Assembly: GCF_000420265.1 (NCBI RefSeq)
Contig: NZ_ATUP01000001.1
Location: forward strand, 2,294,001 to 2,358,000
Source of the DNA: Oceanicaulis alexandrii DSM 11625
GTDB lineage: Bacteria; Pseudomonadota; Alphaproteobacteria; Caulobacterales; Maricaulaceae
Direction: 5' to 3'
DNA: 64,000 nucleotides
Position 1 is the stretch's first letter; each line of letters opens with the position of its first letter. This document shows, one piece after another, positions 1 through 64,000 of this stretch. Position numbers and translations under genes: made by a program. The notes under the pieces are model-generated. The model was not told where the DNA came from. It searched no databases and saw only the letters and a list, made by a program, of their open reading frames with translations.

Positions 1-362
1 TCCGGCGTCGACCCGATCACCCGGTGACCGCGATGGGAATCGCCCAGGCTGATCGGCACGGTCCAGGCCACGCCGGACGCGCTGGCCACTGTCTCATAGC
101 TTTCCCAGGTGATGTTGTTGGTGGCGTCGCCGATGTGGAACACCGAATAGAGCAACAGGTTCACCGGGCTCGATCGCGCGCCGACGATCAGGTCGACGCC
201 GGAGATGGTGTTTTCAAAGCTCTCGCGGGCGCCATGGCGCACTTTCTCCACGCCGAGAAACAGCATGACTGAAATGGCGACCGTCAACACGGTCAGGATG
301 GCGGTGGCGCGGCGATTGGCGATGGAGCGCAGGGCGAGGTTCAGGACAGGCAGACGCGCCAT
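1..362 (-). CDS. ABC transporter permease, FtsX/MacB type (N-terminal part, cut by left edge)
   Basis: About 120 N-terminal residues are present; the gene continues beyond base 1. The start MARLPVLNLALRSIANRR is a short cytoplasmic basic stretch followed by one hydrophobic segment (residues about 20-38), then a periplasmic-looking region. This is how MacB/LolC/FtsX-type permeases begin. The start codon overlaps the stop of the ATPase gene by one base (TAATG), so the two are translationally coupled subunits of one transporter. Homologues export lipoproteins, peptides or drugs, or act mechanically on the envelope; the substrate cannot be read from this fragment. Confidence 0.8.
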   Translation of the reverse strand, partial: MARLPVLNLALRSIANRRATAILTVLTVAISVMLFLGVEKVRHGARESFENTISGVDLIVGARSSPVNLLLYSVFHIGDATNNITWESYETVASASGVAWTVPISLGDSHRGHRVIGSTP

Positions 363-1084
363 TATGCAGGCTCCTTCGCACTGACCGTGTTGATCTCGCT
401 CAGATCCAGCGCGCGGTCGAACTGGGAGGCGAGGCCGCCGTCATGGCTGACGAACAGCAAGGCCGCGCCAGACGCGGTGCATTCTTCCTTGAGCAAGGCG
501 ATGAAGGCGTCGCGACTGTCTGCATCAAGCGCCGAGGTCGGCTCGTCCGCCAGGATCAGCCCCGGCTTGCCGATCAGGGCGCGCGCCGCGGCGACGCGCT
601 GTTGCTGGCCGACGCTGAGATTGGCCGCGCGCTGGGACCAGACTTCACGGGCGTCAAGGCCAAGCCGTTCCAGCAGTCTGCGCGCTTCAGCCTGTTCGCC
701 GCCTGCAGCTTCAGCCTGACGCGCACGCTCGGATGAGAACCGGCAGGGCAGCATGACGTTCTCGCCCACCGGCAGATAGGGCAGCAGGTTGAACATCTGG
801 AAGATCACGCCCAGATGCGCCGCGCGAAACGCGTCGCGCTTCGCCGGGGACAGGGTCTGCATCGCCTGGCCCAGAATCTCCAGATCGCCCGAGCGAGGCT
901 CCAGGATGCCGGAGATCAGGCCCAGTAATGTGGATTTGCCGGACCCGCTGGCGCCTCGAAGGAAAATTCGCTCGCCGGCTTCCACGCGCAGGGCGTCAAT
1001 GGAGATGACATCCGGCTGACGCCGCGTATAGGCGAAGCGCAAATCAGACAGGGCGAGGGCGGGGGGCGCAGGCGTCGAGGTCAT
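362..1084 (-). CDS. ABC transporter ATP-binding protein, LolD/MacB family
   Basis: This is the cytoplasmic ATPase partner of the adjacent permease, 240 residues with the ATG chosen here. It shows Walker A GASGSGKST (residues 44-52), a variant signature LSVGQQQR, Walker B LILADEP, and the H-loop histidine in FVSHD. An upstream TTG at 1120 would add 12 residues, but neither start has a convincing ribosome binding site and homologues start near MTST. The signature has V where most members have G, a common LolD-family variation. It probably powers an FtsX-type exporter. The substrate is unknown. Confidence 0.9.
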   Translation of the reverse strand: MTSTPAPPALALSDLRFAYTRRQPDVISIDALRVEAGERIFLRGASGSGKSTLLGLISGILEPRSGDLEILGQAMQTLSPAKRDAFRAAHLGVIFQMFNLLPYLPVGENVMLPCRFSSERARQAEAAGGEQAEARRLLERLGLDAREVWSQRAANLSVGQQQRVAAARALIGKPGLILADEPTSALDADSRDAFIALLKEECTASGAALLFVSHDGGLASQFDRALDLSEINTVSAKEPA

Positions 1085-1135
1085 ACGCAATTGTGTAACG
1101 TCGAGACTGCGCCCCGCCAAGTGAAACCGGGCGCG

Positions 1136-2113
1136 TTAAGCTGCGTCGGACGCCTTGTCGCGGGCGGCGTCGAGGGCGGCGAGATAGCGTTCCGCTTCCA
1201 GCGCCGCCATGCAGCCCATGCCCGCCGCCGTGATGGCCTGGCGATACTTGTCGTCGGTCACGTCGCCCGCGGCGAACACGCCGGGGATCGTGGTGGAGGT
1301 GGAATCAGGCGCGGTGACCAGATAGCCGCCTTCCTTGGTTTCCAGCTGACCGGTGAACAATTCCGTCGCCGGAGCATGGCCGATGGCGATGAAGACGCCG
1401 TCAGCGGGGCGCGCTTCGATCTCGCCGGTCTTGACGTTCTTAAGCCGGACGCCGGTGACGGATTTGACCGGCTTGTCTTCGCCGGTGACCTCTTCAAGCT
1501 GGCTGTCCCAGACCACTTCCACCTTGGGGTGATTGAACAGGCGGTCCTGCATGATCTTTTCCGCACGCAGGGAATCGCGGCGGTGCACCAGCGTCACTTT
1601 CGAGGCGAAATTGGTCAGAAACAGCGCTTCTTCCACCGCGGTGTTGCCGCCGCCGACCACGAAGACTTCCTTGTCGCGATAGAAAAACCCGTCGCATGTG
1701 GCGCAGGCGGACACGCCATAGCCCTGATACGCCTGCTCGCTGTCCAGGCCGAGCCATTTGGCGCTGGCGCCGGTGGCGATGACCACGGCGTCCGCGGTGT
1801 AGACCACGCCGCTATCGCCGGTCAGCTTGAACGGGCGCGCGCTGAGATCGGCGTCGACGATCAGGTCATCGGCGAAGGCCGTGCCCATGTTTTCCGCCTG
1901 GGCCTTCATCTGCTCCATCAGCCAGGGACCCTGAATGGGGTCGGCGAAGCCGGGATAGTTTTCCACATCGGTGGTGATGGTCAGCTGACCGCCTGGCTGC
2001 ATGCCCGCAATCAGGAGCGGCTCCAGCATGGCGCGGGCGGCGTAGATCGCGGCGGTGTAGCCGGCGGAACCGGAACCGATGATGACAAGCTTGGCGTGAC
2101 GGGTCTCGGCCAT
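1136..2113 (-). CDS. trxB: Thioredoxin-disulfide reductase
   Basis: This cytosolic FAD enzyme passes electrons from NADPH to thioredoxin. The 325-residue length is normal. The FAD-binding GSGSAG is at residues 13-18, the redox-active C137-A-T-C140 lies in SACATCDG, the NADPH-binding GGGNTA follows, and the C-terminal FAD motif GVFAAGDV is present. I chose the ATG at 2113 because AAGGAG sits seven bases upstream; an in-frame ATG 21 bases earlier has no such site. It stands alone on the minus strand, about 50 bases from the ABC ATPase gene. The family assignment is secure. Confidence 0.97.
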
Positions 2114-2206
2114 GGCCGGCTCCTTCGTAATCATGGGCCGCGCAATGGACCCTTCAACCGGGTTGTGCGCAGGCAGGGCGAGTCTGATGGCCCTGATGTC
2201 GCCTTC

Positions 2207-3109
2207 CTAGGCCAGAATTTCAAGCACGGCGTGCGCTGCTCTGTCGGTTTCGTGAAGCGGATCGTAGCTCCAGCTCTCCAACCGGCCCAGATAGGGGCGC
2301 ACGGCGCCGGCGCCTTCCAGCCCGGCGTAAAGCAGACGGAACTTGCCCGGATCGCCGTCCACTCCCAGCCGGTAGACCGGTGCGCCCGTGGCGGCGGCCT
2401 CACACAGCATGTTCGTGGAATCCTCGGTGACGCAAATCCAGTCCGCCGCCGCCAGAAAGGCGAAATAGGGGTTGGGGCCGTCACCGTCATGAAACCAGAC
2501 CCGCTCGGCCTGGGCGTAGCGACTGCGCAGCGTTTCGGTCAGCGCATCCGGCGTGCGGCGCGACACGGTGATCATCAGAGACCCCGCCTGGCGCCTTATG
2601 GAGTCCGCCTCGTCCAGAAGGTTGGCGCAGGCGGCGTCGGTGAAACGATGATGCTTGCTGTCGCCGCCAATCAGCAGGGCGGCGTGCGGACCGGGCAGGG
2701 CCTCAAGCCGGTCAGCGAACGCGCTTGCGCCTTCGTTCAGGCGTTGCGGCGTAATCCGGTTGGGCGAGCCCAGAATGTTGAGCACGTTCGGCCCGTGCAT
2801 CCGGTCATGGCGAGGTGCGATGATCAGGTCGAACAGGTCTGTGTGACTGCGCGGTTTCTGGACATAAACAAACCGCGTGCGCCGCCAGCGCCGTCGATGC
2901 AGCGCCGCCGCGCGCACCGCCGCCCGGCCACAGCCGATCCACAGATCGGGCTCGATCATGCTCGCATCCGGCAATTTCCCGGTGCGGGGCACCTGGATGG
3001 GCAGGATCTGGAGCGGGGTCAGCCGCCCAAGCGCTTCGGCCAGGCCAAGGGCCTGATTTTCAATGCCCCGACGCCCGTCAGAGACCACAATGCAAGAGCG
3101 CGTGTCCAT
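2207..3109 (-). CDS. Mitochondrial fission ELM1 family protein (DUF1022)
   Basis: About 300 residues. The start MDTRSCIVVSDGRRGIENQALG followed by a glycosyltransferase-B-like fold (WIGCGRAA, LLIGGDS, WICVTEDSTNMLCEAAATGAPVY) matches the ELM1/DUF1022 family. Plants use ELM1 in mitochondrial fission; the bacterial role is not established. The motif VTEDSTNML resembles the nucleotide-sugar pocket of GT-B transferases, so a sugar-transfer role is possible but inferred. Alternative starts at 3118 and 3148 are in frame, and none has a strong ribosome binding site. Reading further upstream would run antisense through the repressor gene and is not credible. Confidence 0.8.
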   Translation of the reverse strand: MDTRSCIVVSDGRRGIENQALGLAEALGRLTPLQILPIQVPRTGKLPDASMIEPDLWIGCGRAAVRAAALHRRRWRRTRFVYVQKPRSHTDLFDLIIAPRHDRMHGPNVLNILGSPNRITPQRLNEGASAFADRLEALPGPHAALLIGGDSKHHRFTDAACANLLDEADSIRRQAGSLMITVSRRTPDALTETLRSRYAQAERVWFHDGDGPNPYFAFLAAADWICVTEDSTNMLCEAAATGAPVYRLGVDGDPGKFRLLYAGLEGAGAVRPYLGRLESWSYDPLHETDRAAHAVLEILA

Positions 3110-3172
3110 GCCCGCCATCGTCGCCGATATGCCTTTTGGGTCAAGCATGAAGGGCGGTGAGTCGAATGTGTG

Positions 3173-3229
3173 TTGACGTCTGTCGGAATCATGTGACACA
3201 TGTAATGCAAGCAAGCGAGGTGTCACATG
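3173..3229. promoter_or_regulatory. Putative BlaI-type operator/promoter region of the repressor-protease operon
   Basis: A -35-like TTGACG lies at 3173-3178. Where a -10 box would fall there is a perfect dyad CATGTG-A-CACATG at 3190-3202. Its left half CATGTGACAC (3190-3199) recurs as the exact inverted copy GTGTCACATG at 3220-3229, ending on the repressor ATG. BlaI/MecI dimers bind short dyads over their own promoters, so this is a strong candidate autoregulatory operator. Protein binding is inferred. The region also lies upstream of the divergent ELM1-like gene, which might share regulation. Confidence 0.6.
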
Positions 3230-3637
3230 ACGACCGAACCCAATCCCAGCGAGCTCGAAGTGCTCAAGGCGCTCTGGTCCCATGACCGGCTCAGCGCCCG
3301 TGAAGTCCACGACCAGATCGGTGAGGCGCAGCGCTGGTCCTATTCCACCACTCGTACGGTCATCCAGCGCATGGTCGACAAGGGCCTGGTGAACAAGGAC
3401 AGCGTGCATGGCCTCGCCGTGTTCGCGGCGGCCGATCGCAAGGTCGATCTGATCAGCCGACTGGTGCGCAGCTTCACCAAGCGTGTGCTGGAAGCGGACC
3501 CAACCGCTCTGCCGGCGTCTGCTTTCGCAGGCAGCCGCCTGCTCGACGAGGGCGAGCGCGCCGAACTCGACGCCTTGCTGAAAGCAGGCGCGGATGAGGG
3601 CGGCCATAAGGATAACGAGGAGGAGGCAGGGCAATGA
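3227..3637 (+). CDS. BlaI/MecI/CopY family transcriptional repressor
   Basis: A 136-residue winged-helix DNA-binding protein. The N-terminal segment (residues 8-70: ELEVLKALWS, SAREVHDQIG, YSTTRTVIQRMVDKGLV) is the classic BlaI/MecI helix-turn-helix and wing. The rest is the helical dimerisation and cleavage region with an acidic tail. The start has GAGG six bases upstream. Its stop overlaps the next gene's ATG (ATGA), so repressor and M56 membrane protease are co-translated, the standard sensor/repressor pairing in which the protease triggers repressor removal. No beta-lactamase gene is adjacent, so the regulon is unknown. Confidence 0.9.
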   Translation: MTTEPNPSELEVLKALWSHDRLSAREVHDQIGEAQRWSYSTTRTVIQRMVDKGLVNKDSVHGLAVFAAADRKVDLISRLVRSFTKRVLEADPTALPASAFAGSRLLDEGERAELDALLKAGADEGGHKDNEEEAGQ

Positions 3638-5205
3638 CCTTTATGGATCTGATCTGGACCAGTGCCGCGAGTATTCCCGCCGCCCTGTCCGCCTGGCTCG
3701 CAGCGCGTGTGCTGGAGCCGCATCTGTCCCCGCGTCTGGGCGTGCGCCTGTGGCAGGCGGCCCGCCTGGCCGCCTTTGCGCCGATCCTGGTGGTGCTGGG
3801 GGCAGGCTTGATCCCTCAACAGCAGAGCGCCAACGCATCGAGCGTGCAGGTGATTCTGGGAGATGGAGCGCAGCAGACTGTGCCCGTCGCTGCGCCGCTA
3901 TTCCAGCCGATTCTCGACTTTGCCGAGCTGACTGTATCTTCCGTGCCTGCCGCGCTCCTGCCGCTCATTGCGGTTCTCTATCTGGCGGGTCTCACGATCA
4001 TGGCGGCGCGAGGCGTTTTGCAACGCGGCCAGATCCGCACCCTGATCCGCGCCTCGGTCGCCGACAATGGACGTTTGTCAGAACTCGCCCAACGCTGGCG
4101 GGCGCACCTTGGACTGCCGCAAACCCTGGCTCCGGTGCGAGTGGTGGATGCGGTGATCTCGCCTTTCGTGGTGGGCATCAAGCCGGTCATCCTGGCGCCG
4201 GATACGCTGGCAAAGCGTGACGATGCCGAAGCCGCCATCGCTCATGAGCTGATGCATATCAAGCGCGGCGATGAGCGGGACCGCCTGATCGGTGAGGCGC
4301 TGGCGGCGCTGATCTGGTTCAACCCGGTCTATCGCGCCATCGAGCGTCGTCTGGCCGCCGCGCGTGAGCTGGCCTGTGATGCGGATGTGCTGGACGCCCT
4401 GGGGCCCGACCAACGCCGCCCCTATGCCGAAGCGATTGCTGGCCTCGCGCCCATGCCGGCGGTGGCGACAGGGTTCCTGACCGATCTGGAGCGTTTGCGC
4501 AAACGCCGCGTTGAGGCCGCGCTCAGCCATACCGGCGCCAAGCCGCGCGCCCTGGCAGCCGTCTTGGCGGGCGCCGCGATCCTGCTGGCCGGGGCCCCGT
4601 CAGCGGCGCTCGCGGTGATGCTGAGCGGGCAGGAGGTGCAGGGCGCTGAAACCCGCGTGTTGAGCGAAGCTGTCGGCGAGCAAGTGCTGGCGGCGCAAGA
4701 GGCTGCGCAGGCCGAGGACCATCAGCGGGCTTTGGATATCTTGAATACGATCGAACCCCAGTCGCCGTATGACGCATTCATCGTCGAACAACTCAAAGCA
4801 CGGGCTCTGTTTGAGCTGGATGATTTCCCTGCTTCGGTAGAGGCCTTTGAAGCCGCTCTCGTCAGCGGCGGCGCTAACGAGGAAGAGCGGTACAGAGTCG
4901 AGACGGCGATTCTCCAGCTCAGCCTCGTCATGGAAGATTATGAGGCCGTGAGTCAGTCGCTGGAGCGGTTGCTTCAGTTTGATTTCCCGATGTCAGGTCA
5001 AATGAGCAGGACGGTCGCTCAAGCCTATTTGCAGTTGGATGAGTTCGAGGCTGCCCTGCCATACGCTGAATACGCGAGGCAGGTTCAGGATGGTGAAGAC
5101 CGGGACACGCTGCTGTTGTTGCAATACCTCTATGAGCAGACTGGTCGAGCTGACGACGCCACCGCCATGCGTCAGATCCGCTTGGCTCTGTTTCCCGAGA
5201 ACTGA
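3634..5205 (+). CDS. M56 family membrane metalloprotease (BlaR1-like) with TPR-like C-terminal region
   Basis: A 523-residue membrane protein. Hydrophobic segments in the first ~120 residues precede a cytosolic zinc-protease domain with the HExxH motif H204-E-L-M-H208 and the downstream RELACDADVL helix typical of M56 peptidases. A further membrane segment follows at about residues 305-325. The C-terminal ~190 residues are not a penicillin-binding sensor; they look like tetratricopeptide helices (AEDHQRALDIL, ALFELDDFPASVEAFEAAL, AYLQLDEFEAALPYAEYA). It is co-translated with the BlaI-type repressor. The signal sensed is unknown and is unlikely to be a beta-lactam acylating this protein. Confidence 0.85.
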   Translation: MTFMDLIWTSAASIPAALSAWLAARVLEPHLSPRLGVRLWQAARLAAFAPILVVLGAGLIPQQQSANASSVQVILGDGAQQTVPVAAPLFQPILDFAELTVSSVPAALLPLIAVLYLAGLTIMAARGVLQRGQIRTLIRASVADNGRLSELAQRWRAHLGLPQTLAPVRVVDAVISPFVVGIKPVILAPDTLAKRDDAEAAIAHELMHIKRGDERDRLIGEALAALIWFNPVYRAIERRLAAARELACDADVLDALGPDQRRPYAEAIAGLAPMPAVATGFLTDLERLRKRRVEAALSHTGAKPRALAAVLAGAAILLAGAPSAALAVMLSGQEVQGAETRVLSEAVGEQVLAAQEAAQAEDHQRALDILNTIEPQSPYDAFIVEQLKARALFELDDFPASVEAFEAALVSGGANEEERYRVETAILQLSLVMEDYEAVSQSLERLLQFDFPMSGQMSRTVAQAYLQLDEFEAALPYAEYARQVQDGEDRDTLLLLQYLYEQTGRADDATAMRQIRLALFPEN

Positions 5206-5231
5206 TCGTTCCACAGCTTCGGATAAACTTA

Positions 5232-5258
5232 CGGCCGGCGCATCGCGCCGGCCGTTTT
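5232..5258. terminator. Rho-independent terminator after the M56 protease gene
   Basis: A perfect 10-bp stem CGGCCGGCGC / GCGCCGGCCG with a 3-base ATC loop is followed by TTTT on the plus strand. It sits between the converging M56 protease and greA genes. A weaker run of T on the minus side could let it serve greA as well. Confidence 0.85.
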
Positions 5259-5283
5259 GTCTTCTGAGCCTTGAAGGCCGAGC

Positions 5284-5757
5284 CTATTTCCACTCGACCT
5301 TGAGGATCTCATAGCTTTTCACGCCACCGGGCGCGTTGACCTCGACCACATCGCCTTCTTCCTTGTTGATCATGGAGCGGGCGATCGGGGAGGAGAGCGA
5401 GATCTTGCCCGATTTCACATCGGCCTCGTCATCGCCGACGATCTTGTAGGTGCTCTCCTGCTCGGTGTCCTCGTCCACCACGGTGACGGTGGCGCCGAAC
5501 TTCACATGGCTGCCCGACATCTTGGAGATGTCGATGACCTGGGCGCGGGCGATCTTGTCCTCAAGCTCCTGCACGCGGCCTTCAATCCAGCCCTGCCGCT
5601 CCTTGGCGGCATGGTACTCGGCGTTCTCGGACAGGTCGCCATGTTCGCGCGCTTCGGAAATCGCGGCGATCACGGCAGGCCGTTCCACGCTCTTGAGGTG
5701 TCTGAGTTCTTCGTCGAGCGCTTTATGGCCCTCGGCGGTCATCGGAATTTTCTGCAT
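5284..5757 (-). CDS. greA: Transcription elongation factor GreA
   Basis: At 157 residues this is the usual GreA length. The N-terminal coiled coil ([43 protein letters not shown]) carries the acidic DLSENAEY tip, and the C-terminal FKBP-like domain contains [15 protein letters not shown] and [10 protein letters not shown]. The protein enters the RNA polymerase secondary channel and stimulates cleavage of backtracked transcripts. It lies 47 bases downstream of carB on the same strand, an order seen in other alphaproteobacteria, and may be cotranscribed with it. Confidence 0.97.
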
Positions 5758-5804
5758 GAATGTCCGGTCTCGTGATCAGTGCTCTGACGAACTGACAACT
5801 CTAC

Positions 5805-8800
5805 TCAGCCGCCAGACGGCCTATTACGATAGGATTGCAATGAGCGCGGTTCAAGCTGGCCTGCATCAATCGCCGCAATTGACTTCACTGCCGCCCGTGA
5901 AGCCGACGCTGTCGTATAGCATGGAATCTTCATTTCCAGCGCGGTTCGGCGGATCGAATAACTGTCGATCATGGAGCGCTGACCCTCAGTGGTGTTGAAC
6001 ACCAGCTGCACTTCGCCGTTCTTGATGGCGTCCACAATGTGAGGGCGTCCTTCAAAGACCTTGTTGATCGGCTGAACCGCGACGCCCGCCTCTTTCAAGG
6101 TCGCCGCCGTGCCGGAGGTCGCCAGCAGTTTGAAGCCCAGAGCGGTCAGACGATGACAGGATTCAATCATCATCGGCTTGTCTGATTCTTTCAGCGAGAC
6201 GAACACCGTGCCCGATTTGGGCAGGTTTACGCCCGCGCCCAGCTCGGCCTTGGCGAAGGCGGCTTCAAAGCGTTCGTCAATGCCCATGACTTCGCCGGTG
6301 GAGCGCATTTCCGGGCCGAGTATCGGATCGACGCCGGGGAAGCGCGAGAACGGCATCACCGCCTCTTTCACCGCGATATGGCGGCTGGGCATGGCCGGGG
6401 TCTCAAACTCTGACAATTTCGCGCCGGCCATCACCTTGGCGGCGATCTTGGCCACCGGCGCGCCGATGGTTTTGGCCACGAACGGCACGGTGCGGCTGGC
6501 GCGCGGGTTCACCTCGATGAGGTAGACCATGTTGTCCTTCACCGCGTACTGCACGTTCATCAGGCCCTTGACGCCGATGGCTTTCGCGAGGGCTTTCGTC
6601 TGGCGGCGCAATTCGCTGACGGTCTGGTCAGAGAGCGAGTAAGGCGGCAAGGAACAGGCGCTATCGCCCGAGTGCACGCCCGCTTCCTCGATATGCTCCA
6701 TGATGCCGGAAATCCAGACATCCTCGCCGTCGCAGACCGCGTCCACATCCACTTCGGAGGCGTCTGACAGATAGCGGTCGAGCAGCAGCGGCGCCTTGCC
6801 TGACACATGGACGGCTTCGCGAATATAGCGGCTGAAGCTCTCCACATCGCGCACGATCTCCATGCCGCGACCGCCGAGCACGTGCGACGGGCGCAGCACC
6901 AGCGGGAAGCCCAGCTCCTCGGCCATGACGCGCGCTTCAGCTTCATCATGGGCGATGGCGTTGGGCGGCTGTTTCAGCCCCAGATCATCGAGCAGCGCCT
7001 TGAAGCGCTCGCGGTCTTCGGCCAGGTCGATGGCGTCCGGCGCGGTGCCGAGGATCGGCACGCCGGCCGCTTCCAGCTCCGGCGCCAGTTTCAGCGGGGT
7101 CTGGCCGCCATACTGGACCACCACGCCCAGCAGCTCGCCTGACTGCATTTCGGTCTCGATCAGCTCCAGCACGTCTTCGGCGGTCAGCGGTTCGAAATAC
7201 AGCCGGTCCGCGGTGTCATAGTCGGTGGAGACAGTCTCGGGGTTGCAGTTCACCATGATGGATTCAATGCCCATCTCGGCGAAGGCGAAGGCCGCGTGAC
7301 AGCAGCAATAGTCAAACTCGATGCCCTGGCCGATCCGGTTCGGCCCGCCGCCCAGAATGATCGCCTTTTTGCGATCCGTCGGCGCAGCTTCGCACTCGCC
7401 GCCGCGCTCATAGGTCGAATACATGTACGGGGTGGGTGAGGCGAACTCGGCCGCGCAGGTGTCCACGCGCTTGTAGACGGGGCGCACTCCGAAGGTCTTG
7501 CGCAGCGCCTTCACCTCGGTCTCCTCGACCTTGGCGAGGGTTGCGAGGCGCTTGTCGGAGAAGCCCATGGATTTGAGCTTCAAAAGCTCATCGCCATTTT
7601 GCGGCAGGCCCAGCATGCGCACCTGTTCTTCGGCGTGCACGATGGCTTCGATCTGGCGCAGGAACCATGGCTCATACAGGCAGGCGCTCTGGATCCGCTC
7701 CACGGTCAGTCCTTCGCGGAAGGCCTGGGCGATCACCAACAGGCGATCCGGCGTGGGTTGCGACAGCGCCGCCAGCACCGCCTGATGGCGCGCGGCTTCG
7801 TCTTCAGCCTGATCGAGACCCTCGATCTCGATCTCGTCAAAGCCTGACAGGCCGGTTTCCAGGCTGCGCAGGGCTTTTTGCACGCTTTCGGCAAAGCTGC
7901 GGCCCATGGACATGGCTTCACCCACCGACTTCATGGAGGTGGTCAGCGTGGCTTTCGCGCCGGGATATTTCTCAAATGCGAAGCGCGGGATCTTGGTGAC
8001 CACATAATCGATGGTCGGCTCAAAGCTCGCCGGGGTCGCGCCGCCGGTGATGTCGTTGTCGATCTCATCCAGCGTGTAGCCGACCGCCAGCTTGGCCGCG
8101 ACCTTGGCGATGGGAAAGCCCGTGGCTTTGGACGCCAGCGCGGAAGAGCGCGACACGCGCGGGTTCATCTCGATGACCACCATGCGGCCATCCTTGGGGT
8201 TCACGGCGAACTGCACGTTCGAGCCGCCGGTCTCCACCCCGATCTCGCGCAGCACGGCGATCGAGGCCGAGCGCATGCGCTGATATTCCTTGTCGGTCAG
8301 GGTCAGGGCGGGCGCGACGGTGATGGAATCGCCGGTGTGAACGCCCATCGGGTCAATGTTTTCAATCGAGCAGATGATGATGCAGTTGTCCGCTTTGTCG
8401 CGGACCACTTCCATTTCGTACTCTTTCCAGCCCAGAACGCTTTCCTCGATCAGCACTTCTGTGACCGGGGAGTGATAGAGGCCCGAGGTGACGATCTCGC
8501 GGAACTCTTCAACATTGTAGGCGATGCCGCCGCCGGTGCCGCCCATGGTGAAAGAGGGGCGGATCACGGCCGGCAGGCCCAATTCCTCAAGCACGATCTC
8601 GGCTTCCGCCATCGTGTGCACGGTGCGCGAGATGGGGCTTTCAAGACCGATGGAGTCCATCGCCACGCGGAAGCGCTCGCGGTTTTCCGCCTTGTCGATG
8701 ACGTCGGCCTTGGCGCCGATCATCTCCACATTGAACAGCTCCAGCACGCCGCGCTTGTCGAGCTCCAGCGCGCAATTGAGCGCGGTCTGCCCGCCCATGG

Positions 8801-9065
8801 TGGGCAGCAGCGCGTCGGGGCGCTCCTTCTCGATCACCTTGGCGACCATTTCAGGCGTGATCGGCTCGATATAGGTGGCGTCGGCCAGATCAGGGTCGGT
8901 CATGATCGTGGCGGGGTTGGAGTTCACCAGGATCACCCGGTAGCCCTCTTCCTTCAGCGCTTTCACCGCCTGAACGCCCGAATAGTCAAACTCGCAGGCC
9001 TGGCCGATCACGATGGGACCGGCGCCGATGATCAGGATGGACTGGATGTCTGTGCGCTTGGGCAT
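5805..9065 (-). CDS. carB: Carbamoyl-phosphate synthase large subunit
   Basis: 1086 residues, the normal length for the large subunit that makes carbamoyl phosphate from bicarbonate, ATP and glutamine-derived ammonia for pyrimidine and arginine synthesis. It begins [17 protein letters not shown]. Two homologous ATP-grasp halves are visible ([10 protein letters not shown] in the first, LGGRGMEIV in the second), and a C-terminal MGS-like regulatory domain ([16 protein letters not shown]) follows. I chose the ATG at 9065, preceded by AGAGG; an upstream ATG would add eight unconserved residues. The small subunit carA lies 5.3 kb away, so the two are not one operon. Confidence 0.98.
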
Positions 9066-9328
9066 GGCCGGCCTCTTAAACTGTTGCACGCGCGCGCGAA
9101 AACGCAGCCTCTGACAAGCCCGAAACGGGGTGGAGGCGGCGTGCGGCGCTGATGATGTACGCTGAAACCCGTGCTTAGACCGGAATCGGTCGCTTGGCGA
9201 GAGGCGATTGCGGTCACGTCCAGTAAAGGACGCCGCACGCGCCTGCCCGATGCCCCAAATGAGAGAAAAGGCCTTGAATTCTCTCCCGTGCGGGGAAAGG
9301 TTGGAGGCTGAATCTCGGGGGGATCATC

Positions 9329-11278
9329 ATGACGCAAACCGTGCTGAGCGCGTGTCTGGCGCTGATCGGGGGGCTGTGCGGTCTGTCGATCCAGGCTCAC
9401 GCGCAGACTCTGGCGGACTTCGCGCAATTGCCTGAGGCCAGTCGTCCGATCGTATCGCCTGAGGGACGCTGGCTGGCCTATGAATGCCATATCGAGGTCC
9501 GGCCATCGGTGTGCGTGTTCGATCTGCAAACGAACCAGTTGGCGCACGCCATGCCGGCGCCGGAGAACGCCTGGCTGGGCCGGGCGTACTTCGCCTCCGA
9601 AGACTATCTGGTCGTGAATCTTTCCACCTATCTGACGCTGAGCACAATGAGTGGTTTGCGCGATTATGAAGTGTCGCGCGCCCTGTCGCTCAGCCTGGAA
9701 AGCGGCGAGGTCGTCATGCTGATGGAGCGCGGACAAGGCAGCACCAATGCGACCGATCTGGCGTCGCTTAATCTTGTCGATCCTGACACCATCCTCATCC
9801 AGATGACCTTTCTGAATGGGGCGGAGGGTAAGATCGGAACGCGTTTTGAAACCCGTGAGGGGTTTGAAAGCGGGCTGTTTCGCGTCGACCTTGCAACCGG
9901 CGATGACCGCAGGATTGACCGGTCCGATATCTTTGACCGGGTTCTGGACGCCCAGGGCGACGTGGTCGCTGAAATACACTTTGATCCGCTCAGCTATCTT
10001 TATGAGATCAAAGAGCCGGGCCGACGCGGCGCCGTCATTTACTCGGCCACCCATCAGAGCGATGCGCCTAGCGTGCTGGGCTTCATGGATGAAACCGGGT
10101 TCCTGGCATTCTTTCCGGGAGAGCGCGGCGGGTATCGCCGCATGGACCGGGTCAGCGGCGAAATCACGCGCCTTGAAAATATAACACTGGATACAGTCAG
10201 CGCGCCGATCTGGGATCGCCGCCAGAGATTGATGGGCTTTAACGGCGAGCGCGACGGCCAGAGCGCGCAGTTTTTCTTTGACGAGGATTTGGCGGCGGAT
10301 GCGGCGTCCCTGACGCGAGCCTTGGGCTCGCCGGTTCAGATCGTCTCCTTCAGTGATGACCGGGACCTGCTGGTTCTGGCCATTGAAGAACCCTCCCGTC
10401 CGCGCGAATTCTTTCTCTATCAACGGTCGGCGCGAAATGTCTGGCCCTTCTCCGCCAGCTATCCCAGCCTGGCTGGGACCGCATTGCCCGCGCGTCGGCT
10501 GTATCGCTACGCCGCCTCGGACGGGCTGGAGATTGAAGCGGTTTTGACCACGCCGGCGGGCTGGAGCGAAGGTGCAGAGGCGCTGCCGCTTGTTGTGTTG
10601 CCCCATGGCGGACCGGCGGCCCGTGATGGTCTGGAGTTTGACTGGTGGGCCCAGGCCTATGCGGCGCAGGGCTATCTGGTGCTGCAGCCCAATTTTCGCG
10701 GCTCGCTCGGCTATGGGCTGGATTTCCAGCGCGCGGGATATGGCGAGTTCGGCGACCTGATGGTTCAGGACATCATTGACGGCGCGCGCGCCGTACAGGC
10801 TGACGGGCTGGCGCAACCGGGGGGTTATTGCCTGGCGGGCGGATCCTATGGCGGGTATGCGGCGCTGCGCGCGGCCATCATGGCGCCCGATGAGGTCGCC
10901 TGCGTCGTGGCGTTCGCGCCCGTGACCAACCCGGTCAGTCTTATGGGGCGTGAGCGTCGCAATGGCTCATTCATCGCTTATCATTTCTGGGAGCAGTATA
11001 TGGGCGATCTGGTCTGGGATCAGGAGGCCTCTGATCGCGTTTCGATCCTGCGCAACGCCCAGACGCTGGACATGCCGATCCTGCTTTTGCACGGCGCCCA
11101 GGACAGCATCGTTCCCATCGAGGCGTCGGACGCCCTGCGCCGCCAGTTGCGCGGCGTGGAGGGCTTTGAATATGTGAGGCTTGAGGGGGAGAGCCATTTT
11201 CTGGATTTGCCCGGCTCTCGCATGACCCTGCTCAACCGGTCAGTGGCGATGTTTGATGAGGTGTTGCGCGCCGACTAG
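9329..11278 (+). CDS. S9 family serine peptidase (prolyl oligopeptidase / acylaminoacyl-peptidase type), secreted
   Basis: A 649-residue protein with a signal peptide (hydrophobic residues about 5-20, cleavage near AHAQ). A central region of weak beta-propeller repeats follows, then a C-terminal alpha/beta-hydrolase domain. The nucleophile is S506 in GGSYGG, the acid is D592 in GAQDSIVP and the base is H623 in GESHF. LPHGGP supplies the oxyanion hole. It probably cleaves peptides in the periplasm. Its TAG stop shares the bases CTAG with the stop of the convergent HD-domain gene. No transport partner is adjacent. Confidence 0.93.
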   Translation: MTQTVLSACLALIGGLCGLSIQAHAQTLADFAQLPEASRPIVSPEGRWLAYECHIEVRPSVCVFDLQTNQLAHAMPAPENAWLGRAYFASEDYLVVNLSTYLTLSTMSGLRDYEVSRALSLSLESGEVVMLMERGQGSTNATDLASLNLVDPDTILIQMTFLNGAEGKIGTRFETREGFESGLFRVDLATGDDRRIDRSDIFDRVLDAQGDVVAEIHFDPLSYLYEIKEPGRRGAVIYSATHQSDAPSVLGFMDETGFLAFFPGERGGYRRMDRVSGEITRLENITLDTVSAPIWDRRQRLMGFNGERDGQSAQFFFDEDLAADAASLTRALGSPVQIVSFSDDRDLLVLAIEEPSRPREFFLYQRSARNVWPFSASYPSLAGTALPARRLYRYAASDGLEIEAVLTTPAGWSEGAEALPLVVLPHGGPAARDGLEFDWWAQAYAAQGYLVLQPNFRGSLGYGLDFQRAGYGEFGDLMVQDIIDGARAVQADGLAQPGGYCLAGGSYGGYAALRAAIMAPDEVACVVAFAPVTNPVSLMGRERRNGSFIAYHFWEQYMGDLVWDQEASDRVSILRNAQTLDMPILLLHGAQDSIVPIEASDALRRQLRGVEGFEYVRLEGESHFLDLPGSRMTLLNRSVAMFDEVLRAD

Positions 11279-11907
11279 CGCGTCAGCTTCGCCAGCTCGC
11301 GCTGCATATTTTCGCGCGCCTGCGCTTCAAACCGCTCCTGATAGGCGGGCGTGTGATACAGGCGCTCCCGCTCGAGCTGGCGGGTGAGAAACGCCGCACG
11401 GCCTTTTTTATAGGAATGCGGCAGCGCCCAGACATGTTCTGCGCGCACCTGCCGCGCATACTGGTCATAGGCGTCAGGATTGGCGCCCAGAACGGCGCAG
11501 TCCATGTCCAGGAACAGCGCGTCGTCGGCATCCGCCCCGCCGCCGGCAGGGTCAGCGGTCGCCAGAATGAGGCTGTGCACCCGCGTCGCCAGCGCTTCAT
11601 CCGCGCCCATGTCCACAAGCGCCGCCTGCGCCCAGTCGGCGCTGCGCTGCTCATTGTCGTTGCGCCAGCTCTTGTGGATCGCGTCATGAAACCAGGCGGC
11701 GTAGACCAGCCGCGGCAAGTCGGTGATCTGGTCCGCTTGCGCTTCGATTTGCTCAAACAGAAACGCCAGATGATCAAGGCCGTGATAGCGCCGCAGCCAG
11801 CCGGCATGGGTGGCGATCACGCGCTTGCCGGTTTTCAACTGCCGATCCTCGAGCGCGAACCGAACGAGGTCCGCGCGCCAGAGCGTAAGGGCGAAATCGG
11901 GGGTCAT
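11275..11907 (-). CDS. HD-domain metal-dependent phosphohydrolase-like protein
   Basis: A 210-residue soluble protein. RRYHGLDHLAFLFEQI (first histidine), AAWFHDAIH (the HD doublet) and FLDMDCAVLG (late aspartate) match the predicted HD phosphohydrolase family that resembles bacterial YpgQ/YedJ-type proteins. Substrates of this branch are poorly defined; nucleotides are plausible. The 3' end overlaps the S9 peptidase gene by four bases in convergent orientation. The unknown gene upstream ends three bases before this start, so the two are probably transcribed together. Confidence 0.75.
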   Translation of the reverse strand: MTPDFALTLWRADLVRFALEDRQLKTGKRVIATHAGWLRRYHGLDHLAFLFEQIEAQADQITDLPRLVYAAWFHDAIHKSWRNDNEQRSADWAQAALVDMGADEALATRVHSLILATADPAGGGADADDALFLDMDCAVLGANPDAYDQYARQVRAEHVWALPHSYKKGRAAFLTRQLERERLYHTPAYQERFEAQARENMQRELAKLTR

Positions 11908-11910
11908 GGT

Positions 11911-12483
11911 TTAGCTATAGGCCAGGAAACGGGCGAGCCTGTCGGACGCAGCCTGCGGATTGCGCGCGCCTTCGATCTGGGCCAGCAGGGCCGGAGACAG
12001 CGCTGTGTCATCCGCATCCGTCGCCGCGGCCGTTTTCGCACTGATCACAGTGGCCGATCCAGACTGTTGGGCGCTGACGCCGCGTTTGTCGTCATTCTCT
12101 TCGGCTTGTTGAACCGTTTCTCCCGTCGCGCCTCCCGACAGTGCGTCGGTGTCTGTCAGATTGGCGCTGCCGCCATCCACGCTGGTGGCGCCATTCGCGA
12201 GTTGCGACCCGGTTTCGTTGTCACGGTCACCCATGGGATTGGCTTGCGCGAAATTCTGCAGATCGAGCAGGGCGGCGAACAATTGCGACGACAGGCTTTC
12301 ATTGATCTTGCCTGCCTTTTCTTCCCTGTTGAGCTCAGGCGCTGCGGCGGCCTGTTCGCTCTCTCGGGCGTCTTCGGGCTTTTTGGTGGGATCGGGCAGC
12401 GCCATCTCGCCCAGGGCGGCGCCCCTGGCGTGCTTGGTGTCCCAGGGTGTCCATGAGGGGCCGGTAATGGCGCTGGCGCTCAT
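11911..12483 (-). CDS. Unknown protein, low complexity, probably disordered
   Basis: 190 residues with no family I recognise. The sequence is rich in A, D, E, G, S and T with no membrane segment or signal peptide. Short helical stretches appear at residues about 55-82 (INESLSSQLFAALLDLQNFA) and at the C-terminus (ALLAQIEGARNPQAASDRLARFLAYS). The start ATG has AGGAG eight bases upstream. Spacing of three bases to the HD gene suggests one operon. Composition resembles linker proteins of motility or envelope systems, but that is weak inference. Confidence 0.6.
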   Translation of the reverse strand: MSASAITGPSWTPWDTKHARGAALGEMALPDPTKKPEDARESEQAAAAPELNREEKAGKINESLSSQLFAALLDLQNFAQANPMGDRDNETGSQLANGATSVDGGSANLTDTDALSGGATGETVQQAEENDDKRGVSAQQSGSATVISAKTAAATDADDTALSPALLAQIEGARNPQAASDRLARFLAYS

Positions 12484-12755
12484 GTGTCTTCTCCTGACGT
12501 CTCGTCCCCGTAGGCCGGGTCACAACAGGTTGCGGCCGGTCGGTCTTGCCGTCCAAATCTGCATATCGGCAGTTTCTTCCGCCTTCAGCTCGCCTCTCAC
12601 GGGGCGGCGCCGCCGTTTTGCTGCGGCGCTGAGCGCCTTGTCATACAAGCGCTCTTCAGACAATTGAGCCGGGACTGGGCTCTATAGCGTCCCGTCCGTA
12701 TTCGCATGTCCGGGGAAAAGATGTGCAACGCATGTGCCGCGCACGCGCGACAGGC

Positions 12756-14318
12756 CTAGCGCAATTCCAGATCCCGCCAGAGCTGAGGCTGGATGTCTTC
12801 AGGGGCGCGGGTGCGGTCCGAGATCAGCCAGTAGGCGCGCTCATGCACCAGCGGGATGTTCGGCATGGCCTCCAGGAAAATCGTTTCCGCGCGCCGGAAC
12901 TGCACCGCCCGCCCGGCAGGGTCGATCATGGCGTAGGCGTCCGCCATCAGCGCGTCGAAACTCGCCCGCGCTGGGCCAGACCAGTTGGTGTTGTCAGCGA
13001 AGCCGTTGCGGGAGAAGGGCTGCAGCATGAAGTCGGGATCCGATTTCAGCCCGCGATCAAAGCGCGCCAGCGCCACATCGAAATCCCCGGCGTCCACCGC
13101 CTGATAAAGATCGAGCGGATAGCTGGCGAGCAGCTCGCCCTCCACGCCGATCCGTGACCAGTCGTCCAGGATTGCGATGGCCAGTCGGTCGCGGTCGCCG
13201 GCGGTCGCACGCACGGTCAGTCGCAAAGGCGATTGCGCGGTGAAGCCCGCTTCGGCCAGCAAGGCGCGGGCGGCGTCAGGGTCCGGGCGCGGAGGCGTAT
13301 AGGCGTCACCGTGTCGGGGAATCACCGTGTCGCTTGATTGCGCCTCGCCATTGAAGAAATGCGTGTTCAGGAACGCCCGGTCGAGCCCCAGGCTCAAGGC
13401 GCGCCGAACCCGTGGGTCGCTCAGATAGGGCTGGGCGCAATTGAGCTTGAGATAGGTCAGGATCGGCGCCGGATAAGCGTGCAGCTGATCGCCCACCGTC
13501 TCGCGCAGAAAGCCGATCTGGTCGGTCGGCGGGCGCTCGGCCAGGTCATAATCGCCGGCCCGGAACCGCCTGGCGCGGGCGGAGGGCGTGTCGATCACAT
13601 CCACGCTGATGGCGTTGACCTTGACGCTGTCGGCGGCGGTGAAGCGCGGGTTTTTCACCAGCTGCAAAGACAGCGCTTCGTGGCGGTCCAGCACGTACGG
13701 TCCGGCCGAGACCCAGTGTTCGGGCCGGATCCAGTCATCAGGATACGCTTCGACCTGATGGCGGGGCAGGGGGTAGAACTCGCGCATCAGCACCGGGAAA
13801 TTGCCCACCGGGCGATCCAGCTCGAACACAACGGTGCGCGGGTCAGGGGCGCTGACGGCGATGGTGTCGGGATGACGCTCGCCCGCCAGCGCTTCGCGGG
13901 CGCCGATCACGGCGAAAAAATCGCCCAGATCCGCAAAGCCGGTGGTGGGGTCCACGGCGCGCCGGGCGGTCCAGACCACATCGTCCGCGGTCAGGGGCGC
14001 GCCGTCCGACCAGACCAGGTCGGGCCTCAAGGTGAAGCGCCAGACGCGCGCATCCTCGCTGCGCCAGGTCAGAGCCAGCCCCGGCGCCAAACCGCCAGAC
14101 GGCGCGTATTCGGTCAGCGGGGCGTGCAGCTGCTTGTACAGAAGCGCGGCGGAGGCGAACTGGCCGCGCAGCGGATCCAGGCTGTCAGGCTCGGTCTCGA
14201 TCGCCACGCGCAGCAGATCATCCGGCGCGTCCGTCCCGCCAGAACAGGCGGAGGCCGCAAGTCCCGTCAGCCCCGCCAAACCTGTGACCAGCGTCTGCCG
14301 CCGTGTCAGCTTCACCAT
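12756..14318 (-). CDS. ABC transporter substrate-binding lipoprotein, peptide/nickel family (SBP_bac_5)
   Basis: A 520-residue extracytoplasmic binding protein. The N-terminus has a twin-arginine-like TRRQTLV followed by a hydrophobic stretch and a lipobox LAASAC, so it is probably exported by Tat and lipid-anchored. The family hallmarks are visible: PDSLDPLRGQFASAALLYKQLHAPL, WRFTLRPDLVWSDGAPLTADDVV, and a C-terminal MPNIPLVHERAYWLI. Such proteins bring oligopeptides to Opp/Dpp-type permeases, but no permease or ATPase gene is adjacent, so its partner is elsewhere or it acts alone. Confidence 0.88.
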   Translation of the reverse strand: MVKLTRRQTLVTGLAGLTGLAASACSGGTDAPDDLLRVAIETEPDSLDPLRGQFASAALLYKQLHAPLTEYAPSGGLAPGLALTWRSEDARVWRFTLRPDLVWSDGAPLTADDVVWTARRAVDPTTGFADLGDFFAVIGAREALAGERHPDTIAVSAPDPRTVVFELDRPVGNFPVLMREFYPLPRHQVEAYPDDWIRPEHWVSAGPYVLDRHEALSLQLVKNPRFTAADSVKVNAISVDVIDTPSARARRFRAGDYDLAERPPTDQIGFLRETVGDQLHAYPAPILTYLKLNCAQPYLSDPRVRRALSLGLDRAFLNTHFFNGEAQSSDTVIPRHGDAYTPPRPDPDAARALLAEAGFTAQSPLRLTVRATAGDRDRLAIAILDDWSRIGVEGELLASYPLDLYQAVDAGDFDVALARFDRGLKSDPDFMLQPFSRNGFADNTNWSGPARASFDALMADAYAMIDPAGRAVQFRRAETIFLEAMPNIPLVHERAYWLISDRTRAPEDIQPQLWRDLELR

Positions 14319-14378
14319 GCGCCCCTCCCCGTTTCACGCGGGAAGACTAGCATTGCGCCAGGCAGAGCCGCCAGTGAC

Positions 14379-15584
14379 TTAACCGGCCTTCAGGCCGCTC
14401 ACAAAGCTCTCAAAGACCTTGAAGCTGTCTTGCGGGCCGGGGCTGGCTTCGGGGTGGTGCTGCACCGCCCAGACCGGCTTGTCGGTCAGCTTGAAGCCGC
14501 AATTGGTGCCGTCAAACAGAGACACATGGGTCTCGACCGCGCCCTCGGGCAGGCTGTCGCGATCCACGGCGAAGCCGTGGTTCATGGACACGATCTCCAC
14601 CTGACCGGTCTCGATGTTTTTCACCGGATGGTTCGCGCCGTGATGGCCCTGAACCATCTTCTGGGTTTTTGCGCCAAGCGCCAGCGCCAGCATCTGATGG
14701 CCCAGGCAGATGCCCAGAACCGGCACGCCGGCCTCGATCACGCCGCGAATCGTCTCGAGCGCGTATTCGCCGGTGGCGGCGGGGTCGCCGGGACCATTGG
14801 AGACGAGAACGCCGGCGGGGTTGAGCTTGAGGACATCCTCTTTGCTCGCTCTGCCCGGCACGACCTGTACGCGGGCGCCGGCGGAAACCAGGCGGCGCAG
14901 GATGTTGGCCTTCACGCCATAATCGAGCACCACGACCAGCGGGCCGTCTTCGGGGCCTTTGGCGAAGCCTTCCGACCAGCCCCAATCGCCGTCCGTCCAG
15001 TCATTGGCCGCGTCGCAAGCGACCGCGCCCGCCAGCTCGACGCCTTCCATGGGCGGGGCGTTCTTGGCTTGGGCTTTCAGGGCGGAGATATCGAGCTTGC
15101 CGTCGCGGGCATGGGCGATGGTGGCCATGGGCATGCCGGTCTCGCGGATGCGGCGAGTGATGGCGCGGGTGTCGACGCCCGTGATGGCGATGATTTCGCG
15201 CGCCGCCAGCCATTCGTCAAAGCCGGTCTCGGCCCGCCAGCTGGCGGGCGGGGTGATCTCTTCGCGGCTGACCATGCCCACGGCCGCCTTGCGGGCGATG
15301 GCGCTTGCCGCTTCCTCGTCTTCGGCGTTGGCGCCCACATTGCCCACATGCGGGAAGGTGAAGCACACGATCTGGCCCGCATAGGAGGGATCGGCCAGGA
15401 TTTCCTGATGCCCGGTCATCGCGGTATTGAAACAGAGCTCGGCGACGGCGGAGCCGGTCGCGCCTGCTCCCGTCCCGTAAAACACTGTACCGTCAGCCAG
15501 AATCAGAGCGGCGGTCGCCCATTCGGGCTGGATATCCGATGATGGTGTTTGCATCGGGACTTGATTCTTGACTGCTTCCGGCAT
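14379..15584 (-). CDS. carA: Carbamoyl-phosphate synthase small subunit (glutaminase)
   Basis: 401 residues. The N-terminal CPSase_sm domain (GTVFYGTGAGATG, FNTAMTGHQEILADPSY) is followed by a class I glutamine amidotransferase domain with nucleophile C293 in GICLGHQ and the His-Glu pair in VQHHPEASPGP. It hydrolyses glutamine and channels ammonia to CarB. The ATG has AGGAGG nine bases upstream. It diverges from yqeY across a 176-base gap that presumably carries promoters for both directions. Confidence 0.98.
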   Translation of the reverse strand: MPEAVKNQVPMQTPSSDIQPEWATAALILADGTVFYGTGAGATGSAVAELCFNTAMTGHQEILADPSYAGQIVCFTFPHVGNVGANAEDEEAASAIARKAAVGMVSREEITPPASWRAETGFDEWLAAREIIAITGVDTRAITRRIRETGMPMATIAHARDGKLDISALKAQAKNAPPMEGVELAGAVACDAANDWTDGDWGWSEGFAKGPEDGPLVVVLDYGVKANILRRLVSAGARVQVVPGRASKEDVLKLNPAGVLVSNGPGDPAATGEYALETIRGVIEAGVPVLGICLGHQMLALALGAKTQKMVQGHHGANHPVKNIETGQVEIVSMNHGFAVDRDSLPEGAVETHVSLFDGTNCGFKLTDKPVWAVQHHPEASPGPQDSFKVFESFVSGLKAG

Positions 15585-15760
15585 AGGTGCTCGCCTCCTG
15601 ACACGCGCGGGGCCGCGAGCTGGGCTCCAGCGGCGGGCGGTTAAACGCGCGGAACGTAGGCGAGCGGCGAGGCCGGGTCAAGCAAAAGGCCGCGCTGCAA
15701 ATTCTTGTAATTTCAATGGCTTGGCGCTTATCTGCAGCGCCGCCGCAAATAGGTGCCCTC

Positions 15761-16228
15761 ATGTCGCTTCGCGACCGCATCCTCTCTGACCTCAAAGACG
15801 CCATGCGCGCTCAGGATAGCACGCGTGTCTCCACGCTGCGTCTCATCCAGGCCGCCATCAAGGACCGCGACATCGCCGCGCGTCAGGAAGACCGCTGCGA
15901 CGGCTGCGACTTGCCTGAAATTCAGGCGATCTTGCAAAAGCTGCTCAAGCAACGCGAAGAGAGCGCCGAGACGTATGAAAATGCGGGTCGGCTTGATCTC
16001 GCCGAGCGCGAACGCGCGGAAGCCGAGATCGTCAGCTCATATCTGCCTGAACCCATGAAACCTGCTGAAATCGCCCAGGCCGCCCAATCCGTGGTCAGCG
16101 AGCTGGATGCAGGCGGGCTGAAAGACATGGGCCGCTGCATGGCGGCGCTGAAAGAGCGCTATACCGGCCGCATGGATTTCGCCAAGGCCGGCAAGGAAGT
16201 GAAAACTTTGCTGCAAGGTCAGGCTTAG
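15761..16228 (+). CDS. GatB/YqeY domain protein
   Basis: 155 residues starting MSLRDRILSDLKDAMRAQDS, the standard opening of the YqeY family. The C-terminal helical domain resembles the tail of GatB/GatE amidotransferases (LDAGGLKDMGRCMAALKERYTGRMDFAKAGKEV). A role in tRNA-dependent amidation is suggested by homology only. It is the first gene of the yqeY-dnaG-rpoD series, 58 bases before dnaG, a conserved neighbourhood. Confidence 0.93.
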   Translation: MSLRDRILSDLKDAMRAQDSTRVSTLRLIQAAIKDRDIAARQEDRCDGCDLPEIQAILQKLLKQREESAETYENAGRLDLAERERAEAEIVSSYLPEPMKPAEIAQAAQSVVSELDAGGLKDMGRCMAALKERYTGRMDFAKAGKEVKTLLQGQA

Positions 16229-16286
16229 GCTTCTAGCCGTCTGACCCGAGCCGGTTTATGCTGTCGGGCTGGAGGATGTTCAGTTC

Positions 16287-18125
16287 GTGGCGATTCCCGA
16301 CGGTTTCAAAGACGAGATCAAGACGCGCATCCGCCCATCCGAGCTGATCGGGCGTACGGTGCCGCTCAAGCGGCAGGGCCGCGAGTTCGTCGGATTGTCC
16401 CCCTTCAAGAAAGAGCGCACGCCCTCGTTTTTCGTCAATGACGAGAAGGGCTTCTACCATTGCTTCGCCAGCCAGGAGCATGGCGACATCTTCACCTGGC
16501 TTCAGAAAACCCAAGGCCTGAGCTTCATGGAAGCGATCGAGGCCCTGGCTCAGGAAGCCGGGCTGGAAGTGCCGCGCATGGAGCAGCGCGACCCCCAGCA
16601 AGAACAGCATCGCAAAACGCTTCTCGACTGGATCGCGCTCGCTCAGGAGTATTTCACACGCTCTCTTTATGCGCCTGAAGGCGAAGAGGCGCGACTTTAT
16701 CTCGAACGCCGCGGGCTCAGCCGATCCGATATGGAGCGCTTTGGTCTGGGGTTTGCGCCCGATAATCGCCGCGGCCTGACCCGTGCGCTGATCCAGAAGG
16801 GCGCGAGCGCGCAAGACTTGTCGGACGCCGGCCTGTCGATCCTGCCCGATGATGGCGGCGAGCCTTATGACCGGTTTCGCGGCCGGGTGATGTTTCCGAT
16901 CAAGGATGCGCGCGACCGGCTGGTGGCGTTCGGCGGCCGGGCGATGAGCAAGGACGTTCGCGCGAAATATCTCAACTCGCCCGAGACAGAGTTGTTTCAC
17001 AAAGGCTCGCTGCTCTATCGCTATCCCGAAGCGCGCGCCTTCGCCCATGATCCCAAGGTGAAGGCCAAGGGCCTGATCGTGGCGGAAGGCTATATGGATG
17101 TGATCGCCTTCGCCCGCGCCGGGTTGGGCCAGGCCGTGGCGCCGCTCGGCACGGCGCTCACGGAAAACCAGCTGCGTTTATTATGGCGCGCCGGACCGGA
17201 GCCTGTGGTGTGTCTGGACGGCGACGCGGCGGGCACGCGGGCCGCGGCGCTGGCGGCGGAACGCGCGCTGGAATTGCTGGAACCGGGGCGCACGCTGCGC
17301 TTTGTTTTCCTGCCCGATGGCCAGGACCCCGACGACCTGTTGCGCGAGCGCGGCGCCCAGGCGCTGAAAGACGCCATCGATGACGCCAAGCCGCTGATCG
17401 ACGTTTTATGGCGGCGTGAAGTGGAGCTTGAACCGCTGGACGACCCTGACCGCCGCGCCGGTTTCCGTAAGCGGATCAAGGCGCTGGTCGCCAAGATCAA
17501 GGATCCCGACATCAAGGCGGAATACCGCGCCGAATTTGATGTGCGCATCGATGCGCAGTTCGGGCGTACGCCCCAGGCCGGGTTTCGACCGGATCGAAAC
17601 CGGGGCGGATATACAGGGCGCGGCGCCGGTCGGCGCTTCATGCCGCTGCAGCCGCCGACCGCCGAACTGGTGGCGCAGCGCAAGCATAAATCGCCGTCTG
17701 CGCCCTTGCGTCAGCTGCTTCTGGCGGTGATCGAACACCCCGAAATCGCTGAGGCCGAGGCCGAGACATTGCTGCAAATCTCGTTCGGAACGCTTGACAG
17801 CCTTAGGGACGCGATTCTAGACGCGTGTTTCTCTGGGGAGTCTCTGCCTGTCGGCGGACTGCGCGATGCGTTGTCTCGACGGGGTTTCGGCCCCCAACTG
17901 ACACGGTTGGCTGTGGACAAAGCGCCCATGCGCGCCAGTCTTGGGGGGAGTGAGGCTGATGCTGACAGCCGGCTTGAGGCTTGGCGCAGGCTTTCGGCTT
18001 CTTATATGGAAAGAGTTGCGCAAGACGCTCAGGACCGACCAAGACACGCCGACTTCTTTGAAGAGGGTGATTCTGACGCCCTCAAAAATTACCTCGTCGC
18101 GGAGCGGCGGGGTCGACAGCGCTAG
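16287..18125 (+). CDS. dnaG: DNA primase DnaG with a depleted N-terminal zinc motif
   Basis: A 612-residue primase that lays down RNA primers for replication. It begins at a GTG (IPDGFKDEIKTRIRPSELIG). The TOPRIM core is intact: VAEGYMDVIAF with its glutamate, then CLDGDAAG and LPDGQDPDD. The CHC2 zinc ribbon, normally Cys-x2-His...Cys-x2-Cys, here reads S38-P-F-K41 and C59-F-A-S62, so only one of four ligands (C59) remains while the surrounding fold motif (TPSFFVNDEKGFYHCF) is well conserved. A C-terminal DnaB-binding-like domain follows residue ~450. It is the middle gene of yqeY-dnaG-rpoD. Confidence 0.97.
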   Translation: MAIPDGFKDEIKTRIRPSELIGRTVPLKRQGREFVGLSPFKKERTPSFFVNDEKGFYHCFASQEHGDIFTWLQKTQGLSFMEAIEALAQEAGLEVPRMEQRDPQQEQHRKTLLDWIALAQEYFTRSLYAPEGEEARLYLERRGLSRSDMERFGLGFAPDNRRGLTRALIQKGASAQDLSDAGLSILPDDGGEPYDRFRGRVMFPIKDARDRLVAFGGRAMSKDVRAKYLNSPETELFHKGSLLYRYPEARAFAHDPKVKAKGLIVAEGYMDVIAFARAGLGQAVAPLGTALTENQLRLLWRAGPEPVVCLDGDAAGTRAAALAAERALELLEPGRTLRFVFLPDGQDPDDLLRERGAQALKDAIDDAKPLIDVLWRREVELEPLDDPDRRAGFRKRIKALVAKIKDPDIKAEYRAEFDVRIDAQFGRTPQAGFRPDRNRGGYTGRGAGRRFMPLQPPTAELVAQRKHKSPSAPLRQLLLAVIEHPEIAEAEAETLLQISFGTLDSLRDAILDACFSGESLPVGGLRDALSRRGFGPQLTRLAVDKAPMRASLGGSEADADSRLEAWRRLSASYMERVAQDAQDRPRHADFFEEGDSDALKNYLVAERRGRQR

Positions 18126-18188
18126 CGCGCGCCCACGCCGCCCTTTGTGCGCGCAGCCAATGAAATCCTCCGGGAGCATGATCACCGA

Positions 18189-20234
18189 ATGAGCAAAGCC
18201 GCCGCTGAAAACGCTGAAGCGACCTCTGAAAATCAGGACGGCCCGCTGCTGGACCTGACTGATCAGACCGTCAAAGCCATGATCAAAACCGCGAAAAAAC
18301 GCGGTTATGTGACCCATGACGAGCTGAACAAGGTCCTGCCGAGCGAAGAATTCAGCTCCGAGCAGATCGAGGACATCCTCGCCCAACTCTCCGAGATGGG
18401 GATTACGGTCGTGGATTCCGAAGAGGATGCGGACACCGACGCGTCCGGCGCCGAGGCTGATGACGAGGAGGACGAGGAAAAGTCCACCGCCGTCACCAAG
18501 AAAGCCAAGGCGGATGTCGTCGCCGGTCAGAACACCACCTCTGCGCAAGACCGCACCGACGACCCGGTGCGCATGTATCTGCGCGAGATGGGTTCGGTCG
18601 AGTTGTTGTCGCGCGAGGGCGAGATCGCCATCGCCAAGCGCATCGAGGCGGGCCGCAATGCGATGATCCGCGGGCTGTGCGAAAGCCCGCTGACCTTTGA
18701 AGCCATCATGGTCTGGCGCGACGAGCTGCGCGAAGGCCAGGTCTTGCTGCGTGACATTATCGACCTGGACGCCACCTATGGCGGCGTGCGTGAAGACGCT
18801 ACCGCGGTGTCTGAAGATGATGAAGACGGCGAAGGCGAGGGTGACGAGGCCAAGGCCGATGACGCCGACGCCAAAACCGATGACGAGTCGTCAGACAGCG
18901 AAGACGGCGAAAAAGCCGAAGGCGAGTCCGAAGGCGACAGCGACGACGATGATGATGATGACGGCGCGAACATGTCGCTTGCCGCCATGGAGGCCGAGCT
19001 GCGCGACGGGGTCATGGAGACCCTGGACGCCATCGCCACCGATTTCGACGTCTTCCGTCAGCTGCAGGACCGTCTGGTCTCCTCGCGCCTGTCCGGCAAG
19101 CATCTGAGCGACAAGGACCAGGCCGCCTATGACGATGTGTTCGAGCGTATCGTGGCGAACCTCAATTCGCTGCACCTGAACAACGCCCGGATCGAGGCGC
19201 TGGTCGAACAGCTGGACGCCATCAACAAGAAACTGATGGGCCTTGAAGGCAAGCTGTTGCGCATGGCGGAAGCCCATGGCGTGCCGCGCACGGACTTCCT
19301 CAAATCCTATCAGGGCCATGAGCTTGATCCTGACTGGCTGAAAGACATGTCCGGCAAGACCAAGGCCTGGACGCGCTTTGTCGAGCGTGAAGAGAAAGAG
19401 GCGGGCGAGCTGCGCGAACAGATCGCCACTCTGGCTCAGGAATCCGGCGTTCCGATCGATGATTACCGCCGCATCGTCGCCACCGTCCAGAAAGGCGCCC
19501 GCGAAGCCCGCGTCGCCAAGAAGGAAATGGTGGAGGCCAACCTGCGCCTGGTGATCTCCATCGCCAAGAAATACACCAATCGCGGCCTGCAATTCCTCGA
19601 CCTCATCCAGGAAGGCAATATCGGCCTGATGAAGGCGGTGGATAAGTTCGAATATCGCCGCGGCTATAAATTCTCCACCTACGCCACCTGGTGGATCCGT
19701 CAGGCGATCACCCGCTCGATCGCCGACCAGGCGCGCACCATCCGTATTCCGGTGCACATGATCGAGACGATCAACAAGATCGTGCGCACCAGCCGTCAGA
19801 TGCTCCACGAGATCGGCCGTGAGCCGACCCCCGAAGAGCTGGCGGAAAAGCTCTCCATGCCGCTTGAGAAAGTGCGCAAGGTGATGAAGATCGCCAAGGA
19901 GCCGATCTCCCTTGAAACCCCGATCGGGGATGAGGAAGACAGCCATCTGGGCGATTTCATCGAGGACAAGAACGCGGTTCTGCCCATCGACGCCGCGATC
20001 CACTCCAACTTGCGCGAAACCACCACTTTGGTGCTCGCCTCGCTTACTCCGCGTGAAGAACGCGTGCTGCGCATGCGCTTCGGCATCGGCATGAACACCG
20101 ACCACACGCTGGAAGAAGTCGGCCAGCAGTTCAGCGTGACCCGCGAGCGGATCCGCCAGATCGAAGCGAAAGCGCTGCGCAAGCTCAAGCACCCGAGCCG
20201 CAGCCGCAAGCTGCGCTCCTTCCTGGACAGCTAG
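18189..20234 (+). CDS. rpoD: RNA polymerase sigma factor RpoD (sigma-70)
   Basis: The primary housekeeping sigma factor, 681 residues. Region 1.1 (residues about 20-80, [19 protein letters not shown]), region 1.2 ([22 protein letters not shown]), region 2 ([36 protein letters not shown]), region 3 and region 4 ([31 protein letters not shown]) are all present. Between regions 1.2 and 2 is the expected non-conserved domain, here containing a strongly acidic stretch at residues about 205-260 with a run of seven aspartates. I chose the ATG at 18189 because MSKAAAEN fits other RpoD starts; an upstream ATG at 18147 is possible. Confidence 0.97.
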
Positions 20235-20260
20235 AGCGCTGGCGACAGACAGACATGAAA

Positions 20261-20288
20261 AGCCCCGCTGGAAACAGCGGGGCTTTTT
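20261..20288 (+). terminator. Rho-independent terminator of rpoD
   Basis: A perfect 10-bp stem AGCCCCGCTG / CAGCGGGGCT around a stable GAAA tetraloop is followed by five T. It begins 27 bases after the rpoD stop. Confidence 0.93.
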
Positions 20289-20375
20289 GCTGCTCGGGGC
20301 GCAACCAATGGGGCGGCGGGGCGTTTGGTTCTTAAGCGCCTTTTCTTTTCCTGCGCCCTGCGCAAATCTTGCCGG

Positions 20376-21746
20376 ATGAACCCTCTGACCCTGTTCCGCT
20401 CTCTCGTCCTGTTGATCCTTCTGGCGAGCGCCTGTGCGCTGTGTCCAGAGACTGCGTTCGCGCAAGCCGAAGGCGGTGAGGCGGGCGGCGAGATCACGCT
20501 TGAGACCGACGCGCCGTCGGACGCCGCCATCGCGCAACGCATAGCCACGATCTTTGGCGAGATCGACACCCTGTCCGGGGTCGAAATCAGTGTTGAGTCA
20601 GGCGTCGTCACCCTGACGGGGGAAACCCTGACCGCCGACGCCGCCAGCCGCGCCGAGGCGCTGGCGCTTCGGGTCGAGGGCGTGGTGACGGTGGAGAACC
20701 GGATCGACCGTGATCTGTCGGTCTCCACCCGCGTCGCGCCCGCCATGGGCGAGTTGGAGACGACGCTGCAAGACCTTGTGCGGATCATTCCGCTGCTGGC
20801 CTTGGCGATGGCGGTGTTTCTGGTCCTTGGCGGGGTCGGCTGGCTGTTAAGTCGCTGGGACGGACTGTGGCGGCTGCTCGCGCCCAACAGCTTTGTGGCC
20901 GATCTTCTGGGCTCCACGGTGTTCAGCCTGTTCGTGGTGTTCGGACTGGTGTCGGCGCTGACCTTGCTGGACTCCACGGCGTTTCTCGGGGCGCTCTTGG
21001 GCGCGGCGGGCGTGATCGGTCTCGCGGTCGGGTTCGCGGTCAAGGACACCATCGAGAACTACATCGCCTCGATCATGCTGTCGGTGCGCCAGCCGTTTCG
21101 CCCTAACGACCATGTGGTCATCGACGGGCAAGAGGGGCGGGTGATCCGTCTCACCTCGCGCGCCACCGTGTTGATGACGCTGGAGGGCAATCATCTGCGC
21201 CTGCCCAATGCGCTGGTCTTCAAGGCGGTCATTCTCAACTACACCCGCAATCCCGAGCGCCGGTTTGATTTCACCCTGGGCGTGGACCCCGAGGATGATC
21301 CGTTATCGGCGCTCGAGACCGGCCTTGAGGCGCTCAAGACTTTGAGCTTCGTCATGGCGGAGCCCGATCCGGCGGCCGGCATCCGCGAAGTGGGCGATTC
21401 CACCATCAACCTCATTTTCTCCGCCTGGATCGACCAGACCGACGCAGATTTTCTCAAATCCCGTTCGGTGGCGATTGCGACCGTCAAGGCGGCGCTGGAT
21501 GAGGCCGGCTTCACCTTGCCTGATCCGACCTATCGCCTGCGGATTGACAGCGGCGTCTTGCCGACAGCGGCGGCGAAGCCCAAACCCGAGCCCGACACAG
21601 ACCGCGCACCCGTACGACCAGCCAAGACGCCGAGCGCTGAGATCACGGACGTCGCGCCTGACACATCGCTGGCCGAACGCGTCGAGGAAGAGCGCCGGGA
21701 GGCGAAGTCGGGCGATTTGCTGTCAGAAGACGCGCCGAGCGAATAG
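20376..21746 (+). CDS. Mechanosensitive ion channel (MscS family) with N-terminal BON domain
   Basis: 457 residues. A signal peptide (LVLLILLASACALC, cleavage near AFAQA) is followed by a periplasmic BON domain (residues about 50-115: ISVESGVVTLTGETLTAD, VEGVVTVENRIDRD). Three hydrophobic segments lie at about 130-230, then the MscS pore helix (LLGAAGVIGLAVGFAVKDTIEN), the beta domain (RPNDHVVIDGQEGRVIRLTSRAT, LRLPNALVF) and a charged C-terminal tail. It releases solutes on hypo-osmotic shock. The BON domain may bind membrane or peptidoglycan; that is inference. The start fits the signal peptide, while an upstream in-frame ATG does not. Confidence 0.92.
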   Translation: MNPLTLFRSLVLLILLASACALCPETAFAQAEGGEAGGEITLETDAPSDAAIAQRIATIFGEIDTLSGVEISVESGVVTLTGETLTADAASRAEALALRVEGVVTVENRIDRDLSVSTRVAPAMGELETTLQDLVRIIPLLALAMAVFLVLGGVGWLLSRWDGLWRLLAPNSFVADLLGSTVFSLFVVFGLVSALTLLDSTAFLGALLGAAGVIGLAVGFAVKDTIENYIASIMLSVRQPFRPNDHVVIDGQEGRVIRLTSRATVLMTLEGNHLRLPNALVFKAVILNYTRNPERRFDFTLGVDPEDDPLSALETGLEALKTLSFVMAEPDPAAGIREVGDSTINLIFSAWIDQTDADFLKSRSVAIATVKAALDEAGFTLPDPTYRLRIDSGVLPTAAAKPKPEPDTDRAPVRPAKTPSAEITDVAPDTSLAERVEEERREAKSGDLLSEDAPSE

Positions 21747-21793
21747 GCGAGGGCGAGCCCCTCGGCCTCAACTCACACCGTAAAGGATATCCC

Positions 21794-22252
21794 ATGAGCC
21801 AGTCAGACCTGACCGTCCGGGCCGCGCGCCCCCGCGACGCCGCCGCAATCGCCCGTCTGTCGCGCGAACTCAATGAAGTGGTCGGCGATTCAACCGAGCA
21901 CTGCACGCCGGAAAACATCAAGACCACCCTGTTCGGTCATGACGCCAGCTTTCACGTGCTGGTTGCGGCGGCTCAGGATGGCGAGCCCATCGGCTATGCC
22001 GTCTGGCACGCCTATTACGATTCTGGCCATGGCGGCGCGGGCGCCTGGCTGGCCGAAGTGTGCGTGGGCAAGGCCGGCCGCGGCGAGGGCGCGGGCCGCG
22101 CCCTTTTTGAAGCCGTGGTCGAGGATGTGCGCGAAAGCCCGGCCACCTTCTTGATGTGGACCAGCTCTGAAACCGAAGCCGCCGAAGCGCTCTATGAAAG
22201 CTCGGGCGGGTTCGCGAAACCGGTGAGGCGCTGGGAGCTGAACGGGCTATAG
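21794..22252 (+). CDS. GNAT family N-acetyltransferase
   Basis: A 152-residue acetyltransferase. TVRAARPRDAAAIARLSRELNE is the typical first strand and helix; WLAEVCVGKAGRGEGAGRALFEAVV is motif A with the acetyl-CoA loop (GKAGRGEGAG), and YESSGGFAKPVRRWEL ends the fold. The acetyl acceptor cannot be predicted. AAAGGA lies six bases before the ATG. It follows the MscS gene by 47 bases and may share its transcript. Confidence 0.88.
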   Translation: MSQSDLTVRAARPRDAAAIARLSRELNEVVGDSTEHCTPENIKTTLFGHDASFHVLVAAAQDGEPIGYAVWHAYYDSGHGGAGAWLAEVCVGKAGRGEGAGRALFEAVVEDVRESPATFLMWTSSETEAAEALYESSGGFAKPVRRWELNGL

Positions 22253-22352
22253 GGGTGGGCGGCCAGCGTCATACTCCCTTCACCTTGAGGGTTTGTCATT
22301 AGGGAGTGAGGCTCTCACCGTGCTAGCCGGGATAAGGATAGGGGGGGATTGC

Positions 22353-23465
22353 ATGCTCAGAACAGGCTTGATGATGCTGGCGCTGTCGACCGCGCCGGCC
22401 CAGGCGCAAGAGGCTCCCGCTCCGCGTCTCGAGGCGGTGGACGCAGCGGTCATTCCGATCATGGACGAGGGGCAGTTTCCCGGCGTGGCGGTGGCGGTGC
22501 TGGAGAACGGCCAACCGGTGCACGTGGGCGAATATGGCTTTGCGAGCCTGGAGCATTCCACCCCCGCAAGCGCAGCTACCGTGTTCGAGCTCGCCTCGCT
22601 CACCAAGCATATGACCGCCCTGATGGTGCTCAGCCTGGCTGAAGAGGAGCGTCTGTCGCTCGATGATCCGCTCTCCTTCCATGTCGCAGACACGGCTGAA
22701 GCCTGGTCCGCCATCACGATCAACCAGCTTATGAGCCATATGGCCGGTCTGACGCACCGGTTTGAGGCCATGCCCAATGGCCAGTTCCAGATCGCCTATT
22801 CCACTGATCAGATGCTGGCCTCAGCGATCGAGACCCCGCTTCAATCAGAACCGGGCACGGACTGGAGCTATTCTGATCAGGGCTATTTCCTGTTGGGTCT
22901 CATCATCGAGAGTGTCACCGGGCAGTCCTTCGAGACGGCCCTGAGGGACAGGTTCTGGGCGCGGCTGGGCATGGATCAGACACGCATGCTCGACCAGTCC
23001 GCCATCGTGCCTCATCGCGCGGAGGGTTATGGCGTGTATGACGGTGAGCTGGCGCGCAATCGGCGGGTCTGGCAGTTCGGCCTGACCTCGCATTTCGGCG
23101 TCACTTCATCACTCAACGATCTGATGATCTGGGAGGCCGAGCTGGATGACCCGAAGGTGCTTGATTCTGCTGTCATCGCGCAGGCCGCCGAGATCCAGCG
23201 CGCTTTTGATGCGGGCGAAAGCTGCGAGCGCTGGGGCTATGCGCGCGGCTGGTGGAGCCATGATGTGGAGGGTCGCCAGATCACCAGCCATGCCGGTTAT
23301 TCCGGCACAGCCTATGTGCGAGACATGACGACGGGGCAGTCCGTGATCGTCTTGACCAATCGCGAGGACGGGGAGGGGCTTGTCTCTCCCATGGCGATCG
23401 CCTGGGCCGCAGGCCATGCCGCCGGAATGGACGTGCCAGAAGGCGGCCTGACCTGCTGGCGCTAG
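22353..23465 (+). CDS. Serine hydrolase of the beta-lactamase/penicillin-binding (class C-like) family, exported
   Basis: 370 residues with a short signal peptide (cleavage near APAQAQ). The catalytic tetrad S82-L-T-K85 is in FELASLTKHM, the tyrosine motif is YSDQGY, and the third motif region reads SHAGYSG. Family members include esterases, D-aminopeptidases and AmpC-type enzymes. The HAG rather than KTG third motif favours an esterase or peptidase over a true beta-lactamase. The ATG is preceded by a G-rich site. It converges on the arsM-like gene with a four-base gap. Confidence 0.88.
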   Translation: MLRTGLMMLALSTAPAQAQEAPAPRLEAVDAAVIPIMDEGQFPGVAVAVLENGQPVHVGEYGFASLEHSTPASAATVFELASLTKHMTALMVLSLAEEERLSLDDPLSFHVADTAEAWSAITINQLMSHMAGLTHRFEAMPNGQFQIAYSTDQMLASAIETPLQSEPGTDWSYSDQGYFLLGLIIESVTGQSFETALRDRFWARLGMDQTRMLDQSAIVPHRAEGYGVYDGELARNRRVWQFGLTSHFGVTSSLNDLMIWEAELDDPKVLDSAVIAQAAEIQRAFDAGESCERWGYARGWWSHDVEGRQITSHAGYSGTAYVRDMTTGQSVIVLTNREDGEGLVSPMAIAWAAGHAAGMDVPEGGLTCWR

Positions 23466-23469
23466 GTCT

Positions 23470-24318
23470 TTACCCGCAACAAGACCCGCTGCTGGGCGCA
23501 TGCGGGGAGGGTAATGTGAACGGATCGCCGGTTTCCTGACGCGGGGCGTCATTGGCGGGCGCGGGGCGCAGTTCGACCGTGGCGGAGACGAATTTGAGAC
23601 CGTCCAGTTTCTCGATCAGGGCGTCATCACTGATCGCCAGCGGGCGGTGATCGACGAGCTCCGGCGCGTCAAAGCCGGTGTCCTCGGCGATGGCGAGAAA
23701 ATCTGACCAGGCCAAAGCGCCAGCCAGGCATTCGCCATAGAGCACCGGGTCGGTGCGCAGGTCTTCCGGCACGGCGCGCTCGGCGTAGACATCCGCGAAA
23801 TGCATCACACCGTCAGGCTTCAGAAGATGACGCACGCCCGCAAACACCGCCGGTTTGTCAGTGGAGAGATTGATCACGCAGTTTGAGATGATCAGATCAA
23901 AGCTGCCCGCTTCAAGGTCGAGCTGGTCGAGCGCCTCGATATAGCCCTTGAGGAAGCGGGTGTTGGGTTTGGCATAGCCGAAGCGATCGGCGTGCCAGGT
24001 CTCATGCTCAAGCGCGACGGCAAGCTGGTTGTCGGTCATGTCGACGCCGACGACTTCGCCGGTTTCGCCCACCAATTGGGCCAGCAGGAACACGTCGCGC
24101 CCCGTGCCGCAGCCCAGATCCAGCACGCGCTTTCCTGTGATGTCCTCGGGCGCGATCAGGCCACAGCCATAGTATTTGTTCGCCACGTCGGGATGAATGT
24201 TTGTCAGCGCGTCGCGGATATGGGGTTCGGGCGCGGAGATCTCGCAGCAGGCGTCTGATTTCAGATCGCCGCTCGATTGCAGCACGTCGCCATAATAATC
24301 CCGAACCTGTTCGCGCAT
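23470..24318 (-). CDS. arsM: Arsenite S-adenosylmethionine methyltransferase (ArsM-like)
   Basis: 282 residues. It starts REQVRDYYGDVLQSSGDLK, then shows DACCEI (C24, C25), YYGCGL (C52), the SAM-binding RVLDLGCGTGRD and VVGVDMTDNQL, ISNCVINLS and YGECLAGAL. These cysteines and motifs are the hallmark of ArsM enzymes, which methylate As(III). The C-terminus ends in a Cys-Cys pair (GSCCG), also common in the family. No arsR, arsB or arsC is nearby. The remaining uncertainty is whether the substrate is arsenite or a related metalloid. Confidence 0.88.
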   Translation of the reverse strand: MREQVRDYYGDVLQSSGDLKSDACCEISAPEPHIRDALTNIHPDVANKYYGCGLIAPEDITGKRVLDLGCGTGRDVFLLAQLVGETGEVVGVDMTDNQLAVALEHETWHADRFGYAKPNTRFLKGYIEALDQLDLEAGSFDLIISNCVINLSTDKPAVFAGVRHLLKPDGVMHFADVYAERAVPEDLRTDPVLYGECLAGALAWSDFLAIAEDTGFDAPELVDHRPLAISDDALIEKLDGLKFVSATVELRPAPANDAPRQETGDPFTLPSPHAPSSGSCCG

Positions 24319-24417
24319 GTCTGACTTTCCAAGCCGCCGCTGAATTGATGCGGGACTGTTTCAGATTTACCCCTCAGGGTCGAGACACAGACTGGTGAGG
24401 TTTAAGGAGACGCGCAC

Positions 24418-24840
24418 ATGCCGCAGACGGTGCTGGAGATCGAAACCCGCGGGCCCGGCCTGTATGAGGTCACTCGCGATGCGGCGCGGTTCGTGGCGGC
24501 GTCGGGCATGGACGAGGGGCTTCTGACCTGTTTCGTCCGCCATACATCGGCGTCGGTCGTGATCCAGGAGAACGCCGACCCTGACGTGCAGCGCGATCTG
24601 CAGGCGTTTTTCGCGCGGCTGGTTCCGCGCTCGGATGATCCGTCGATGGCTTGGCTCAGCCACACCACCGAAGGCCCGGACGACATGCCCGCCCATATCA
24701 AGTCCGCGCTGACGGCGGCTTCAGTGGGCGTGCCGGTCAGCGGCGGCCGGTTGATGCTCGGGACCTGGCAGGGGCTCTACCTGTTTGAGCATCGTGACCG
24801 GCCGCATATCCGGCAGATGGTGCTGCACCTTTCGGCCTAG
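24418..24840 (+). CDS. YjbQ/UPF0047 family protein
   Basis: 140 residues, full length for the family. Conserved motifs are CFVRHTSASVVIQENADPDV, DDMPAHIKSALT and LMLGTWQGLYLFEHRD. YjbQ proteins have weak thiamine-phosphate synthase activity and a likely metal site formed by the His and Asp residues; the physiological role is unsettled. GGAGA lies upstream of the ATG. It diverges from arsM and converges on the DUF4349 gene with shared CTAG stop bases. Confidence 0.9.
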   Translation: MPQTVLEIETRGPGLYEVTRDAARFVAASGMDEGLLTCFVRHTSASVVIQENADPDVQRDLQAFFARLVPRSDDPSMAWLSHTTEGPDDMPAHIKSALTAASVGVPVSGGRLMLGTWQGLYLFEHRDRPHIRQMVLHLSA

Positions 24841-25760
24841 CTCGCCGCTTTCTTCCGGCGCAGCAGACGGCGGAAGCCGATGACGACCCCTGAGATCACC
24901 GGCACTGCGATCACCAGCCAGGGCAGGGCGCCGGCGAGGAACAGGATCAGGCTGGCGACGGAATTGGCGAACACCTCGCCCATTTCCTTGAACGCGCGCC
25001 CGATGGGATTGAAGGTTTCAGGCTCCACCACCTGACGCTCGGCCTGATAGTTCAGGGTCAGCATGGAGGTGTTCACCCGCTGGCGCAGGGCGGCCAGAAC
25101 GCTCGCCTGGGCGTCGAGATTGGCCTGCACGTTCGCGAGCTCCCGCTCCACCGCCAGCAGATCACTGAGATCGCCGTCGCGGGTCTCCAGCAGCTGTTGC
25201 AGCCGGTCGCGCAAGGTGGTCTGGGCCGCAACGCGCGCGGCAGTGTCCACGATGCGCGTGGTCAGATCCTCGACCGAGGTCTGGTCTGACAGCACCTGGC
25301 CGCCCAGCTCTTCGGTCTCGCCTTCAAGCCCGGCGCGGAACTCAACGATCCAGTCCGGCGCGGCGCGCAGCTGCAGATAGGCGCTGGGGCGCGGCCCGTC
25401 GGCATTGTTCACCTGCGCGCGGATCACCTGGCAGGTCGCGGGACCCGCGGTCTGACACGCCGCCACATGGCTGGCCTGTGTGGCCGCCAGAACCTCGCCC
25501 GGCAGCTCGAGGCTGGTTTGATAGGTGTAGGCCAGCAAGGGCGCGGAGACGTCCTGCGGCGCGGTCTGAGCGGCGCCGGAGCCTGCGACCGTCACGGCCT
25601 CTGACCGGGCGCGCATGGGGGCGGGGGCCGCCTGCGGGGCCTCCATCATCGCCATGTCATCGACCATATAGCCTTCGGAATCGGTGGTGTAGCTCGATTG
25701 TTGATCGCAGCCGACCAGCGCGGCGCTGGCGATCAGTATCAGTCCTGTGGTCCGAACCAT
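24837..25760 (-). CDS. DUF4349 lipoprotein with C-terminal membrane segment
   Basis: 307 residues. A lipoprotein signal (LILIASAALVGC, lipobox cysteine at residue 18) is followed by a Met/Ala/Pro-rich linker. The DUF4349 core has a long coiled coil (SVEDLTTRIVDTAARVAAQTTLRDRL...DLLAVERELANVQANLDAQASVLAALRQRV) and a C-terminal transmembrane helix (about residues 272-295) with a basic RRLLRRKK tail. It should span from an acylated N-terminus to the inner membrane. Function is unknown; homologues are envelope proteins of unassigned role. Confidence 0.85.
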   Translation of the reverse strand: MVRTTGLILIASAALVGCDQQSSYTTDSEGYMVDDMAMMEAPQAAPAPMRARSEAVTVAGSGAAQTAPQDVSAPLLAYTYQTSLELPGEVLAATQASHVAACQTAGPATCQVIRAQVNNADGPRPSAYLQLRAAPDWIVEFRAGLEGETEELGGQVLSDQTSVEDLTTRIVDTAARVAAQTTLRDRLQQLLETRDGDLSDLLAVERELANVQANLDAQASVLAALRQRVNTSMLTLNYQAERQVVEPETFNPIGRAFKEMGEVFANSVASLILFLAGALPWLVIAVPVISGVVIGFRRLLRRKKAAS

Positions 25761-25984
25761 GTGGTCTCTCCCCTCAATTCGCCCGTGTGAACCTTATCAT
25801 GCGCAGAGCCTAGCTGAACCGGAGTTGAAAGGGCGCGGCGATTTCAAGGCGATTGCGAGGCGGCGCCGGCGGCGCGCTCGCTCAGCGCCTGCGTCAGTTC
25901 GGCGGGTGCGCCCGCGCCGCTATTTGCTAGTCTGGCGCAAAGCGCGGCGCTCTGATTCGCGCCGCCTCGCCAAGGAGCTCGCCC

Positions 25985-26281
25985 ATGACCACCGCCCCGC
26001 TCGGATCCAAAGCCAATCCCAGCAAACACGATTGCCTGCCCGATCTCGCCGATGACGAGCCCTATTTCGTCATTCGCGCCGACGACCCGCTGGCCAACGC
26101 GCTTGTGGAGCTGCACGCCTATATCGGCGCGGGCCAGGCGGGCGCCGCCCATAACAAGCTGGCGGAAATCATGGAACTGACCCGCGAACAACCGCCGCGC
26201 CCCGCCGGCAGCCCCAAATACCGCGAAACCTTCGCCATCTCCCTGTCCATGGAAGCCTGGCGCGGCCAGCACCCGAAATAA
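25985..26281 (+). CDS. Small unknown protein
   Basis: 98 residues that I do not recognise. No signal peptide or membrane span; a helical core (DPLANALVELHAYIGAGQAGAAHNKLAEIMELTREQPP) is flanked by polar ends. AAGGAG sits eight bases before the ATG and codon use matches the neighbours, so it is probably a real gene. It stands alone between a divergent lipoprotein gene and the repeat-rich gap before the restriction-modification island. Confidence 0.65.
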   Translation: MTTAPLGSKANPSKHDCLPDLADDEPYFVIRADDPLANALVELHAYIGAGQAGAAHNKLAEIMELTREQPPRPAGSPKYRETFAISLSMEAWRGQHPK

Positions 26282-26311
26282 AGGCCGGAGCGGCGCGCGG
26301 AGTGTCCCGAT

Positions 26312-26343
26312 GGGAGTCATGAGAGTCTCATCGGGGTGACTCC
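26312..26343. repeat. Nested inverted repeat downstream of the small unknown gene
   Basis: An outer arm pair GGAGTC / GACTCC encloses a 13-base odd palindrome ATGAGA-G-TCTCAT (26319-26331). There is no T-run, so it is not a canonical terminator. It could be a transcript-stabilising hairpin or a protein site; function is unknown. Confidence 0.35.
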
Positions 26344-26486
26344 TATGACGACTACCATGACTCTCACGCCTCTGATGGCGGCGGAACGGCGTCTGTGAAC
26401 CCTGAGAAAGAACGCCGCGGAGTCTAGCGCCGTCCAAGGCGAGGGGGATTGGGGGCGTCTGAGGCTCTCGCCTGTCCCCCGTTTTT

Positions 26487-26572
26487 TCCTCTGTCCCGGA
26501 CTTGGTCCGGGACCCAGAGATCATCCAGCGCCGCGCATCCGGCTCTGGACCCCGCCTTCGCGGGGACAGAGA
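26487..26572 (+). repeat. Dispersed palindromic repeat, family A, copy 1
   Basis: The core GACCCAGAGATCATC...GCGCC...CATCCGGCTCTGGA, enclosed by GC-rich inverted arms ending in GGGACAGAG, recurs at 48545-48629 and inverted at 54475-54556. This REP-like element can form two hairpins joined by a conserved linker. It lies between the small unknown gene and the restriction island. Confidence 0.75.
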
Positions 26573-26589
26573 CTAAGAGTCTCTTCCTT

Positions 26590-26680
26590 CGGTCCTCGGA
26601 CTTGATCCGGGGACCCATACCCAGCCGAGCCGCCGCATGGACCTCCGGGTCAATCCCGAAGGCCGAGAGGCTGGGGGCAA
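26590..26680. repeat. Second palindromic intergenic element beside family A
   Basis: Arms around CTTCGG...GGACTTGATCCGGGGACCC and CTCCGGGTCAATCCCGAAG are imperfect inverted complements. It follows the family A copy directly and ends shortly before the sequence turns AT-rich at about 26715. The remaining ~120 bases up to the nuclease gene hold no gene that I can see. Confidence 0.45.
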
Positions 26681-26799
26681 TTTCTCCACCATTCCCACCT
26701 TGGACAAGCTGGAGAGGCTAGAGATACGTTCAGTGAAAGTCTTCTATAATCAAAAATTAGTGAGGATCTAATGTGGCAGAAATTGATCAAATATTGGAT

Positions 26800-28305
26800 T
26801 TATTCGACCAACGCGCGGCGTTGCGGCAGCTTCCATTCTAGAATATCTCGTGCTTGCAAACCCATCTCACGAAACAAACCAGTAACACCTTCATCAAAAT
26901 AAATTTGAAGGCCGAATTTATCAATTAAAATAGCTTGGTGACTACTAGTCTCTGATAGCTGTTTCGCGTGGAGATGAACCGTCTTTGTAAATTCACCTGT
27001 TGTAATAATTAATATAACTTGTGCTTTGTAAAGCACCGCCATTCCAATTTCTTTTGCCAATGCAGATACAGGCACCTTAGCCATATTCTTGCATTGTACC
27101 ATCCAGCGGTGAAAATGGGTGTCAGCGCCCTCAGCAATAAGATCAACCTCCGCACCATTGTTTTCTGATCCGCGCTCTCGGAAGGCTACAGGCGTAAGCC
27201 CGAGTTCATACAAAATACGTACCGAGAGGGTTTCAAGCGCAAGACCTTTAACGCCCGTATCGTCACTGCTAAGCTCCTCAATAATTTGAGTTATCGGTCG
27301 CGACAAATGGTTTCGCACTTCTCCAGGAATTCCCGCGAGGTCTGCAAGGCCTAAATATTCTGGATCAAGTGACACCAACTTTTCTGTTACACTTACTGTT
27401 CCTGAGGCTCCTCCTCTGCCACGTCCTTTGCTTCTCCCCCCTTTGGTTTCAGAATGCGTTATCCAACCATCCATAACTAAAGGATTGATTATAGCTTTCC
27501 TTAAATCGTCTGTTCGTCCAAATACAGTAGGGTGCTGGGCTTGGCAGAGGGCACGAAGGTCTTTTACGAATACATCTCGCACGCCATTAATTTCAAAGTC
27601 ACGTCGGAGCGTTGAAGCAAACACTTTTTGCCGGTCAGAAAGCGCAATCGCATCATCCGCGTCATCGACGGAAGTTCCGATAATTGCCTTTAGTTCATCG
27701 TTATTGATATTGTATCCACTCTTCGGGAGAACATTAGCCTTACGCAGCCATGACAATAAGATCAGGTGGTTTTTTGAGCTAGTTGAAATAGGGCCCCCTG
27801 CCTTTGTCACAAATCCATAGCGATTCAACTCCTCCGCGAGGGACGTTTTATTGATGGCTCTGCCGCCCTTCTCCATTGACCGGATTATGCGAAGAATCTC
27901 GGTGCCATTGAGAGTTAAGAGGATGTGTTTGGCGAATGAACGATTAGCTTCAAATTCCGAAGGTAATGAAAGAAGGTGAGCTCCAATATCTGTAAGGTCC
28001 TCAGTCTTTTCGTCATAAATTTTAAAGCTATCCATCCCAATTAAGACATTGCTAGCAAGCTGCTTTTGTTGAAGCCGTCGGAGCTGAGGGTCTGACTGTT
28101 TTTCAGCAGCATTGTAAAAATAATGGCTTCGTATTGCCTCGACTTGCGCATCCCGTCCCGAATTCTCGCTAACAATCCTCAGTACAATCTGTAGACTAAC
28201 TGGATTGTTTTTAGGAGCCCCAGGGCTAAATTCATTTGCAATAGGAAGAATTAGCGAAGGCTTACCCGTCCCGCCTGATGAATCTATGCGACCTTCGTTT
28301 CCCAC
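26800..28305 (-). CDS. Restriction endonuclease with C-terminal Mrr-like nuclease domain
   Basis: 501 residues with a GTG start (GGAG/AGGA upstream), overlapping the end of the second methyltransferase gene by 22 bases. The C-terminal ~150 residues form a PD-(D/E)xK nuclease of the Mrr type: ALETLSVRILYELGL, GAEVDLIAEG (D388), MVQCKN (Q404, K406) and ILIITTGEFTKTVHLHAKQL. The first ~300 residues resemble stacked helix-turn-helix modules (TEILRIIRSMEKGGRAINKTSLAEELNRYG; DVFVKDLRALCQAQHPTVFGRTDDLRKAI) with a Gly/Arg/Lys-rich linker (about residues 292-303). Operon position with two methyltransferases indicates the cleavage subunit of a restriction-modification system; the recognition site is unknown. 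AT-rich codon use shows it is acquired. Confidence 0.8.
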   Translation of the reverse strand: MGNEGRIDSSGGTGKPSLILPIANEFSPGAPKNNPVSLQIVLRIVSENSGRDAQVEAIRSHYFYNAAEKQSDPQLRRLQQKQLASNVLIGMDSFKIYDEKTEDLTDIGAHLLSLPSEFEANRSFAKHILLTLNGTEILRIIRSMEKGGRAINKTSLAEELNRYGFVTKAGGPISTSSKNHLILLSWLRKANVLPKSGYNINNDELKAIIGTSVDDADDAIALSDRQKVFASTLRRDFEINGVRDVFVKDLRALCQAQHPTVFGRTDDLRKAIINPLVMDGWITHSETKGGRSKGRGRGGASGTVSVTEKLVSLDPEYLGLADLAGIPGEVRNHLSRPITQIIEELSSDDTGVKGLALETLSVRILYELGLTPVAFRERGSENNGAEVDLIAEGADTHFHRWMVQCKNMAKVPVSALAKEIGMAVLYKAQVILIITTGEFTKTVHLHAKQLSETSSHQAILIDKFGLQIYFDEGVTGLFREMGLQARDILEWKLPQRRALVE

Positions 28306-29369
28306 TTTCCTATTCTCCGAATTTGCGTTGCTAGTGCCTTTCCAAGTGCTTCAGCTAATACTGGTGGGACTGCATTTCCAAGTTGGCGCCATTTTTTATT
28401 TACATCTCCAACTAGAAAATAGTCGTCAGGGAACGTCTGCAGCCGCTTCACCTCCTCAATTCGAAGGATCCTATTTCTCCAGTGGAGAGGTCCCATATTA
28501 TTGGTACGTTTGGCCTGAATAGTCCAAGATGGGAGACTTGGGCTTAGCTTTAAAAGGTAAGTCCAATAGCGAGAGCGCCATTTAAACTGGGGGTTTGGAT
28601 AACCGCGCTCAGCAGTAAAATAAAGGTAGTTCTCACCAGGGGGTAATTCTTCCAAGAGGTGCTTGTAACGGCCACCAGCTGTATGACCCCAGCTATCAGC
28701 AGCCTCGTCGGTATCGATGTCATTCAAAACATCACCTGCCGTCGCCCAAGGCTTCAATTCTGGATTGTTCGGTTCTTTATCATGCGTTGGAGTAGGAAAT
28801 TGAAAGGCAGCATCACCGAGTAGCCCTACAATAAAACATCGCTCTCGGATCTGAGGCACGCCATAATTGGCCGCATTCAAGACTGCCCAGGTCACCTGAT
28901 ACCCAAGTGCCTGGGCCCTTTCAATTACAGAGTCCATTGCCGGGCGGTTATTGCGGTAAGTCAGCCCTTTGACATTCTCGATCACGAATGCCAACGGTTT
29001 TACGATTGAAAGCGCGGTGAGAACTGAGCGGAAGCTTCCCGCGCCAGTGGGGTCATCAAAGCCTTTTGGTAGATCAGTGCGCCAAAAGCGGGATTTAGAG
29101 AAAGGGGGACAGGGCGGCCCGGCAGCCAGCAGACTGATAGGAGCATCGAACCGCTCAAGCCAAGTCCGCATGTCAGCCTCTGTCCAACTGATGAGATCTT
29201 CGCATCGTACTTCAGCGTCGGGAAAGTTTGATTTGAAGCTCTCTACGCAGTCTTTATCGTTGTCCACTGCTCCAACAGTAGTAAAGCCTGCGCGTTCAAG
29301 ACCATAGTCAAGTCCACCACATCCGCTGAACATAGAAATTGATCGTAGTGCTACGTTAGCGTTAGTCAT
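28284..29369 (-). CDS. DNA (cytosine-5-)-methyltransferase, second of a pair
   Basis: 361 residues. Motif I SMFSGCGGLDYGLERAGF, catalytic loop GPPCPPFSKS (C87), ENV in VIENVKGL, QIRERCF and the final RQLGNAVPP are all present. The target-recognition region between them (GGRYKHLLEELPPGENY, PNPQFKWRSRYW, LLKLSPSLPSWT, GPLHWRNR) is closely similar to that of the upstream methyltransferase. The ATG overlaps the preceding stop (ATGA), with AGAGG seven bases upstream. The catalytic loop has PCPP where PCQP is usual. It presumably protects one strand of the host sites of the adjacent nuclease. Confidence 0.93.
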   Translation of the reverse strand: MTNANVALRSISMFSGCGGLDYGLERAGFTTVGAVDNDKDCVESFKSNFPDAEVRCEDLISWTEADMRTWLERFDAPISLLAAGPPCPPFSKSRFWRTDLPKGFDDPTGAGSFRSVLTALSIVKPLAFVIENVKGLTYRNNRPAMDSVIERAQALGYQVTWAVLNAANYGVPQIRERCFIVGLLGDAAFQFPTPTHDKEPNNPELKPWATAGDVLNDIDTDEAADSWGHTAGGRYKHLLEELPPGENYLYFTAERGYPNPQFKWRSRYWTYLLKLSPSLPSWTIQAKRTNNMGPLHWRNRILRIEEVKRLQTFPDDYFLVGDVNKKWRQLGNAVPPVLAEALGKALATQIRRIGKWETKVA

Positions 29370-30466
29370 GCGATTGCCTCTAGGACCTTAACAATTACTG
29401 GAGCTGCAAGCTTAGGTGGAACAGCGTTGCCGATTTGTCGCACGCGGTCGCGACGACTTCCTGCAAACCGGTATCCGTCAGGAAAACTTTGGATGGCCGC
29501 GAGCTCTGGGGTTCTTAGCCTACGTGTATCCCAATGAAATGGGCCCGTCCAAGGACCTGGTGAAGCCGCTACGGTCCAAGACAGTTTTTCTGGGTGCAGC
29601 TTAAGTAGAAAGTTCCAAAAACGGCTTTCCGCTTCGAATGATGGGTTGGGGTGCCCAGCCCATGCGGTAAGTGCTTTATAGTTCCAGCCGGGGGGCACGT
29701 CAGCCAGATGATGCGCGTAACGACCTGAGATTAACTCCTCACGTTCAAAAAATTCATCTCCAGAATATGCGGCGATTGCCTCTCCAACGCTGACAAAAGG
29801 CTTCAGGAAAATCGAGGGTTCCTCTGAGTGGGTAATCTCCGGAATTTCCGGGGTTTGTGACCGGGCTCCATAAATGAATACACGCTGGCGTTTCTGTGGG
29901 ACCCCAAACTCAGCACTGTTACCTTTAAATATTGCTACGTTCATTCCGGCGTCCTTCATTACATCTATAAAGAATTCGGCCGTCTCTTTGTTGCGTGGGT
30001 GAAAAATGCTAGCCACGTTTTCAAGGACAAATCCGTCAGCTTTCGCTTCGATAACAAGACGCGCGAACTCCAACAGAAGATTTCGTCGTTCATCTGGGCG
30101 AGGCTCGGTTATTGAAGGGGGCCTTTTGTAAACTGAATCATCACCTCTATAGAACGCCAAGCGAAGCTTCAGGTCTTCGCCGGGATCAGTCCAGTAGGCA
30201 TTTTTCGAAAATGGCTGACAGGGAGCGCCTCCGACCACCAGAAGTGGATCTGACTTATCTAAGCCAGCCATTTCTCGCATTTGTTGTCCGCTAAAATCAA
30301 GAACGCTGCCCTCATGTACCGAGTGGCTAGAATCAGCGTGATTCATCCGTAACGTTTCGCATGCTTTACGGTCGATTTCTACCGAAAGGCGAAGGTCCGC
30401 GCCCGCGATTTTACTAGCAATACCAAATCCACCGGCACCGGCAAAAAGATCAATCACTGGCAGCAA
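29366..30466 (-). CDS. DNA (cytosine-5-)-methyltransferase, first of a pair
   Basis: 366 residues from a TTG start at 30466, preceded at eight bases by AGGGG, which gives LPVIDLFAGAGGFGIAS, the usual opening of the family. An in-frame TTG at 30529 would add 21 residues without a good site. Catalytic GGAPCQPFSK (C83), ENV in LENVASI, QKRQRVF and RQIGNAVPPKLA are present. Its target-recognition segment (GRYAHHLADVPPGWNY, PNPSFEAESRFW, LLKLHPEKLSWT, GPFHWDTRRL) parallels that of the next gene, so the two arose by duplication or act on related half-sites. It is the promoter-proximal gene of the restriction operon. Confidence 0.93.
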   Translation of the reverse strand: MLPVIDLFAGAGGFGIASKIAGADLRLSVEIDRKACETLRMNHADSSHSVHEGSVLDFSGQQMREMAGLDKSDPLLVVGGAPCQPFSKNAYWTDPGEDLKLRLAFYRGDDSVYKRPPSITEPRPDERRNLLLEFARLVIEAKADGFVLENVASIFHPRNKETAEFFIDVMKDAGMNVAIFKGNSAEFGVPQKRQRVFIYGARSQTPEIPEITHSEEPSIFLKPFVSVGEAIAAYSGDEFFEREELISGRYAHHLADVPPGWNYKALTAWAGHPNPSFEAESRFWNFLLKLHPEKLSWTVAASPGPWTGPFHWDTRRLRTPELAAIQSFPDGYRFAGSRRDRVRQIGNAVPPKLAAPVIVKVLEAIA

Positions 30467-30608
30467 GGCGTCGCCCCTAGGAAGTCTAAGAAGTTGGTAT
30501 TTTGGGTAGCTAACTTGGTAAGCAAGCAAAATTCTGGATAATCAAGGCTATTCGATTCGCAACAAAATCCGAAGCTTTAGGAACAACAGCTGGTCACCCA
30601 CAGATGCC

Positions 30609-30637
30609 ACAATGCGTTCCTATTATGTTCGCGTCAA
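30609..30637 (-). promoter_or_regulatory. Candidate promoter of the restriction-modification operon
   Basis: On the minus strand TTGACG (30632-30637) is followed after 17 bases by CATTGT (30609-30614). The -35 box is good and the -10 box poor. It lies about 140 bases upstream of the methyltransferase start in the AT-rich flank, which otherwise holds no gene. Weak evidence. Confidence 0.3.
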
Positions 30638-30639
30638 GG

Positions 30640-30715
30640 CTTGCTGCAGGCGTCTCTGTGATCAGAGCAGAGTGTATCCGGTCGATCCCGGATCGCTACG
30701 CGTCCGGGATGACGG
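30640..30715 (-). repeat. Dispersed palindromic repeat, family C, copy 1
   Basis: The stretch from TTGCTGCAGGCGTCT to GATCCCGGATCGCT-CGCGTCCGGGATGAC matches, inverted, the sequence at 48651-48730. The end forms a hairpin of CCCGGATCG / CGTCCGGG type. It marks the right edge of the AT-rich island. Confidence 0.65.
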
Positions 30716-30743
30716 GTATTGAGAGAACGGAAAGAAGCTGTAT

Positions 30744-30843
30744 TCCCGGGCGAGCATCGCGAAGACCCGGGACCTCTCTCCGTTTAAAGCGCCAAGTTCT
30801 GATGGAGCCCCCGGCTCAGCGCTGCGCTTGGCCGGGGTTTCAG
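30744..30843 (-). repeat. Dispersed palindromic repeat, family B, copy 1
   Basis: Read on the minus strand it is CTGAAACCCCGGCCAAGCGC...GCCGGGGGCTCCATCAGA...GGTCCCGGGTC...GCTCGCCCGGGAAT. It matches the copies at 34141-34245 and 54582-54688 apart from scattered changes. Each end is a separate GC-rich hairpin. The rest of the gap up to panD holds no gene that I can see. Confidence 0.75.
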
Positions 30844-30983
30844 TATGGGGGAAGAGGAAGCCCCCCTTCACCAACGCCCCCTTAATCCCCACATGACAAA
30901 TATGTCAGTGCGAAACGGGTGTTTTTTCTGTCGCAATCGAGTATACCGCAGTGCAACAGACTCATTTTCATGACGAGGGCGGC

Positions 30984-31370
30984 ATGCAACTCACCATGAT
31001 GAAGACCAAGCTTCACCGCGCCGCGGTGACGCAAGCGGACCTTCACTATGAAGGCTCCATCTCCATCGACCAGGACCTGCTGGAAGCGGCGGGCATTCTG
31101 GTCAATGAGCAGGTGGATGTCCTGAACATCAACAATGGCGAACGGTTCACCACCTACGCCATCTCCGCCCCGCGCGGCTCCAAGATGTTCGGCATAAATG
31201 GCGCCGCGGCGCGGCTGGCCCAGCCCGGCGACCGCATCATCGTGGTGGCCTATGCCGGCATGGCGGCCGAAGAGGCGCGCCAGTTCGTGCCCACCGTGGT
31301 GCTGCTGGACGAGAACAATGACGTGGTCAGCGTCGAGGAAGGCTCCGGCCGCAAGCTCGACGCCGCCTAG
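30984..31370 (+). CDS. panD: Aspartate 1-decarboxylase
   Basis: 128 residues. It makes beta-alanine from aspartate for pantothenate and CoA synthesis. The self-processing site is G24-S25 in [10 protein letters not shown]; cleavage converts Ser25 to the pyruvoyl cofactor. The start [12 protein letters not shown] aligns residue for residue with the E. coli start and places the serine at position 25, and GAGGG lies just upstream. R in NNGERFTTY and NGAAARL are conserved. The gene is monocistronic, ending at a strong terminator. Confidence 0.97.
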
Positions 31371-31390
31371 TTCAGGCCGGGTGAAACACG

Positions 31391-31427
31391 AAAAAAAAGC
31401 CCCGCCGGGATCCGGCGGGGCTTTTTT
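31391..31427. terminator. Bidirectional terminator between panD and cheZ
   Basis: Eight A, then the perfect stem GCCCCGCCGG / CCGGCGGGGC around a GAT loop, then six T. The A-run serves the minus-strand cheZ and the T-run serves panD, so one hairpin can end both convergent transcripts. Confidence 0.93.
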
Positions 31428-31462
31428 CATGCGCCCCAAAGAGCGCATGGTATTTGAAGGAT

Positions 31463-32131
31463 TTAATCAAACAATGCGTCGATGGAATCCTGGTCCATGG
31501 CCAGAAGGTCATCGACATTGTCCTGACCCACTTCGGGTCCGCCAATGGCCGGGCCGTTGAGGTGGAGCTTGGCTTTGCGCTCTTCCTCGGCCTTTTCATT
31601 AGCGGTGGCCTCGGCGTCGTTCACGCCCATGGTCTGGGCGAAGCGCGCCACCCGCTCTTCGATATGCTTGAGCGAGCTGACCACCTTGGACACGCGTTGA
31701 CCGGTGAGATCCTGGAAGGAGCACGCCTCGATGATTTTGGTCATCGAATCGGAGACCTCCATCTTGTAGGCGTCCAGATCTTCCGTTTCGCTGCACATGA
31801 GCGTTTCAGCTTCGCTCATGATGGTTTCCGTCGCCCGTTCGGTGTCGGCGATCAGCGCTTCCAGTTCGGCGCCCGCGCCCGGAAGCCGGGAATCGCGGAT
31901 GTCGTTGGGGCGCAGATGCGCGATTTCATCACGGGTTTTCGCGATGTAATCGGCGATGGAATTGAATTCGGCGTGGATCGACTTGTCCAGGGACCCGAAA
32001 AACATCTGCATGGTGTCGGTGAGCTGCTGCGCCATGCGCAACACCTCGATCAGCTGTACGTTTTCGAGATCGGAAACTTTCACCGACTCCAGAGACTGGC
32101 GTACCCGTGCGGCGACTTCTGCGGCAGGCAT
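31463..32131 (-). CDS. cheZ: Chemotaxis protein phosphatase CheZ-like
   Basis: 222 residues, mostly helical. The active-site signature ACSFQDLTGQRVSKV carries the catalytic glutamine of CheZ phosphatases, and the C-terminus VDDLLAMDQDSIDALFD resembles the CheY-binding tail. It would dephosphorylate CheY-P at the flagellar motor or sensor pole. It follows the cheY-like gene on the same strand after 93 bases. No cheA, cheW or receptor gene lies in the window. Confidence 0.9.
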   Translation of the reverse strand: MPAAEVAARVRQSLESVKVSDLENVQLIEVLRMAQQLTDTMQMFFGSLDKSIHAEFNSIADYIAKTRDEIAHLRPNDIRDSRLPGAGAELEALIADTERATETIMSEAETLMCSETEDLDAYKMEVSDSMTKIIEACSFQDLTGQRVSKVVSSLKHIEERVARFAQTMGVNDAEATANEKAEEERKAKLHLNGPAIGGPEVGQDNVDDLLAMDQDSIDALFD

Positions 32132-32224
32132 GTCGGTCTTCCTTTCACTCCAGCCCTAGCGGGACTTCAACAGCACCACCCCTAACGACGTGTTAGTCAT
32201 GAGGGGCGGGACGAAGCCCTCGCC

Positions 32225-32611
32225 CTAGAATTCGCCGATGACGGCGGTCATCTTGGCTTTTAGCGTTCCGGCGTTGAACGGTTTTACGATATAATTGTTC
32301 ACGCCGGCTTTTTTCGCTGCGATCACGTTCTCGGTTTTGGATTCCGCTGTGACCATGATGAAAGGCGTGGCCTTGACGGATTCGTCAGCGCGCACTTTCT
32401 GCAGCAGTTCATAGCCGGTCATCGGCTCCATATTCCAGTCGGAGATGACCAGGCCATATTTTTTCTTCTTCATCTTTTCAAATGCTTCGGTCCCGTCCGA
32501 AGCTTCGTCCACATTCTCGAACCCGATCTGCTTGAGCAGGTTCTTGATGATGCGAACCATGGTTTTGTAATCGTCCACCACCAGGATCGGCATCGTCATT
32601 TCGACAGCCAT
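32225..32611 (-). CDS. cheY: Single-domain response regulator, CheY family
   Basis: 128 residues from the ATG at 32611, which has GGAGGAAGG upstream; an earlier in-frame ATG lacks one. The receiver residues are complete: VDDYKTM acidic pair, phospho-acceptor D in VISDWNMEPMTG, T in VTAESK and K in VKPFNAGTL. SDWNM and the overall sequence are CheY-like, and the neighbouring cheZ supports a motor-switching role. It lacks an output domain. Confidence 0.92.
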   Translation of the reverse strand: MAVEMTMPILVVDDYKTMVRIIKNLLKQIGFENVDEASDGTEAFEKMKKKKYGLVISDWNMEPMTGYELLQKVRADESVKATPFIMVTAESKTENVIAAKKAGVNNYIVKPFNAGTLKAKMTAVIGEF

Positions 32612-32702
32612 GACCCTTCCTCCATCCAATTAACGACCATAGCTGAACCCCTCAAAGCTCCTGATTGAGGGCTCAGTACAAAACTGACAGTAGACAAGCG
32701 CG

Positions 32703-32718
32703 GTCAAAATTCGGTTAA
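32703..32718 (-). promoter_or_regulatory. CtrA-like binding site upstream of cheY
   Basis: On the minus strand it reads TTAACCGAATTTTGAC, i.e. TTAA-N7-TTGAC, one base from the CtrA consensus TTAA-N7-TTAAC. It lies 92 bases upstream of the cheY start. CtrA controls motility genes in this class; binding here is inferred. Confidence 0.35.
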
Positions 32719-32749
32719 ACACGCGCCGCAAGTGGAAAGGCAGTGACAC

Positions 32750-33190
32750 ATGAGTGATTTTGAGGGCTACGGCATCAACGAGCTGGAGGTGGGGCAATCT
32801 GCTGAAATCACGCGGCTCGTGGATGATAATACGGTGAAGCAATTCGCCGAGGTTTCCGGTGATTTCAACCCGCTGCATATGGATGAAGCCTATGCCGCCC
32901 GCTCTCCGTTTCGGGGCCGGATCGCCCATGGCGCACTGGTGGCGAGCTTTATTTCCTGCGTTCTGGGCAATCATCTGCCGGGGCCGGGCGCCGTGTTCGC
33001 AGGGATGACGATGCGGTTTGAACGTCCCGTGCGGATCGGCGATACCGTGATCGCGCGCGCCACTGTCACAGAGGTGGACATCAAGGCGCGCCGGGTGAAA
33101 CTCGCCTGCGTATGCGAAGTGGAAGGCCAGACCTGTATGGAAGCCGATGCTGAAGTGATTGTCCGCAAACGCCGCAAGAGCACGGCGTAA
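32750..33190 (+). CDS. MaoC-like (R)-specific enoyl-CoA hydratase
   Basis: 146 residues forming a single hot-dog domain. The hydratase motif FAEVSGDFNPLHMDEAYA contains the catalytic Asp and His, and GRIAHGALVASFIS follows. Such enzymes hydrate trans-2-enoyl-CoA to (R)-3-hydroxyacyl-CoA in fatty acid or polyhydroxyalkanoate metabolism. It is three bases upstream of ribF and probably cotranscribed with it, although the functions are unrelated. Confidence 0.9.
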   Translation: MSDFEGYGINELEVGQSAEITRLVDDNTVKQFAEVSGDFNPLHMDEAYAARSPFRGRIAHGALVASFISCVLGNHLPGPGAVFAGMTMRFERPVRIGDTVIARATVTEVDIKARRVKLACVCEVEGQTCMEADAEVIVRKRRKSTA

Positions 33191-33193
33191 GGC

Positions 33194-34126
33194 GTGTCGG
33201 TTTATCACGGCTATACGGACCTGCCCGAGGTGTCGCGCGGCTGCGTGGCGGCGCTGGGCAATTTTGACGGCGTGCATCGCGGCCATCGCGCCGTGATCCA
33301 GACCGCCTGCGCGTTCGCCAAAACGCTGGACGCGCGCTGCGCCGGGGCCGTGTTCAGCCCGCATCCGCGCCAGGTCTTTGCGCCGGATGCGCCGCCCTTC
33401 CTGTTGATGAACGACCATCAGCGGGCGCGCGCCCTGAAAGAGGCGGGCGCTGAAGCGGTGTTTCACATCCCGTTTTCAAAGGCGATGGCGGCGATGACGC
33501 CCGATGCGTTCGTGCGCGAGGTGCTGGCCGAGGGGCTGGGTCTGAGAGGCGTGGTGACCGGCGCGGACTTCTGCTTTGGCAAGGACCGGGCGGGAGATGC
33601 GGCGGCGCTGAAAGCGCTGGGCGCCCGGTATGGCGTCGCGGTCGAAATCGCAGAAGCGGTCAATCTGGACGATGCGTCGGGCAAGATTTCCTCGACCAAT
33701 GTGCGCAACGCCTTGCGCGACGGCGATGTGAAGACCGCTGCAGCGCTGCTGGAGCGTCCTTTCGCCATTGAGGGCGTGGTGTCCAAGGGCGATCAGCGCG
33801 GGCGCCTTTTGGGTTTCCCGACAGCCAATATCGGCCTGGGCGAGTATCTGCGTCCGAAGTTTGGCGTCTACGCCGTGCGCGCGCATTTGCCGTCTGGCGA
33901 CAGTGTCGCCGGCGTCGCCAATCTTGGCTCGCGTCCCACAGTGCAGGGGACTGAAGCGCGTCTAGAGGCGCACTTGTTTGACTTTGAGGCGGACCTTTAC
34001 GGGCAGATTCTGGAAGTCGATCTGATCGACTTCATCCGCCCCGAGCAGAAGTTTGACGGGCTCGACGCGCTGACCGCGCAAATCGCGGCGGATAGTGCGA
34101 CGGCGCGGGAGATTCTGGGGGTTTAG
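33194..34126 (+). CDS. ribF: Bifunctional riboflavin kinase / FAD synthetase
   Basis: 310 residues starting at GTG. The N-terminal adenylyltransferase domain has ALGNFDGVHRGH, FSPHPRQVF and KISSTNVRNAL; the C-terminal flavokinase domain has GRLLGFPTANIGL and GVANLGSRPTV. The enzyme converts riboflavin to FMN and FAD in the cytosol. Only three bases separate it from the MaoC gene, so the GTG is translated from a coupled message. Confidence 0.96.
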   Translation: MSVYHGYTDLPEVSRGCVAALGNFDGVHRGHRAVIQTACAFAKTLDARCAGAVFSPHPRQVFAPDAPPFLLMNDHQRARALKEAGAEAVFHIPFSKAMAAMTPDAFVREVLAEGLGLRGVVTGADFCFGKDRAGDAAALKALGARYGVAVEIAEAVNLDDASGKISSTNVRNALRDGDVKTAAALLERPFAIEGVVSKGDQRGRLLGFPTANIGLGEYLRPKFGVYAVRAHLPSGDSVAGVANLGSRPTVQGTEARLEAHLFDFEADLYGQILEVDLIDFIRPEQKFDGLDALTAQIAADSATAREILGV

Positions 34127-34140
34127 ATCCCGTTCTAACG

Positions 34141-34245
34141 CTGAAACCCCGGCCAAGCGTAGCGCAGAGCCGGGGCCTCCATCAGATAAGGCGCTTAAAG
34201 CGGAGGTAGGTCCCGGGTCATCGCTTCGCTCGCCCGGGAATTCAG
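34141..34245 (+). repeat. Dispersed palindromic repeat, family B, copy 2
   Basis: CTGAAACCCCGGCCAAGCG...GAGCCGGGGCCTCCATCAG...GGAGGTAGGTCCCGGGTC...CTCGCCCGGGAATTCAGG is almost identical to the copy at 54582-54688. It fills the gap between convergent ribF and rsmD. Its final TTCAGG supplies the rsmD stop codon on the minus strand. Confidence 0.8.
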
Positions 34246-34808
34246 GCATCCTCCCGCCGGAAAAACCGCACCACCGTGTCGCCCGCTTCCAGCGTGTCGA
34301 TCAGGTCCCAACCGGGCGCGTCGACCTCGACGCCCTTGCGCTCTTCGAGCACGGCGAGGGCGTCGTCCGTCACCCAGGCGCCCTCAATGAGTTTGGCGAG
34401 GGCGATATCGCCGAGCCCCTTGTCATAGGGCGGGTCGAGAAACACCAGATCAAACGGCGTTCCGACCTTTTCCGGCTTGGGGCCGAGATCGGTGGCGCTG
34501 CGGCGATGCAGCTTGGTGCAGCCGAACAATTGCAGCGCGTCCACATTGCTGCGGATGGCGCCGCGGGCGGCCGGATCGGTCTCCACAAACAGCGTGAAGC
34601 TCGCCCCGCGGCTGATCGCTTCAAAGCCCAGAGCGCCCGAGCCTGCGAACAGGTCGAGCACACGCGCTCCGGCAAGCTCAACGCCCCAGGGCGCATGGGT
34701 GAGCTTGTTGAACACGCTTTCGCGGACGCGGTCGGTGGTCGGACGGGTGGTGTCGCCCTTGGGGGCGATGATGGCGCGGCCCTTATGGACGCCGGCGACG
34801 ATCCGCAT
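34242..34808 (-). CDS. rsmD: 16S rRNA (guanine(966)-N2)-methyltransferase RsmD
   Basis: 188 residues from the ATG giving MRIVAGVHKGRAI, the conserved start. The SAM-binding motif VLDLFAGSGALGFEAISRG and the catalytic DPPY (LVFLDPPYDKG) are intact. It methylates G966 of 16S rRNA in the assembling small subunit. The gene starts inside the tail of the pseudouridine synthase gene (26-base overlap), so the two RNA-modification genes are translationally linked. Its stop codon is provided by the edge of an intergenic palindromic repeat. Confidence 0.95.
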   Translation of the reverse strand: MRIVAGVHKGRAIIAPKGDTTRPTTDRVRESVFNKLTHAPWGVELAGARVLDLFAGSGALGFEAISRGASFTLFVETDPAARGAIRSNVDALQLFGCTKLHRRSATDLGPKPEKVGTPFDLVFLDPPYDKGLGDIALAKLIEGAWVTDDALAVLEERKGVEVDAPGWDLIDTLEAGDTVVRFFRREDA

Positions 34809-35847
34809 CACGCTTGCCTTCGCTGGGTTTGCCGCCGGACTTTTTCGGGTCGGCGCGTTTGGATTTGGGTTTTTCATTGGCCTTGGGTTTGGCTTTCGCC
34901 CAGCCCTTGGCCGATTTGGACTTGCCCGCGGGCATGATGGAATCCGCGTCTGGTCCTGACTTGTGTTTGCTGCTGGTGGATGGGCCGCGAGAGGCCGGAC
35001 GCACCGCGCGCGGCTTGGCTTTCGCCGTTCCGGTGCGGGTGTCGGGCTGGGCGGTCTCGCCGGGTTTCAGCGGCAGGCCGCCATTGTCGAGCGGATAGAG
35101 CTTGCCCAGCTGGTCGCGCAACACGCCCAGCTTGGCTTCCGACACGTCGCCGCGTTTCAGCGAACCGAGCTGGAAGGGGCCATAGGCCACGCGCATCAGC
35201 CGGTTCACGGTCAGTCCGACGCTTTGCAGCACTTTGCGGACTTCGCGGTTCTTGCCTTCCTTGATGCCCACGGTCAGCCAGACATTGGCGCCGGTCCGGC
35301 GATCCACGCTGACCTCGATCGGGCCATAGACGACGCCGTCCACGGTCGTGCCTTTTTCCAGCTCGGCGAGCGCCTTGTCGGTGGCGTGGCCATAGGCGCG
35401 CACGCGATAGCGGCGGGTCCAGCCGGTGCTCGGCAGTTCCAGCACCCGCGCCAGCTCGCCGTCATTGGTCAGCAGCAGCAGGCCTTCGGAATTCAGATCG
35501 AGCCGCCCGACCGAGATCACACGGCCCATATCTTCAGGCAGGGCCTGAAACACGGTTTCGCGGCCTTGCGGATCGGAATGGGTGGTCAGAAGGCCCACAG
35601 GCTTGTGATAGCGCCAGACGCGGGTGGGCGGGCGGGCGCCGATGGATTCGCCGTCCAGCCGCACATCATCGCCCGCGCGCACCTTGAAGGCTGGGGTTTT
35701 CAGGGTTTCGCCATTGACGCTGACCCGGCCCGCTTCAATCAGTTTTTCAGCCTCGCGGCGTGAGGCGATGCCGGCATGGGCCAGCACTTTGGCGATGCGT
35801 TCGCCGCTGTCTTCAGGCGTGTCAGGGGTAGACGGGGTGTCTGTCAA
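34783..35847 (-). CDS. rluB: 23S rRNA pseudouridine synthase, RluB/RsuA family, with long basic tail
   Basis: 354 residues. An S4 RNA-binding domain (ERIAKVLAHAGIASRREAEKLI) is followed by the synthase domain with catalytic Asp in ISVGRLDLNSEGLLLLTNDG, and then KNREVRKVL and NRLMRVAYG. After residue ~270 comes a disordered Lys/Pro/Ser-rich tail (KAKPRA, KGWAKAKPKANEKPKSKR) of about 80 residues, absent from E. coli RluB, which could add RNA affinity. It overlaps rsmD by 26 bases. Confidence 0.92.
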   Translation of the reverse strand: MTDTPSTPDTPEDSGERIAKVLAHAGIASRREAEKLIEAGRVSVNGETLKTPAFKVRAGDDVRLDGESIGARPPTRVWRYHKPVGLLTTHSDPQGRETVFQALPEDMGRVISVGRLDLNSEGLLLLTNDGELARVLELPSTGWTRRYRVRAYGHATDKALAELEKGTTVDGVVYGPIEVSVDRRTGANVWLTVGIKEGKNREVRKVLQSVGLTVNRLMRVAYGPFQLGSLKRGDVSEAKLGVLRDQLGKLYPLDNGGLPLKPGETAQPDTRTGTAKAKPRAVRPASRGPSTSSKHKSGPDADSIMPAGKSKSAKGWAKAKPKANEKPKSKRADPKKSGGKPSEGKRDADRRRRP

Positions 35848-35885
35848 AACTTGCCAGCGCTCCAGGCCAGAGGTAAGGCCCGCTC

Positions 35886-36386
35886 ATGACGACGCAAAAC
35901 TCGACGCCAGAACAGGATCGTGAAACGGGCTTTATGCGGCGAGCGCTGGGTCTAGCGCAAGCCGCGGCTGCCGCGGGCGAGACGCCTGTGGGCGCCGTGA
36001 TCGTCGATCCCGCGACCGACGAGATCGTCGCAGAAGCCGGCAACGCCCCGATTTCAGAGCATGATCCCACAGCGCACGCTGAAATTCGCGCCCTGCGTCT
36101 GGCGGCGCAACAGCTTGGCAATTATCGGCTTACCGGGCTGGAGCTCTATGTAACGCTGGAGCCGTGCGCCATGTGCGCGGGCGCGATCAGCCACGCCCGT
36201 ATTGGCCGGGTGGTTTATGGCGCGTCCGATCCCAAGGGCGGGGCGGTGGATCATGGCCCGCAGTTTTTTGCGCAGCCCACCTGTCATTTCCGCCCGGATG
36301 TGACCGGCGGCGTTCTGGCGGACGAGTCGAGCGCCATGCTGAAAGCGTTTTTCCGGGCGCGGCGGAAAAAGCGCCCTGCCTCCTAG
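35886..36386 (+). CDS. tadA: tRNA-specific adenosine deaminase
   Basis: 166 residues. The zinc ligands and proton shuttle are H64-A-E66 and P-C94-A-M-C97. The protein converts A34 to inosine in tRNA-Arg(ACG). GETPVGAVIV is the conserved first motif and ARIGRVVYGASDPKGGAV follows the cysteine pair. It diverges from rluB, and its stop codon shares CTAG with the stop of a small membrane-protein gene on the other strand. Confidence 0.95.
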   Translation: MTTQNSTPEQDRETGFMRRALGLAQAAAAAGETPVGAVIVDPATDEIVAEAGNAPISEHDPTAHAEIRALRLAAQQLGNYRLTGLELYVTLEPCAMCAGAISHARIGRVVYGASDPKGGAVDHGPQFFAQPTCHFRPDVTGGVLADESSAMLKAFFRARRKKRPAS

Positions 36387-36574
36387 GCCCAGCCAAACCA
36401 CATCATGAAGCCGCGGATGGCGCCCAGTGGAGCCAGCGCTAGATCAAAGATCAGCCAGAGCCATTTGACCATCATGGCGTCGCGCACCACGGCGGTAATC
36501 CAGCCCGCCAGCGCCACAACGCCCAGGCATCCGCCGCCGAAACAGCCGCCGCGTTCTCTGACTATGATCATCAT
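36383..36574 (-). CDS. Small membrane protein, unknown
   Basis: 63 residues. Two hydrophobic segments (about residues 14-29 and 38-58) are separated by RDAMMVK. The N-terminus has a Gly/Cys-rich CFGGGCLG. AGGAG lies about ten bases before the ATG, and the stop overlaps that of tadA. Size resembles small stress-related membrane proteolipids, but I do not recognise the family. Confidence 0.65.
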   Translation of the reverse strand: MMIIVRERGGCFGGGCLGVVALAGWITAVVRDAMMVKWLWLIFDLALAPLGAIRGFMMWFGWA

Positions 36575-36635
36575 CGTGATGTGCTCCTGTCCCGAACGCC
36601 GTCATGAAACCATGTCGGCGTTCGGCAGGTCGGGA

Positions 36636-37325
36636 TCAAGACTTGGATTTGGGAGGTTGCATGGGGGACGCAGCGTCGTCGCCCTGGCTCTCGTTCATTT
36701 CCATTTCCATGTCATAGGCTTCTACCGTGGCGTAGACCTCGCCCATATCGGTGAAGACATACGCCTCGCTGTCATCGCACACATGCCCCGGTGCGAACGT
36801 ATCCGCGAGAATCTGTGCGGCCTCGTTGGCGTCGCTGATCTGGCTGGCGTCCACCACGAAGAGCGGGCAGGCGACACGCTCGTAACTGTCCGGGTTGAGC
36901 GCGGTGATCACCAGATGGTCCTGGCGCTGGTCTTCGCCCGAATCCGGGCCGCCATTGGGGTCCACATCCATGGACGGGCCTTCGCTGACATAGCGATGGA
37001 TGGTGGCGTAAGCGCCGCTCTCATTGCGCCGCCATTCCATGGTGGAATGATAGCCGCCGAACAACAGCGTGGCGGGCGGCGTATAAAACTCGGTGCGCTC
37101 GCTGCCATTATAGGCGTAGGCGATGCCGCTGCCATGCTCTGTGGAGTGCAGGAAGATGCTCCAGCTGTCATGGGCCGCGCAGGCGGTCTCCCAGACCGGC
37201 TCTCCGGGGAGTTGATAGCTGGCGCAATTATCGATCTGGAAATAGACGCTGCCAGGCTCGCTTTGAGCCCATGCGGGCGCGGCGAGGGCGGATACAGCGC
37301 CAAGCGCCAGAAATGTACGAAGCAT
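36636..37325 (-). CDS. Unknown exported protein
   Basis: 229 residues with a clear signal peptide (MLRTFLALGAVSALAAPAWAQ). Four cysteines in the mature part (NCASY, TACAAH, VACPLF, HVCDDS) suggest two disulfide bonds in the periplasm. The C-terminus is Met/Glu-rich (DMEMEMNESQ). I do not recognise a family. It sits alone between the small membrane-protein gene and two GNAT genes on the same strand. Confidence 0.75.
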   Translation of the reverse strand: MLRTFLALGAVSALAAPAWAQSEPGSVYFQIDNCASYQLPGEPVWETACAAHDSWSIFLHSTEHGSGIAYAYNGSERTEFYTPPATLLFGGYHSTMEWRRNESGAYATIHRYVSEGPSMDVDPNGGPDSGEDQRQDHLVITALNPDSYERVACPLFVVDASQISDANEAAQILADTFAPGHVCDDSEAYVFTDMGEVYATVEAYDMEMEMNESQGDDAASPMQPPKSKS

Positions 37326-37377
37326 GGAAACGTCCCCTGTGAGTTGAGGCTCCATCTTCACCCGTTGCCCCGCAAAC

Positions 37378-37959
37378 TCAAGCGTTTGTCAGCCGCAGGT
37401 TTAATCCGGCCTGAACCCCTGGCCACTCTTCAGGCAGGATGGAGAAGAACACGGTGTCGCGCCGGTCGCCGCGCCAGGTGCGCGAATGCGAACGCAGCGT
37501 GCCTTCACGGATCGCGCCCAGTTTCAGCATGGCGGCTTGGCTGCGCTCATTGAGGTGATGGGTTTTTAGCTCCACACGCTGCGCGCCGCAGCCAAAAGCG
37601 CGTTCGAGCAGCAAGGATTTGCACGCCGGATTGGTGACGCCGCCGCGATAGGGCGCGCCATACCAGGTCCAGCCGATCTCAACGCGTTGATTGTCCGCAT
37701 CGATCTGCAAGAAGGCGGTGTGCCCGGCATAGGCGCCGGTCGCTTTCGACCAGACGGCATGGCTGATCTGGGTGCGGTTCGCCTGGCCTTGCAGCATCAG
37801 ATCAAACCAGGGATCAAAATACGGCCCGTCGCCGCGCTTGGTGGTCAACGCCCAGATCGTCTCCTCCTGCGCCAGCGGGCGCAGAGCTTCGCGATGCTGA
37901 TCGGTCAGGGGCTCAAGCCTGACATGGGCGTTTTCGAGAATTTGCGGATCAAGCTGCAT
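37378..37959 (-). CDS. GNAT family acetyltransferase, RimJ/RimL type
   Basis: 193 residues. LDPQILENAHVRLEPLTDQHREAL, then VEIGWTWYGAPYRGGVTNPACKSLLLERAF (CoA-binding segment) and VELKTHHLNERSQAAMLKLGAIREG are the pattern of RimJ/RimL-like acetyltransferases. Target unknown. Its 5' end overlaps the next GNAT gene by 11 bases, so the two acetyltransferases form an operon. Confidence 0.88.
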   Translation of the reverse strand: MQLDPQILENAHVRLEPLTDQHREALRPLAQEETIWALTTKRGDGPYFDPWFDLMLQGQANRTQISHAVWSKATGAYAGHTAFLQIDADNQRVEIGWTWYGAPYRGGVTNPACKSLLLERAFGCGAQRVELKTHHLNERSQAAMLKLGAIREGTLRSHSRTWRGDRRDTVFFSILPEEWPGVQAGLNLRLTNA

Positions 37960-38431
37960 GGGCGCTGCTCAGGTCGAGCATCATGAAGATGTTGAAATCG
38001 GTTTCCTGATAGCCGCCAAAAGGCGGGCAGTGTGTGAAACCCAGCTTGGCGTAGAGCGCGACCGCCGCCTGGAAGCCCTGGGTGTTGCCGGTCTCCAGCC
38101 ACAGCTTTTTCAGGCCTTTTTGGCGCGCCTGTTCGATCAGATGCACCATCAGCGCGCGCGCCGCGCCCTGACCCCTTGCGGCCTCAGCCACGTGCATGGA
38201 CTTCACCTCGCCGTCTGTGTCTGACAGGGTTTTGAGCGCCACCACGCCCAGCAGCGCGCCGTCCTTGCGGGCGCTCCAGAAGGTGATGTCCGGCGTTTTA
38301 AGCCCCGCCACATCCAGAAAATGACAGGTGTCTGGGGGGGATTCCTCCAGCGCGAACGCGGCGTGAGTCTGCAGGAGGGTGGTGACGTCCGGACGGGCGG
38401 GATCATCGATTTGAATGTGCAGCGCAGTCAT
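37949..38431 (-). CDS. GNAT family N-acetyltransferase, ElaA/PhnO-like
   Basis: 160 residues starting MTALHIQIDDPARPDVTTLL, with GGGAGGAAAGG upstream. The acetyl-CoA motif is VKSMHVAEAARGQGAARALMVHLIEQARQKG, and LYAKLGFTHCPPFGGY ends the fold. The acceptor is unknown; the family includes amino-acid and small-molecule acetyltransferases. It precedes and overlaps the RimJ/RimL-type gene. Confidence 0.88.
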   Translation of the reverse strand: MTALHIQIDDPARPDVTTLLQTHAAFALEESPPDTCHFLDVAGLKTPDITFWSARKDGALLGVVALKTLSDTDGEVKSMHVAEAARGQGAARALMVHLIEQARQKGLKKLWLETGNTQGFQAAVALYAKLGFTHCPPFGGYQETDFNIFMMLDLSSAHAA

Positions 38432-38609
38432 GGACCAGGCCTTTCCTCCCACAGAATGCTGCAGATGCTAGCACATCGATCCATGGGCGCCATTGTGACG
38501 CAGGGTTTTAAGGGTGGATTTTCGCGCCGGGATGACGATAATTAGATAAGCTCTTAAGAACTGTTCGGCGGACCGGGTCCGGATCGCCGCCAAGGGGAGG
38601 CCTATCGCC

Positions 38610-39824
38610 ATGAATTTTGAATATTCCGACCTCTGCAAAGACTATCAGGCGCGGGTGCGCGCCTTCATGGACGAGCATGTCTATCCCAACGAGCCGGTCT
38701 ACGCCGCTCAGATGGCCGCGTTCGGAACCGAACGTTGGCAGGTCCCCGCCATCATCGAGGAGTTGAAGCAAAAGGCCAAGGCCGCCGGTCTGTGGAATCT
38801 CTTCCTGCCTGACAGTGAAGAGGGCGCGGGCCTGTCGAACTCCGATTACGCGCCGCTGGCGGAAGAAATGGGCCGGGTGCCTTGGGCCAGCGAAGTGTTT
38901 AACTGCGCCGCGCCCGACACCGGCAATATGGAAGTCTTTGTGCGCTACGGCACTAAAGAGCATCAGGAAAAATGGCTCAAGCCGCTGCTGGCGGGCGAGA
39001 TCCGCTCCGCCTTCCTGATGACCGAGCCGGCGGTGGCCAGCGCCGACGCGACCAATATCGAGTGCAAGATCGAGCGTGATGGCGACGAATACGTCATCAA
39101 TGGCCGCAAATGGTGGAGTTCGGGCGCCGGCGATCCGCGCTGCAAGGTCTTCATCGTCATGGGCAAGACCAATCCCGACGCCGACGTGCATTCCCAGCAG
39201 TCCATGGTCGTCGTGCCGGCTGACGCGAAGGGCGTGACCATCGAGCGCTTCCTGCCCGTGTTCGGCTATGACGACGCGCCGCACGGCCATATGGAAATCA
39301 AGCTCGAAAATGTCCGCGTGCCCGCCTCCGCGATCTTGCTGGGCGAGGGCCGAGGTTTTGAGATCGCACAAGGCCGGCTTGGGCCGGGCCGCATTCACCA
39401 CTGCATGCGCACCATCGGCGCCGCTGAACGCGCGCTGGAGCTGATGGTCAAACGCCTGATGAGCCGGGAAGCCTTTGGCAAGCCGATCATCAAGCATTCG
39501 GTCTGGGACAGCCGCATCGCGCAGGCCCGCATCGAGATCGAGACCTGCCGTCTGCTCACCCTCAAGGCGGCGTGGATGATGGACACAGTGGGCAACAAGG
39601 TTGCCCGCGGCGAGATCGCCATGATCAAGGTGGCCGCCCCGCGCATGGCGCTGAAAGTCATCGATGACGCCATCCAGGCCCATGGCGGCTGCGGCGTCAG
39701 CAATGACACCCCGCTCGCCTATTCCTATGCCGGCATCCGCACGCTGCGCCTCGCCGACGGTCCGGACGAGGTGCACGAACGCACCATCGCCCGCCTCGAA
39801 GCCAAGAAATGGCTCAACGGCTAA
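38610..39824 (+). CDS. Acyl-CoA dehydrogenase, ACAD10/11-like
   Basis: 404 residues. FAD-binding [17 protein letters not shown] and [20 protein letters not shown], the [23 protein letters not shown] helix and the C-terminal [19 protein letters not shown] are present. This resembles the dehydrogenase half of the ACAD10/ACAD11 proteins and lacks the short-chain-enzyme glutamate context. About 600 bases downstream, on the other strand, lies a kinase-like gene matching the other half of those proteins. GGGGAGG precedes the ATG. Confidence 0.92.
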
Positions 39825-39850
39825 GGCCTATCGATGTTCACGCCCCTCAA

Positions 39851-39878
39851 AGCCCCGGCGGTTGCGCCGGGGCTTTTC
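39851..39878 (+). terminator. Rho-independent terminator of the acyl-CoA dehydrogenase gene
   Basis: A perfect stem AGCCCCGGCG / CGCCGGGGCT with a GTTG loop is followed by TTTTCTTTT, 27 bases after the stop codon. Confidence 0.93.
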
Positions 39879-39958
39879 TTTTGCGGCCACGCTGTGGATA
39901 ACCGCGTCTTGAAGTGATCTGATCGCCGTGTCCGCGCGTAAGCTCGTTCGTAGCGACA

Positions 39959-40393
39959 ATGAGAACCGCCATGATGGACTTTCCCGCGACCTGGATTATC
40001 GCCGGCCTCGCCGCCCTGTTGGGCGTCGGCATGGGGCTGGGCGCCCTTATCGTGCCGCGCTGGGCGCAAAGCGTCGTGCGGCTGGCGCCGGATCCGCGCT
40101 GGAAAGGCGGCTGGTCGGAGTTTCGCGCCAGCTATGGCGGCGCGCTCTTGTTGCTGCACGCCGCGGTGCTGCTGACGATCGCGATGAGCTATCAGGCGGG
40201 CGCCGGCGCTGTGATGGGCGCCAGTTTCGCCGCCAGCTGCTATTGGCTGGGCATGGTGATCGGGCGCGCTTTGTCCATGCTGACGGACGCCGAGCAGGAG
40301 ACCCGTACCTCCTACAACGCCATGGCGCTGGGCTTCGAGCTGGTGATGGCGGGCGCGCTGGGCGCGCCCTTCCTCAGCCATCTGGGCGGCTAG
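39959..40393 (+). CDS. Unknown four-helix membrane protein
   Basis: 144 residues with four hydrophobic segments (about 12-33, 60-80, 86-103 and 120-140). The central RASYGGALLLLHAAVLL recalls small DUF4345-like membrane proteins, but the match is only by eye. A second in-frame ATG pair at 39971/39974 could be the start. It lies between the acyl-CoA dehydrogenase and the kinase-like gene, ending seven bases from the latter in convergent orientation. Confidence 0.65.
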   Translation: MRTAMMDFPATWIIAGLAALLGVGMGLGALIVPRWAQSVVRLAPDPRWKGGWSEFRASYGGALLLLHAAVLLTIAMSYQAGAGAVMGASFAASCYWLGMVIGRALSMLTDAEQETRTSYNAMALGFELVMAGALGAPFLSHLGG

Positions 40394-40399
40394 TCCGCC

Positions 40400-41458
40400 T
40401 CAGGCGCCTTCGGCGATGCTCCAGGCGTATTCGGCCATGGGCTGGACGAGGGCGCCCATTTCCTTGGCTTTTTCATTGGACGCATTGCCCTGCAGCGAGC
40501 GGGCGTAGACGCCCTGCACGATGCTGGTCAGGCGGAAAATGTTGTAGGCGAAATAGAAATCGAGCTTGGGGATGCCGTCCCGGCCCGTGCGCTCGCAATA
40601 GGCTTTGACATATTCGTCTTCGGTGGGGATGCCCATCGCCTTGAGATCCGCGCCCAGGAAGCCGTTGCGCATGTCTTTGGGCGTGCGCCATTGCATCAGC
40701 TGATAGGTGAAGTCCGCCAGCGGATCGCCCAGCGTCGACAGCTCCCAATCCAGAACCGCGATGACCTTGGGCTCGGTGGGGTGGAAGATCATGTTGTCGA
40801 TGCGGTAATCGCCATGCACCACGCTGGTGCGTTCTTGCGCCGGCGCATGCTCGGGCAGCCATTCGATCAGCTTGTCCATCGCGGCGATGGTCTGCGTCTC
40901 CGCCGCCTTGTACTGCTTGGACCAGCGGCCGATGGAGCGCTCGAAATAATTGCCTGGTTTGCCGTAATCGCCCAGACCCGCCGCTTCATGGTCGATGGAG
41001 TGCAGATGGGCGAGGGTGGCGTTGGACGCGTCATAGATCGCGGCGCGATCCTCGGGCTTCAGATCGGGCAGATACGGGTCCCAGAAGATCCGGCCCTCAA
41101 CGAAATCCATGATGTAGAAGGCGGTGCCGATGACGCTGTCATCCTCGCACAGGCCGAACATGTGCGGGGCGGGGAAGCCCTGCTCGCCGAGCGCCTTCAT
41201 CACCCGGTATTCGCGGTCCACAGCATGGGCGGACGGCAAGAGCTTGCCCGGCGGCTTGCGGCGCAGCACATAGCGCGCCTTGGGCGTTTCAAGCTTGTAG
41301 GTGGGGTTGGATTGCCCGCCCTTGAACTGCTCGATGGTCAGCGGTCCCGCAAAACCCTCCACATGCGCCTGCATCCAGCGCTCCAGCGCCGCCTGGTCGA
41401 ATTTCAGCGCGTCTGCGACCGGCTTGGTGCCGGTATAGGTGTCGTCAAGTTGGGACAT
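40400..41458 (-). CDS. APH-family phosphotransferase (ACAD10/11 kinase-half-like)
   Basis: 352 residues of aminoglycoside-phosphotransferase fold. GGQSNPTYKLETPKARYVLRRKPPG is the nucleotide-binding start, VVHGDYRIDNMIFHP the catalytic loop with Asp, and VIAVLDWELSTLGDPLADF the metal-binding Asp. Proteins of this branch phosphorylate 4-hydroxyacyl-CoAs in partnership with ACAD10/11-type dehydrogenases, or are fused to them. The closest candidate partner is the dehydrogenase gene about 600 bases away on the other strand. Substrate specificity is inferred. Confidence 0.88.
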   Translation of the reverse strand: MSQLDDTYTGTKPVADALKFDQAALERWMQAHVEGFAGPLTIEQFKGGQSNPTYKLETPKARYVLRRKPPGKLLPSAHAVDREYRVMKALGEQGFPAPHMFGLCEDDSVIGTAFYIMDFVEGRIFWDPYLPDLKPEDRAAIYDASNATLAHLHSIDHEAAGLGDYGKPGNYFERSIGRWSKQYKAAETQTIAAMDKLIEWLPEHAPAQERTSVVHGDYRIDNMIFHPTEPKVIAVLDWELSTLGDPLADFTYQLMQWRTPKDMRNGFLGADLKAMGIPTEDEYVKAYCERTGRDGIPKLDFYFAYNIFRLTSIVQGVYARSLQGNASNEKAKEMGALVQPMAEYAWSIAEGA

Positions 41459-41509
41459 GGGTCGGGGTCACTCTTGTTGTCTAAGTGGAAATCCCGGACG
41501 GTCAGAAAG

Positions 41510-41593
41510 ACCGAGCCGGGACCTCATTGAAGGACTGCGCCAAGGGCGGAGAGAGGCCCCGGTTCGGCGCTGTGCGCCAACCGGGGCGTCAGT
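41510..41593. repeat. Diverged palindromic intergenic repeat, family B-like
   Basis: GCCGGGACCTC...GCGCCAAGGGCGGAGAGAGGCCCCGGTTCGGCGC, followed by GCGCCAACCGGGGC, shares short words with family B (GCGCC, GGAG-GAGG, CCCCGG hairpin) in a different arrangement. The final hairpin GGCCCCGGTT / AACCGGGGC is strong and may also end the kinase or amidohydrolase transcripts. Confidence 0.4.
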
Positions 41594-41594
41594 C

Positions 41595-42893
41595 TTACTC
41601 TTCGTTCTTGCGCACCACGCCGCGGGCCATGACGAAGTCGATGTCCATCAGCTCTTCGATGTCAGACAGCGGATCGCCATTGGTCGCCACGATGTCGGCG
41701 GCGAAGCCCGGCGCGATGCGGCCGATCGTGTCTTCCATCTGCACATGGCGCGCGCCCACGGTGGTGGCGGTGGCGAGCGCTTCCATCTCGGTCATGCCCG
41801 CCATGGTGTAGAGCAGGAATTCGCGGGCGTTGTCGCCATGGGCGGAGACGCCGGAATCGGTGCCGAAGGCGATGGTGACGCCGCCCTCATGGGCGCGGCG
41901 GACCATTTCCAGCATTTGCGGGCCGACCATGCGGGCCTTGGCGGCCTGGAACGGCGTCATCCAGCCGGCGTCGGCCTGATTGGCCACCCATTCGCCCGCC
42001 ATGGCGGTGGGCACCAGCACCGCGTCATTGTCGCGGAACAGGCGCATGGAGTCGCGATCCAGATAGGTGCCGTGCTCGATGGAATCGCCGCCCGCGCGCA
42101 GGAAGGCGTTGATCCCGGTCACGCCATGGGCGTGGGCGGTCACCCGGCGGCCCATCATGTGCGCGGCCTCGACAATGGCTTCCAGCTCGTCTTCAAAGAA
42201 CTGCTGTTCGACCCCGGCGCCGGTGGAGGAGAGCACCCCGCCCGTGGCGGTGATCTTGATAACGTCCGCGCCTTCCTGAACCAGCTGGCGGGTGGCGCGG
42301 GCGCAATCGGCCGGGCCGTTGCAGGCATAGGGGCTGGCGTTCTGGCGCATGAATTCCACGCTCCAGCCATTCACATCGCCATGCCCGCCGGTGGGCGTCA
42401 CCGCGCCGCCCGCAATGCGCAGGCGCGGGCCGACAATGTCGCCTGCCTCGACGCCGGCGCGCAGGGCGCGCACGGCTTCCATGTCGCCGCCCACATCCTG
42501 AACGGTGGTGAAGCCCGCCATCAGGGTGCGGCCCGCATACAGGACGCCGTCAATGGCGCGGTCCGCGCTGCCTTCTGTGAAGGCGGAGATGCGGCGGCCC
42601 GGGCCTTGTTCGTTGGTGATATGCACATGGGCGTCGATGAAGCCGGGCATCACCCAGGCGTTCGACAGATCCACGATCTCGGCGCCGTCGGGGCTGACAA
42701 AGCCGTTTTCGATCGCTTCGATCGAATCGCCGCGCACCAGAATGGAGACTTCGCTCTGCACGCGTTCCTCGCCGGGCGCAGCGATCAGATGGCCGGCATG
42801 GATGACGGTGAGCGGCGCTTCGCCATGATCGTCGGCGAACGCCGGTGCGGCAGTGAGCGTGAGTGCGCCAAGCGCAGCAATCGTGCGGTTCAT
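41595..42893 (-). CDS. Exported amidohydrolase (imidazolonepropionase/prolidase-like)
   Basis: 432 residues with a signal peptide (cleavage near APAFAD). The metal-binding HVH is in MPGFIDAHVHITNEQ; later ligands are the histidines in RRVTAHAHGVTGINAF and EHGTYLDR and the aspartate in AFGTDSGV. The family contains Xaa-Pro-type dipeptidases and imidazolonepropionase-like enzymes that hydrolyse cyclic amides or dipeptides. It is periplasmic. No transport gene is adjacent. Confidence 0.9.
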   Translation of the reverse strand: MNRTIAALGALTLTAAPAFADDHGEAPLTVIHAGHLIAAPGEERVQSEVSILVRGDSIEAIENGFVSPDGAEIVDLSNAWVMPGFIDAHVHITNEQGPGRRISAFTEGSADRAIDGVLYAGRTLMAGFTTVQDVGGDMEAVRALRAGVEAGDIVGPRLRIAGGAVTPTGGHGDVNGWSVEFMRQNASPYACNGPADCARATRQLVQEGADVIKITATGGVLSSTGAGVEQQFFEDELEAIVEAAHMMGRRVTAHAHGVTGINAFLRAGGDSIEHGTYLDRDSMRLFRDNDAVLVPTAMAGEWVANQADAGWMTPFQAAKARMVGPQMLEMVRRAHEGGVTIAFGTDSGVSAHGDNAREFLLYTMAGMTEMEALATATTVGARHVQMEDTIGRIAPGFAADIVATNGDPLSDIEELMDIDFVMARGVVRKNEE

Positions 42894-42996
42894 GTCTGTC
42901 TCCCCTTTGGTGCTCTTTAGAGCTTAATCGCAAAAGTGTCCGGCTCCGGGGCGAGTGTCAAACCTCAAACGGCAGGAAACAGGGGGCGTGCCATGC

Positions 42997-43024
42997 AAAA
43001 CGCCCGGCGCGAGGGCCGGGCGTT
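42997..43024 (-). terminator. Rho-independent terminator of the bamF-like gene
   Basis: The stem AACGCCCGGC / GCCGGGCGTT (42999-43008 with 43015-43024) is followed on the minus strand by TTTT, about 30 bases after the stop of the DUF3035 gene. The loop is six bases. Confidence 0.8.
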
Positions 43025-43054
43025 TGCAGAGATAGTCAAGAGCATCAGCAGGGC

Positions 43055-43612
43055 TTAGAGGCCCGGCAGTTTGCGGCGCACGGTGCGGCGGCGCTCGATT
43101 TCGACTTCGCCGCCGCCGGTGACGCCCTCGATCGCGGCGGTGGCGTCGTCGGGATCAATCGGCTCGCCGCCTTGCTGGACCAGGCGCTCATTGTCACGCC
43201 AGAACAGCACGCGGTCTGCAAAGCTCTGATCCTTGCGGATCAGGGATGCGGTCTCGCCGTCGATGATGGCGCGCACATTGGGATTGGCGTCTGCAGCGCC
43301 GGCGCGCGAGGCGAACAGGATTTCAGCGTCGCTGGCGTTGGTGCCCGACAGGTCGCCGAACAGGGCGCGACGCGCCTGCTGGTCCTGGAACATGTCTTCA
43401 GCGCGCAGCTCGCCTGGACGCGGCGGCGTCAGATTGTATTCGGGCGGCACTGACAGCGGCGCAATCGTCACGACGCGGAACTCGTCCGGGGTGGTCTTGT
43501 CTACGCCAAGGGCCTGGCGGACGCCGGAATTACAGCCGGTCAACGCGAACAGGGCGGTGGCGGAAAGGATCAGGGCGGTGCGCATACGCATGGGTCGAAA
43601 GCTCGCTTTCAT
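43055..43612 (-). CDS. bamF: DUF3035 lipoprotein, BamF-like
   Basis: 185 residues with a lipoprotein signal (ALILSATALFALTGC). The conserved DUF3035 motif TPDEFRVVTIAPLSVPPEYNLTPPRPGE follows. In alphaproteobacteria this family is described as the BamF subunit of the beta-barrel assembly machine at the outer membrane. The start could also be at an internal ATG 7 or 9 residues later. It follows lspA, the enzyme that would process its own signal peptide, by 72 bases on the same strand. Confidence 0.85.
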   Translation of the reverse strand: MKASFRPMRMRTALILSATALFALTGCNSGVRQALGVDKTTPDEFRVVTIAPLSVPPEYNLTPPRPGELRAEDMFQDQQARRALFGDLSGTNASDAEILFASRAGAADANPNVRAIIDGETASLIRKDQSFADRVLFWRDNERLVQQGGEPIDPDDATAAIEGVTGGGEVEIERRRTVRRKLPGL

Positions 43613-43684
43613 GGGCGGTTCTCACCGCTTGTATCAGACTGGCGCACGCTCTGGCCAGAGGCCCGGCGCCGCTGGAAGACCGGT

Positions 43685-44194
43685 TTAGCGGTCCCCGTTC
43701 ACGATCAGGTCCAAAATCATCACGGCGACGCCGATGCAGATGCCTGCGTCCGCGACGTTGAAGACATAGGGGAAGTACAGCCCTGAGAAATCGAAAAAGT
43801 CGACCACCGCGCCATAGATCAGCCGGTCGATCACATTGCCGATCGCGCCGCCGATGATCAGGGCGAAGGCCAGAGCCTGCAATCGGCGGGTGGTCTGGAA
43901 CATCCATACGATCAGCATGCCGGCGATCGCCAGCGACACCGCCGCCAGGAGATAGCGCTGCAGATCGGAATCCGCCTGAAACATGCCGAAGCTGACGCCG
44001 TGATTCCACACCATGGTCAGGTTGAACCACGGATCGAGGACCTGAACCTGTTGCGGCGTGCGCCCGTCCAGATCGAGCCCGTACAGGATCCAGTATTTGC
44101 TGGCCTGGTCCGCGATCAGCACAAGCACGGCGATGATAAAGCCGAAAATCGTGAACGATCCGGCGCTGCGCCGACGCGAAAACATTCGCTGCAT
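43685..44194 (-). CDS. lspA: Lipoprotein signal peptidase
   Basis: 169 residues with four membrane segments. The catalytic aspartates lie in GGAIGNVIDRLIYGAVVDF and FNVADAGICIG. It removes signal peptides from lipid-modified prolipoproteins in the inner membrane. The ATG at 44194 has AGGGA eight bases upstream; an in-frame TTG two codons earlier is too close to that site. It is probably cotranscribed with the bamF-like lipoprotein gene. Confidence 0.95.
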   Translation of the reverse strand: MQRMFSRRRSAGSFTIFGFIIAVLVLIADQASKYWILYGLDLDGRTPQQVQVLDPWFNLTMVWNHGVSFGMFQADSDLQRYLLAAVSLAIAGMLIVWMFQTTRRLQALAFALIIGGAIGNVIDRLIYGAVVDFFDFSGLYFPYVFNVADAGICIGVAVMILDLIVNGDR

Positions 44195-44377
44195 GATCAA
44201 GTCCCTGCATTCCCTCTGAAGAAACGCTTAGCAGGGCGCACGCCAGACGGTCCAGTGAAAGCGCCGCAATCTGACTGCGACGAAATCTGACTGGGCGCTT
44301 CGGCGGGGTTGGTTGTGACAGCAGGCTGAAGCCGGAAGCTGTTCTGGCCAGGTTCGTCGGTTAGCTGTGTATACGCC

Positions 44378-45241
44378 TCAGCCTTCTGGGGCGCTCTCGT
44401 CTGTCGTCTGCGTCATGTCATTGATATACCCATGGCGGCCCAGAAAGGCGCTGATGGCGTGACGAGCGCGTGTAATGTCCTCTTCAGCGACGTCGAAATC
44501 TGATTCCTGATTGTCTAGATTGCGCGTCAAAAGATGGCCGACATCGTTAAAAGTCTCGATCTCGCATTCAGTCTGGAAATCGTGCAGGCGGTCGCAATAG
44601 CCCATCGCATAGGCATGCGGGGTCAGAGTATCCTGCTCGCCACTGATGATCAGCGTTGCCGGCGTGGTCTCTGAGACGTGCTCGAAAGGCGAATACTCCG
44701 CCGGATCATCAGGCTGGCCGAGCAGGCGCTGGAACCAGCCATCCTGACTGGTGCGAATAGCCGGCGAGTAAAGAACAAGCAGGTCGGGACCCTGAGTGCC
44801 GTCCGGACAGCCGACGGTGGCCATGGAGGCGGCAAGATGCCCGCCAGCGGACACGCCATAGGCGGCGATCCGGGACGGGTCGACGCCAAGCGATGACGCC
44901 TGCTCGCGGACCCACGCCAGAGATGCACAAGTGTCGTGAAGAGCATCAACTGGTGTCACGCCATTTCTGGACAGGCGATATTGAACAGAGATTGCGACCA
45001 TGCCCTGATCCGCCAGACGCCGGGCGGAGCTTTCCATCCAGGCAGGGGAGCCATAGGCCCAACCGCCTCCATGCAAGAGGATGATAGCGGGGGCTGGGTC
45101 TGGGCTGGAGGAATGAAACACATACGCTGACAACGCTTCGCCATCAGGGCTTCTGTAGGTGTGCACCGCGTCAGCCTCAGTTTGTGCTTGCGCTGTTGAA
45201 GCGGCCAGCAAAAGCGCCAGCGTCGGCAGGAATGCAATCAT
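44378..45241 (-). CDS. Exported alpha/beta-hydrolase (carboxylesterase, BD-FAE-like)
   Basis: 287 residues with a signal peptide (MIAFLPTLALLLAASTAQAQ). The oxyanion motif is LLHGGGWAYGSP, the nucleophile serine is in AYGVSAGGHLAAS, the acid is in ISGEQDTLTP and the histidine in FNDVGHLLTRN. It probably hydrolyses ester substrates in the periplasm. The start is fixed by the signal peptide; the longer frame upstream has no such feature. Confidence 0.88.
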   Translation of the reverse strand: MIAFLPTLALLLAASTAQAQTEADAVHTYRSPDGEALSAYVFHSSSPDPAPAIILLHGGGWAYGSPAWMESSARRLADQGMVAISVQYRLSRNGVTPVDALHDTCASLAWVREQASSLGVDPSRIAAYGVSAGGHLAASMATVGCPDGTQGPDLLVLYSPAIRTSQDGWFQRLLGQPDDPAEYSPFEHVSETTPATLIISGEQDTLTPHAYAMGYCDRLHDFQTECEIETFNDVGHLLTRNLDNQESDFDVAEEDITRARHAISAFLGRHGYINDMTQTTDESAPEG

Positions 45242-45356
45242 GGATATGGTCCGAAATTGAAGTGTGATGGGATGCTGACGATAGCACAGTGCGTGTGCAC
45301 GTCTTGGCAAGGCGCATGTAAGGCGTGCGCACTAAGTCCGATATGGAGCGTCTGCG

Positions 45357-47273
45357 CTACCGCCGCCCGAACAACCGTTCGATATCGGCGAGTTTCAGCT
45401 CCACATAGGTGGGGCGGCCGTGATTGCATTGGCCCGAATGGGGGGTGGCTTCCATCTCGCGCAAGAGCGCGTTCATTTCATCGCCGGTGAGGCGGCGGCC
45501 CGCGCGCACCGAGCCGTGACACGCCATCGTGCCAACCACCTCTTCGAGCTTTTCTTTCAGAGACAGCGCTTCGTCATATTCAGCGATCTCGTCGGCCAGG
45601 TCGCGAATGAGGCCCTGCACGTTCAGGCGTTTGAGAAGAGCGGGCGTCTCGCGCACGGCCAGCGCGCCCGCGCCGAAGGGTTCGACGATCAGGCCTAGCT
45701 CGGCCAGCTGATCGGCGCGGTCGAGCACACGGCGCGCCTCGGCCTCATCCAGTTCGACGATTTCAGGCACCAGCAAAGCCTGTCGCGCCACGCCGGTGGC
45801 AGCGAGTTGTTTCTTCATCCGCTCATAAACGAGGCGCTCATGGGCGGCGTGCTGATCGACGATGACCAGGCCGTCCTCGGTCTGGGCGATCACATAGGTG
45901 GCGTGCACCTGCGCCCGCGCCACGCCCAGCGGATAGTCAGGATGCTGGGTTTCTGGCTCTGACCCGCCCTCTACAGGTTCGCCGCCATATTGGGGCTCGG
46001 TGCGCGCGGACATGCCCGGCGCGAGATCTGAGCGTTCAGAATGGGACGTCTCGGTCCGGGACTCGCCATAGCCGTAACCCGACGTCTCATGATGCTCGGA
46101 CAGCTGGCTTTCCCAGGCGGGGGAGGGCCGGTTCGCCCAGCCGCTGGAGATCGAACTGCCCCGCGTCAAAGGCAAAGCGTGAGACGGCGCGCCTTCAGGC
46201 CGCGCTCGTCCGAGCGCATAGCCAGCGACCGTGGTGGAGGCGCGGTGCCCGGCGCCCGCCAGCGCATGACGCAAAGCGCCGACGATCAGCCCGCGCACCA
46301 GCCCTGAATCGCGAAAGCGCACTTCGGCCTTGGCCGGGTGCACGTTCACATCCACATGGCCGGTGGGCAGATCCACATAGAGCGCCACCACCGGGTGCCG
46401 GTCGCGCGCGAGAAAATCCTGATAGGCGCCGCGCACCGCGCCGACGATCAGCTTGTCCTTGACCGGGCGGCCATTGACGAACAGGAACTGGTGCTGGTTC
46501 GAGCCGCGATTATAGGTGGGCAGGCTGGCGAGCCCGGTCAGGTGCACGCCTTCGCGCTCCTGATCGATGACCAGAGCGTTCTCGCCAAAATCCGCGCCAA
46601 GAATGGACGACAGACGGCCCCGCCGCGCTTCGTCGCGATCGTCAGTGGTTTCCGCCGGGGCGGAGACGCGCGAACGGCCCTCGACCGACAGGAAGAAGCC
46701 CACATCGGGGCGGGCCAGCGCCAGACGCTTGATCACGTCTGCAACGGCGGTGCTCTCGGCGCGTTCGGATTTGAGGAATTTGAGACGGGCGGGCGTCGCG
46801 TAAAACAGATCGCACACCTCGACGCGCGTGCCGCGACGGCCCAGCGACGGCGCCGGGCGCGGGCCGGATTTGATTCCGCCTTCGACGCACAGCTCCCAGG
46901 CTTCACCCAGCTCCTGGTCCTGTGTCGTGATCGTCAGCCGCGCCACAGACCCGATGGAGGGCAGGGCTTCGCCGCGAAACCCCATGGAATGGATATTCAG
47001 AAGATCATCCTGGCCGTCTTCGCCCACCGGCAGCTTGGAGGTGGCGTGCCGCTCGATGGCGGTTTCCAGCCCGTCGGAATCCATGCCCGAGCCGTCATCC
47101 TCGATGACGATGCGGGTCAGCCCGCCGCCCTCGATGCGCACGTCGATCCGGCGCGCGCCGGCGTCCAGCGCGTTCTCCACCAGCTCCTTGACGGCGCTGG
47201 CGGGGCGCTCGACCACTTCGCCGGCGGCGATGCGGTTGACGGTTTCTGGCGACAGGCGGCGGATGATGCTCAT
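45357..47273 (-). CDS. mutL: DNA mismatch repair protein MutL, endonuclease type
   Basis: 638 residues from [21 protein letters not shown], the invariant start. The GHKL ATPase motifs ([35 protein letters not shown]) are intact. The C-terminal dimerisation domain has [12 protein letters not shown], the metal-binding DQHA(x)2E(x)4E motif of nicking MutL proteins, so this organism probably lacks MutH-directed repair. A Pro/Ser-rich linker separates the domains. It diverges from the DUF2093 gene. Confidence 0.96.
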
Positions 47274-47366
47274 GGGACCAACCTCGCGACGCGGTGTGAG
47301 TCGGTCAAGAAAGCCGTGCTGTTTGCCATCTTCCGTTTGCGCAAAGAGACGTGATAGGAAAGCGGT

Positions 47367-47627
47367 ATGACCGATACTGATCTGACATCTTTTGATCGTG
47401 ATTTCACCGGCGAGGCCATGCTCGAGTATGGCGACGCGGATTTCATGATCCTGAAACCCGGCGCTTATGTGAAATGCGCGGTGACGGGTGAGAAAATCGC
47501 CATCAACAATCTGCGCTACTGGTCCGCCGAGCTGCAGGAAGCCTATCTGGACGCCAACGCCGCCACGGCGCGCTGGCGCGAGGTCTATCAGGGCCCTGGC
47601 AGCACCAAACAGCAAAAACCGGGATAA
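47367..47627 (+). CDS. DUF2093 family protein
   Basis: 86 residues. [42 protein letters not shown] is the whole DUF2093 domain, a small conserved alphaproteobacterial family of unknown function with one cysteine. It precedes the M23 peptidase gene by five bases and is probably in one operon with it. Confidence 0.9.
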
Positions 47628-47632
47628 TTCTC

Positions 47633-48502
47633 ATGGTTCTGATCGCCGCGCTCGCTCTTGTTCAATCCGTCGCCGCTGCGCCGGAGGGTGCGGCTGATCC
47701 CATGGCGGCGCTGATCGCGGAAAGCGCGCCAAGCGCGGTTTCGCCGATCAATTGCGCGGGAACCCATCGTCAGGGCGCGATGATCGTCTGCCGCACCGCG
47801 CCGGGCGCCGATGTGAGCCTGGGCGACATCACCGTGTCCGCCGATGACGAGGGCTGGGTGGTTCTGGGCCATGACCGCGACGCTGAGCCCCGGACGCTTC
47901 TGAGCGTGCGCGCGGCGGGGCTGTCCTATGAAGAGACCGTCACCGTCCAGCAGCGCGAGTATGACATTCAGCGCATTGAGGGCGTGCCCCAGCAATACGT
48001 CACCCCGCCTGAAGACGTGCTCGACCGGATCCGCGCCGAGGGCCGTGAAAAGCGCAACGCCTATCAATCACGCTGGGCGGGCGACGGCTTCGCCACCCTG
48101 TTTGAAATGCCGGTCGAGGGCCGCATGACAGGCGTTTACGGCAGCCAGCGCTATTACAATGGCGAACCGCGCCGGCCTCATTACGGTATCGACATCGCCG
48201 CGCCGGGCGGCACGCCGGTGATCGCGCCCGCGGCGGGCGTCGTCACCCTGGCTGATCCCGACATGTATTACGAAGGCGGGCTGATCTTCATTGATCACGG
48301 CCAGGGCCTGACCAGCGCCTTCCTGCATCTGGGCGCGGTGAACGTGGAAGTCGGCCAGCAAGTCGCGCAAGGCGAAGTGATCGGCGAAGTGGGCTCGGGC
48401 GGCCGCTCCACCGGCGCGCATCTCGACTGGCGCATCAAATGGCACAACCGCTATATCGATCCCGCCGCCGCGCTCGAGGTGGACCCCAGCGGTTTGCGGT
48501 AA
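47633..48502 (+). CDS. Exported M23 family metallopeptidase (LytM-like)
   Basis: 289 residues with a short signal peptide (cleavage near VAAAP). The C-terminal lysostaphin-type domain carries HYGIDIAAPGGTPVIAPAAG (zinc His and Asp), LIFIDHGQGLTSAFLHLG (HxH-like) and GAHLDWRIKW. It probably cleaves peptidoglycan cross-bridges or activates amidases in the periplasm. The preceding ~130 residues are a less conserved beta-rich region. Confidence 0.9.
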   Translation: MVLIAALALVQSVAAAPEGAADPMAALIAESAPSAVSPINCAGTHRQGAMIVCRTAPGADVSLGDITVSADDEGWVVLGHDRDAEPRTLLSVRAAGLSYEETVTVQQREYDIQRIEGVPQQYVTPPEDVLDRIRAEGREKRNAYQSRWAGDGFATLFEMPVEGRMTGVYGSQRYYNGEPRRPHYGIDIAAPGGTPVIAPAAGVVTLADPDMYYEGGLIFIDHGQGLTSAFLHLGAVNVEVGQQVAQGEVIGEVGSGGRSTGAHLDWRIKWHNRYIDPAAALEVDPSGLR

Positions 48503-48544
48503 GCGCCTGAAGTCCCGGACCCGTCGCGGTCTGGCTTTTTTCTT

Positions 48545-48629
48545 CTCTTTCCCGGCGAAGGCCGGGACCCAGAGATCATCAAGCGCCGCACATCCGGCTC
48601 TGGATCCCGGCCTTCGCCGGGACAGAGAT
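48545..48629 (+). repeat. Dispersed palindromic repeat, family A, copy 2
   Basis: CCGGGACCCAGAGATCATCAAGCGCC...CATCCGGCTCTGGATCCCGG, flanked by CCCGGCGAAGG / CCTTCGCCGGG arms, matches the copy at 26487-26572 in order and orientation. It is the first of three stacked elements in the gap between the M23 peptidase and lpxL-like genes. Confidence 0.8.
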
Positions 48630-48650
48630 AGATATTCATATCCTGAACAT

Positions 48651-48750
48651 GTCATCCCGGACGCGCAGCGATCCGGGATCCACCGAAATCACTCTGTTCT
48701 GTTTACCCAGACGCCTGCAGCAGATCCCGGCTCAAGGCCGGGATGACGGG
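48651..48750 (+). repeat. Dispersed palindromic repeat, family C, copy 2
   Basis: GTCATCCCGGACGCGCAGCGATCCGGGATC...AGACGCCTGCAGCAG matches the inverse of 30640-30715. It then continues into a second hairpin GATCCCGGCTCAAGGCCGGGAT. Adjacent to the family A copy. Confidence 0.7.
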
Positions 48751-48771
48751 AAAAGTGAAACGGTTGAGAGC

Positions 48772-48900
48772 GTCCCTCTCCCATCTTTGAGGGGAGAGGA
48801 CAGGTGAGGGGTGAGCGGCGGGGCAGGTTTCAGGCGCTGCGCATATTGAAACGCACCCCCTCACCCAAACTCTCCCTCTTGTTCAAGGGGGAGAGGGGAG
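48772..48900. repeat. CT-rich inverted-repeat element, family D
   Basis: CCCTCTCCC...GGGGAGAGG and CTCTCCCTCTTGTTCAAGGGGGAGAG form two hairpins, and CAGGTGAGGGGTGAG pairs over a longer distance with CCCCTCACCC. It completes the gene-free stretch before the lpxL-like gene and could act as its terminator. Confidence 0.55.
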
Positions 48901-48904
48901 GCGC

Positions 48905-49822
48905 CTAAACCCCCTCCGTCTTCGCCTTTTTATACAGCGATTTCTCAAACCGGCGATGCACCCAGAACCATTGGCTGGGGGCTTCGCGGATACGGTCTTC
49001 GATGAAGCGGTTGATGGTGGTGACGGTCTCAAGGATGGCCGCCGCGTCCTGACCGTCGGGCTTGGGCAGGGGCTCGTAGATCGTCACCTTGAACCGGGCG
49101 CCGTCCTTGCGCACCACATTCATCGGCACCAGCGGGCAGTCATAGCGCAGCGCCATGCGCGCAGGACCGGCGGCGGTCATGGCGTCCCGCCCGAAAAACG
49201 GCGCGGCGATGCCGTCATTCATCTTCTGATCGTTCATCAGCCCGACCGAGGCGCCCGCTTTCAGCGCCTGCATCAGCTCCTTGGCGCCATGGCCGCCCTT
49301 GGGCGCCAGGATGTTGACGCCATAGGCCTTGCGCTGGTCGATGATGCGTTTGTCGATCAGCGGGTTGTTGGCGTGGCGATAGGTGATGCGGCAGTCTTTC
49401 ATCTGCTGCACGATCACGGCCGCGAGCATTTCCCAATTGGCGAAATGGCCGCCCACCAGCACCGCCGGGCGCCCCTGACGGTCGAGCTCGGCGAGGATGT
49501 CCGCGCCCACCACTTCGACCTGATCGCTGCCGGGGCTGAAATCAAAGCGGTGCATGTTGGGGAACTCGCCGACGACGCGGCCGAAATTGTCCCACATGGC
49601 GTCCAGCAATCCGTCGATTTCGCGCTCTGACGCTTCGGGAAAGGCGATTTGCATGTTCACCCGCGCCACATGATGCACGGAGAGTTTCGGCCCCAAAGTG
49701 CGCAGCAGCTTGGCGCCATAGTCCGAGGCGCGCTCCAGCCCCATGGAGCGGAACAGGCCCTGATAGGCGTCCCAGCCCAGGGCTTCGGCGCGAAAGCCGA
49801 TGGATTTCATCAAATCTGACAT
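48905..49822 (-). CDS. lpxL: Lipid A lauroyl-type acyltransferase (LpxL/HtrB family)
   Basis: 305 residues. The HxxxxE/D catalytic motif is in LVGGHFANWEMLA, followed by YRHANNPLID and GHGAKELMQALKAGASVGLMNDQKMNDGIAAPFFG, the usual LpxL pattern. It adds a secondary acyl chain to Kdo-lipid A on the inner face of the inner membrane. It follows lpxK by nine bases as last gene of the minus-strand lipid A run. Which of the LpxL/M/P subtypes it is cannot be decided by eye. Confidence 0.88.
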   Translation of the reverse strand: MSDLMKSIGFRAEALGWDAYQGLFRSMGLERASDYGAKLLRTLGPKLSVHHVARVNMQIAFPEASEREIDGLLDAMWDNFGRVVGEFPNMHRFDFSPGSDQVEVVGADILAELDRQGRPAVLVGGHFANWEMLAAVIVQQMKDCRITYRHANNPLIDKRIIDQRKAYGVNILAPKGGHGAKELMQALKAGASVGLMNDQKMNDGIAAPFFGRDAMTAAGPARMALRYDCPLVPMNVVRKDGARFKVTIYEPLPKPDGQDAAAILETVTTINRFIEDRIREAPSQWFWVHRRFEKSLYKKAKTEGV

Positions 49823-49831
49823 GGCTCTGGC

Positions 49832-50842
49832 TTAGCGGGAGTTGGCGAAGGAATCCATGGCCTGATCAATCAGCGCGTCCAGCCGCGCCTCATCCTTGAA
49901 CACGGCGCGCACAGGCCAGGCGATGACCGAACCCTTTACCCCGCCGGGCAGGCGCACATGGTCTTTTTCCGTGGTGATCAAGGTGGCGTTATGGCTTTCA
50001 GCCAGATCGGCCAGTTCCTCGATCTCGCCACGGGTGAAGGCGTGGTGATCGGGAAAGCTCGCCGTGTCGGCCAAAGTCCCGCCCGCCGCTTCCAGCGCGT
50101 CGTAGAATTTCTGCGGCCGTCCGATGCCCGCGAAGGCCAGAAGCGGGCCTGAGGGCGGCGCGGCTTCCGGCGCCAGCCAGGCGGTCAGCACCGGGATTTC
50201 AAGATCTGAAAGCTGAAGCTTGTCCAGATCGGGCGTGAACTCGGCGCTGGGACACATCACGATCACCGCGTCGGCGCGCGCCAGGCCCGCCTTGACCGGT
50301 TCGCGCAACGGCCCGGCGGGAAAGATCGTGCCCGGCCCCCAGCCGGTCACCGCGTCCACCACCACGATGGAGAGCGTTTTTTCAAGGCTGGGGTTCTGAT
50401 GGCCGTCATCCATGAGGATGAGGTCCGCGCCCTCCTGAGCGGCCATCATCGCGCCTTCGGGGCGGTGGCGAGCCACATAGACCGGCGCCAGCCGCGAGAG
50501 CAGCAGCGGCTCATCGCCCACATCCGAGACGGAATGCAGCTTGGCGTCGACCTTCACAGGCCCGGCAAGCTTGCCGCCCCAACCGCGGCTGAGCCCCGCC
50601 GCTTTCAGCCCTTTTTGACGGGCGGCGCGCATCAGGGCGGCGGTCACCGGCGTCTTGCCGACCCCGCCCACCGTCAGATTGCCCACGCAGATCACCGGCG
50701 CGGGGGCTGGCGCAGGCGTTGTGGTGCGGAGGCGGCGCGCCCCGGCCCAGGCGTAGAGCGCCCCCAGCGGCGAGAGCAGCGCGCGGGTCAGCGCGGCGGA
50801 GCTGCGCGGGGCGGTGTCATCCCAGAAGGGCGGCGCTCTCAT
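49832..50842 (-). CDS. lpxK: Tetraacyldisaccharide 4'-kinase
   Basis: 336 residues. The P-loop ICVGNLTVGGVGKTPV is diagnostic, followed by DDGHQNPSLEKTLSIVVVD and the IAWPV end motif. It phosphorylates the 4' position of the lipid A precursor at the inner membrane. The first hydrophobic segment (LLSPLGALYAWAGA) is the membrane anchor. It overlaps waaA by four bases. Confidence 0.96.
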   Translation of the reverse strand: MRAPPFWDDTAPRSSAALTRALLSPLGALYAWAGARRLRTTTPAPAPAPVICVGNLTVGGVGKTPVTAALMRAARQKGLKAAGLSRGWGGKLAGPVKVDAKLHSVSDVGDEPLLLSRLAPVYVARHRPEGAMMAAQEGADLILMDDGHQNPSLEKTLSIVVVDAVTGWGPGTIFPAGPLREPVKAGLARADAVIVMCPSAEFTPDLDKLQLSDLEIPVLTAWLAPEAAPPSGPLLAFAGIGRPQKFYDALEAAGGTLADTASFPDHHAFTRGEIEELADLAESHNATLITTEKDHVRLPGGVKGSVIAWPVRAVFKDEARLDALIDQAMDSFANSR

Positions 50843-52116
50843 CCTTTGGGTCCTTGGTCGAGAAGTCGGTTCAGATGGGACAGGGTGAGGGGCAACGCGC
50901 CGCCGGGCAAGGCGTCGAGCGCCGCCCGGGCGTTTTCGATCATCCTGCCGCCATCGCTCCAGCCCTGGCGGATTTGCGTTGCGACCTCGTCCGCCGTGTG
51001 CGCGACGCTGCGCGCGTCATGGGCGTCATAGACCGCGTAGACATCCGCAAAGCTGTCCACATAAGGACCGGTCACGACCGACGCGCCCGCGCGGCTGGCC
51101 TCAATCGGGTTATGCCCGCCAATGCCGTCCATGAAACTGCCCGCGATCACCGCAACCGGGCACAGCGCATACCACAGCGCCATCTCGCCCAGCGTATCGG
51201 CCAGCCAGACCTGCACGCTCTGAGGCGTTTCGCCCTTGGAGCGCTGGGCGAAGCTGAGCCCCGCCGCGTTCAGGATATCCGCCACTTCGCTAGCGCGCTC
51301 GGGATGGCGCGGGACCAGGATCATCAGCGCGTCGGGCTGGTCTTTCAGCAGAGCTGCATGGGCGTTGGCGATCAGCGTTTCCTCGCCCGCATGAGTGCTG
51401 GCGGCGACAAAGACCGGACGGTCGCCGATCAGCGCCTGACCCTCAGTCAGCGTCTCGGGGTCGGGTGCGGGCAGGCCGCATTCGAGTTTCAGATTGCCGG
51501 CGTTCGTGATCGGCTGGCCGGTGAGTTTGGACAGACCGTCCGCCGTGCGTTGGTCCGCAGCGCCGATCCAGTCAAATGCGCCCAGAAGCGTGCGGGCGCT
51601 TTGGGGCCAGCGCGCCCAGCCGTCCAGTGATTTCTGGTTCATCCGCGCATTCATCAGCGCCAGCGGCACGCCGCGCGCTTTCGCGGCGAGGATGAGGTTC
51701 GGCCAAAGCTCGCTTTCGGTGAACACCGCCAGATCGGGACGCCAATGATCGAGAAAGGCGCTCACCCAGTCTGGCGCATCCACGGGCGGAAACTGATGGA
51801 TCAGCCGATCCAGGCCGCGTCGCGCGATGAGGTTTGCAGAGGTGAGCGTGCCCGAGGTGATCAGCACATGGGCGTTCGAATGCTGAGCGAGCAGGGCTTC
51901 AGCGACCGTCAGCGCCATCTGGCTTTCGCCGACGCTGGCGGCGTGCAGCCAGATCAGCCGGCCCTCGGGTCGCGGCAGTCCCGCCTGTCCCAAGCGTTCG
52001 GTCAGCCGGTCTGGATCTTCCTTGCCGGCGCGGGCTCGCCGGTTCAACAGCCAGCGCGCCGCCGGCTTCAGGGCGGTGGCGGCGGCGCGATAGAGCGACA
52101 GGCCGGCCGCACTCAT
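50839..52116 (-). CDS. waaA: 3-deoxy-D-manno-octulosonic acid transferase
   Basis: 425 residues, GT-B fold. WLHAASVGESQMALTVAEALL holds the catalytic glutamate, ITSGTLTSANLI and FPPVDAPDWVSAFLDHWRPDLAVFTESELWPNLI follow, and GGHNPIEASRAGASVVTGPY forms the CMP-Kdo site. It attaches Kdo to the lipid A precursor. It overlaps both neighbours by four bases, so the DUF374 gene, waaA and lpxK are one translationally coupled unit. Confidence 0.96.
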   Translation of the reverse strand: MSAAGLSLYRAAATALKPAARWLLNRRARAGKEDPDRLTERLGQAGLPRPEGRLIWLHAASVGESQMALTVAEALLAQHSNAHVLITSGTLTSANLIARRGLDRLIHQFPPVDAPDWVSAFLDHWRPDLAVFTESELWPNLILAAKARGVPLALMNARMNQKSLDGWARWPQSARTLLGAFDWIGAADQRTADGLSKLTGQPITNAGNLKLECGLPAPDPETLTEGQALIGDRPVFVAASTHAGEETLIANAHAALLKDQPDALMILVPRHPERASEVADILNAAGLSFAQRSKGETPQSVQVWLADTLGEMALWYALCPVAVIAGSFMDGIGGHNPIEASRAGASVVTGPYVDSFADVYAVYDAHDARSVAHTADEVATQIRQGWSDGGRMIENARAALDALPGGALPLTLSHLNRLLDQGPKG

Positions 52117-52853
52117 GCCGCGTCCTGTTGGGCGTCCGGGCGCGGCGCGGCGATGATCGCTTCGCCCCGGCAGGCGAGATCAGCTTCCATATTGGCGCTG
52201 ATCATGCGCGCCTCCAGCGTGGCGCGGGCCTCTTCCAGCTGATCCTTGTCCGCGTCCTTGGCGATCCGGACAGGCTCGGCCCAGACGATGACGCCCTTGC
52301 CAAAGGGCAGCGGCAGGACGAACCGGTCCCAGCTCTTGAAGATGATCGCGTTGGAGGTGGACCAGCCCAGACCCAGAATGGGCGCGCCCGTCGCGCGGGC
52401 GAGTTTCACCGCGCCGAGGCCGGCGCGCATGCGCGGCCCGCGCGGCCCGTCCGGGGTCAGCGCCATGCAGCCGCCGCCTTCGACCCAGCGGACCATTTCG
52501 CGAAACGCGCTCAGCCCGCCTTTCTGCTTGGTCTTTTTCTTGTTGCGCGATGAGCCGCGCACGACTTCCACCTTGTGATGGGCGGCGACCTTGGTGACCA
52601 CATCGCCTTCGCGGGAGCGGGAGATCAATATGGCGGGCGGCTGCACGTCTTTGGGCCAGGCGGCGATGGTCATCAGGATCCGGCCATGCCAGACGCCGCA
52701 GATCACGCCGTCCCCGCCCGCCCAGATCTGTTCAGCGTGTTCGCGCCCGCGCACCTCCCAGCGGGTGGTGGCTTTGACAAGGCTCATATAGCCCGCCAGC
52801 AACGCGGCGATCAGCGCTTGAACGGGGGCCGAAGAGAGGATGGACTTCAACAT
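52113..52853 (-). CDS. DUF374 lysophospholipid-acyltransferase family protein
   Basis: 246 residues from the ATG giving MLKSILSSAPVQALIAALL, a membrane-anchor start; an upstream ATG 90 bases earlier adds unconserved sequence. The acyltransferase-like motif VWHGRILMTIAAW with His, SRSREGDVV, VRGSSRNKK and ALTPDGPRGPRM are the DUF374 hallmarks. The family is always found near Kdo/lipid A genes and is thought to acylate a lipid A or phospholipid substrate. It overlaps waaA by four bases. Confidence 0.88.
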   Translation of the reverse strand: MLKSILSSAPVQALIAALLAGYMSLVKATTRWEVRGREHAEQIWAGGDGVICGVWHGRILMTIAAWPKDVQPPAILISRSREGDVVTKVAAHHKVEVVRGSSRNKKKTKQKGGLSAFREMVRWVEGGGCMALTPDGPRGPRMRAGLGAVKLARATGAPILGLGWSTSNAIIFKSWDRFVLPLPFGKGVIVWAEPVRIAKDADKDQLEEARATLEARMISANMEADLACRGEAIIAAPRPDAQQDAA

Positions 52854-52963
52854 GGTCTGCGCTGGATCGCCGCCCCGGACCGATCCGTCAAGCGTTCCGT
52901 GCGCGTCAATCGCACGCAACAGGTCATTGCAAGCTGTGCTCAAGCGCCTTACTTCAGCCCGCC

Positions 52964-53626
52964 ATGACGTATGATTTGAACGATCCGGCGGATTACAAGC
53001 GCGCGATGAAGGGCCTGATGTGGGGCGATCATGGCGTGCTGCGCCAAAGCTTTCACAACATGCACCGCGTAGGCGGCGAGATGTGGCGCGGCAATCAGCC
53101 CAGCCCCAAGCGGCTGAAAGCGCTCAAGGATATGGGGTTCAAGACGATCCTCAACCTGCGCGGGACCCAGCCGGGGCGGCACTATTATGATCTTGAGCAT
53201 CATACCTGCGCCGAGCTGGGCCTTGAGATCGTCGACCTGCCCTGGGGCTCGCGTGAGGCGCCGTATGTGGAGCGGATCGAGCATCTCATCAAAGTGTTCG
53301 ACGAAATCGCCTACCCCGCCTTCATGCATTGCAAGTCCGGCGCGGACCGGGCGGGCATCGTGGCGGTGATGTACAAGCTCTTGCACGAGAAGGCCCCGTT
53401 TGAAGAGGCGGTCGAGCAGCTCTCGTTCAAATACGGCCATATCAAGCAGGGCAAGACCGGCATGCTCGATCATTTCTTTGACCTCTATCGTCAGAGAAAC
53501 GCCGCTTCGCCGATCGAGTTTCTGGACTGGGTGCGCACCGAATATGACCGCCAGGCGTGCCATGACGGCTTCATGGCCAGCTGGTGGGGCTCGGCCCTGA
53601 CCGAGAAAATCTTGCGCCGCGAATAG
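52964..53626 (+). CDS. Tyrosine-phosphatase family protein, CtpA-like
   Basis: 220 residues. The CX5R signature is C123-K-S-G-A-D-R129 in FMHCKSGADRAG, preceded by TILNLRGTQPG and the LPWGSREAP loop. There is no signal peptide. Caulobacter CtpA, a phosphatase of this kind, affects lipid A and envelope integrity, and this gene interrupts a lipid A cluster, so the substrate may be a lipid A precursor phosphate rather than a phosphoprotein. The link to CtpA is from the signature and context, not an alignment. It diverges from the DUF374 gene. Confidence 0.85.
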   Translation: MTYDLNDPADYKRAMKGLMWGDHGVLRQSFHNMHRVGGEMWRGNQPSPKRLKALKDMGFKTILNLRGTQPGRHYYDLEHHTCAELGLEIVDLPWGSREAPYVERIEHLIKVFDEIAYPAFMHCKSGADRAGIVAVMYKLLHEKAPFEEAVEQLSFKYGHIKQGKTGMLDHFFDLYRQRNAASPIEFLDWVRTEYDRQACHDGFMASWWGSALTEKILRRE

Positions 53627-53680
53627 CTTGAGGTTGATGGCGCACCGCTTGCATCTTCTGGATGCAGGAGGGAGCGCCTC

Positions 53681-54460
53681 ATGCCGATCACCAGCCATGT
53701 CCGGGCTTTGCAAAGCCGGTTTCCGCGATTTGTCGACGCCAAGGCGAGCGCCCAGCGTTTCATGCGCCGCACGCTGCGCCGTCCGTTCGAGCGCGAATTC
53801 TCGCTGCTCTCACGCTGGCGGCCCGATCCGGGCGAGGTCTTCATTGATGTGGGCGCCCATCGCGGCCAGAGCGTGGACGCCATACGGCTCTATCAGCCCA
53901 ACGCCCTGATCCATGCGTTTGAACCCAATGTGCCGCTGGCGTGTTCGCTGGCGACCCTGTTTGACGATGATCCTGCGCTGGCGGTCTATGCCTGCGGGTT
54001 AAGCGACAAAGACGAGGCGCGGCGGCTGTACGTGCCGGTCTATCGCAGCTTTGTCTATGACGGGCTGGCCTCCTTTGATCCTGACCAGGCGGGCGGCTGG
54101 CTGAGCGAACACCGGGTGAGCGGGTTTGATCCGGATCAGCTGGAAATGATGGCGGGCGAGGCGCGCACCTTCACGCTGGATATGCTGTCGCTCAATCCCG
54201 GCTTTCTCAAGATCGACGCGCCGGGCTGGTTCGCCTCGGTCGTGCGCGGCGCCAAAGAGACGCTTCAGCGCTGCCGTCCGCTCATCCTGATGCAGACCAA
54301 TGAGCTCGCCGATCAGGCGCTGACCGAAGAGCTGGGCTATACCCGCGCCGCCTTTGACGGCGACCGCCTCCGTCCGGGCGAGGAAGGCCGCGAGAATACG
54401 GTCTATGTGCCCGGCGAGCGGGTGGGTGACTTGAAGCGCTGCGGGCTGTGGCCGGCTTGA
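53681..54460 (+). CDS. FkbM family methyltransferase
   Basis: 259 residues. AGGAGG precedes the ATG. The FkbM motif EVFIDVGAHRGQSVDAIRLYQPNALIHAFEPNVPLACSL is clear. LDMLSLNPGFLKIDAPGW is the second motif, where most members have D-V-E/Q-G, and here the D-A-P-G variant is noticeable. FkbM proteins O-methylate sugars or polyketides. Its position 54 bases after the phosphatase gene, inside a lipid A cluster, suggests a surface glycan or lipid substrate. Confidence 0.85.
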   Translation: MPITSHVRALQSRFPRFVDAKASAQRFMRRTLRRPFEREFSLLSRWRPDPGEVFIDVGAHRGQSVDAIRLYQPNALIHAFEPNVPLACSLATLFDDDPALAVYACGLSDKDEARRLYVPVYRSFVYDGLASFDPDQAGGWLSEHRVSGFDPDQLEMMAGEARTFTLDMLSLNPGFLKIDAPGWFASVVRGAKETLQRCRPLILMQTNELADQALTEELGYTRAAFDGDRLRPGEEGRENTVYVPGERVGDLKRCGLWPA

Positions 54461-54474
54461 ATGTCTCTCCCTCC

Positions 54475-54556
54475 TCTCTCCCCGCGCAGGCGGGGATCCA
54501 GAGCCGTATGCGCAGTGTGAGATGATCTCTGGGTCCCGGCCTTCGCCGGGAAAGAG
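54475..54556 (-). repeat. Dispersed palindromic repeat, family A, copy 3
   Basis: On the minus strand it reads CCGGGACCCAGAGATCATC...CGGCTCTGGATCC with GC-rich arms, matching the other two family A copies but in the opposite orientation. It begins 15 bases after the FkbM gene. Confidence 0.78.
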
Positions 54557-54581
54557 GGATTTGTACGCCTCGAAATGTGGA

Positions 54582-54688
54582 TGAAACCCCGGCCAAGCGC
54601 AGCGCAGAGCCGGGGCCTCCATCAGGATAAGGCGCTTCAAGCGGAGGGAGGTCCCGGGTCTTCGCTTCGCTCGCCCGGGAATTCAGGA
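54582..54688 (+). repeat. Dispersed palindromic repeat, family B, copy 3
   Basis: TGAAACCCCGGCCAAGCGC...CCGGGGCCTCCATCAGG...GGAGGTCCCGGGTC...GCTCGCCCGGGAATTCAGG is nearly identical to 34141-34245. It lies between the family A copy and the stop codon of the MsbA-like gene. Confidence 0.8.
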
Positions 54689-54693
54689 CCTGA

Positions 54694-56487
54694 CTACCCG
54701 TCCGCGAACTGCAGCGCGCTCAATTGCGCGTAGAGGCCGGTCTGGGCGATCAGGCTGTCATGGTCGCCGCTTTCCACGATCTCGCCCGCCTTCATGACAT
54801 AGATGCGGTCCGCCTTGCGCACGGTGGCGAGGCGGTGGGCGATGACGATGGTGGTGCGGTCGCGGCTCAGCTCATCAAGGGCGTGCTGGACCCGCGCTTC
54901 GGACTTGGCGTCGAGCGCGCTGGTGGCTTCGTCGAGCAACAGGATCGGCGCATCTTTCAGGATGGCGCGGGCGATGGCCACGCGCTGGCGCTGACCGCCG
55001 GAGAGGTTTGAACCCTTGGGCCCGGCTTGCGTGTCATAGCCGCTCGACAGGCCCAGAATGAAGTCATGGGCGTCGGCGGCCTTGGCGGCGGCGATGATCT
55101 CGTCATCCGAGGCGCCGAGCTTTCCGAGCGCGATATTGTTTCTGATCGTGTCGTCAAACAGGGTCACCTCCTGGCTGACGAGCGCCAGTTGGCGGCGCAG
55201 CGAGGAGAGCTGGGCCTGGGCGATGTCCTGACCGTCGATCTCGACCGAGCCTTCACGGGGATCATACAGCCGCGCGATGAGGTTCAAGAGCGTCGTCTTG
55301 CCCGAGCCTGATGGCCCCACCAAGGCGATCGTCTCGCCCGGCTTGGCGTCCAGCGTGATGTGCGACAGCGCATCCACGCCCGGCTCATACTGGAAGCTGA
55401 CATCATTGACGCGCACATGGCCGCCCGTGAGGACGAGGGGTTTGGCGTCGTCGGCTTCGGTGAGCGTGGGCTGTTCATCGAGCAGGGCGAAGACCCGGTC
55501 GAGCACCGCGAAACCTTCCTGCAGCACGCCCGAGAGCGAGGCGAGGGCGCGGATGGGCGAGCTCATCACCCCGAAAGCGACGATGAAGCCCAGAAGGTCC
55601 GACAGTTCCGTCGCGCCGTTCAAGGCGCGCCAGCCGGCGAAGCCGAAAATCACTGCCAGCGCGACGCCGGCGGCGACTTCCATGATCGGCTCGATCCGGG
55701 CGCGCTGGGCGACCATGGCCAAGAGCAACTCAAAGCGCTGCTGGAAGCGGCCTTTGGCGCGGGTCTGCGACCAGTCTTCGAGCGAGAAGGTCTTGATCAT
55801 CCGGGCGCCGGAAAAGCCTTCTTCGAGAAAGCTCGACACATCGCCCATCTGGTCCTGAATATCGCCCGAGCGCTTGCGGATCGCCTTGCCGATGACGGTG
55901 ATGGGGTGGCCTGCGAGCAGCAGCACGGCGAGTACCACCAGCGTCAGCGCCCAGTCGAGCCAGAACAGCACCGCCAGACAGCCCACCACGGTCAGGAAAT
56001 CGCGGGTGAGGTTGTTGGCGGCGCGGATCAGTCCCTCGCGCAGCATGGTGATGTCGTTTGTGAAGCGCGAGATGATCGCGCCCACCGGCTCACGCTCCAG
56101 CCTTTGGAAATCGGCGGTGATCAGCCGGTCGAACATGGCGACCTGAAGATCACGCATGATCGCCAGCGCCAGCCGGTTGGTGGCGAGGTTTTGTAGAAAC
56201 AGGCTGACCGAGCGCACGATCACCGCGCCCAGGATCAGCGCCGGCGCCAGCCAGAGCACGCTGGGGTCGCGGTTTTCCAGAAGGCCGGACGCCTGTTGCA
56301 CCACCACGCCATAGCCTGACGCCGCCGCCGCCGTGATGGCGGCGAGCAAACTCGCCCAGGCGAGAAGCCCTTTATGCTTGGTGATCTGCTCGCGCCATAA
56401 CCGCTTCGCCAACGCAAAGGAGCGCGCGCGTTGAGGCTTGGGCGCGCCGGGCAGGGCGCCGTCGGTTGCAGGCGGGTCAGCAGACAG
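54694..56487 (-). CDS. ABC exporter, MsbA-like (lipid A flippase type)
   Basis: About 597 residues, a full half-transporter: six-helix membrane domain (residues ~30-330) and ATPase with Walker A GPSGSGKTT, signature LSGGQRQR, Walker B ILLLDEATSALD and IVIAHRL. The start is uncertain. No ATG exists near the expected N-terminus; a CTG at 56487 has AAGGA nine bases upstream, a TTG at 56412 is the next option, and any further extension would run through the upstream DUF4170 gene. Position between lipid A genes suggests it flips lipid A across the inner membrane. Confidence 0.85.
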   Translation of the reverse strand: MSADPPATDGALPGAPKPQRARSFALAKRLWREQITKHKGLLAWASLLAAITAAAASGYGVVVQQASGLLENRDPSVLWLAPALILGAVIVRSVSLFLQNLATNRLALAIMRDLQVAMFDRLITADFQRLEREPVGAIISRFTNDITMLREGLIRAANNLTRDFLTVVGCLAVLFWLDWALTLVVLAVLLLAGHPITVIGKAIRKRSGDIQDQMGDVSSFLEEGFSGARMIKTFSLEDWSQTRAKGRFQQRFELLLAMVAQRARIEPIMEVAAGVALAVIFGFAGWRALNGATELSDLLGFIVAFGVMSSPIRALASLSGVLQEGFAVLDRVFALLDEQPTLTEADDAKPLVLTGGHVRVNDVSFQYEPGVDALSHITLDAKPGETIALVGPSGSGKTTLLNLIARLYDPREGSVEIDGQDIAQAQLSSLRRQLALVSQEVTLFDDTIRNNIALGKLGASDDEIIAAAKAADAHDFILGLSSGYDTQAGPKGSNLSGGQRQRVAIARAILKDAPILLLDEATSALDAKSEARVQHALDELSRDRTTIVIAHRLATVRKADRIYVMKAGEIVESGDHDSLIAQTGLYAQLSALQFADG

Positions 56488-56492
56488 GGCGC

Positions 56493-56735
56493 TTAGTCCT
56501 TTTTGGACGGATCCAGCATCTTGTGCGCGTGGATCACGAAATAACGCATATGCGCATTGTCCACGGTGCGCTGGGCGGCGGATTTCCACGCTTCGCGCGC
56601 AGCGTCGTAATTGGGATAGGCGCCGACGAAATCGACCTTGGAGAGGTCTTTGAATTCGGGCGCGCAGGGGCCGATATCTTTCAGCTCGCCGCCAATCACC
56701 AGATGGAGCAGTTGTTGTTCAGAGGTTTCGGTCAT
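56493..56735 (-). CDS. DUF4170 family protein
   Basis: 80 residues. LHLVIGGELKDIG, FVGAYPNYDAAREAWKSAAQRTVDNAHMRYFVIHAHKML is the whole family domain. Function is unknown, but it is a standard neighbour of lipid A/Kdo genes in alphaproteobacteria. The last codons AAAAAGGACTAA contain a candidate ribosome binding site for the following exporter gene. Confidence 0.9.
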   Translation of the reverse strand: MTETSEQQLLHLVIGGELKDIGPCAPEFKDLSKVDFVGAYPNYDAAREAWKSAAQRTVDNAHMRYFVIHAHKMLDPSKKD

Positions 56736-56756
56736 GGGGAGTCTCCCGAAAGGACG

Positions 56757-57530
56757 TTATGGGGTCTGCGTCAGGCGCTCTAATAACAAGGCGTGCAGCA
56801 CCGGGCCAGCCGCCAGAGGCGGGTCCTGAACAGCGCTCGTCCTGTTATAATACATCGGCTCGCCTTTCGACGAAGTGAAGACGCCGCCTGACTCCTCCAC
56901 CAGTAAATGACCCGCCGCCAGATCCCAGTCCCACTTAGGTCGGACCGCCACCACCGCGTCCGCTTCGCCCTCAGCCAGTCGGCACAGGCGCAAGGCCGCG
57001 GAATTGACGGTGTGCGCCTCAGCGCCGAGCGCGCGCAGATCCGCCAGCCGTCCGGGGTCGCCGATCAGCCGCGCGTCGGTGATCCGGTCATGGGTGCTGA
57101 TGGCGAGCGGCGCGCCATCCTTGCGTGCGCCATGGCCCAGGGCCGCGTCATACATCGCATCGGCGCTGGGGTCGTAGATCGCAGCGGCGACCGGGCGGCC
57201 ATCCTCCACAACGGCGCAGGAAATGACGAATTCGGGCTTGTTCTTCAGGAAGGCGCGAGTGCCGTCGATGGGATCAATCAGAAAGCTGCGCTTGGCGGTC
57301 AGCCGGGACTGATCGTCCACGGTCTCTTCCGACAGCCAGCCATAATCGGGACGGGCCGCTTTCAGACGTTCCTGAAGCAGGGCGTCCGAGGCGAGATCCG
57401 CTTCGGTGACCGGATCGCCGGGCAGTTTCTCCCAGTCGCGCATGCCGCGCGCCCGAAAGGCCAGCACCAGCTCGCCTGCGGCGCGCGCCGCATCCGCCAG
57501 CAAGTCCCGGTCTGCGCGCGGGTCGTACAT
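56757..57530 (-). CDS. 3'(2'),5'-bisphosphate nucleotidase / inositol monophosphatase family (CysQ-like)
   Basis: 257 residues. The metal site is made by GWLSEETVD, LIDPIDGTRAF and WDWDLAAGHLLVEESGG, typical of this phosphatase superfamily. It probably removes the 3'-phosphate from PAP or hydrolyses inositol phosphates; in this cluster position many genomes annotate it as CysQ. Its ATG overlaps the stop of pmbA by one base (TGATG), so the genes are coupled. Confidence 0.88.
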   Translation of the reverse strand: MYDPRADRDLLADAARAAGELVLAFRARGMRDWEKLPGDPVTEADLASDALLQERLKAARPDYGWLSEETVDDQSRLTAKRSFLIDPIDGTRAFLKNKPEFVISCAVVEDGRPVAAAIYDPSADAMYDAALGHGARKDGAPLAISTHDRITDARLIGDPGRLADLRALGAEAHTVNSAALRLCRLAEGEADAVVAVRPKWDWDLAAGHLLVEESGGVFTSSKGEPMYYNRTSAVQDPPLAAGPVLHALLLERLTQTP

Positions 57531-58909
57531 CAGCGCCCGCCGATGGACAGCGCATCCACCAGAACGCTCGGGGCGTTGATGGCGCTGTCAAATTCCAGAT
57601 CCGAGCCGGGGACAAGCCGTGCGAAGATGTCCAGCAGATTGCCCGCCACGGTGATTTCGCTGACGGGACCGCCCAGTTTGCCGTTCTCGATGGCGTACCC
57701 CGCAACGCCCACCGACCAGTCGCCGGTGTTGGCGTTCAGCGACGGACCGAACATCTCGCTGACCAGAACGCCGGTTCCGGCGGCCTCGATCAGGCCGTCG
57801 CGGTCCAGCTCGCCCGCGCTCAGATGCACGTTGGAGGCGCCGACGCCCGGCGCGCCGCCGAGATTGCGCGACGCGTGCCCGGTCAGCTCCAGCCCCAGCT
57901 GGCGCGCGCTCGAGGCGTTCAGAAGCCAGGTGGTCAGCATGCCGTCTTCGATCAGGGCGCGCGGTTTGCAGGCGATGCCTTCCGCGTCCACCGCACGGGC
58001 GCCGAAGCTCCAGTCGCGCAACGGGTCCTCGATCACGTCCACGCCTTCGCTGAACAGGCGCTCGCCCATCTTGTCGCGCAGGAAGGACGTGCCGCGGGCG
58101 ATGGCCGGGCCGGAAATCGCGCCCAAAAGCGAGGAGATAAAGGTGGTGGAGACACGCTTGTCGAACACCACCGCCATCTTGCCGGTCGAGAGTTTTTCCG
58201 CGCCCACGCGGCTGACCGCGCGTTCGCCGGCGCTGAGGCCGATTTCCTGCGCCGTCTTGAGGTCCGAGCGGCGACGGGCGGCGTGGGTGTCGTAATCGCG
58301 CTCCATCGCGCCGGAGGCGTCCTTGGCGATGGCGGCGACGCCCAGCCCGCAGCGCGAGCCCAGACGGGCGCGTTCAAATCCGGTCGAGGTCACGAAGGCC
58401 GATCCGCCGACGCCCGCGCTGGCGCCGCAGCCTGAGGTCATTGCGACGCCTTTGACGCCCAGGGCGGCCGCTTCTATCTCAAGCGCGGCGGCTTCCAGCT
58501 GCTCCGGCGTGAAGTCCGACGCTTCATAGGTGTTGATGTCGGGCAGGTTGCGGGCCAGTTTTTCAGGCTCGACCAGACCGCAATACGGGTCTTCCGGCGC
58601 GGCCTTGGCCATCGCCACCGCACGTTCGACGGCGAGGCTCATCCCTGCTTCGGAAAGATCAGAGAAGGCGACGCCCGCCTGGCGTTTGCCGATCAGAACG
58701 CGCAAGCCCGCATCGCGGGTCTCGCTGCGTTCGACGGTTTCCAGCTTGCCCTCGCGAACGCCCGCTTCGATGGCGCGCGATTCAGACAGCAGGGCCTCGG
58801 CGTCCTGAGCGCCGGCCGCCTTGGCGCGGTCGACCAGCTCATGAGCCAGGGAAAGAAGCGAACGGGTGTCGGGCGCGCCCAGGCCGGCGCTGGCGTTTTG
58901 ATCGGTCAT
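57530..58909 (-). CDS. pmbA: TldD/PmbA family metalloprotease-like protein
   Basis: 459 residues. The N-terminal domain (DAEALLSESRAIEAGVREGKLETVERSE) is followed by the beta-barrel C-terminal domain with VFDKRVSTTFISSLLGAISGPAIARGTSFL, a signature of PmbA (TldE). With TldD it forms a complex that processes peptides and antitoxins; TldD carries the metal site and is not in this window. It heads the minus-strand pmbA-cysQ-DUF4170-exporter run, a conserved alphaproteobacterial order. Confidence 0.93.
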   Translation of the reverse strand: MTDQNASAGLGAPDTRSLLSLAHELVDRAKAAGAQDAEALLSESRAIEAGVREGKLETVERSETRDAGLRVLIGKRQAGVAFSDLSEAGMSLAVERAVAMAKAAPEDPYCGLVEPEKLARNLPDINTYEASDFTPEQLEAAALEIEAAALGVKGVAMTSGCGASAGVGGSAFVTSTGFERARLGSRCGLGVAAIAKDASGAMERDYDTHAARRRSDLKTAQEIGLSAGERAVSRVGAEKLSTGKMAVVFDKRVSTTFISSLLGAISGPAIARGTSFLRDKMGERLFSEGVDVIEDPLRDWSFGARAVDAEGIACKPRALIEDGMLTTWLLNASSARQLGLELTGHASRNLGGAPGVGASNVHLSAGELDRDGLIEAAGTGVLVSEMFGPSLNANTGDWSVGVAGYAIENGKLGGPVSEITVAGNLLDIFARLVPGSDLEFDSAINAPSVLVDALSIGGR

Positions 58910-58966
58910 ACCGATCCCATAACGTCAACACGACCCCGAGCGCAACGCGTCAGATCGGCTGAAGGC

Positions 58967-59362
58967 TCAGCCCGTGACCGCGTGAAGGATCAGACCGACC
59001 GCCAGAACCGCATAAATGGTCATGGTCAACAGGGCGCCGAGAAAGCGACCGATATTAGGTCCGTCCTGGGTGGCGACGCCCCAGCCATGAATGCCGCGCG
59101 CGACCGTCAGCGTTACACCGACAGCGTGAATCGCCATGACCGGCGCGCCGATCAGCGCCATCACCACCAGAGCGATCAGCACGCCCGGCGTCCATTCCGC
59201 GCCATTGGCGTGGGCGCGGCAGGCGCGTTCGAGGTCGGGGCTGTCGCCCATCCCCAGGCTGGTCTTGGTGCTGAGCCGATATCGGACCACATTGGCCCCG
59301 AGGATCAGCAGAATGAGTAAGTTGAGGCCAACATACAGGCTGGCGACTTGCATTGCGGTCAT
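58967..59362 (-). CDS. MAPEG family membrane protein
   Basis: 131 residues with four membrane segments. The MAPEG motif is ERACRAHANGAEWTPGVLIALVVMAL, corresponding to the glutathione-binding RxxxNxxE region. Bacterial members act in glutathione transfer or membrane lipid chemistry. It has no evident partner; the neighbouring DsbA-family gene is 24 bases upstream on the same strand. Confidence 0.88.
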   Translation of the reverse strand: MTAMQVASLYVGLNLLILLILGANVVRYRLSTKTSLGMGDSPDLERACRAHANGAEWTPGVLIALVVMALIGAPVMAIHAVGVTLTVARGIHGWGVATQDGPNIGRFLGALLTMTIYAVLAVGLILHAVTG

Positions 59363-59385
59363 GGATTCCCCCTGCGGCGCGCCGG

Positions 59386-60051
59386 TTATCCGGCGTCGTC
59401 ATTGTCTTGGGGCAGGCTTGCGGCCTGCCGGATCGCGTCCGCCAGAACTTCAGGCGCCTCGGCGCCGGAGACTGCGAACTGTCCATTGAAAATAAAGCAC
59501 GGCACGCCCTGTACGCCTAGCCGCCGGTAGAATTGCTCTTCGTCCAGAACCGCCTGAGCGTCCTGGTCTGACTGCAGCAGCGAGGCGACGATGTCGGCGT
59601 CCAGTCCGATCTCGCCCGCCAGCTGTGTCAGCACGGCCAGATCGCCAATATCGAGATGATCGTCAAAGAACGCCTTGTGCAGGCGTTCGGAGGCGGCTTC
59701 GCCCAGATCCTGACCTTGCGCCCAGCGGATGACGCGATGCGCGTTAAGCGTGTTGGGCCGCATGGGGATGCCGGAAAAGCGGAAGTTGATCCCGGCGGCG
59801 GGGCCGGCCTGTTCAAGATGCTCACGCATCATCTTGAAGCGGTCGTCCGGGCCATCGCCGAACTTCTTTTTCATATAGTCCTTATAGGCGACGCCGCCGG
59901 GCGGGATCGCGCCGTCCAGCTGAAACGGACGATACAGGGTTTCGGTCTGGATCTCGGGAACCAGCGCTCGGGCCTGATCCCAATAGCGCAGGCCAAGCCA
60001 GCACCAGGGGCAAACCACGTCAGAGACGATATCAACGGAAACTTGGGTCAT
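59386..60051 (-). CDS. DsbA family oxidoreductase, FrnE-like
   Basis: 221 residues, no signal peptide, so cytosolic. The active site is C14-P-W-C17 in VSDVVCPWCWLGLRYW. The later LDEEQFYRRLGVQGVPCFIFNGQFAVSGAEAP includes the cis-proline loop. FrnE-type proteins are thiol isomerases or 2-hydroxychromene isomerase relatives. The family is certain, the substrate is not. Confidence 0.92.
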   Translation of the reverse strand: MTQVSVDIVSDVVCPWCWLGLRYWDQARALVPEIQTETLYRPFQLDGAIPPGGVAYKDYMKKKFGDGPDDRFKMMREHLEQAGPAAGINFRFSGIPMRPNTLNAHRVIRWAQGQDLGEAASERLHKAFFDDHLDIGDLAVLTQLAGEIGLDADIVASLLQSDQDAQAVLDEEQFYRRLGVQGVPCFIFNGQFAVSGAEAPEVLADAIRQAASLPQDNDDAG

Positions 60052-60088
60052 GGCCGGACCCTAGAGCGTTCGCACCAGCTCGAAAAGA

Positions 60089-61057
60089 TCAGCCGATGCA
60101 AACCTGATTGCGACCGCCTTCCTTGGCGTCATAAAGGCCGCCGTCGGCGCGTGCGAGCATGTGCTCGCCGGTCGAGTTGAGATCGCCGGGGTTCAGAACG
60201 GCGAGCCCCAGCGAGGCCGTGACGGGGATGCGCTGTCCCACATCGTTCTCCACATGCATGGCCTGGACGGTCTCGCGCAGGGTTTCGCATGTCTGGCGCG
60301 CTTGCTGCTCATCCTGACCGGGCAGAACAACGGCGAATTCCTCGCCGCCCAGTCGGCCCAGCATGGCGGGCGGGCGGAGCTGGGCTTTGAGCTGGCGCAC
60401 GGTCTCGATCAACACCCGGTCGCCGCTGGCATGGCCATGGGTGTCATTGATCTTCTTGAAGAAATCAAGATCAACCATGCCGACGCTGAACGGCAGCGCC
60501 TGGTCGAGCGCTTTCTTGTGTTCGCGCTCCAGCGTGCGCATGAAGACCCGGCGATTATACGCCCCGGTCAGTGCATCCGTCTCCGCTTCGTTCCGCATGC
60601 GCTGGGTCAGGCGCACAATGCGCGACGCCGCGCGCAGGCGGGCTTTCAACTCATTGGGATCGAGCGGTTTCGTCAGATAATCGTCAGCGCCTGAATCGAG
60701 CGATTCAGCGAGCTTGTCCTCTTGGCCTGACGCGGTCAGCACCATGGTGTGAATATGCTCGGTCTCGGGGTTGGCCTTGACCAGCCAGCAGCTCTCAAGC
60801 CCGGAGAAATCGGGCAACTCGATCGCTGTCATGAAAATGTCGGGCGGGTTGTCGGCCAGCTGTTTGAGGCTGTCTTCGGCATGACCGGACGAGCTGGTCT
60901 CAAAGCCGGCTTCGCCCAGCATGCGGCACAGAATGGCGCGCTGAACCCGGCTGGCTTCGCAGATATGGATATGCAGCCGATCTTCGCCGGCATCCAGGAC
61001 GGGCGCCGACACATTGGGGGATGCACCCGCAGCAGGGATGGATTCTGACACAGCCAT
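60089..61057 (-). CDS. GGDEF diguanylate cyclase with degenerate receiver domain
   Basis: 322 residues. A receiver-like domain (residues ~28-150) is followed by a GGDEF domain whose active site is LGRLGGEEFAVV, so it should make cyclic di-GMP. The receiver lacks its phosphorylation chemistry: the acidic pair is E34-A35, and the acceptor aspartate position is A78 in IFMTAIELPD. T108 and K130 are kept. The RxxD feedback-inhibition site is absent (RPPA). The layout recalls PleD, but with one receiver and no phospho-switch. Confidence 0.9.
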   Translation of the reverse strand: MAVSESIPAAGASPNVSAPVLDAGEDRLHIHICEASRVQRAILCRMLGEAGFETSSSGHAEDSLKQLADNPPDIFMTAIELPDFSGLESCWLVKANPETEHIHTMVLTASGQEDKLAESLDSGADDYLTKPLDPNELKARLRAASRIVRLTQRMRNEAETDALTGAYNRRVFMRTLEREHKKALDQALPFSVGMVDLDFFKKINDTHGHASGDRVLIETVRQLKAQLRPPAMLGRLGGEEFAVVLPGQDEQQARQTCETLRETVQAMHVENDVGQRIPVTASLGLAVLNPGDLNSTGEHMLARADGGLYDAKEGGRNQVCIG

Positions 61058-61130
61058 GGGGGCACACTAGGTGTGAAGCCTTAACGGCTTCCTGAGCATC
61101 GGCGGAGTTACTGCAGTCAGTTCGCGCGAT

Positions 61131-61457
61131 TTACGCTTTCGCGTCCAGCAACTTACCGATCATCTCATCGGCCGTGCGAATGACGCTGACGGCGGCTGAG
61201 GCCTGGTGTTCAGCTTTGATCATATCGACCATGGCGGTGACATAGTCATCGTCAAAAGAAGAAACGCGCCCGCCGGGTCCGGCGGGTGGTGGGGGGGCGT
61301 CGGATCGCCCGGCAGGCGCGTCAGGAGCTGAAGCGCTTTGGGTAAGCGCGGCAGGGATGGTCGATGGGCGAACGCGGTTGACCATGCCTGCCGCAGCATC
61401 CAGCCGCGCTGTGGCGGCTTGGAAGGCTTGTACGCCGGATGAGAAAACCGAGTTCAT
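61131..61457 (-). CDS. Small flagellar rod/hook-like protein
   Basis: 108 residues. The N-terminus (SVFSSGVQAFQAATARLDAAAGMVNRV) and C-terminus (VDMIKAEHQASAAVSVIRTADEMIGKLLD) are the pair of amphipathic helices that FlgC/FlgE-type axial proteins use for assembly; the domain normally between them is reduced to a Pro/Ala-rich linker. It may be a minimal rod component or a regulator that mimics one. No other flagellar gene is in the window. The ribosome binding site is weak. Confidence 0.65.
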   Translation of the reverse strand: MNSVFSSGVQAFQAATARLDAAAGMVNRVRPSTIPAALTQSASAPDAPAGRSDAPPPPAGPGGRVSSFDDDYVTAMVDMIKAEHQASAAVSVIRTADEMIGKLLDAKA

Positions 61458-61510
61458 ACCCAGACCATGCGTCCAACATCCGGAAATTGCACGCGGAACT
61501 GGTAATGTGA

Positions 61511-61526
61511 GTTACCGCGGGGTTAA
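61511..61526 (-). promoter_or_regulatory. CtrA-like binding site upstream of the rod-like gene
   Basis: On the minus strand it reads TTAACCCCGCGGTAAC, i.e. TTAA-N7-GTAAC, one base from the CtrA consensus TTAA-N7-TTAAC. It lies 54 bases before the rod-like gene's start and overlaps the stop codon of the AraC gene. Binding is inferred. Confidence 0.35.
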
Positions 61527-62656
61527 GCGCTTGGCGCGTTCTGTTTCTGATAGTCTTTAGGGGTCAGCCCGGTTTCACGTTTGAACGCCTTGTAGAAGGT
61601 GGAGCGTGAATTGAAGCCGACTTCGAGGGCTATGGTCAGGACCGAGGCTTCTTGTGCCAGCAATAAGGGCTGGGCCGCTTGAACGCGCCATCGCGCCACA
61701 TAATCAAAAAATGTCGTGCCCAGATGCCCGTTCAGGGTTTGGGAGACATGATTGTGGGGTGCGGCCACATGCTTGGCCAGTTTTTGGAGCGACAGCGTGG
61801 GGTCCAGATAGAGCGCCTCGGCTCGCATGGCCGTTTCGAGCTTGCGGGCGATGTGTTCCATGCGTTCGGACGATAACGCCGAGCGGGCGTACTTGTCCGG
61901 CTCGGGGGGCAGTGCAAGCGGGATGTCTTGAGCGGGCATTTGTCCGGTGGCGAAGACCACAAGCATCAGCACGGCCAGGCCAATCGTGAGAACAACCCCT
62001 TCAGCCGGCACGATCAAACCAGGACCCAGATTGTCACTGATGACTGAGAGGCCTGAGAGGCCCCAGCCGATGACGAGCATGAGGATGAACCCATCCATCC
62101 AGCGCAGCTCGTACGCTTCGGTATTGGAATAGAGGGTTTTGAGCCGGGCTCTGTAGCGCGACAGGTGTTTCACGATCACGGCCAGGTAAATCAGGGACGT
62201 CACGGCCCAGATCAGAATGAGCGCAAAGGTTGTCAGCGCGAGCAGGGCCGGGAACCAGCCCTCTGGCAGATCGCCTTCGATCAGCAGTGTTCGCCGGACC
62301 GGCCCGGGCAGGGCCCAGTAGCCGATCATGACAATCACGCCGATGAACGGGAGGCCCAGATGCCGACGCCGCCAGGGCCTGTGGTCGATGGCGTCAATCC
62401 GCTCTGTGACATACTGGAAAAGACAGGCCGGCAAGAGCATGAGGCAGGGCAAGAGCGCGGGCAGGTACAGATCATACACGGGTCTGGCGAACCGCGCGAT
62501 CAGCGGCAGTCCGGCCAACCCCAGAAACAATCCGAACACGACGATCAGCGTAGGGCGACCGGGCGCCGGTGCAGACCCGCGCAAAGTCATGACAACGCCG
62601 GTCAGGGAAATGCCGACCAGTACGGAAGAGATCACGAGCAGTGCGTCAGTTTGCAT
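61523..62656 (-). CDS. Membrane-anchored AraC family transcriptional regulator
   Basis: 377 residues. The first ~240 residues contain seven hydrophobic segments, and the C-terminal ~100 residues are an AraC-type double helix-turn-helix (LSLQKLAKHVAAPHNHVSQTLN; VLTIALEVGFNSRSTFYKAFKRETGLTPKDY). The DNA-binding domain would be tethered to the membrane, sensing a signal there. It diverges from a membrane-protein gene, a common arrangement for local control. Confidence 0.9.
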   Translation of the reverse strand: MQTDALLVISSVLVGISLTGVVMTLRGSAPAPGRPTLIVVFGLFLGLAGLPLIARFARPVYDLYLPALLPCLMLLPACLFQYVTERIDAIDHRPWRRRHLGLPFIGVIVMIGYWALPGPVRRTLLIEGDLPEGWFPALLALTTFALILIWAVTSLIYLAVIVKHLSRYRARLKTLYSNTEAYELRWMDGFILMLVIGWGLSGLSVISDNLGPGLIVPAEGVVLTIGLAVLMLVVFATGQMPAQDIPLALPPEPDKYARSALSSERMEHIARKLETAMRAEALYLDPTLSLQKLAKHVAAPHNHVSQTLNGHLGTTFFDYVARWRVQAAQPLLLAQEASVLTIALEVGFNSRSTFYKAFKRETGLTPKDYQKQNAPSA

Positions 62657-62811
62657 GGCTTGGGTCTAGTTCAGCGCATTGCCCCGTTCAATCGCTATCC
62701 CTGCCTGATTGTGTCCTCGCCCTCACGCGCGGACGACGTTTGGCCGTCTCGCCTCCTATGCCGATGAGACATATGCGCGGCGTTCGCGCGGACACGTCAT
62801 GGAAGTGCGGG

Positions 62812-63486
62812 ATGATGACTGAGCCTGATCTGTTGGGGATCGCCCATTTTGCAGTGGGGTGCGTGGCCGTGCTGGCCGGACTGGCGGCCTTGTCATCTCG
62901 CAAGGGGCAGGTCTGGCACCGCGCCTCGGGGTCCATCTTTGTGATCGCCATGCTGGCCCTGGCGCTCAGCGGTCTCTGGCTCAGTCTGGCGCGAGACATT
63001 CTGTTCACGGTGTTTCTGTCAGGCATAGCGGGACATGCCGTCTTGACCAGTTGGGCTGCGGCCCGACGACAGGCCTGGCTCTCAATCGTTCTGGCGCGAT
63101 GGTCCGGCCTTGTTTCAGGCGGGCTGTGTCTGGGGGCTGTGTCGGGCGGGCTGATTGCCGCGTCTTCCCCTGAGGGAAGGCTCAATGACCTCCCCCCGGC
63201 AGCCTTCTACTTGCTTGCGGGGGTGAGTTTCGGGCTGTTCGTGCTGGATCTGTTTTATGCCCGAAACACGGCGCCGCAGCGCGTGAGCTGGCTCAGTCGT
63301 CATCTCTGGCGGATGGGTTTCGCCTTCTTCCTGGCCACAGGGATCTTTTTCTTTGGCAATAACCACGTGCTGCCCGAAGCGCTTCGCACTCCGCTTGTTC
63401 TGTCTGTCCCGGTTCTGACCGTGATCGGTTGGACCTTGGTCTTCGGGGTGAAAGTCCGGCTCGCAGCCGGTGGAATGCAGCGCTGA
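62812..63486 (+). CDS. DUF2306-like membrane protein
   Basis: 225 residues with about six hydrophobic segments. The opening GIAHFAVGCVAVLAGLAALSSRKGQVWHRASG, with the HR pair, resembles DUF2306 membrane proteins; the function of that family is unknown. GGAAG precedes the ATG. It lies across a short divergent gap from the AraC regulator and is followed by another membrane-protein gene. Confidence 0.75.
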   Translation: MMTEPDLLGIAHFAVGCVAVLAGLAALSSRKGQVWHRASGSIFVIAMLALALSGLWLSLARDILFTVFLSGIAGHAVLTSWAAARRQAWLSIVLARWSGLVSGGLCLGAVSGGLIAASSPEGRLNDLPPAAFYLLAGVSFGLFVLDLFYARNTAPQRVSWLSRHLWRMGFAFFLATGIFFFGNNHVLPEALRTPLVLSVPVLTVIGWTLVFGVKVRLAAGGMQR

Positions 63487-63571
63487 TGTCCACGCCGTCA
63501 CGCGGACACACACGGCAAGCCTCAACGGGCTAGACCGATTTCAAACTGACTTTTGAAGGAAGGGAAGACGG

Positions 63572-64000
63572 ATGTTTCAACGTCTCGGTGGAGTGGCCGC
63601 AATCGCGGCGGGCCTGACCTACGTGATCGGGTTCTGGGTCTATTTCAGCATATTGGGGCCGGTTCAGTATGGCAGCCTGTCCGTGCCTGCGGAGCAGCAT
63701 GTGGGGTTCCTGGTTGAAAATGCGGCTCTGATGTCAGCCTGGAATCTGGTGATCTATGTGCTCAACGCCGTGCTCATGGTGGTGTTGGTCATCGCCGTGC
63801 ATCAACGGGTGAAAGCGGCTGCGAATGGATTGGTGCAAACCGCGACGGCGTTCGGACTGATCTGGGCGGGATTGATCCTGGCCACGGGCATGTTGACCAA
63901 TGTGGCCACCAGCCAGATCGTCCAGCTCGCCGAAACCGATATGGCCGCTGCCGCATCCTTGTGGCGGAGCACGGTCGTGGTGGCGGCCGGACTGGGCGGC
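63572..64000 (+). CDS. Unknown membrane protein (C-terminus cut by right edge)
   Basis: 143 residues are present; the gene runs past base 64000. GGAAGGGAAG precedes the ATG. Three or four hydrophobic segments are visible (about 7-28, 50-72, 85-107, 130 on), with a periplasmic loop after the first. It resembles DUF4386-type membrane proteins by layout only. Same direction as, and 85 bases after, the DUF2306-like gene, so probably part of the same operon. Confidence 0.7.
   Translation, partial: MFQRLGGVAAIAAGLTYVIGFWVYFSILGPVQYGSLSVPAEQHVGFLVENAALMSAWNLVIYVLNAVLMVVLVIAVHQRVKAAANGLVQTATAFGLIWAGLILATGMLTNVATSQIVQLAETDMAAAASLWRSTVVVAAGLGG

Follow-up and report, generated by a model that had tools for sequence, protein, structure and literature searches.

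A probable complete and recently acquired Type II restriction-modification operon with two C5 methyltransferases and an Mrr_cat nuclease in Oceanicaulis alexandrii

A methylation-dependent nuclease carried beside its own methyltransferases would be self-destructive, and yet the 64,000-nucleotide stretch of Oceanicaulis alexandrii DSM 11625 analyzed here (the window) encodes a nuclease of the Mrr type, more often methylation-dependent, directly behind two C5-cytosine methyltransferases, which raises the question of what this gene set does. Our answer, to which we give a probability of roughly 80%, is that a defence hotspot has recently taken up a complete Type II restriction-modification operon here. 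Two-methyltransferase Type II systems are a kind already known, and from the genes that accompany its relatives the nuclease (R) is most readily taken for a Type II enzyme of the ordinary sort, directed at unmodified sites.

The three genes lie on the minus strand in the order M2, M1, R, overlapping by 4 bp (M2/M1) and 22 bp (M1/R). M2 (29366..30466) encodes 366 aa from a TTG at 30466 and M1 (28284..29369) encodes 361 aa, both matching PF00145 (1.9e-44 and 3.9e-58, respectively). The longest M2 frame (30529-29366, 387 aa) also has a TTG start, but the start at 30466 appears more likely, because it follows an AGGGG and gives a product equal in length to the 366-aa Ancylobacter protein (L002). 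R (26800..28305, 501 aa, GTG start) carries an Mrr_cat domain at residues 355-450 (PF04471, 7.4e-9). Frames and Pfam matches thus bear out the earlier note, which had described three overlapping unidirectional genes for two methyltransferases and a 501-residue Mrr-like nuclease; it had named membership of the 26800-28305 protein in a non-nuclease family as grounds for refutation, and the search gave Mrr_cat instead. In PADLOC, M1 and M2 match many C5 methyltransferase models; the top match of M1 is DruM2, but no other Druantia gene lies in the island, and Druantia was rejected.

The genes occupy an inserted AT-rich island (26700..30641, no strand assigned) with a GC content of 0.478 against 0.637 for the remaining window, and their GC3 (0.39-0.46) contrasts with that of four neighboring genes (0.75-0.84). 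The island is absent from the sister genome G482, whose alignment to the window stops at 26699 and restarts at 30642 (positions 3495 and 3522 of the sister locus L185), with 26 bases separating the ends. The match restarting at 30642 consists of 73 bp of a dispersed repeat, of which the window copy (30642..30714, plus strand) is without the left end present in the sister's copy; past the repeat, G482 has about 1.2 kb absent from the window and the match picks up at 30862. In another sister, G493, the same slot holds the Gabija genes GajA and GajB (PADLOC 1.4e-204 and 1.5e-163), and these two arrangements together identify the slot as a defence hotspot. No control-protein gene was seen in the island, and there is no room for one between overlapping genes or in non-coding margins of only about 100 and 175 bp; the three genes are the only ones there. 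The limits given previously from the sequence alone (26715-30640) agree with the edges derived from G482 (26699/30642), the AT-richness relative to both flanks is confirmed by the GC and GC3 scan, and the absence of a control protein holds. The proposal of a complete, laterally acquired operon is likewise supported by the absence from one sister, the foreign composition and the presence of the cassette in a distant genus.

That genus is Ancylobacter, where a matching three-gene set (L002) has the same order and the same 4-bp and 22-bp overlaps, with identities to the window of 71% (R), 77% (M1) and 85% (M2). Relatives of R were found at 14 distinct loci after four duplicates had been removed (L001 and L022 represent the window, L024 is L002 and L012 is L009). 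Ten of these have PvuII-type methyltransferase(s), three have the C5 pair of the window and one ends at a contig edge. The ten include L011, with a 213-aa piece of a frame, and L004, with three such genes; the PvuII type was assigned by PDB 1boo for two of them (1e-107 and 2e-80), and the remainder were assigned by their resemblance to the first of the two. At the PvuII-type loci (L003, L009, L018, L020 and others) the nuclease is akin to R over nearly its full length, shares Mrr_cat and is 25-32% identical to R (five compared), whereas its partner is a PvuII-type enzyme, m4C by homology, in place of the two C5 enzymes of the window. An MTaX1-HNH gene adjoins at three of the ten (L003, L009, L011), five others (L018-L021, L023) being only about 4.4 kb long. 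The presence of one methyltransferase at nine of the ten PvuII-type loci, although the window has two, can be held against our main reading.

The C5 pair also travels without R. It accompanies an McrB/LlaJI effector at three loci without R (L197, L199, L203, where its relatives, 76-82% identical to those of L013, precede McrB and LlaJI-like genes) and at one with R, L013, which combines the pair, R, McrB and RE_LlaJI. The order of the pair is constant at all six loci where both members were seen (window, L002, L013, L197, L199, L203). The modification module is one of several parts that can be exchanged for one another, as the C5 pair occurs also with McrB/LlaJI and the R family also with PvuII-type enzymes.

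By analogy, it is plausible that the two methyltransferases serve a non-palindromic site, as in the HgaI-like MhoVI system and in LlaJI. HgaI and MhoVI recognize GACGC, and like the window they combine a single nuclease gene with two C5 methyltransferases encoded apart from each other, a likeness by gene content only. One report describes methylation of the asymmetric site on both strands in MhoVI-positive strains and an XRE regulator gene upstream of MhoVI (PMC12376442), whereas no such gene was seen in the window. LlaJI, BsuMI and LlaI resemble the window in having a C5 methyltransferase pair ahead of the restriction genes; the island, however, encodes neither an McrB-like GTPase nor an RE_LlaJI or LlaJI/McrC-like nuclease, the Mrr_cat protein being its only nuclease, and a PF09563 profile search found no match in the host genome (Bacillus subtilis matched as control).

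The swapped marking and cutting partners hint that the parts read a similar short DNA word. PvuII recognizes CAGCTG and SacI GAGCTC, both of which contain AGCT. In the target-recognition region (taken as M1 residues 233-301), M1 is similar to the methyltransferases beside the RE_SacI genes at L007 and L168, although these loci carry RE_SacI (PF09566) and, in the stretch examined, one methyltransferase rather than Mrr_cat and two. The M1 and M2 regions are closer to those of the SacI-linked enzymes (0.48, 0.53) than to that of an Eco47II-linked one (0.20); the alignment with the SacI-linked enzymes is interrupted by a single 14-residue insertion in L007 and a single gap in L168. Between the window and L013 these regions are better conserved (0.71 for M1, 0.67 for M2) than the rest of the proteins (0.41 and 0.40). 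Since R relatives accompany PvuII-type enzymes, the pair has a SacI-like target-recognition region and AGCT is common to both sites, we tentatively propose that the recognition site contains AGCT, possibly as the asymmetric GAGCT/AGCTC with one methyltransferase per strand.

Site depletion was compared in samples of the own genome (800 kb), G490 (400 kb), G491 and G494 (200 kb each), Ancylobacter (400 kb, which has no close control genomes), G770 (400 kb), and G837 and G857 (200 kb each), covering three of the five other genomes with R (G583 and G574 were left out); only hexamers with at least 10 expected sites in every sample were used, so that 40 of 64 palindromes were kept. CAGCTG stood at 0.29, 0.66 and 0.50 in the three sampled genomes combining R with a PvuII-type enzyme and at 0.72-0.93 in the five others, and was the only one of the 40 palindromes lower in all of the former than in the latter. 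Its values in the C5-pair genomes (0.72 in the host, 0.77 in Ancylobacter) are about like those of the sisters (0.76-0.93). GAGCT showed no depletion in the host (1.08) or in Ancylobacter (1.06). Among about 500 pentamers, its deficit ranked 11, 2, 45 and 1 at the four loci with the pair and McrB and 6 in L014 (R and McrB, where no methyltransferases were seen), and in two previously unused contig parts it ranked 4 of 508 when they were pooled (15 and 14 singly); at seven other viral loci it ranked 96 to 487. This signal is suggestive but not specific, because similar deficits (ranks 8, 9 and 16 of about 500) occur at three of the 13 loci of LlaJI type whose methyltransferases are of other kinds, a group that leaves out L190 (which matches as L189) as well as L196 and L206, where no methyltransferase was seen and the ranks are 1 and 4.

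The chance that the site is not AGCT-like but, say, CCCGGG or another sequence comes close to even. When no site is guessed beforehand, CCCGGG alone of the 40 palindromes is lowest in both C5-pair genomes (0.38, 0.39; 1.4 of 40 expected by chance). Its z is also the lowest among 1809 hexamers when the own genome is compared with its sisters, although a value of -3.1 is unremarkable among so many. Nor do GAGCTC (0.60 in the own genome against 0.73-0.86 in the sisters, but 0.88 and not low in Ancylobacter) and AAGCTT (low in nearly all samples) point consistently to AGCT in these two genomes. Against this stand the likeness to SacI-linked recognition regions and the PvuII-type partners of the R relatives, and a single palindrome would need no second methyltransferase.

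If AGCT is nevertheless the common element, four kinds of module, namely the C5 pair, the PvuII-type m4C methyltransferase, the Mrr_cat nuclease and the MTaX1-bearing effectors, may all read one AGCT-centered word and have been reshuffled around it, with the window at asymmetric GAGCT/AGCTC and one methyltransferase per strand; we consider this rather unlikely as a whole. The MTaX1-bearing effectors here are the HNH proteins and McrB. Were it true, m4C would block a nuclease lineage in one system and m5C the same lineage in another. The families would then form a series in which to study how a single nuclease scaffold copes with two kinds of protective methylation and how systems pass from a palindromic site to an asymmetric one or back; recognition sites could be predicted from exchanged partners, and there would be new enzymes around AGCT. 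Should the shared site fail, the locus still shows clearly that one methyltransferase pair can be followed by varied restriction effectors, here at a chromosomal position where a sister has Gabija.

For the operon itself, we infer that it is active, that R cuts unmethylated DNA and that the genes are expressed in a set order. M2 and M1 would methylate cytosines in the host copies of one recognition site, each probably handling one strand or one version of the site, and R would be translated last, via the 22-bp overlap. R would recognize the same site when unmethylated, probably through its mostly helical N-terminal part, and cut with its C-terminal Mrr-type PD-(D/E)XK domain (E386, D388, Q404, K406), so that incoming phage or plasmid DNA is cleaved.

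It is improbable that the methylation module works beside a dead or silent nuclease, which would in effect make it an orphan pair of methyltransferases or what remains of an addiction system: all three window frames are open and E386, D388, Q404, C405 and K406 are invariant in 7/7 aligned R proteins, including the D388, Q404-x-K406 motif recognized earlier. A recently moved cassette may, however, be unregulated, and apart from the missing control gene no promoter match rises above chance (four against 4.5 expected in 26500-30900), also in the presumed leader/promoter region (30467..30641, minus strand). Elsewhere in the family, the Haloplanus R has HCS where others read QCK (D388 is kept; E386, Q404 and K406 are lost), and in the G770 match the open frame is preceded upstream by a stop codon in the same frame. 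The terminator scan was at chance level, and Rfam returned nothing at its thresholds on 25500-32000.

Less probable still is a Type IV, methylation-dependent R adjoining an independent methyltransferase pair by chance, for although R has the Mrr_cat domain of Type IV Mrr enzymes, which with MspJI, the second fold match of R (E 1.2e-2), are counted as modification-dependent in one source (PMC4081073), R and M1 overlap in two genera, no methyl-reading family was found in R (Pfam, NCBIfam, PADLOC), a cognate methyltransferase is not absent as in Type IV but encoded together with the endonuclease in the window and L002, as in Type II, methyltransferases occur at 13 of the 14 loci (the remaining one ending at a contig edge), and unmodified sites are the substrate of Type ISP enzymes, whose nuclease is of the Mrr family (PMC4666363). 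The methylation dependence suspected earlier is therefore not supported, the relatives adjoining two kinds of methyltransferase, and the Type II reading of R, with methyltransferases at 13/14 loci, answers the worry about self-destruction.

The idea that the operon leader keeps a recognition site across relatives was rejected: CAGCTG occurs once in the window leader and in 0/6 other M2 leaders compared, and GAGCTC in 0/6. Beyond Mrr_cat, R gave no second Pfam model up to E 0.1, no credible match in a sequence search of the PDB (best E 0.73) and, like the relatives tested, none in NCBIfam or PHROGs. Its AlphaFold model (pLDDT 77.7, pTM 0.66) has FokI as top fold match (E 2.7e-4) at a TM of only 0.23 and 11% identity, and may share with FokI the layout of an N-terminal recognition part and a C-terminal PD-(D/E)XK domain. 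In PADLOC, the L009 R matched nothing and the window R (P0001) only PDC-M58A (0.014), the model that the R of L013 matches at 0.00026.

The island at window positions 26700–30641 carries three overlapping genes on the minus strand: M2 (30466 or 30529 to 29366) and M1 (29369–28284), both C5-cytosine methyltransferases (Pfam 1.9e-44 and 3.9e-58) sharing 32% identity, and R (28305–26800), a nuclease whose sole Pfam match is an Mrr_cat domain at residues 355–450. M2 overlaps M1 by 4 bp and M1 overlaps R by 22 bp. GC content is 47.8% in the island versus 63.7% in the remaining window, and GC at third codon positions is 0.39–0.46 in the three genes versus 0.75–0.84 in four neighbours. The AT-rich island of co-directed, overlapping genes described in the earlier note is thus confirmed. 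We read the operon as a predicted functional Type II system, with a probability of roughly 0.8, in which M2 and M1 most likely protect host DNA, with each enzyme probably responsible for one strand or for one version of the site, and unprotected DNA would most likely be cut by R. Starting translation of R inside the end of M1 could hold nuclease levels below those of methyltransferase with no need for a control protein.

Alignment with the sister genome G482 ends at window 26699 and restarts at 30642, with 26 bases in the gap. Where it restarts, the first 73 bp belong to a repeat with further copies in the genome, of which the window copy lacks the left end; beyond this repeat G482 has about 1.2 kb absent from the window, with matching again from 30862. 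Together with the low GC and the occurrence of the same cassette in Ancylobacter, this island-free sister bears out the proposed lateral acquisition, and comparison of the sequences indicates that the island was inserted here. The stretches compared at its two edges share no direct repeat of more than 8 bp. Repeats lie at both edges (26507–26699, 30642–30714 and 30736–30843), with more copies in the window and genome. The single 253-residue frame in the extra G482 stretch (L185 3869–4630), in low-GC DNA adjoining the slot, had no PADLOC match and is perhaps another acquired gene.

In a second sister, G493, the same slot (matching the window to 26679 and from 30815) holds 3.4 kb of 47.8% GC, without similarity to the island, that encodes GajA and GajB of the Gabija system (L186 505–3640; PADLOC 1.4e-204 and 1.5e-163). 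Ancylobacter sp. Lp-2 likewise has relatives of GajA and GajB, 49% and 44% identical to those of G493, some 2.3 kb downstream of its R gene (L002 9856–12970), and we therefore conclude that the slot is a defence hotspot. Ancylobacter carries M2-M1-R in identical order with identical 4-bp and 22-bp overlaps (85, 77 and 71% identity, respectively), and the cassette moves as one unit. Single-sequence queries with R found it in none of the 136 further genomes from the family and none of 397 others sampled from the phylum; an alignment query detected it in 5 of 384 others sampled from the class and in 0 of 296 from the order of Ancylobacter.

Relatives of R align along nearly the full length, including the N-terminal part. 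At 10 of 14 distinct loci with such relatives the fetched stretch contains PvuII-type methyltransferase genes, and three have the C5 pair (the window, Ancylobacter and the viral locus L013). Matches to 1boo, the structure of the PvuII m4C methyltransferase, reach 1e-107 for the Roseivivax enzyme and 2e-80 for the Haloplanus one, and CAGCTG, given as the M.PvuII site in passages of PMC2614495, has observed/expected ratios of 0.29, 0.66 and 0.50 in three sampled genomes with R and a PvuII-type enzyme versus 0.72–0.93 in five others. Of the 40 palindromic hexamers that could be tested across these eight genome samples, CAGCTG alone was lower in each of the three than in every one of the five others; about 0.7 such hexamers would be expected by chance, and CAGCTG was the one predicted. 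R therefore fits a family working with a cognate methyltransferase; the methylation-dependent activity considered for it is unlikely, as methyltransferases occur at 13 of 14 loci, the remaining one (L014) ending before its upstream neighbours. An AlphaFold model of R from seven sequences (pLDDT 77.7, pTM 0.66) places the nuclease domain C-terminal to a mostly helical part; its best PDB fold matches, FokI (E 2.7e-4, TM 0.23) and the modification-dependent MspJI (E 1.2e-2), tell us little about recognition. The Haloplanus plasmid relative (L004 5980–7506) has HCS in place of the catalytic QCK, perhaps marking a nuclease with lost activity, and sits among three PvuII-type methyltransferases adjoining BREX-5 pglZ. 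Strong avoidance of CACGTG in the G857 sample (L157–L166; 0.00) and of AACGTT in that of the sister G494 (L097–L106; 0.19) suggests other restriction systems.

Both pair genes occur at six loci (the window, L002, L013, L197, L199 and L203), always M2 before M1. Three viral contigs (L197, L199 and L203) have McrB-like and LlaJI-like genes after the pair and lack R, and L013 (IMGVR_UViG_2788499988_000004, 3870–10766) has M2, M1, R, a McrB-like GTPase with an MTaX1 domain and an RE_LlaJI protein, and so is a locus with two restriction effectors behind a single pair. Since the pair is seen with R, with McrB/LlaJI-like genes or with both, effectors have been exchanged behind it. The McrB match includes the MTaX1 part (residues 69–181) in L197, L199 and L203, and begins past it in the 16 loci whose methyltransferases are of another kind or unseen, among which L196 starts at a contig end and L206 retains the last 139 residues only. 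In the tree, the three M1 proteins form one group (92/88), and the three M2 proteins fall together with L005 and L015 on a single 100/100 branch. LlaJI likewise has two C5 methyltransferases, with the asymmetric site GACGC (passages of PMC1459862), and the LlaI/BsuMI/LlaJI family is described with an accompanying type IIS methyltransferase pair (passages of PMC2614495). None of the papers compared, which cover LlaJI-like and HgaI-like systems, reports a C5 pair with an R-family Mrr_cat nuclease. L199 and L203 have an additional MTaX1-like protein on the opposite strand, and small HTH-like frames are visible by eye upstream of the pair. On Paracoccus plasmid pNSM5TCa (L005 5031–8432), phage terminase and portal genes flank an M2 relative that is followed by an MTaX1-HNH gene and a methyltransferase of the Eco57I type.

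The target-recognition region, which we set at M1 residues 233–301, is more alike between the window and L013 than the rest of the protein (0.71 versus 0.41 in M1; 0.67 versus 0.40 in M2), as it is between M1 and M2 (0.49 versus 0.28). The M1-type region scores 0.48 and 0.53 against methyltransferases adjoining SacI-family genes (L007 and L168; RE_SacI E 2.8e-35 and 1.2e-21), 0.20 against an Eco47II-linked enzyme and, above the SacI-linked values, 0.62 against an Amycolatopsis methyltransferase (L006) without a recognized partner. M.SacI is a C5 enzyme targeting GAGCTC (passages of PMC4725820); AGCT is therefore shared by the PvuII and SacI sites, to which R's methyltransferase partners and the pair's recognition region respectively point, and we give an AGCT-containing site about even odds.

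Among 512 pentamers, GAGCT/AGCTC showed the largest deficit around four loci with the pair and McrB (66 kb; 29 versus 62.1 expected) relative to 13 other LlaJI-type loci (304 versus 318.5); its single-locus ranks were 11 (L187), 2 (L197), 45 (L199) and 1 (L203) among about 500. It ranked 6 of 467 in L014, 15 of 508 and 14 of 498 in two previously unused contig parts (pooled, 4 of 508; 27 versus 45.4), and 96 to 487 in seven viral loci without McrB. Ranks in 13 loci with other methyltransferases were 9, 362, 16, 31, 448, 45, 446, 8, 508, 91, 25, 185 and 203, so that the deficit also occurs in some loci lacking this pair; the pentamer ranked 1 in L196 and 4 in L206, whose methyltransferases are unseen. 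GAGCT was not depleted in the window's genome (1.08, against 1.12–1.16 in three sisters) or in Ancylobacter (1.06), which either recent acquisition or a wrong site would explain. CCCGGG, which arose unprompted as a rival site, has observed/expected ratios of 0.38 and 0.39 in two genomes with the C5 pair. We consider GAGCT/AGCTC in particular a possible assignment, though less likely than not. In the pooled viral contig parts L214 and L215, GGACC (45 versus 113) and CGACG (16 versus 54) were strongly deficient. Elsewhere in the window, 23470–24318 has, by eye, the look of a putative arsenite methyltransferase gene.
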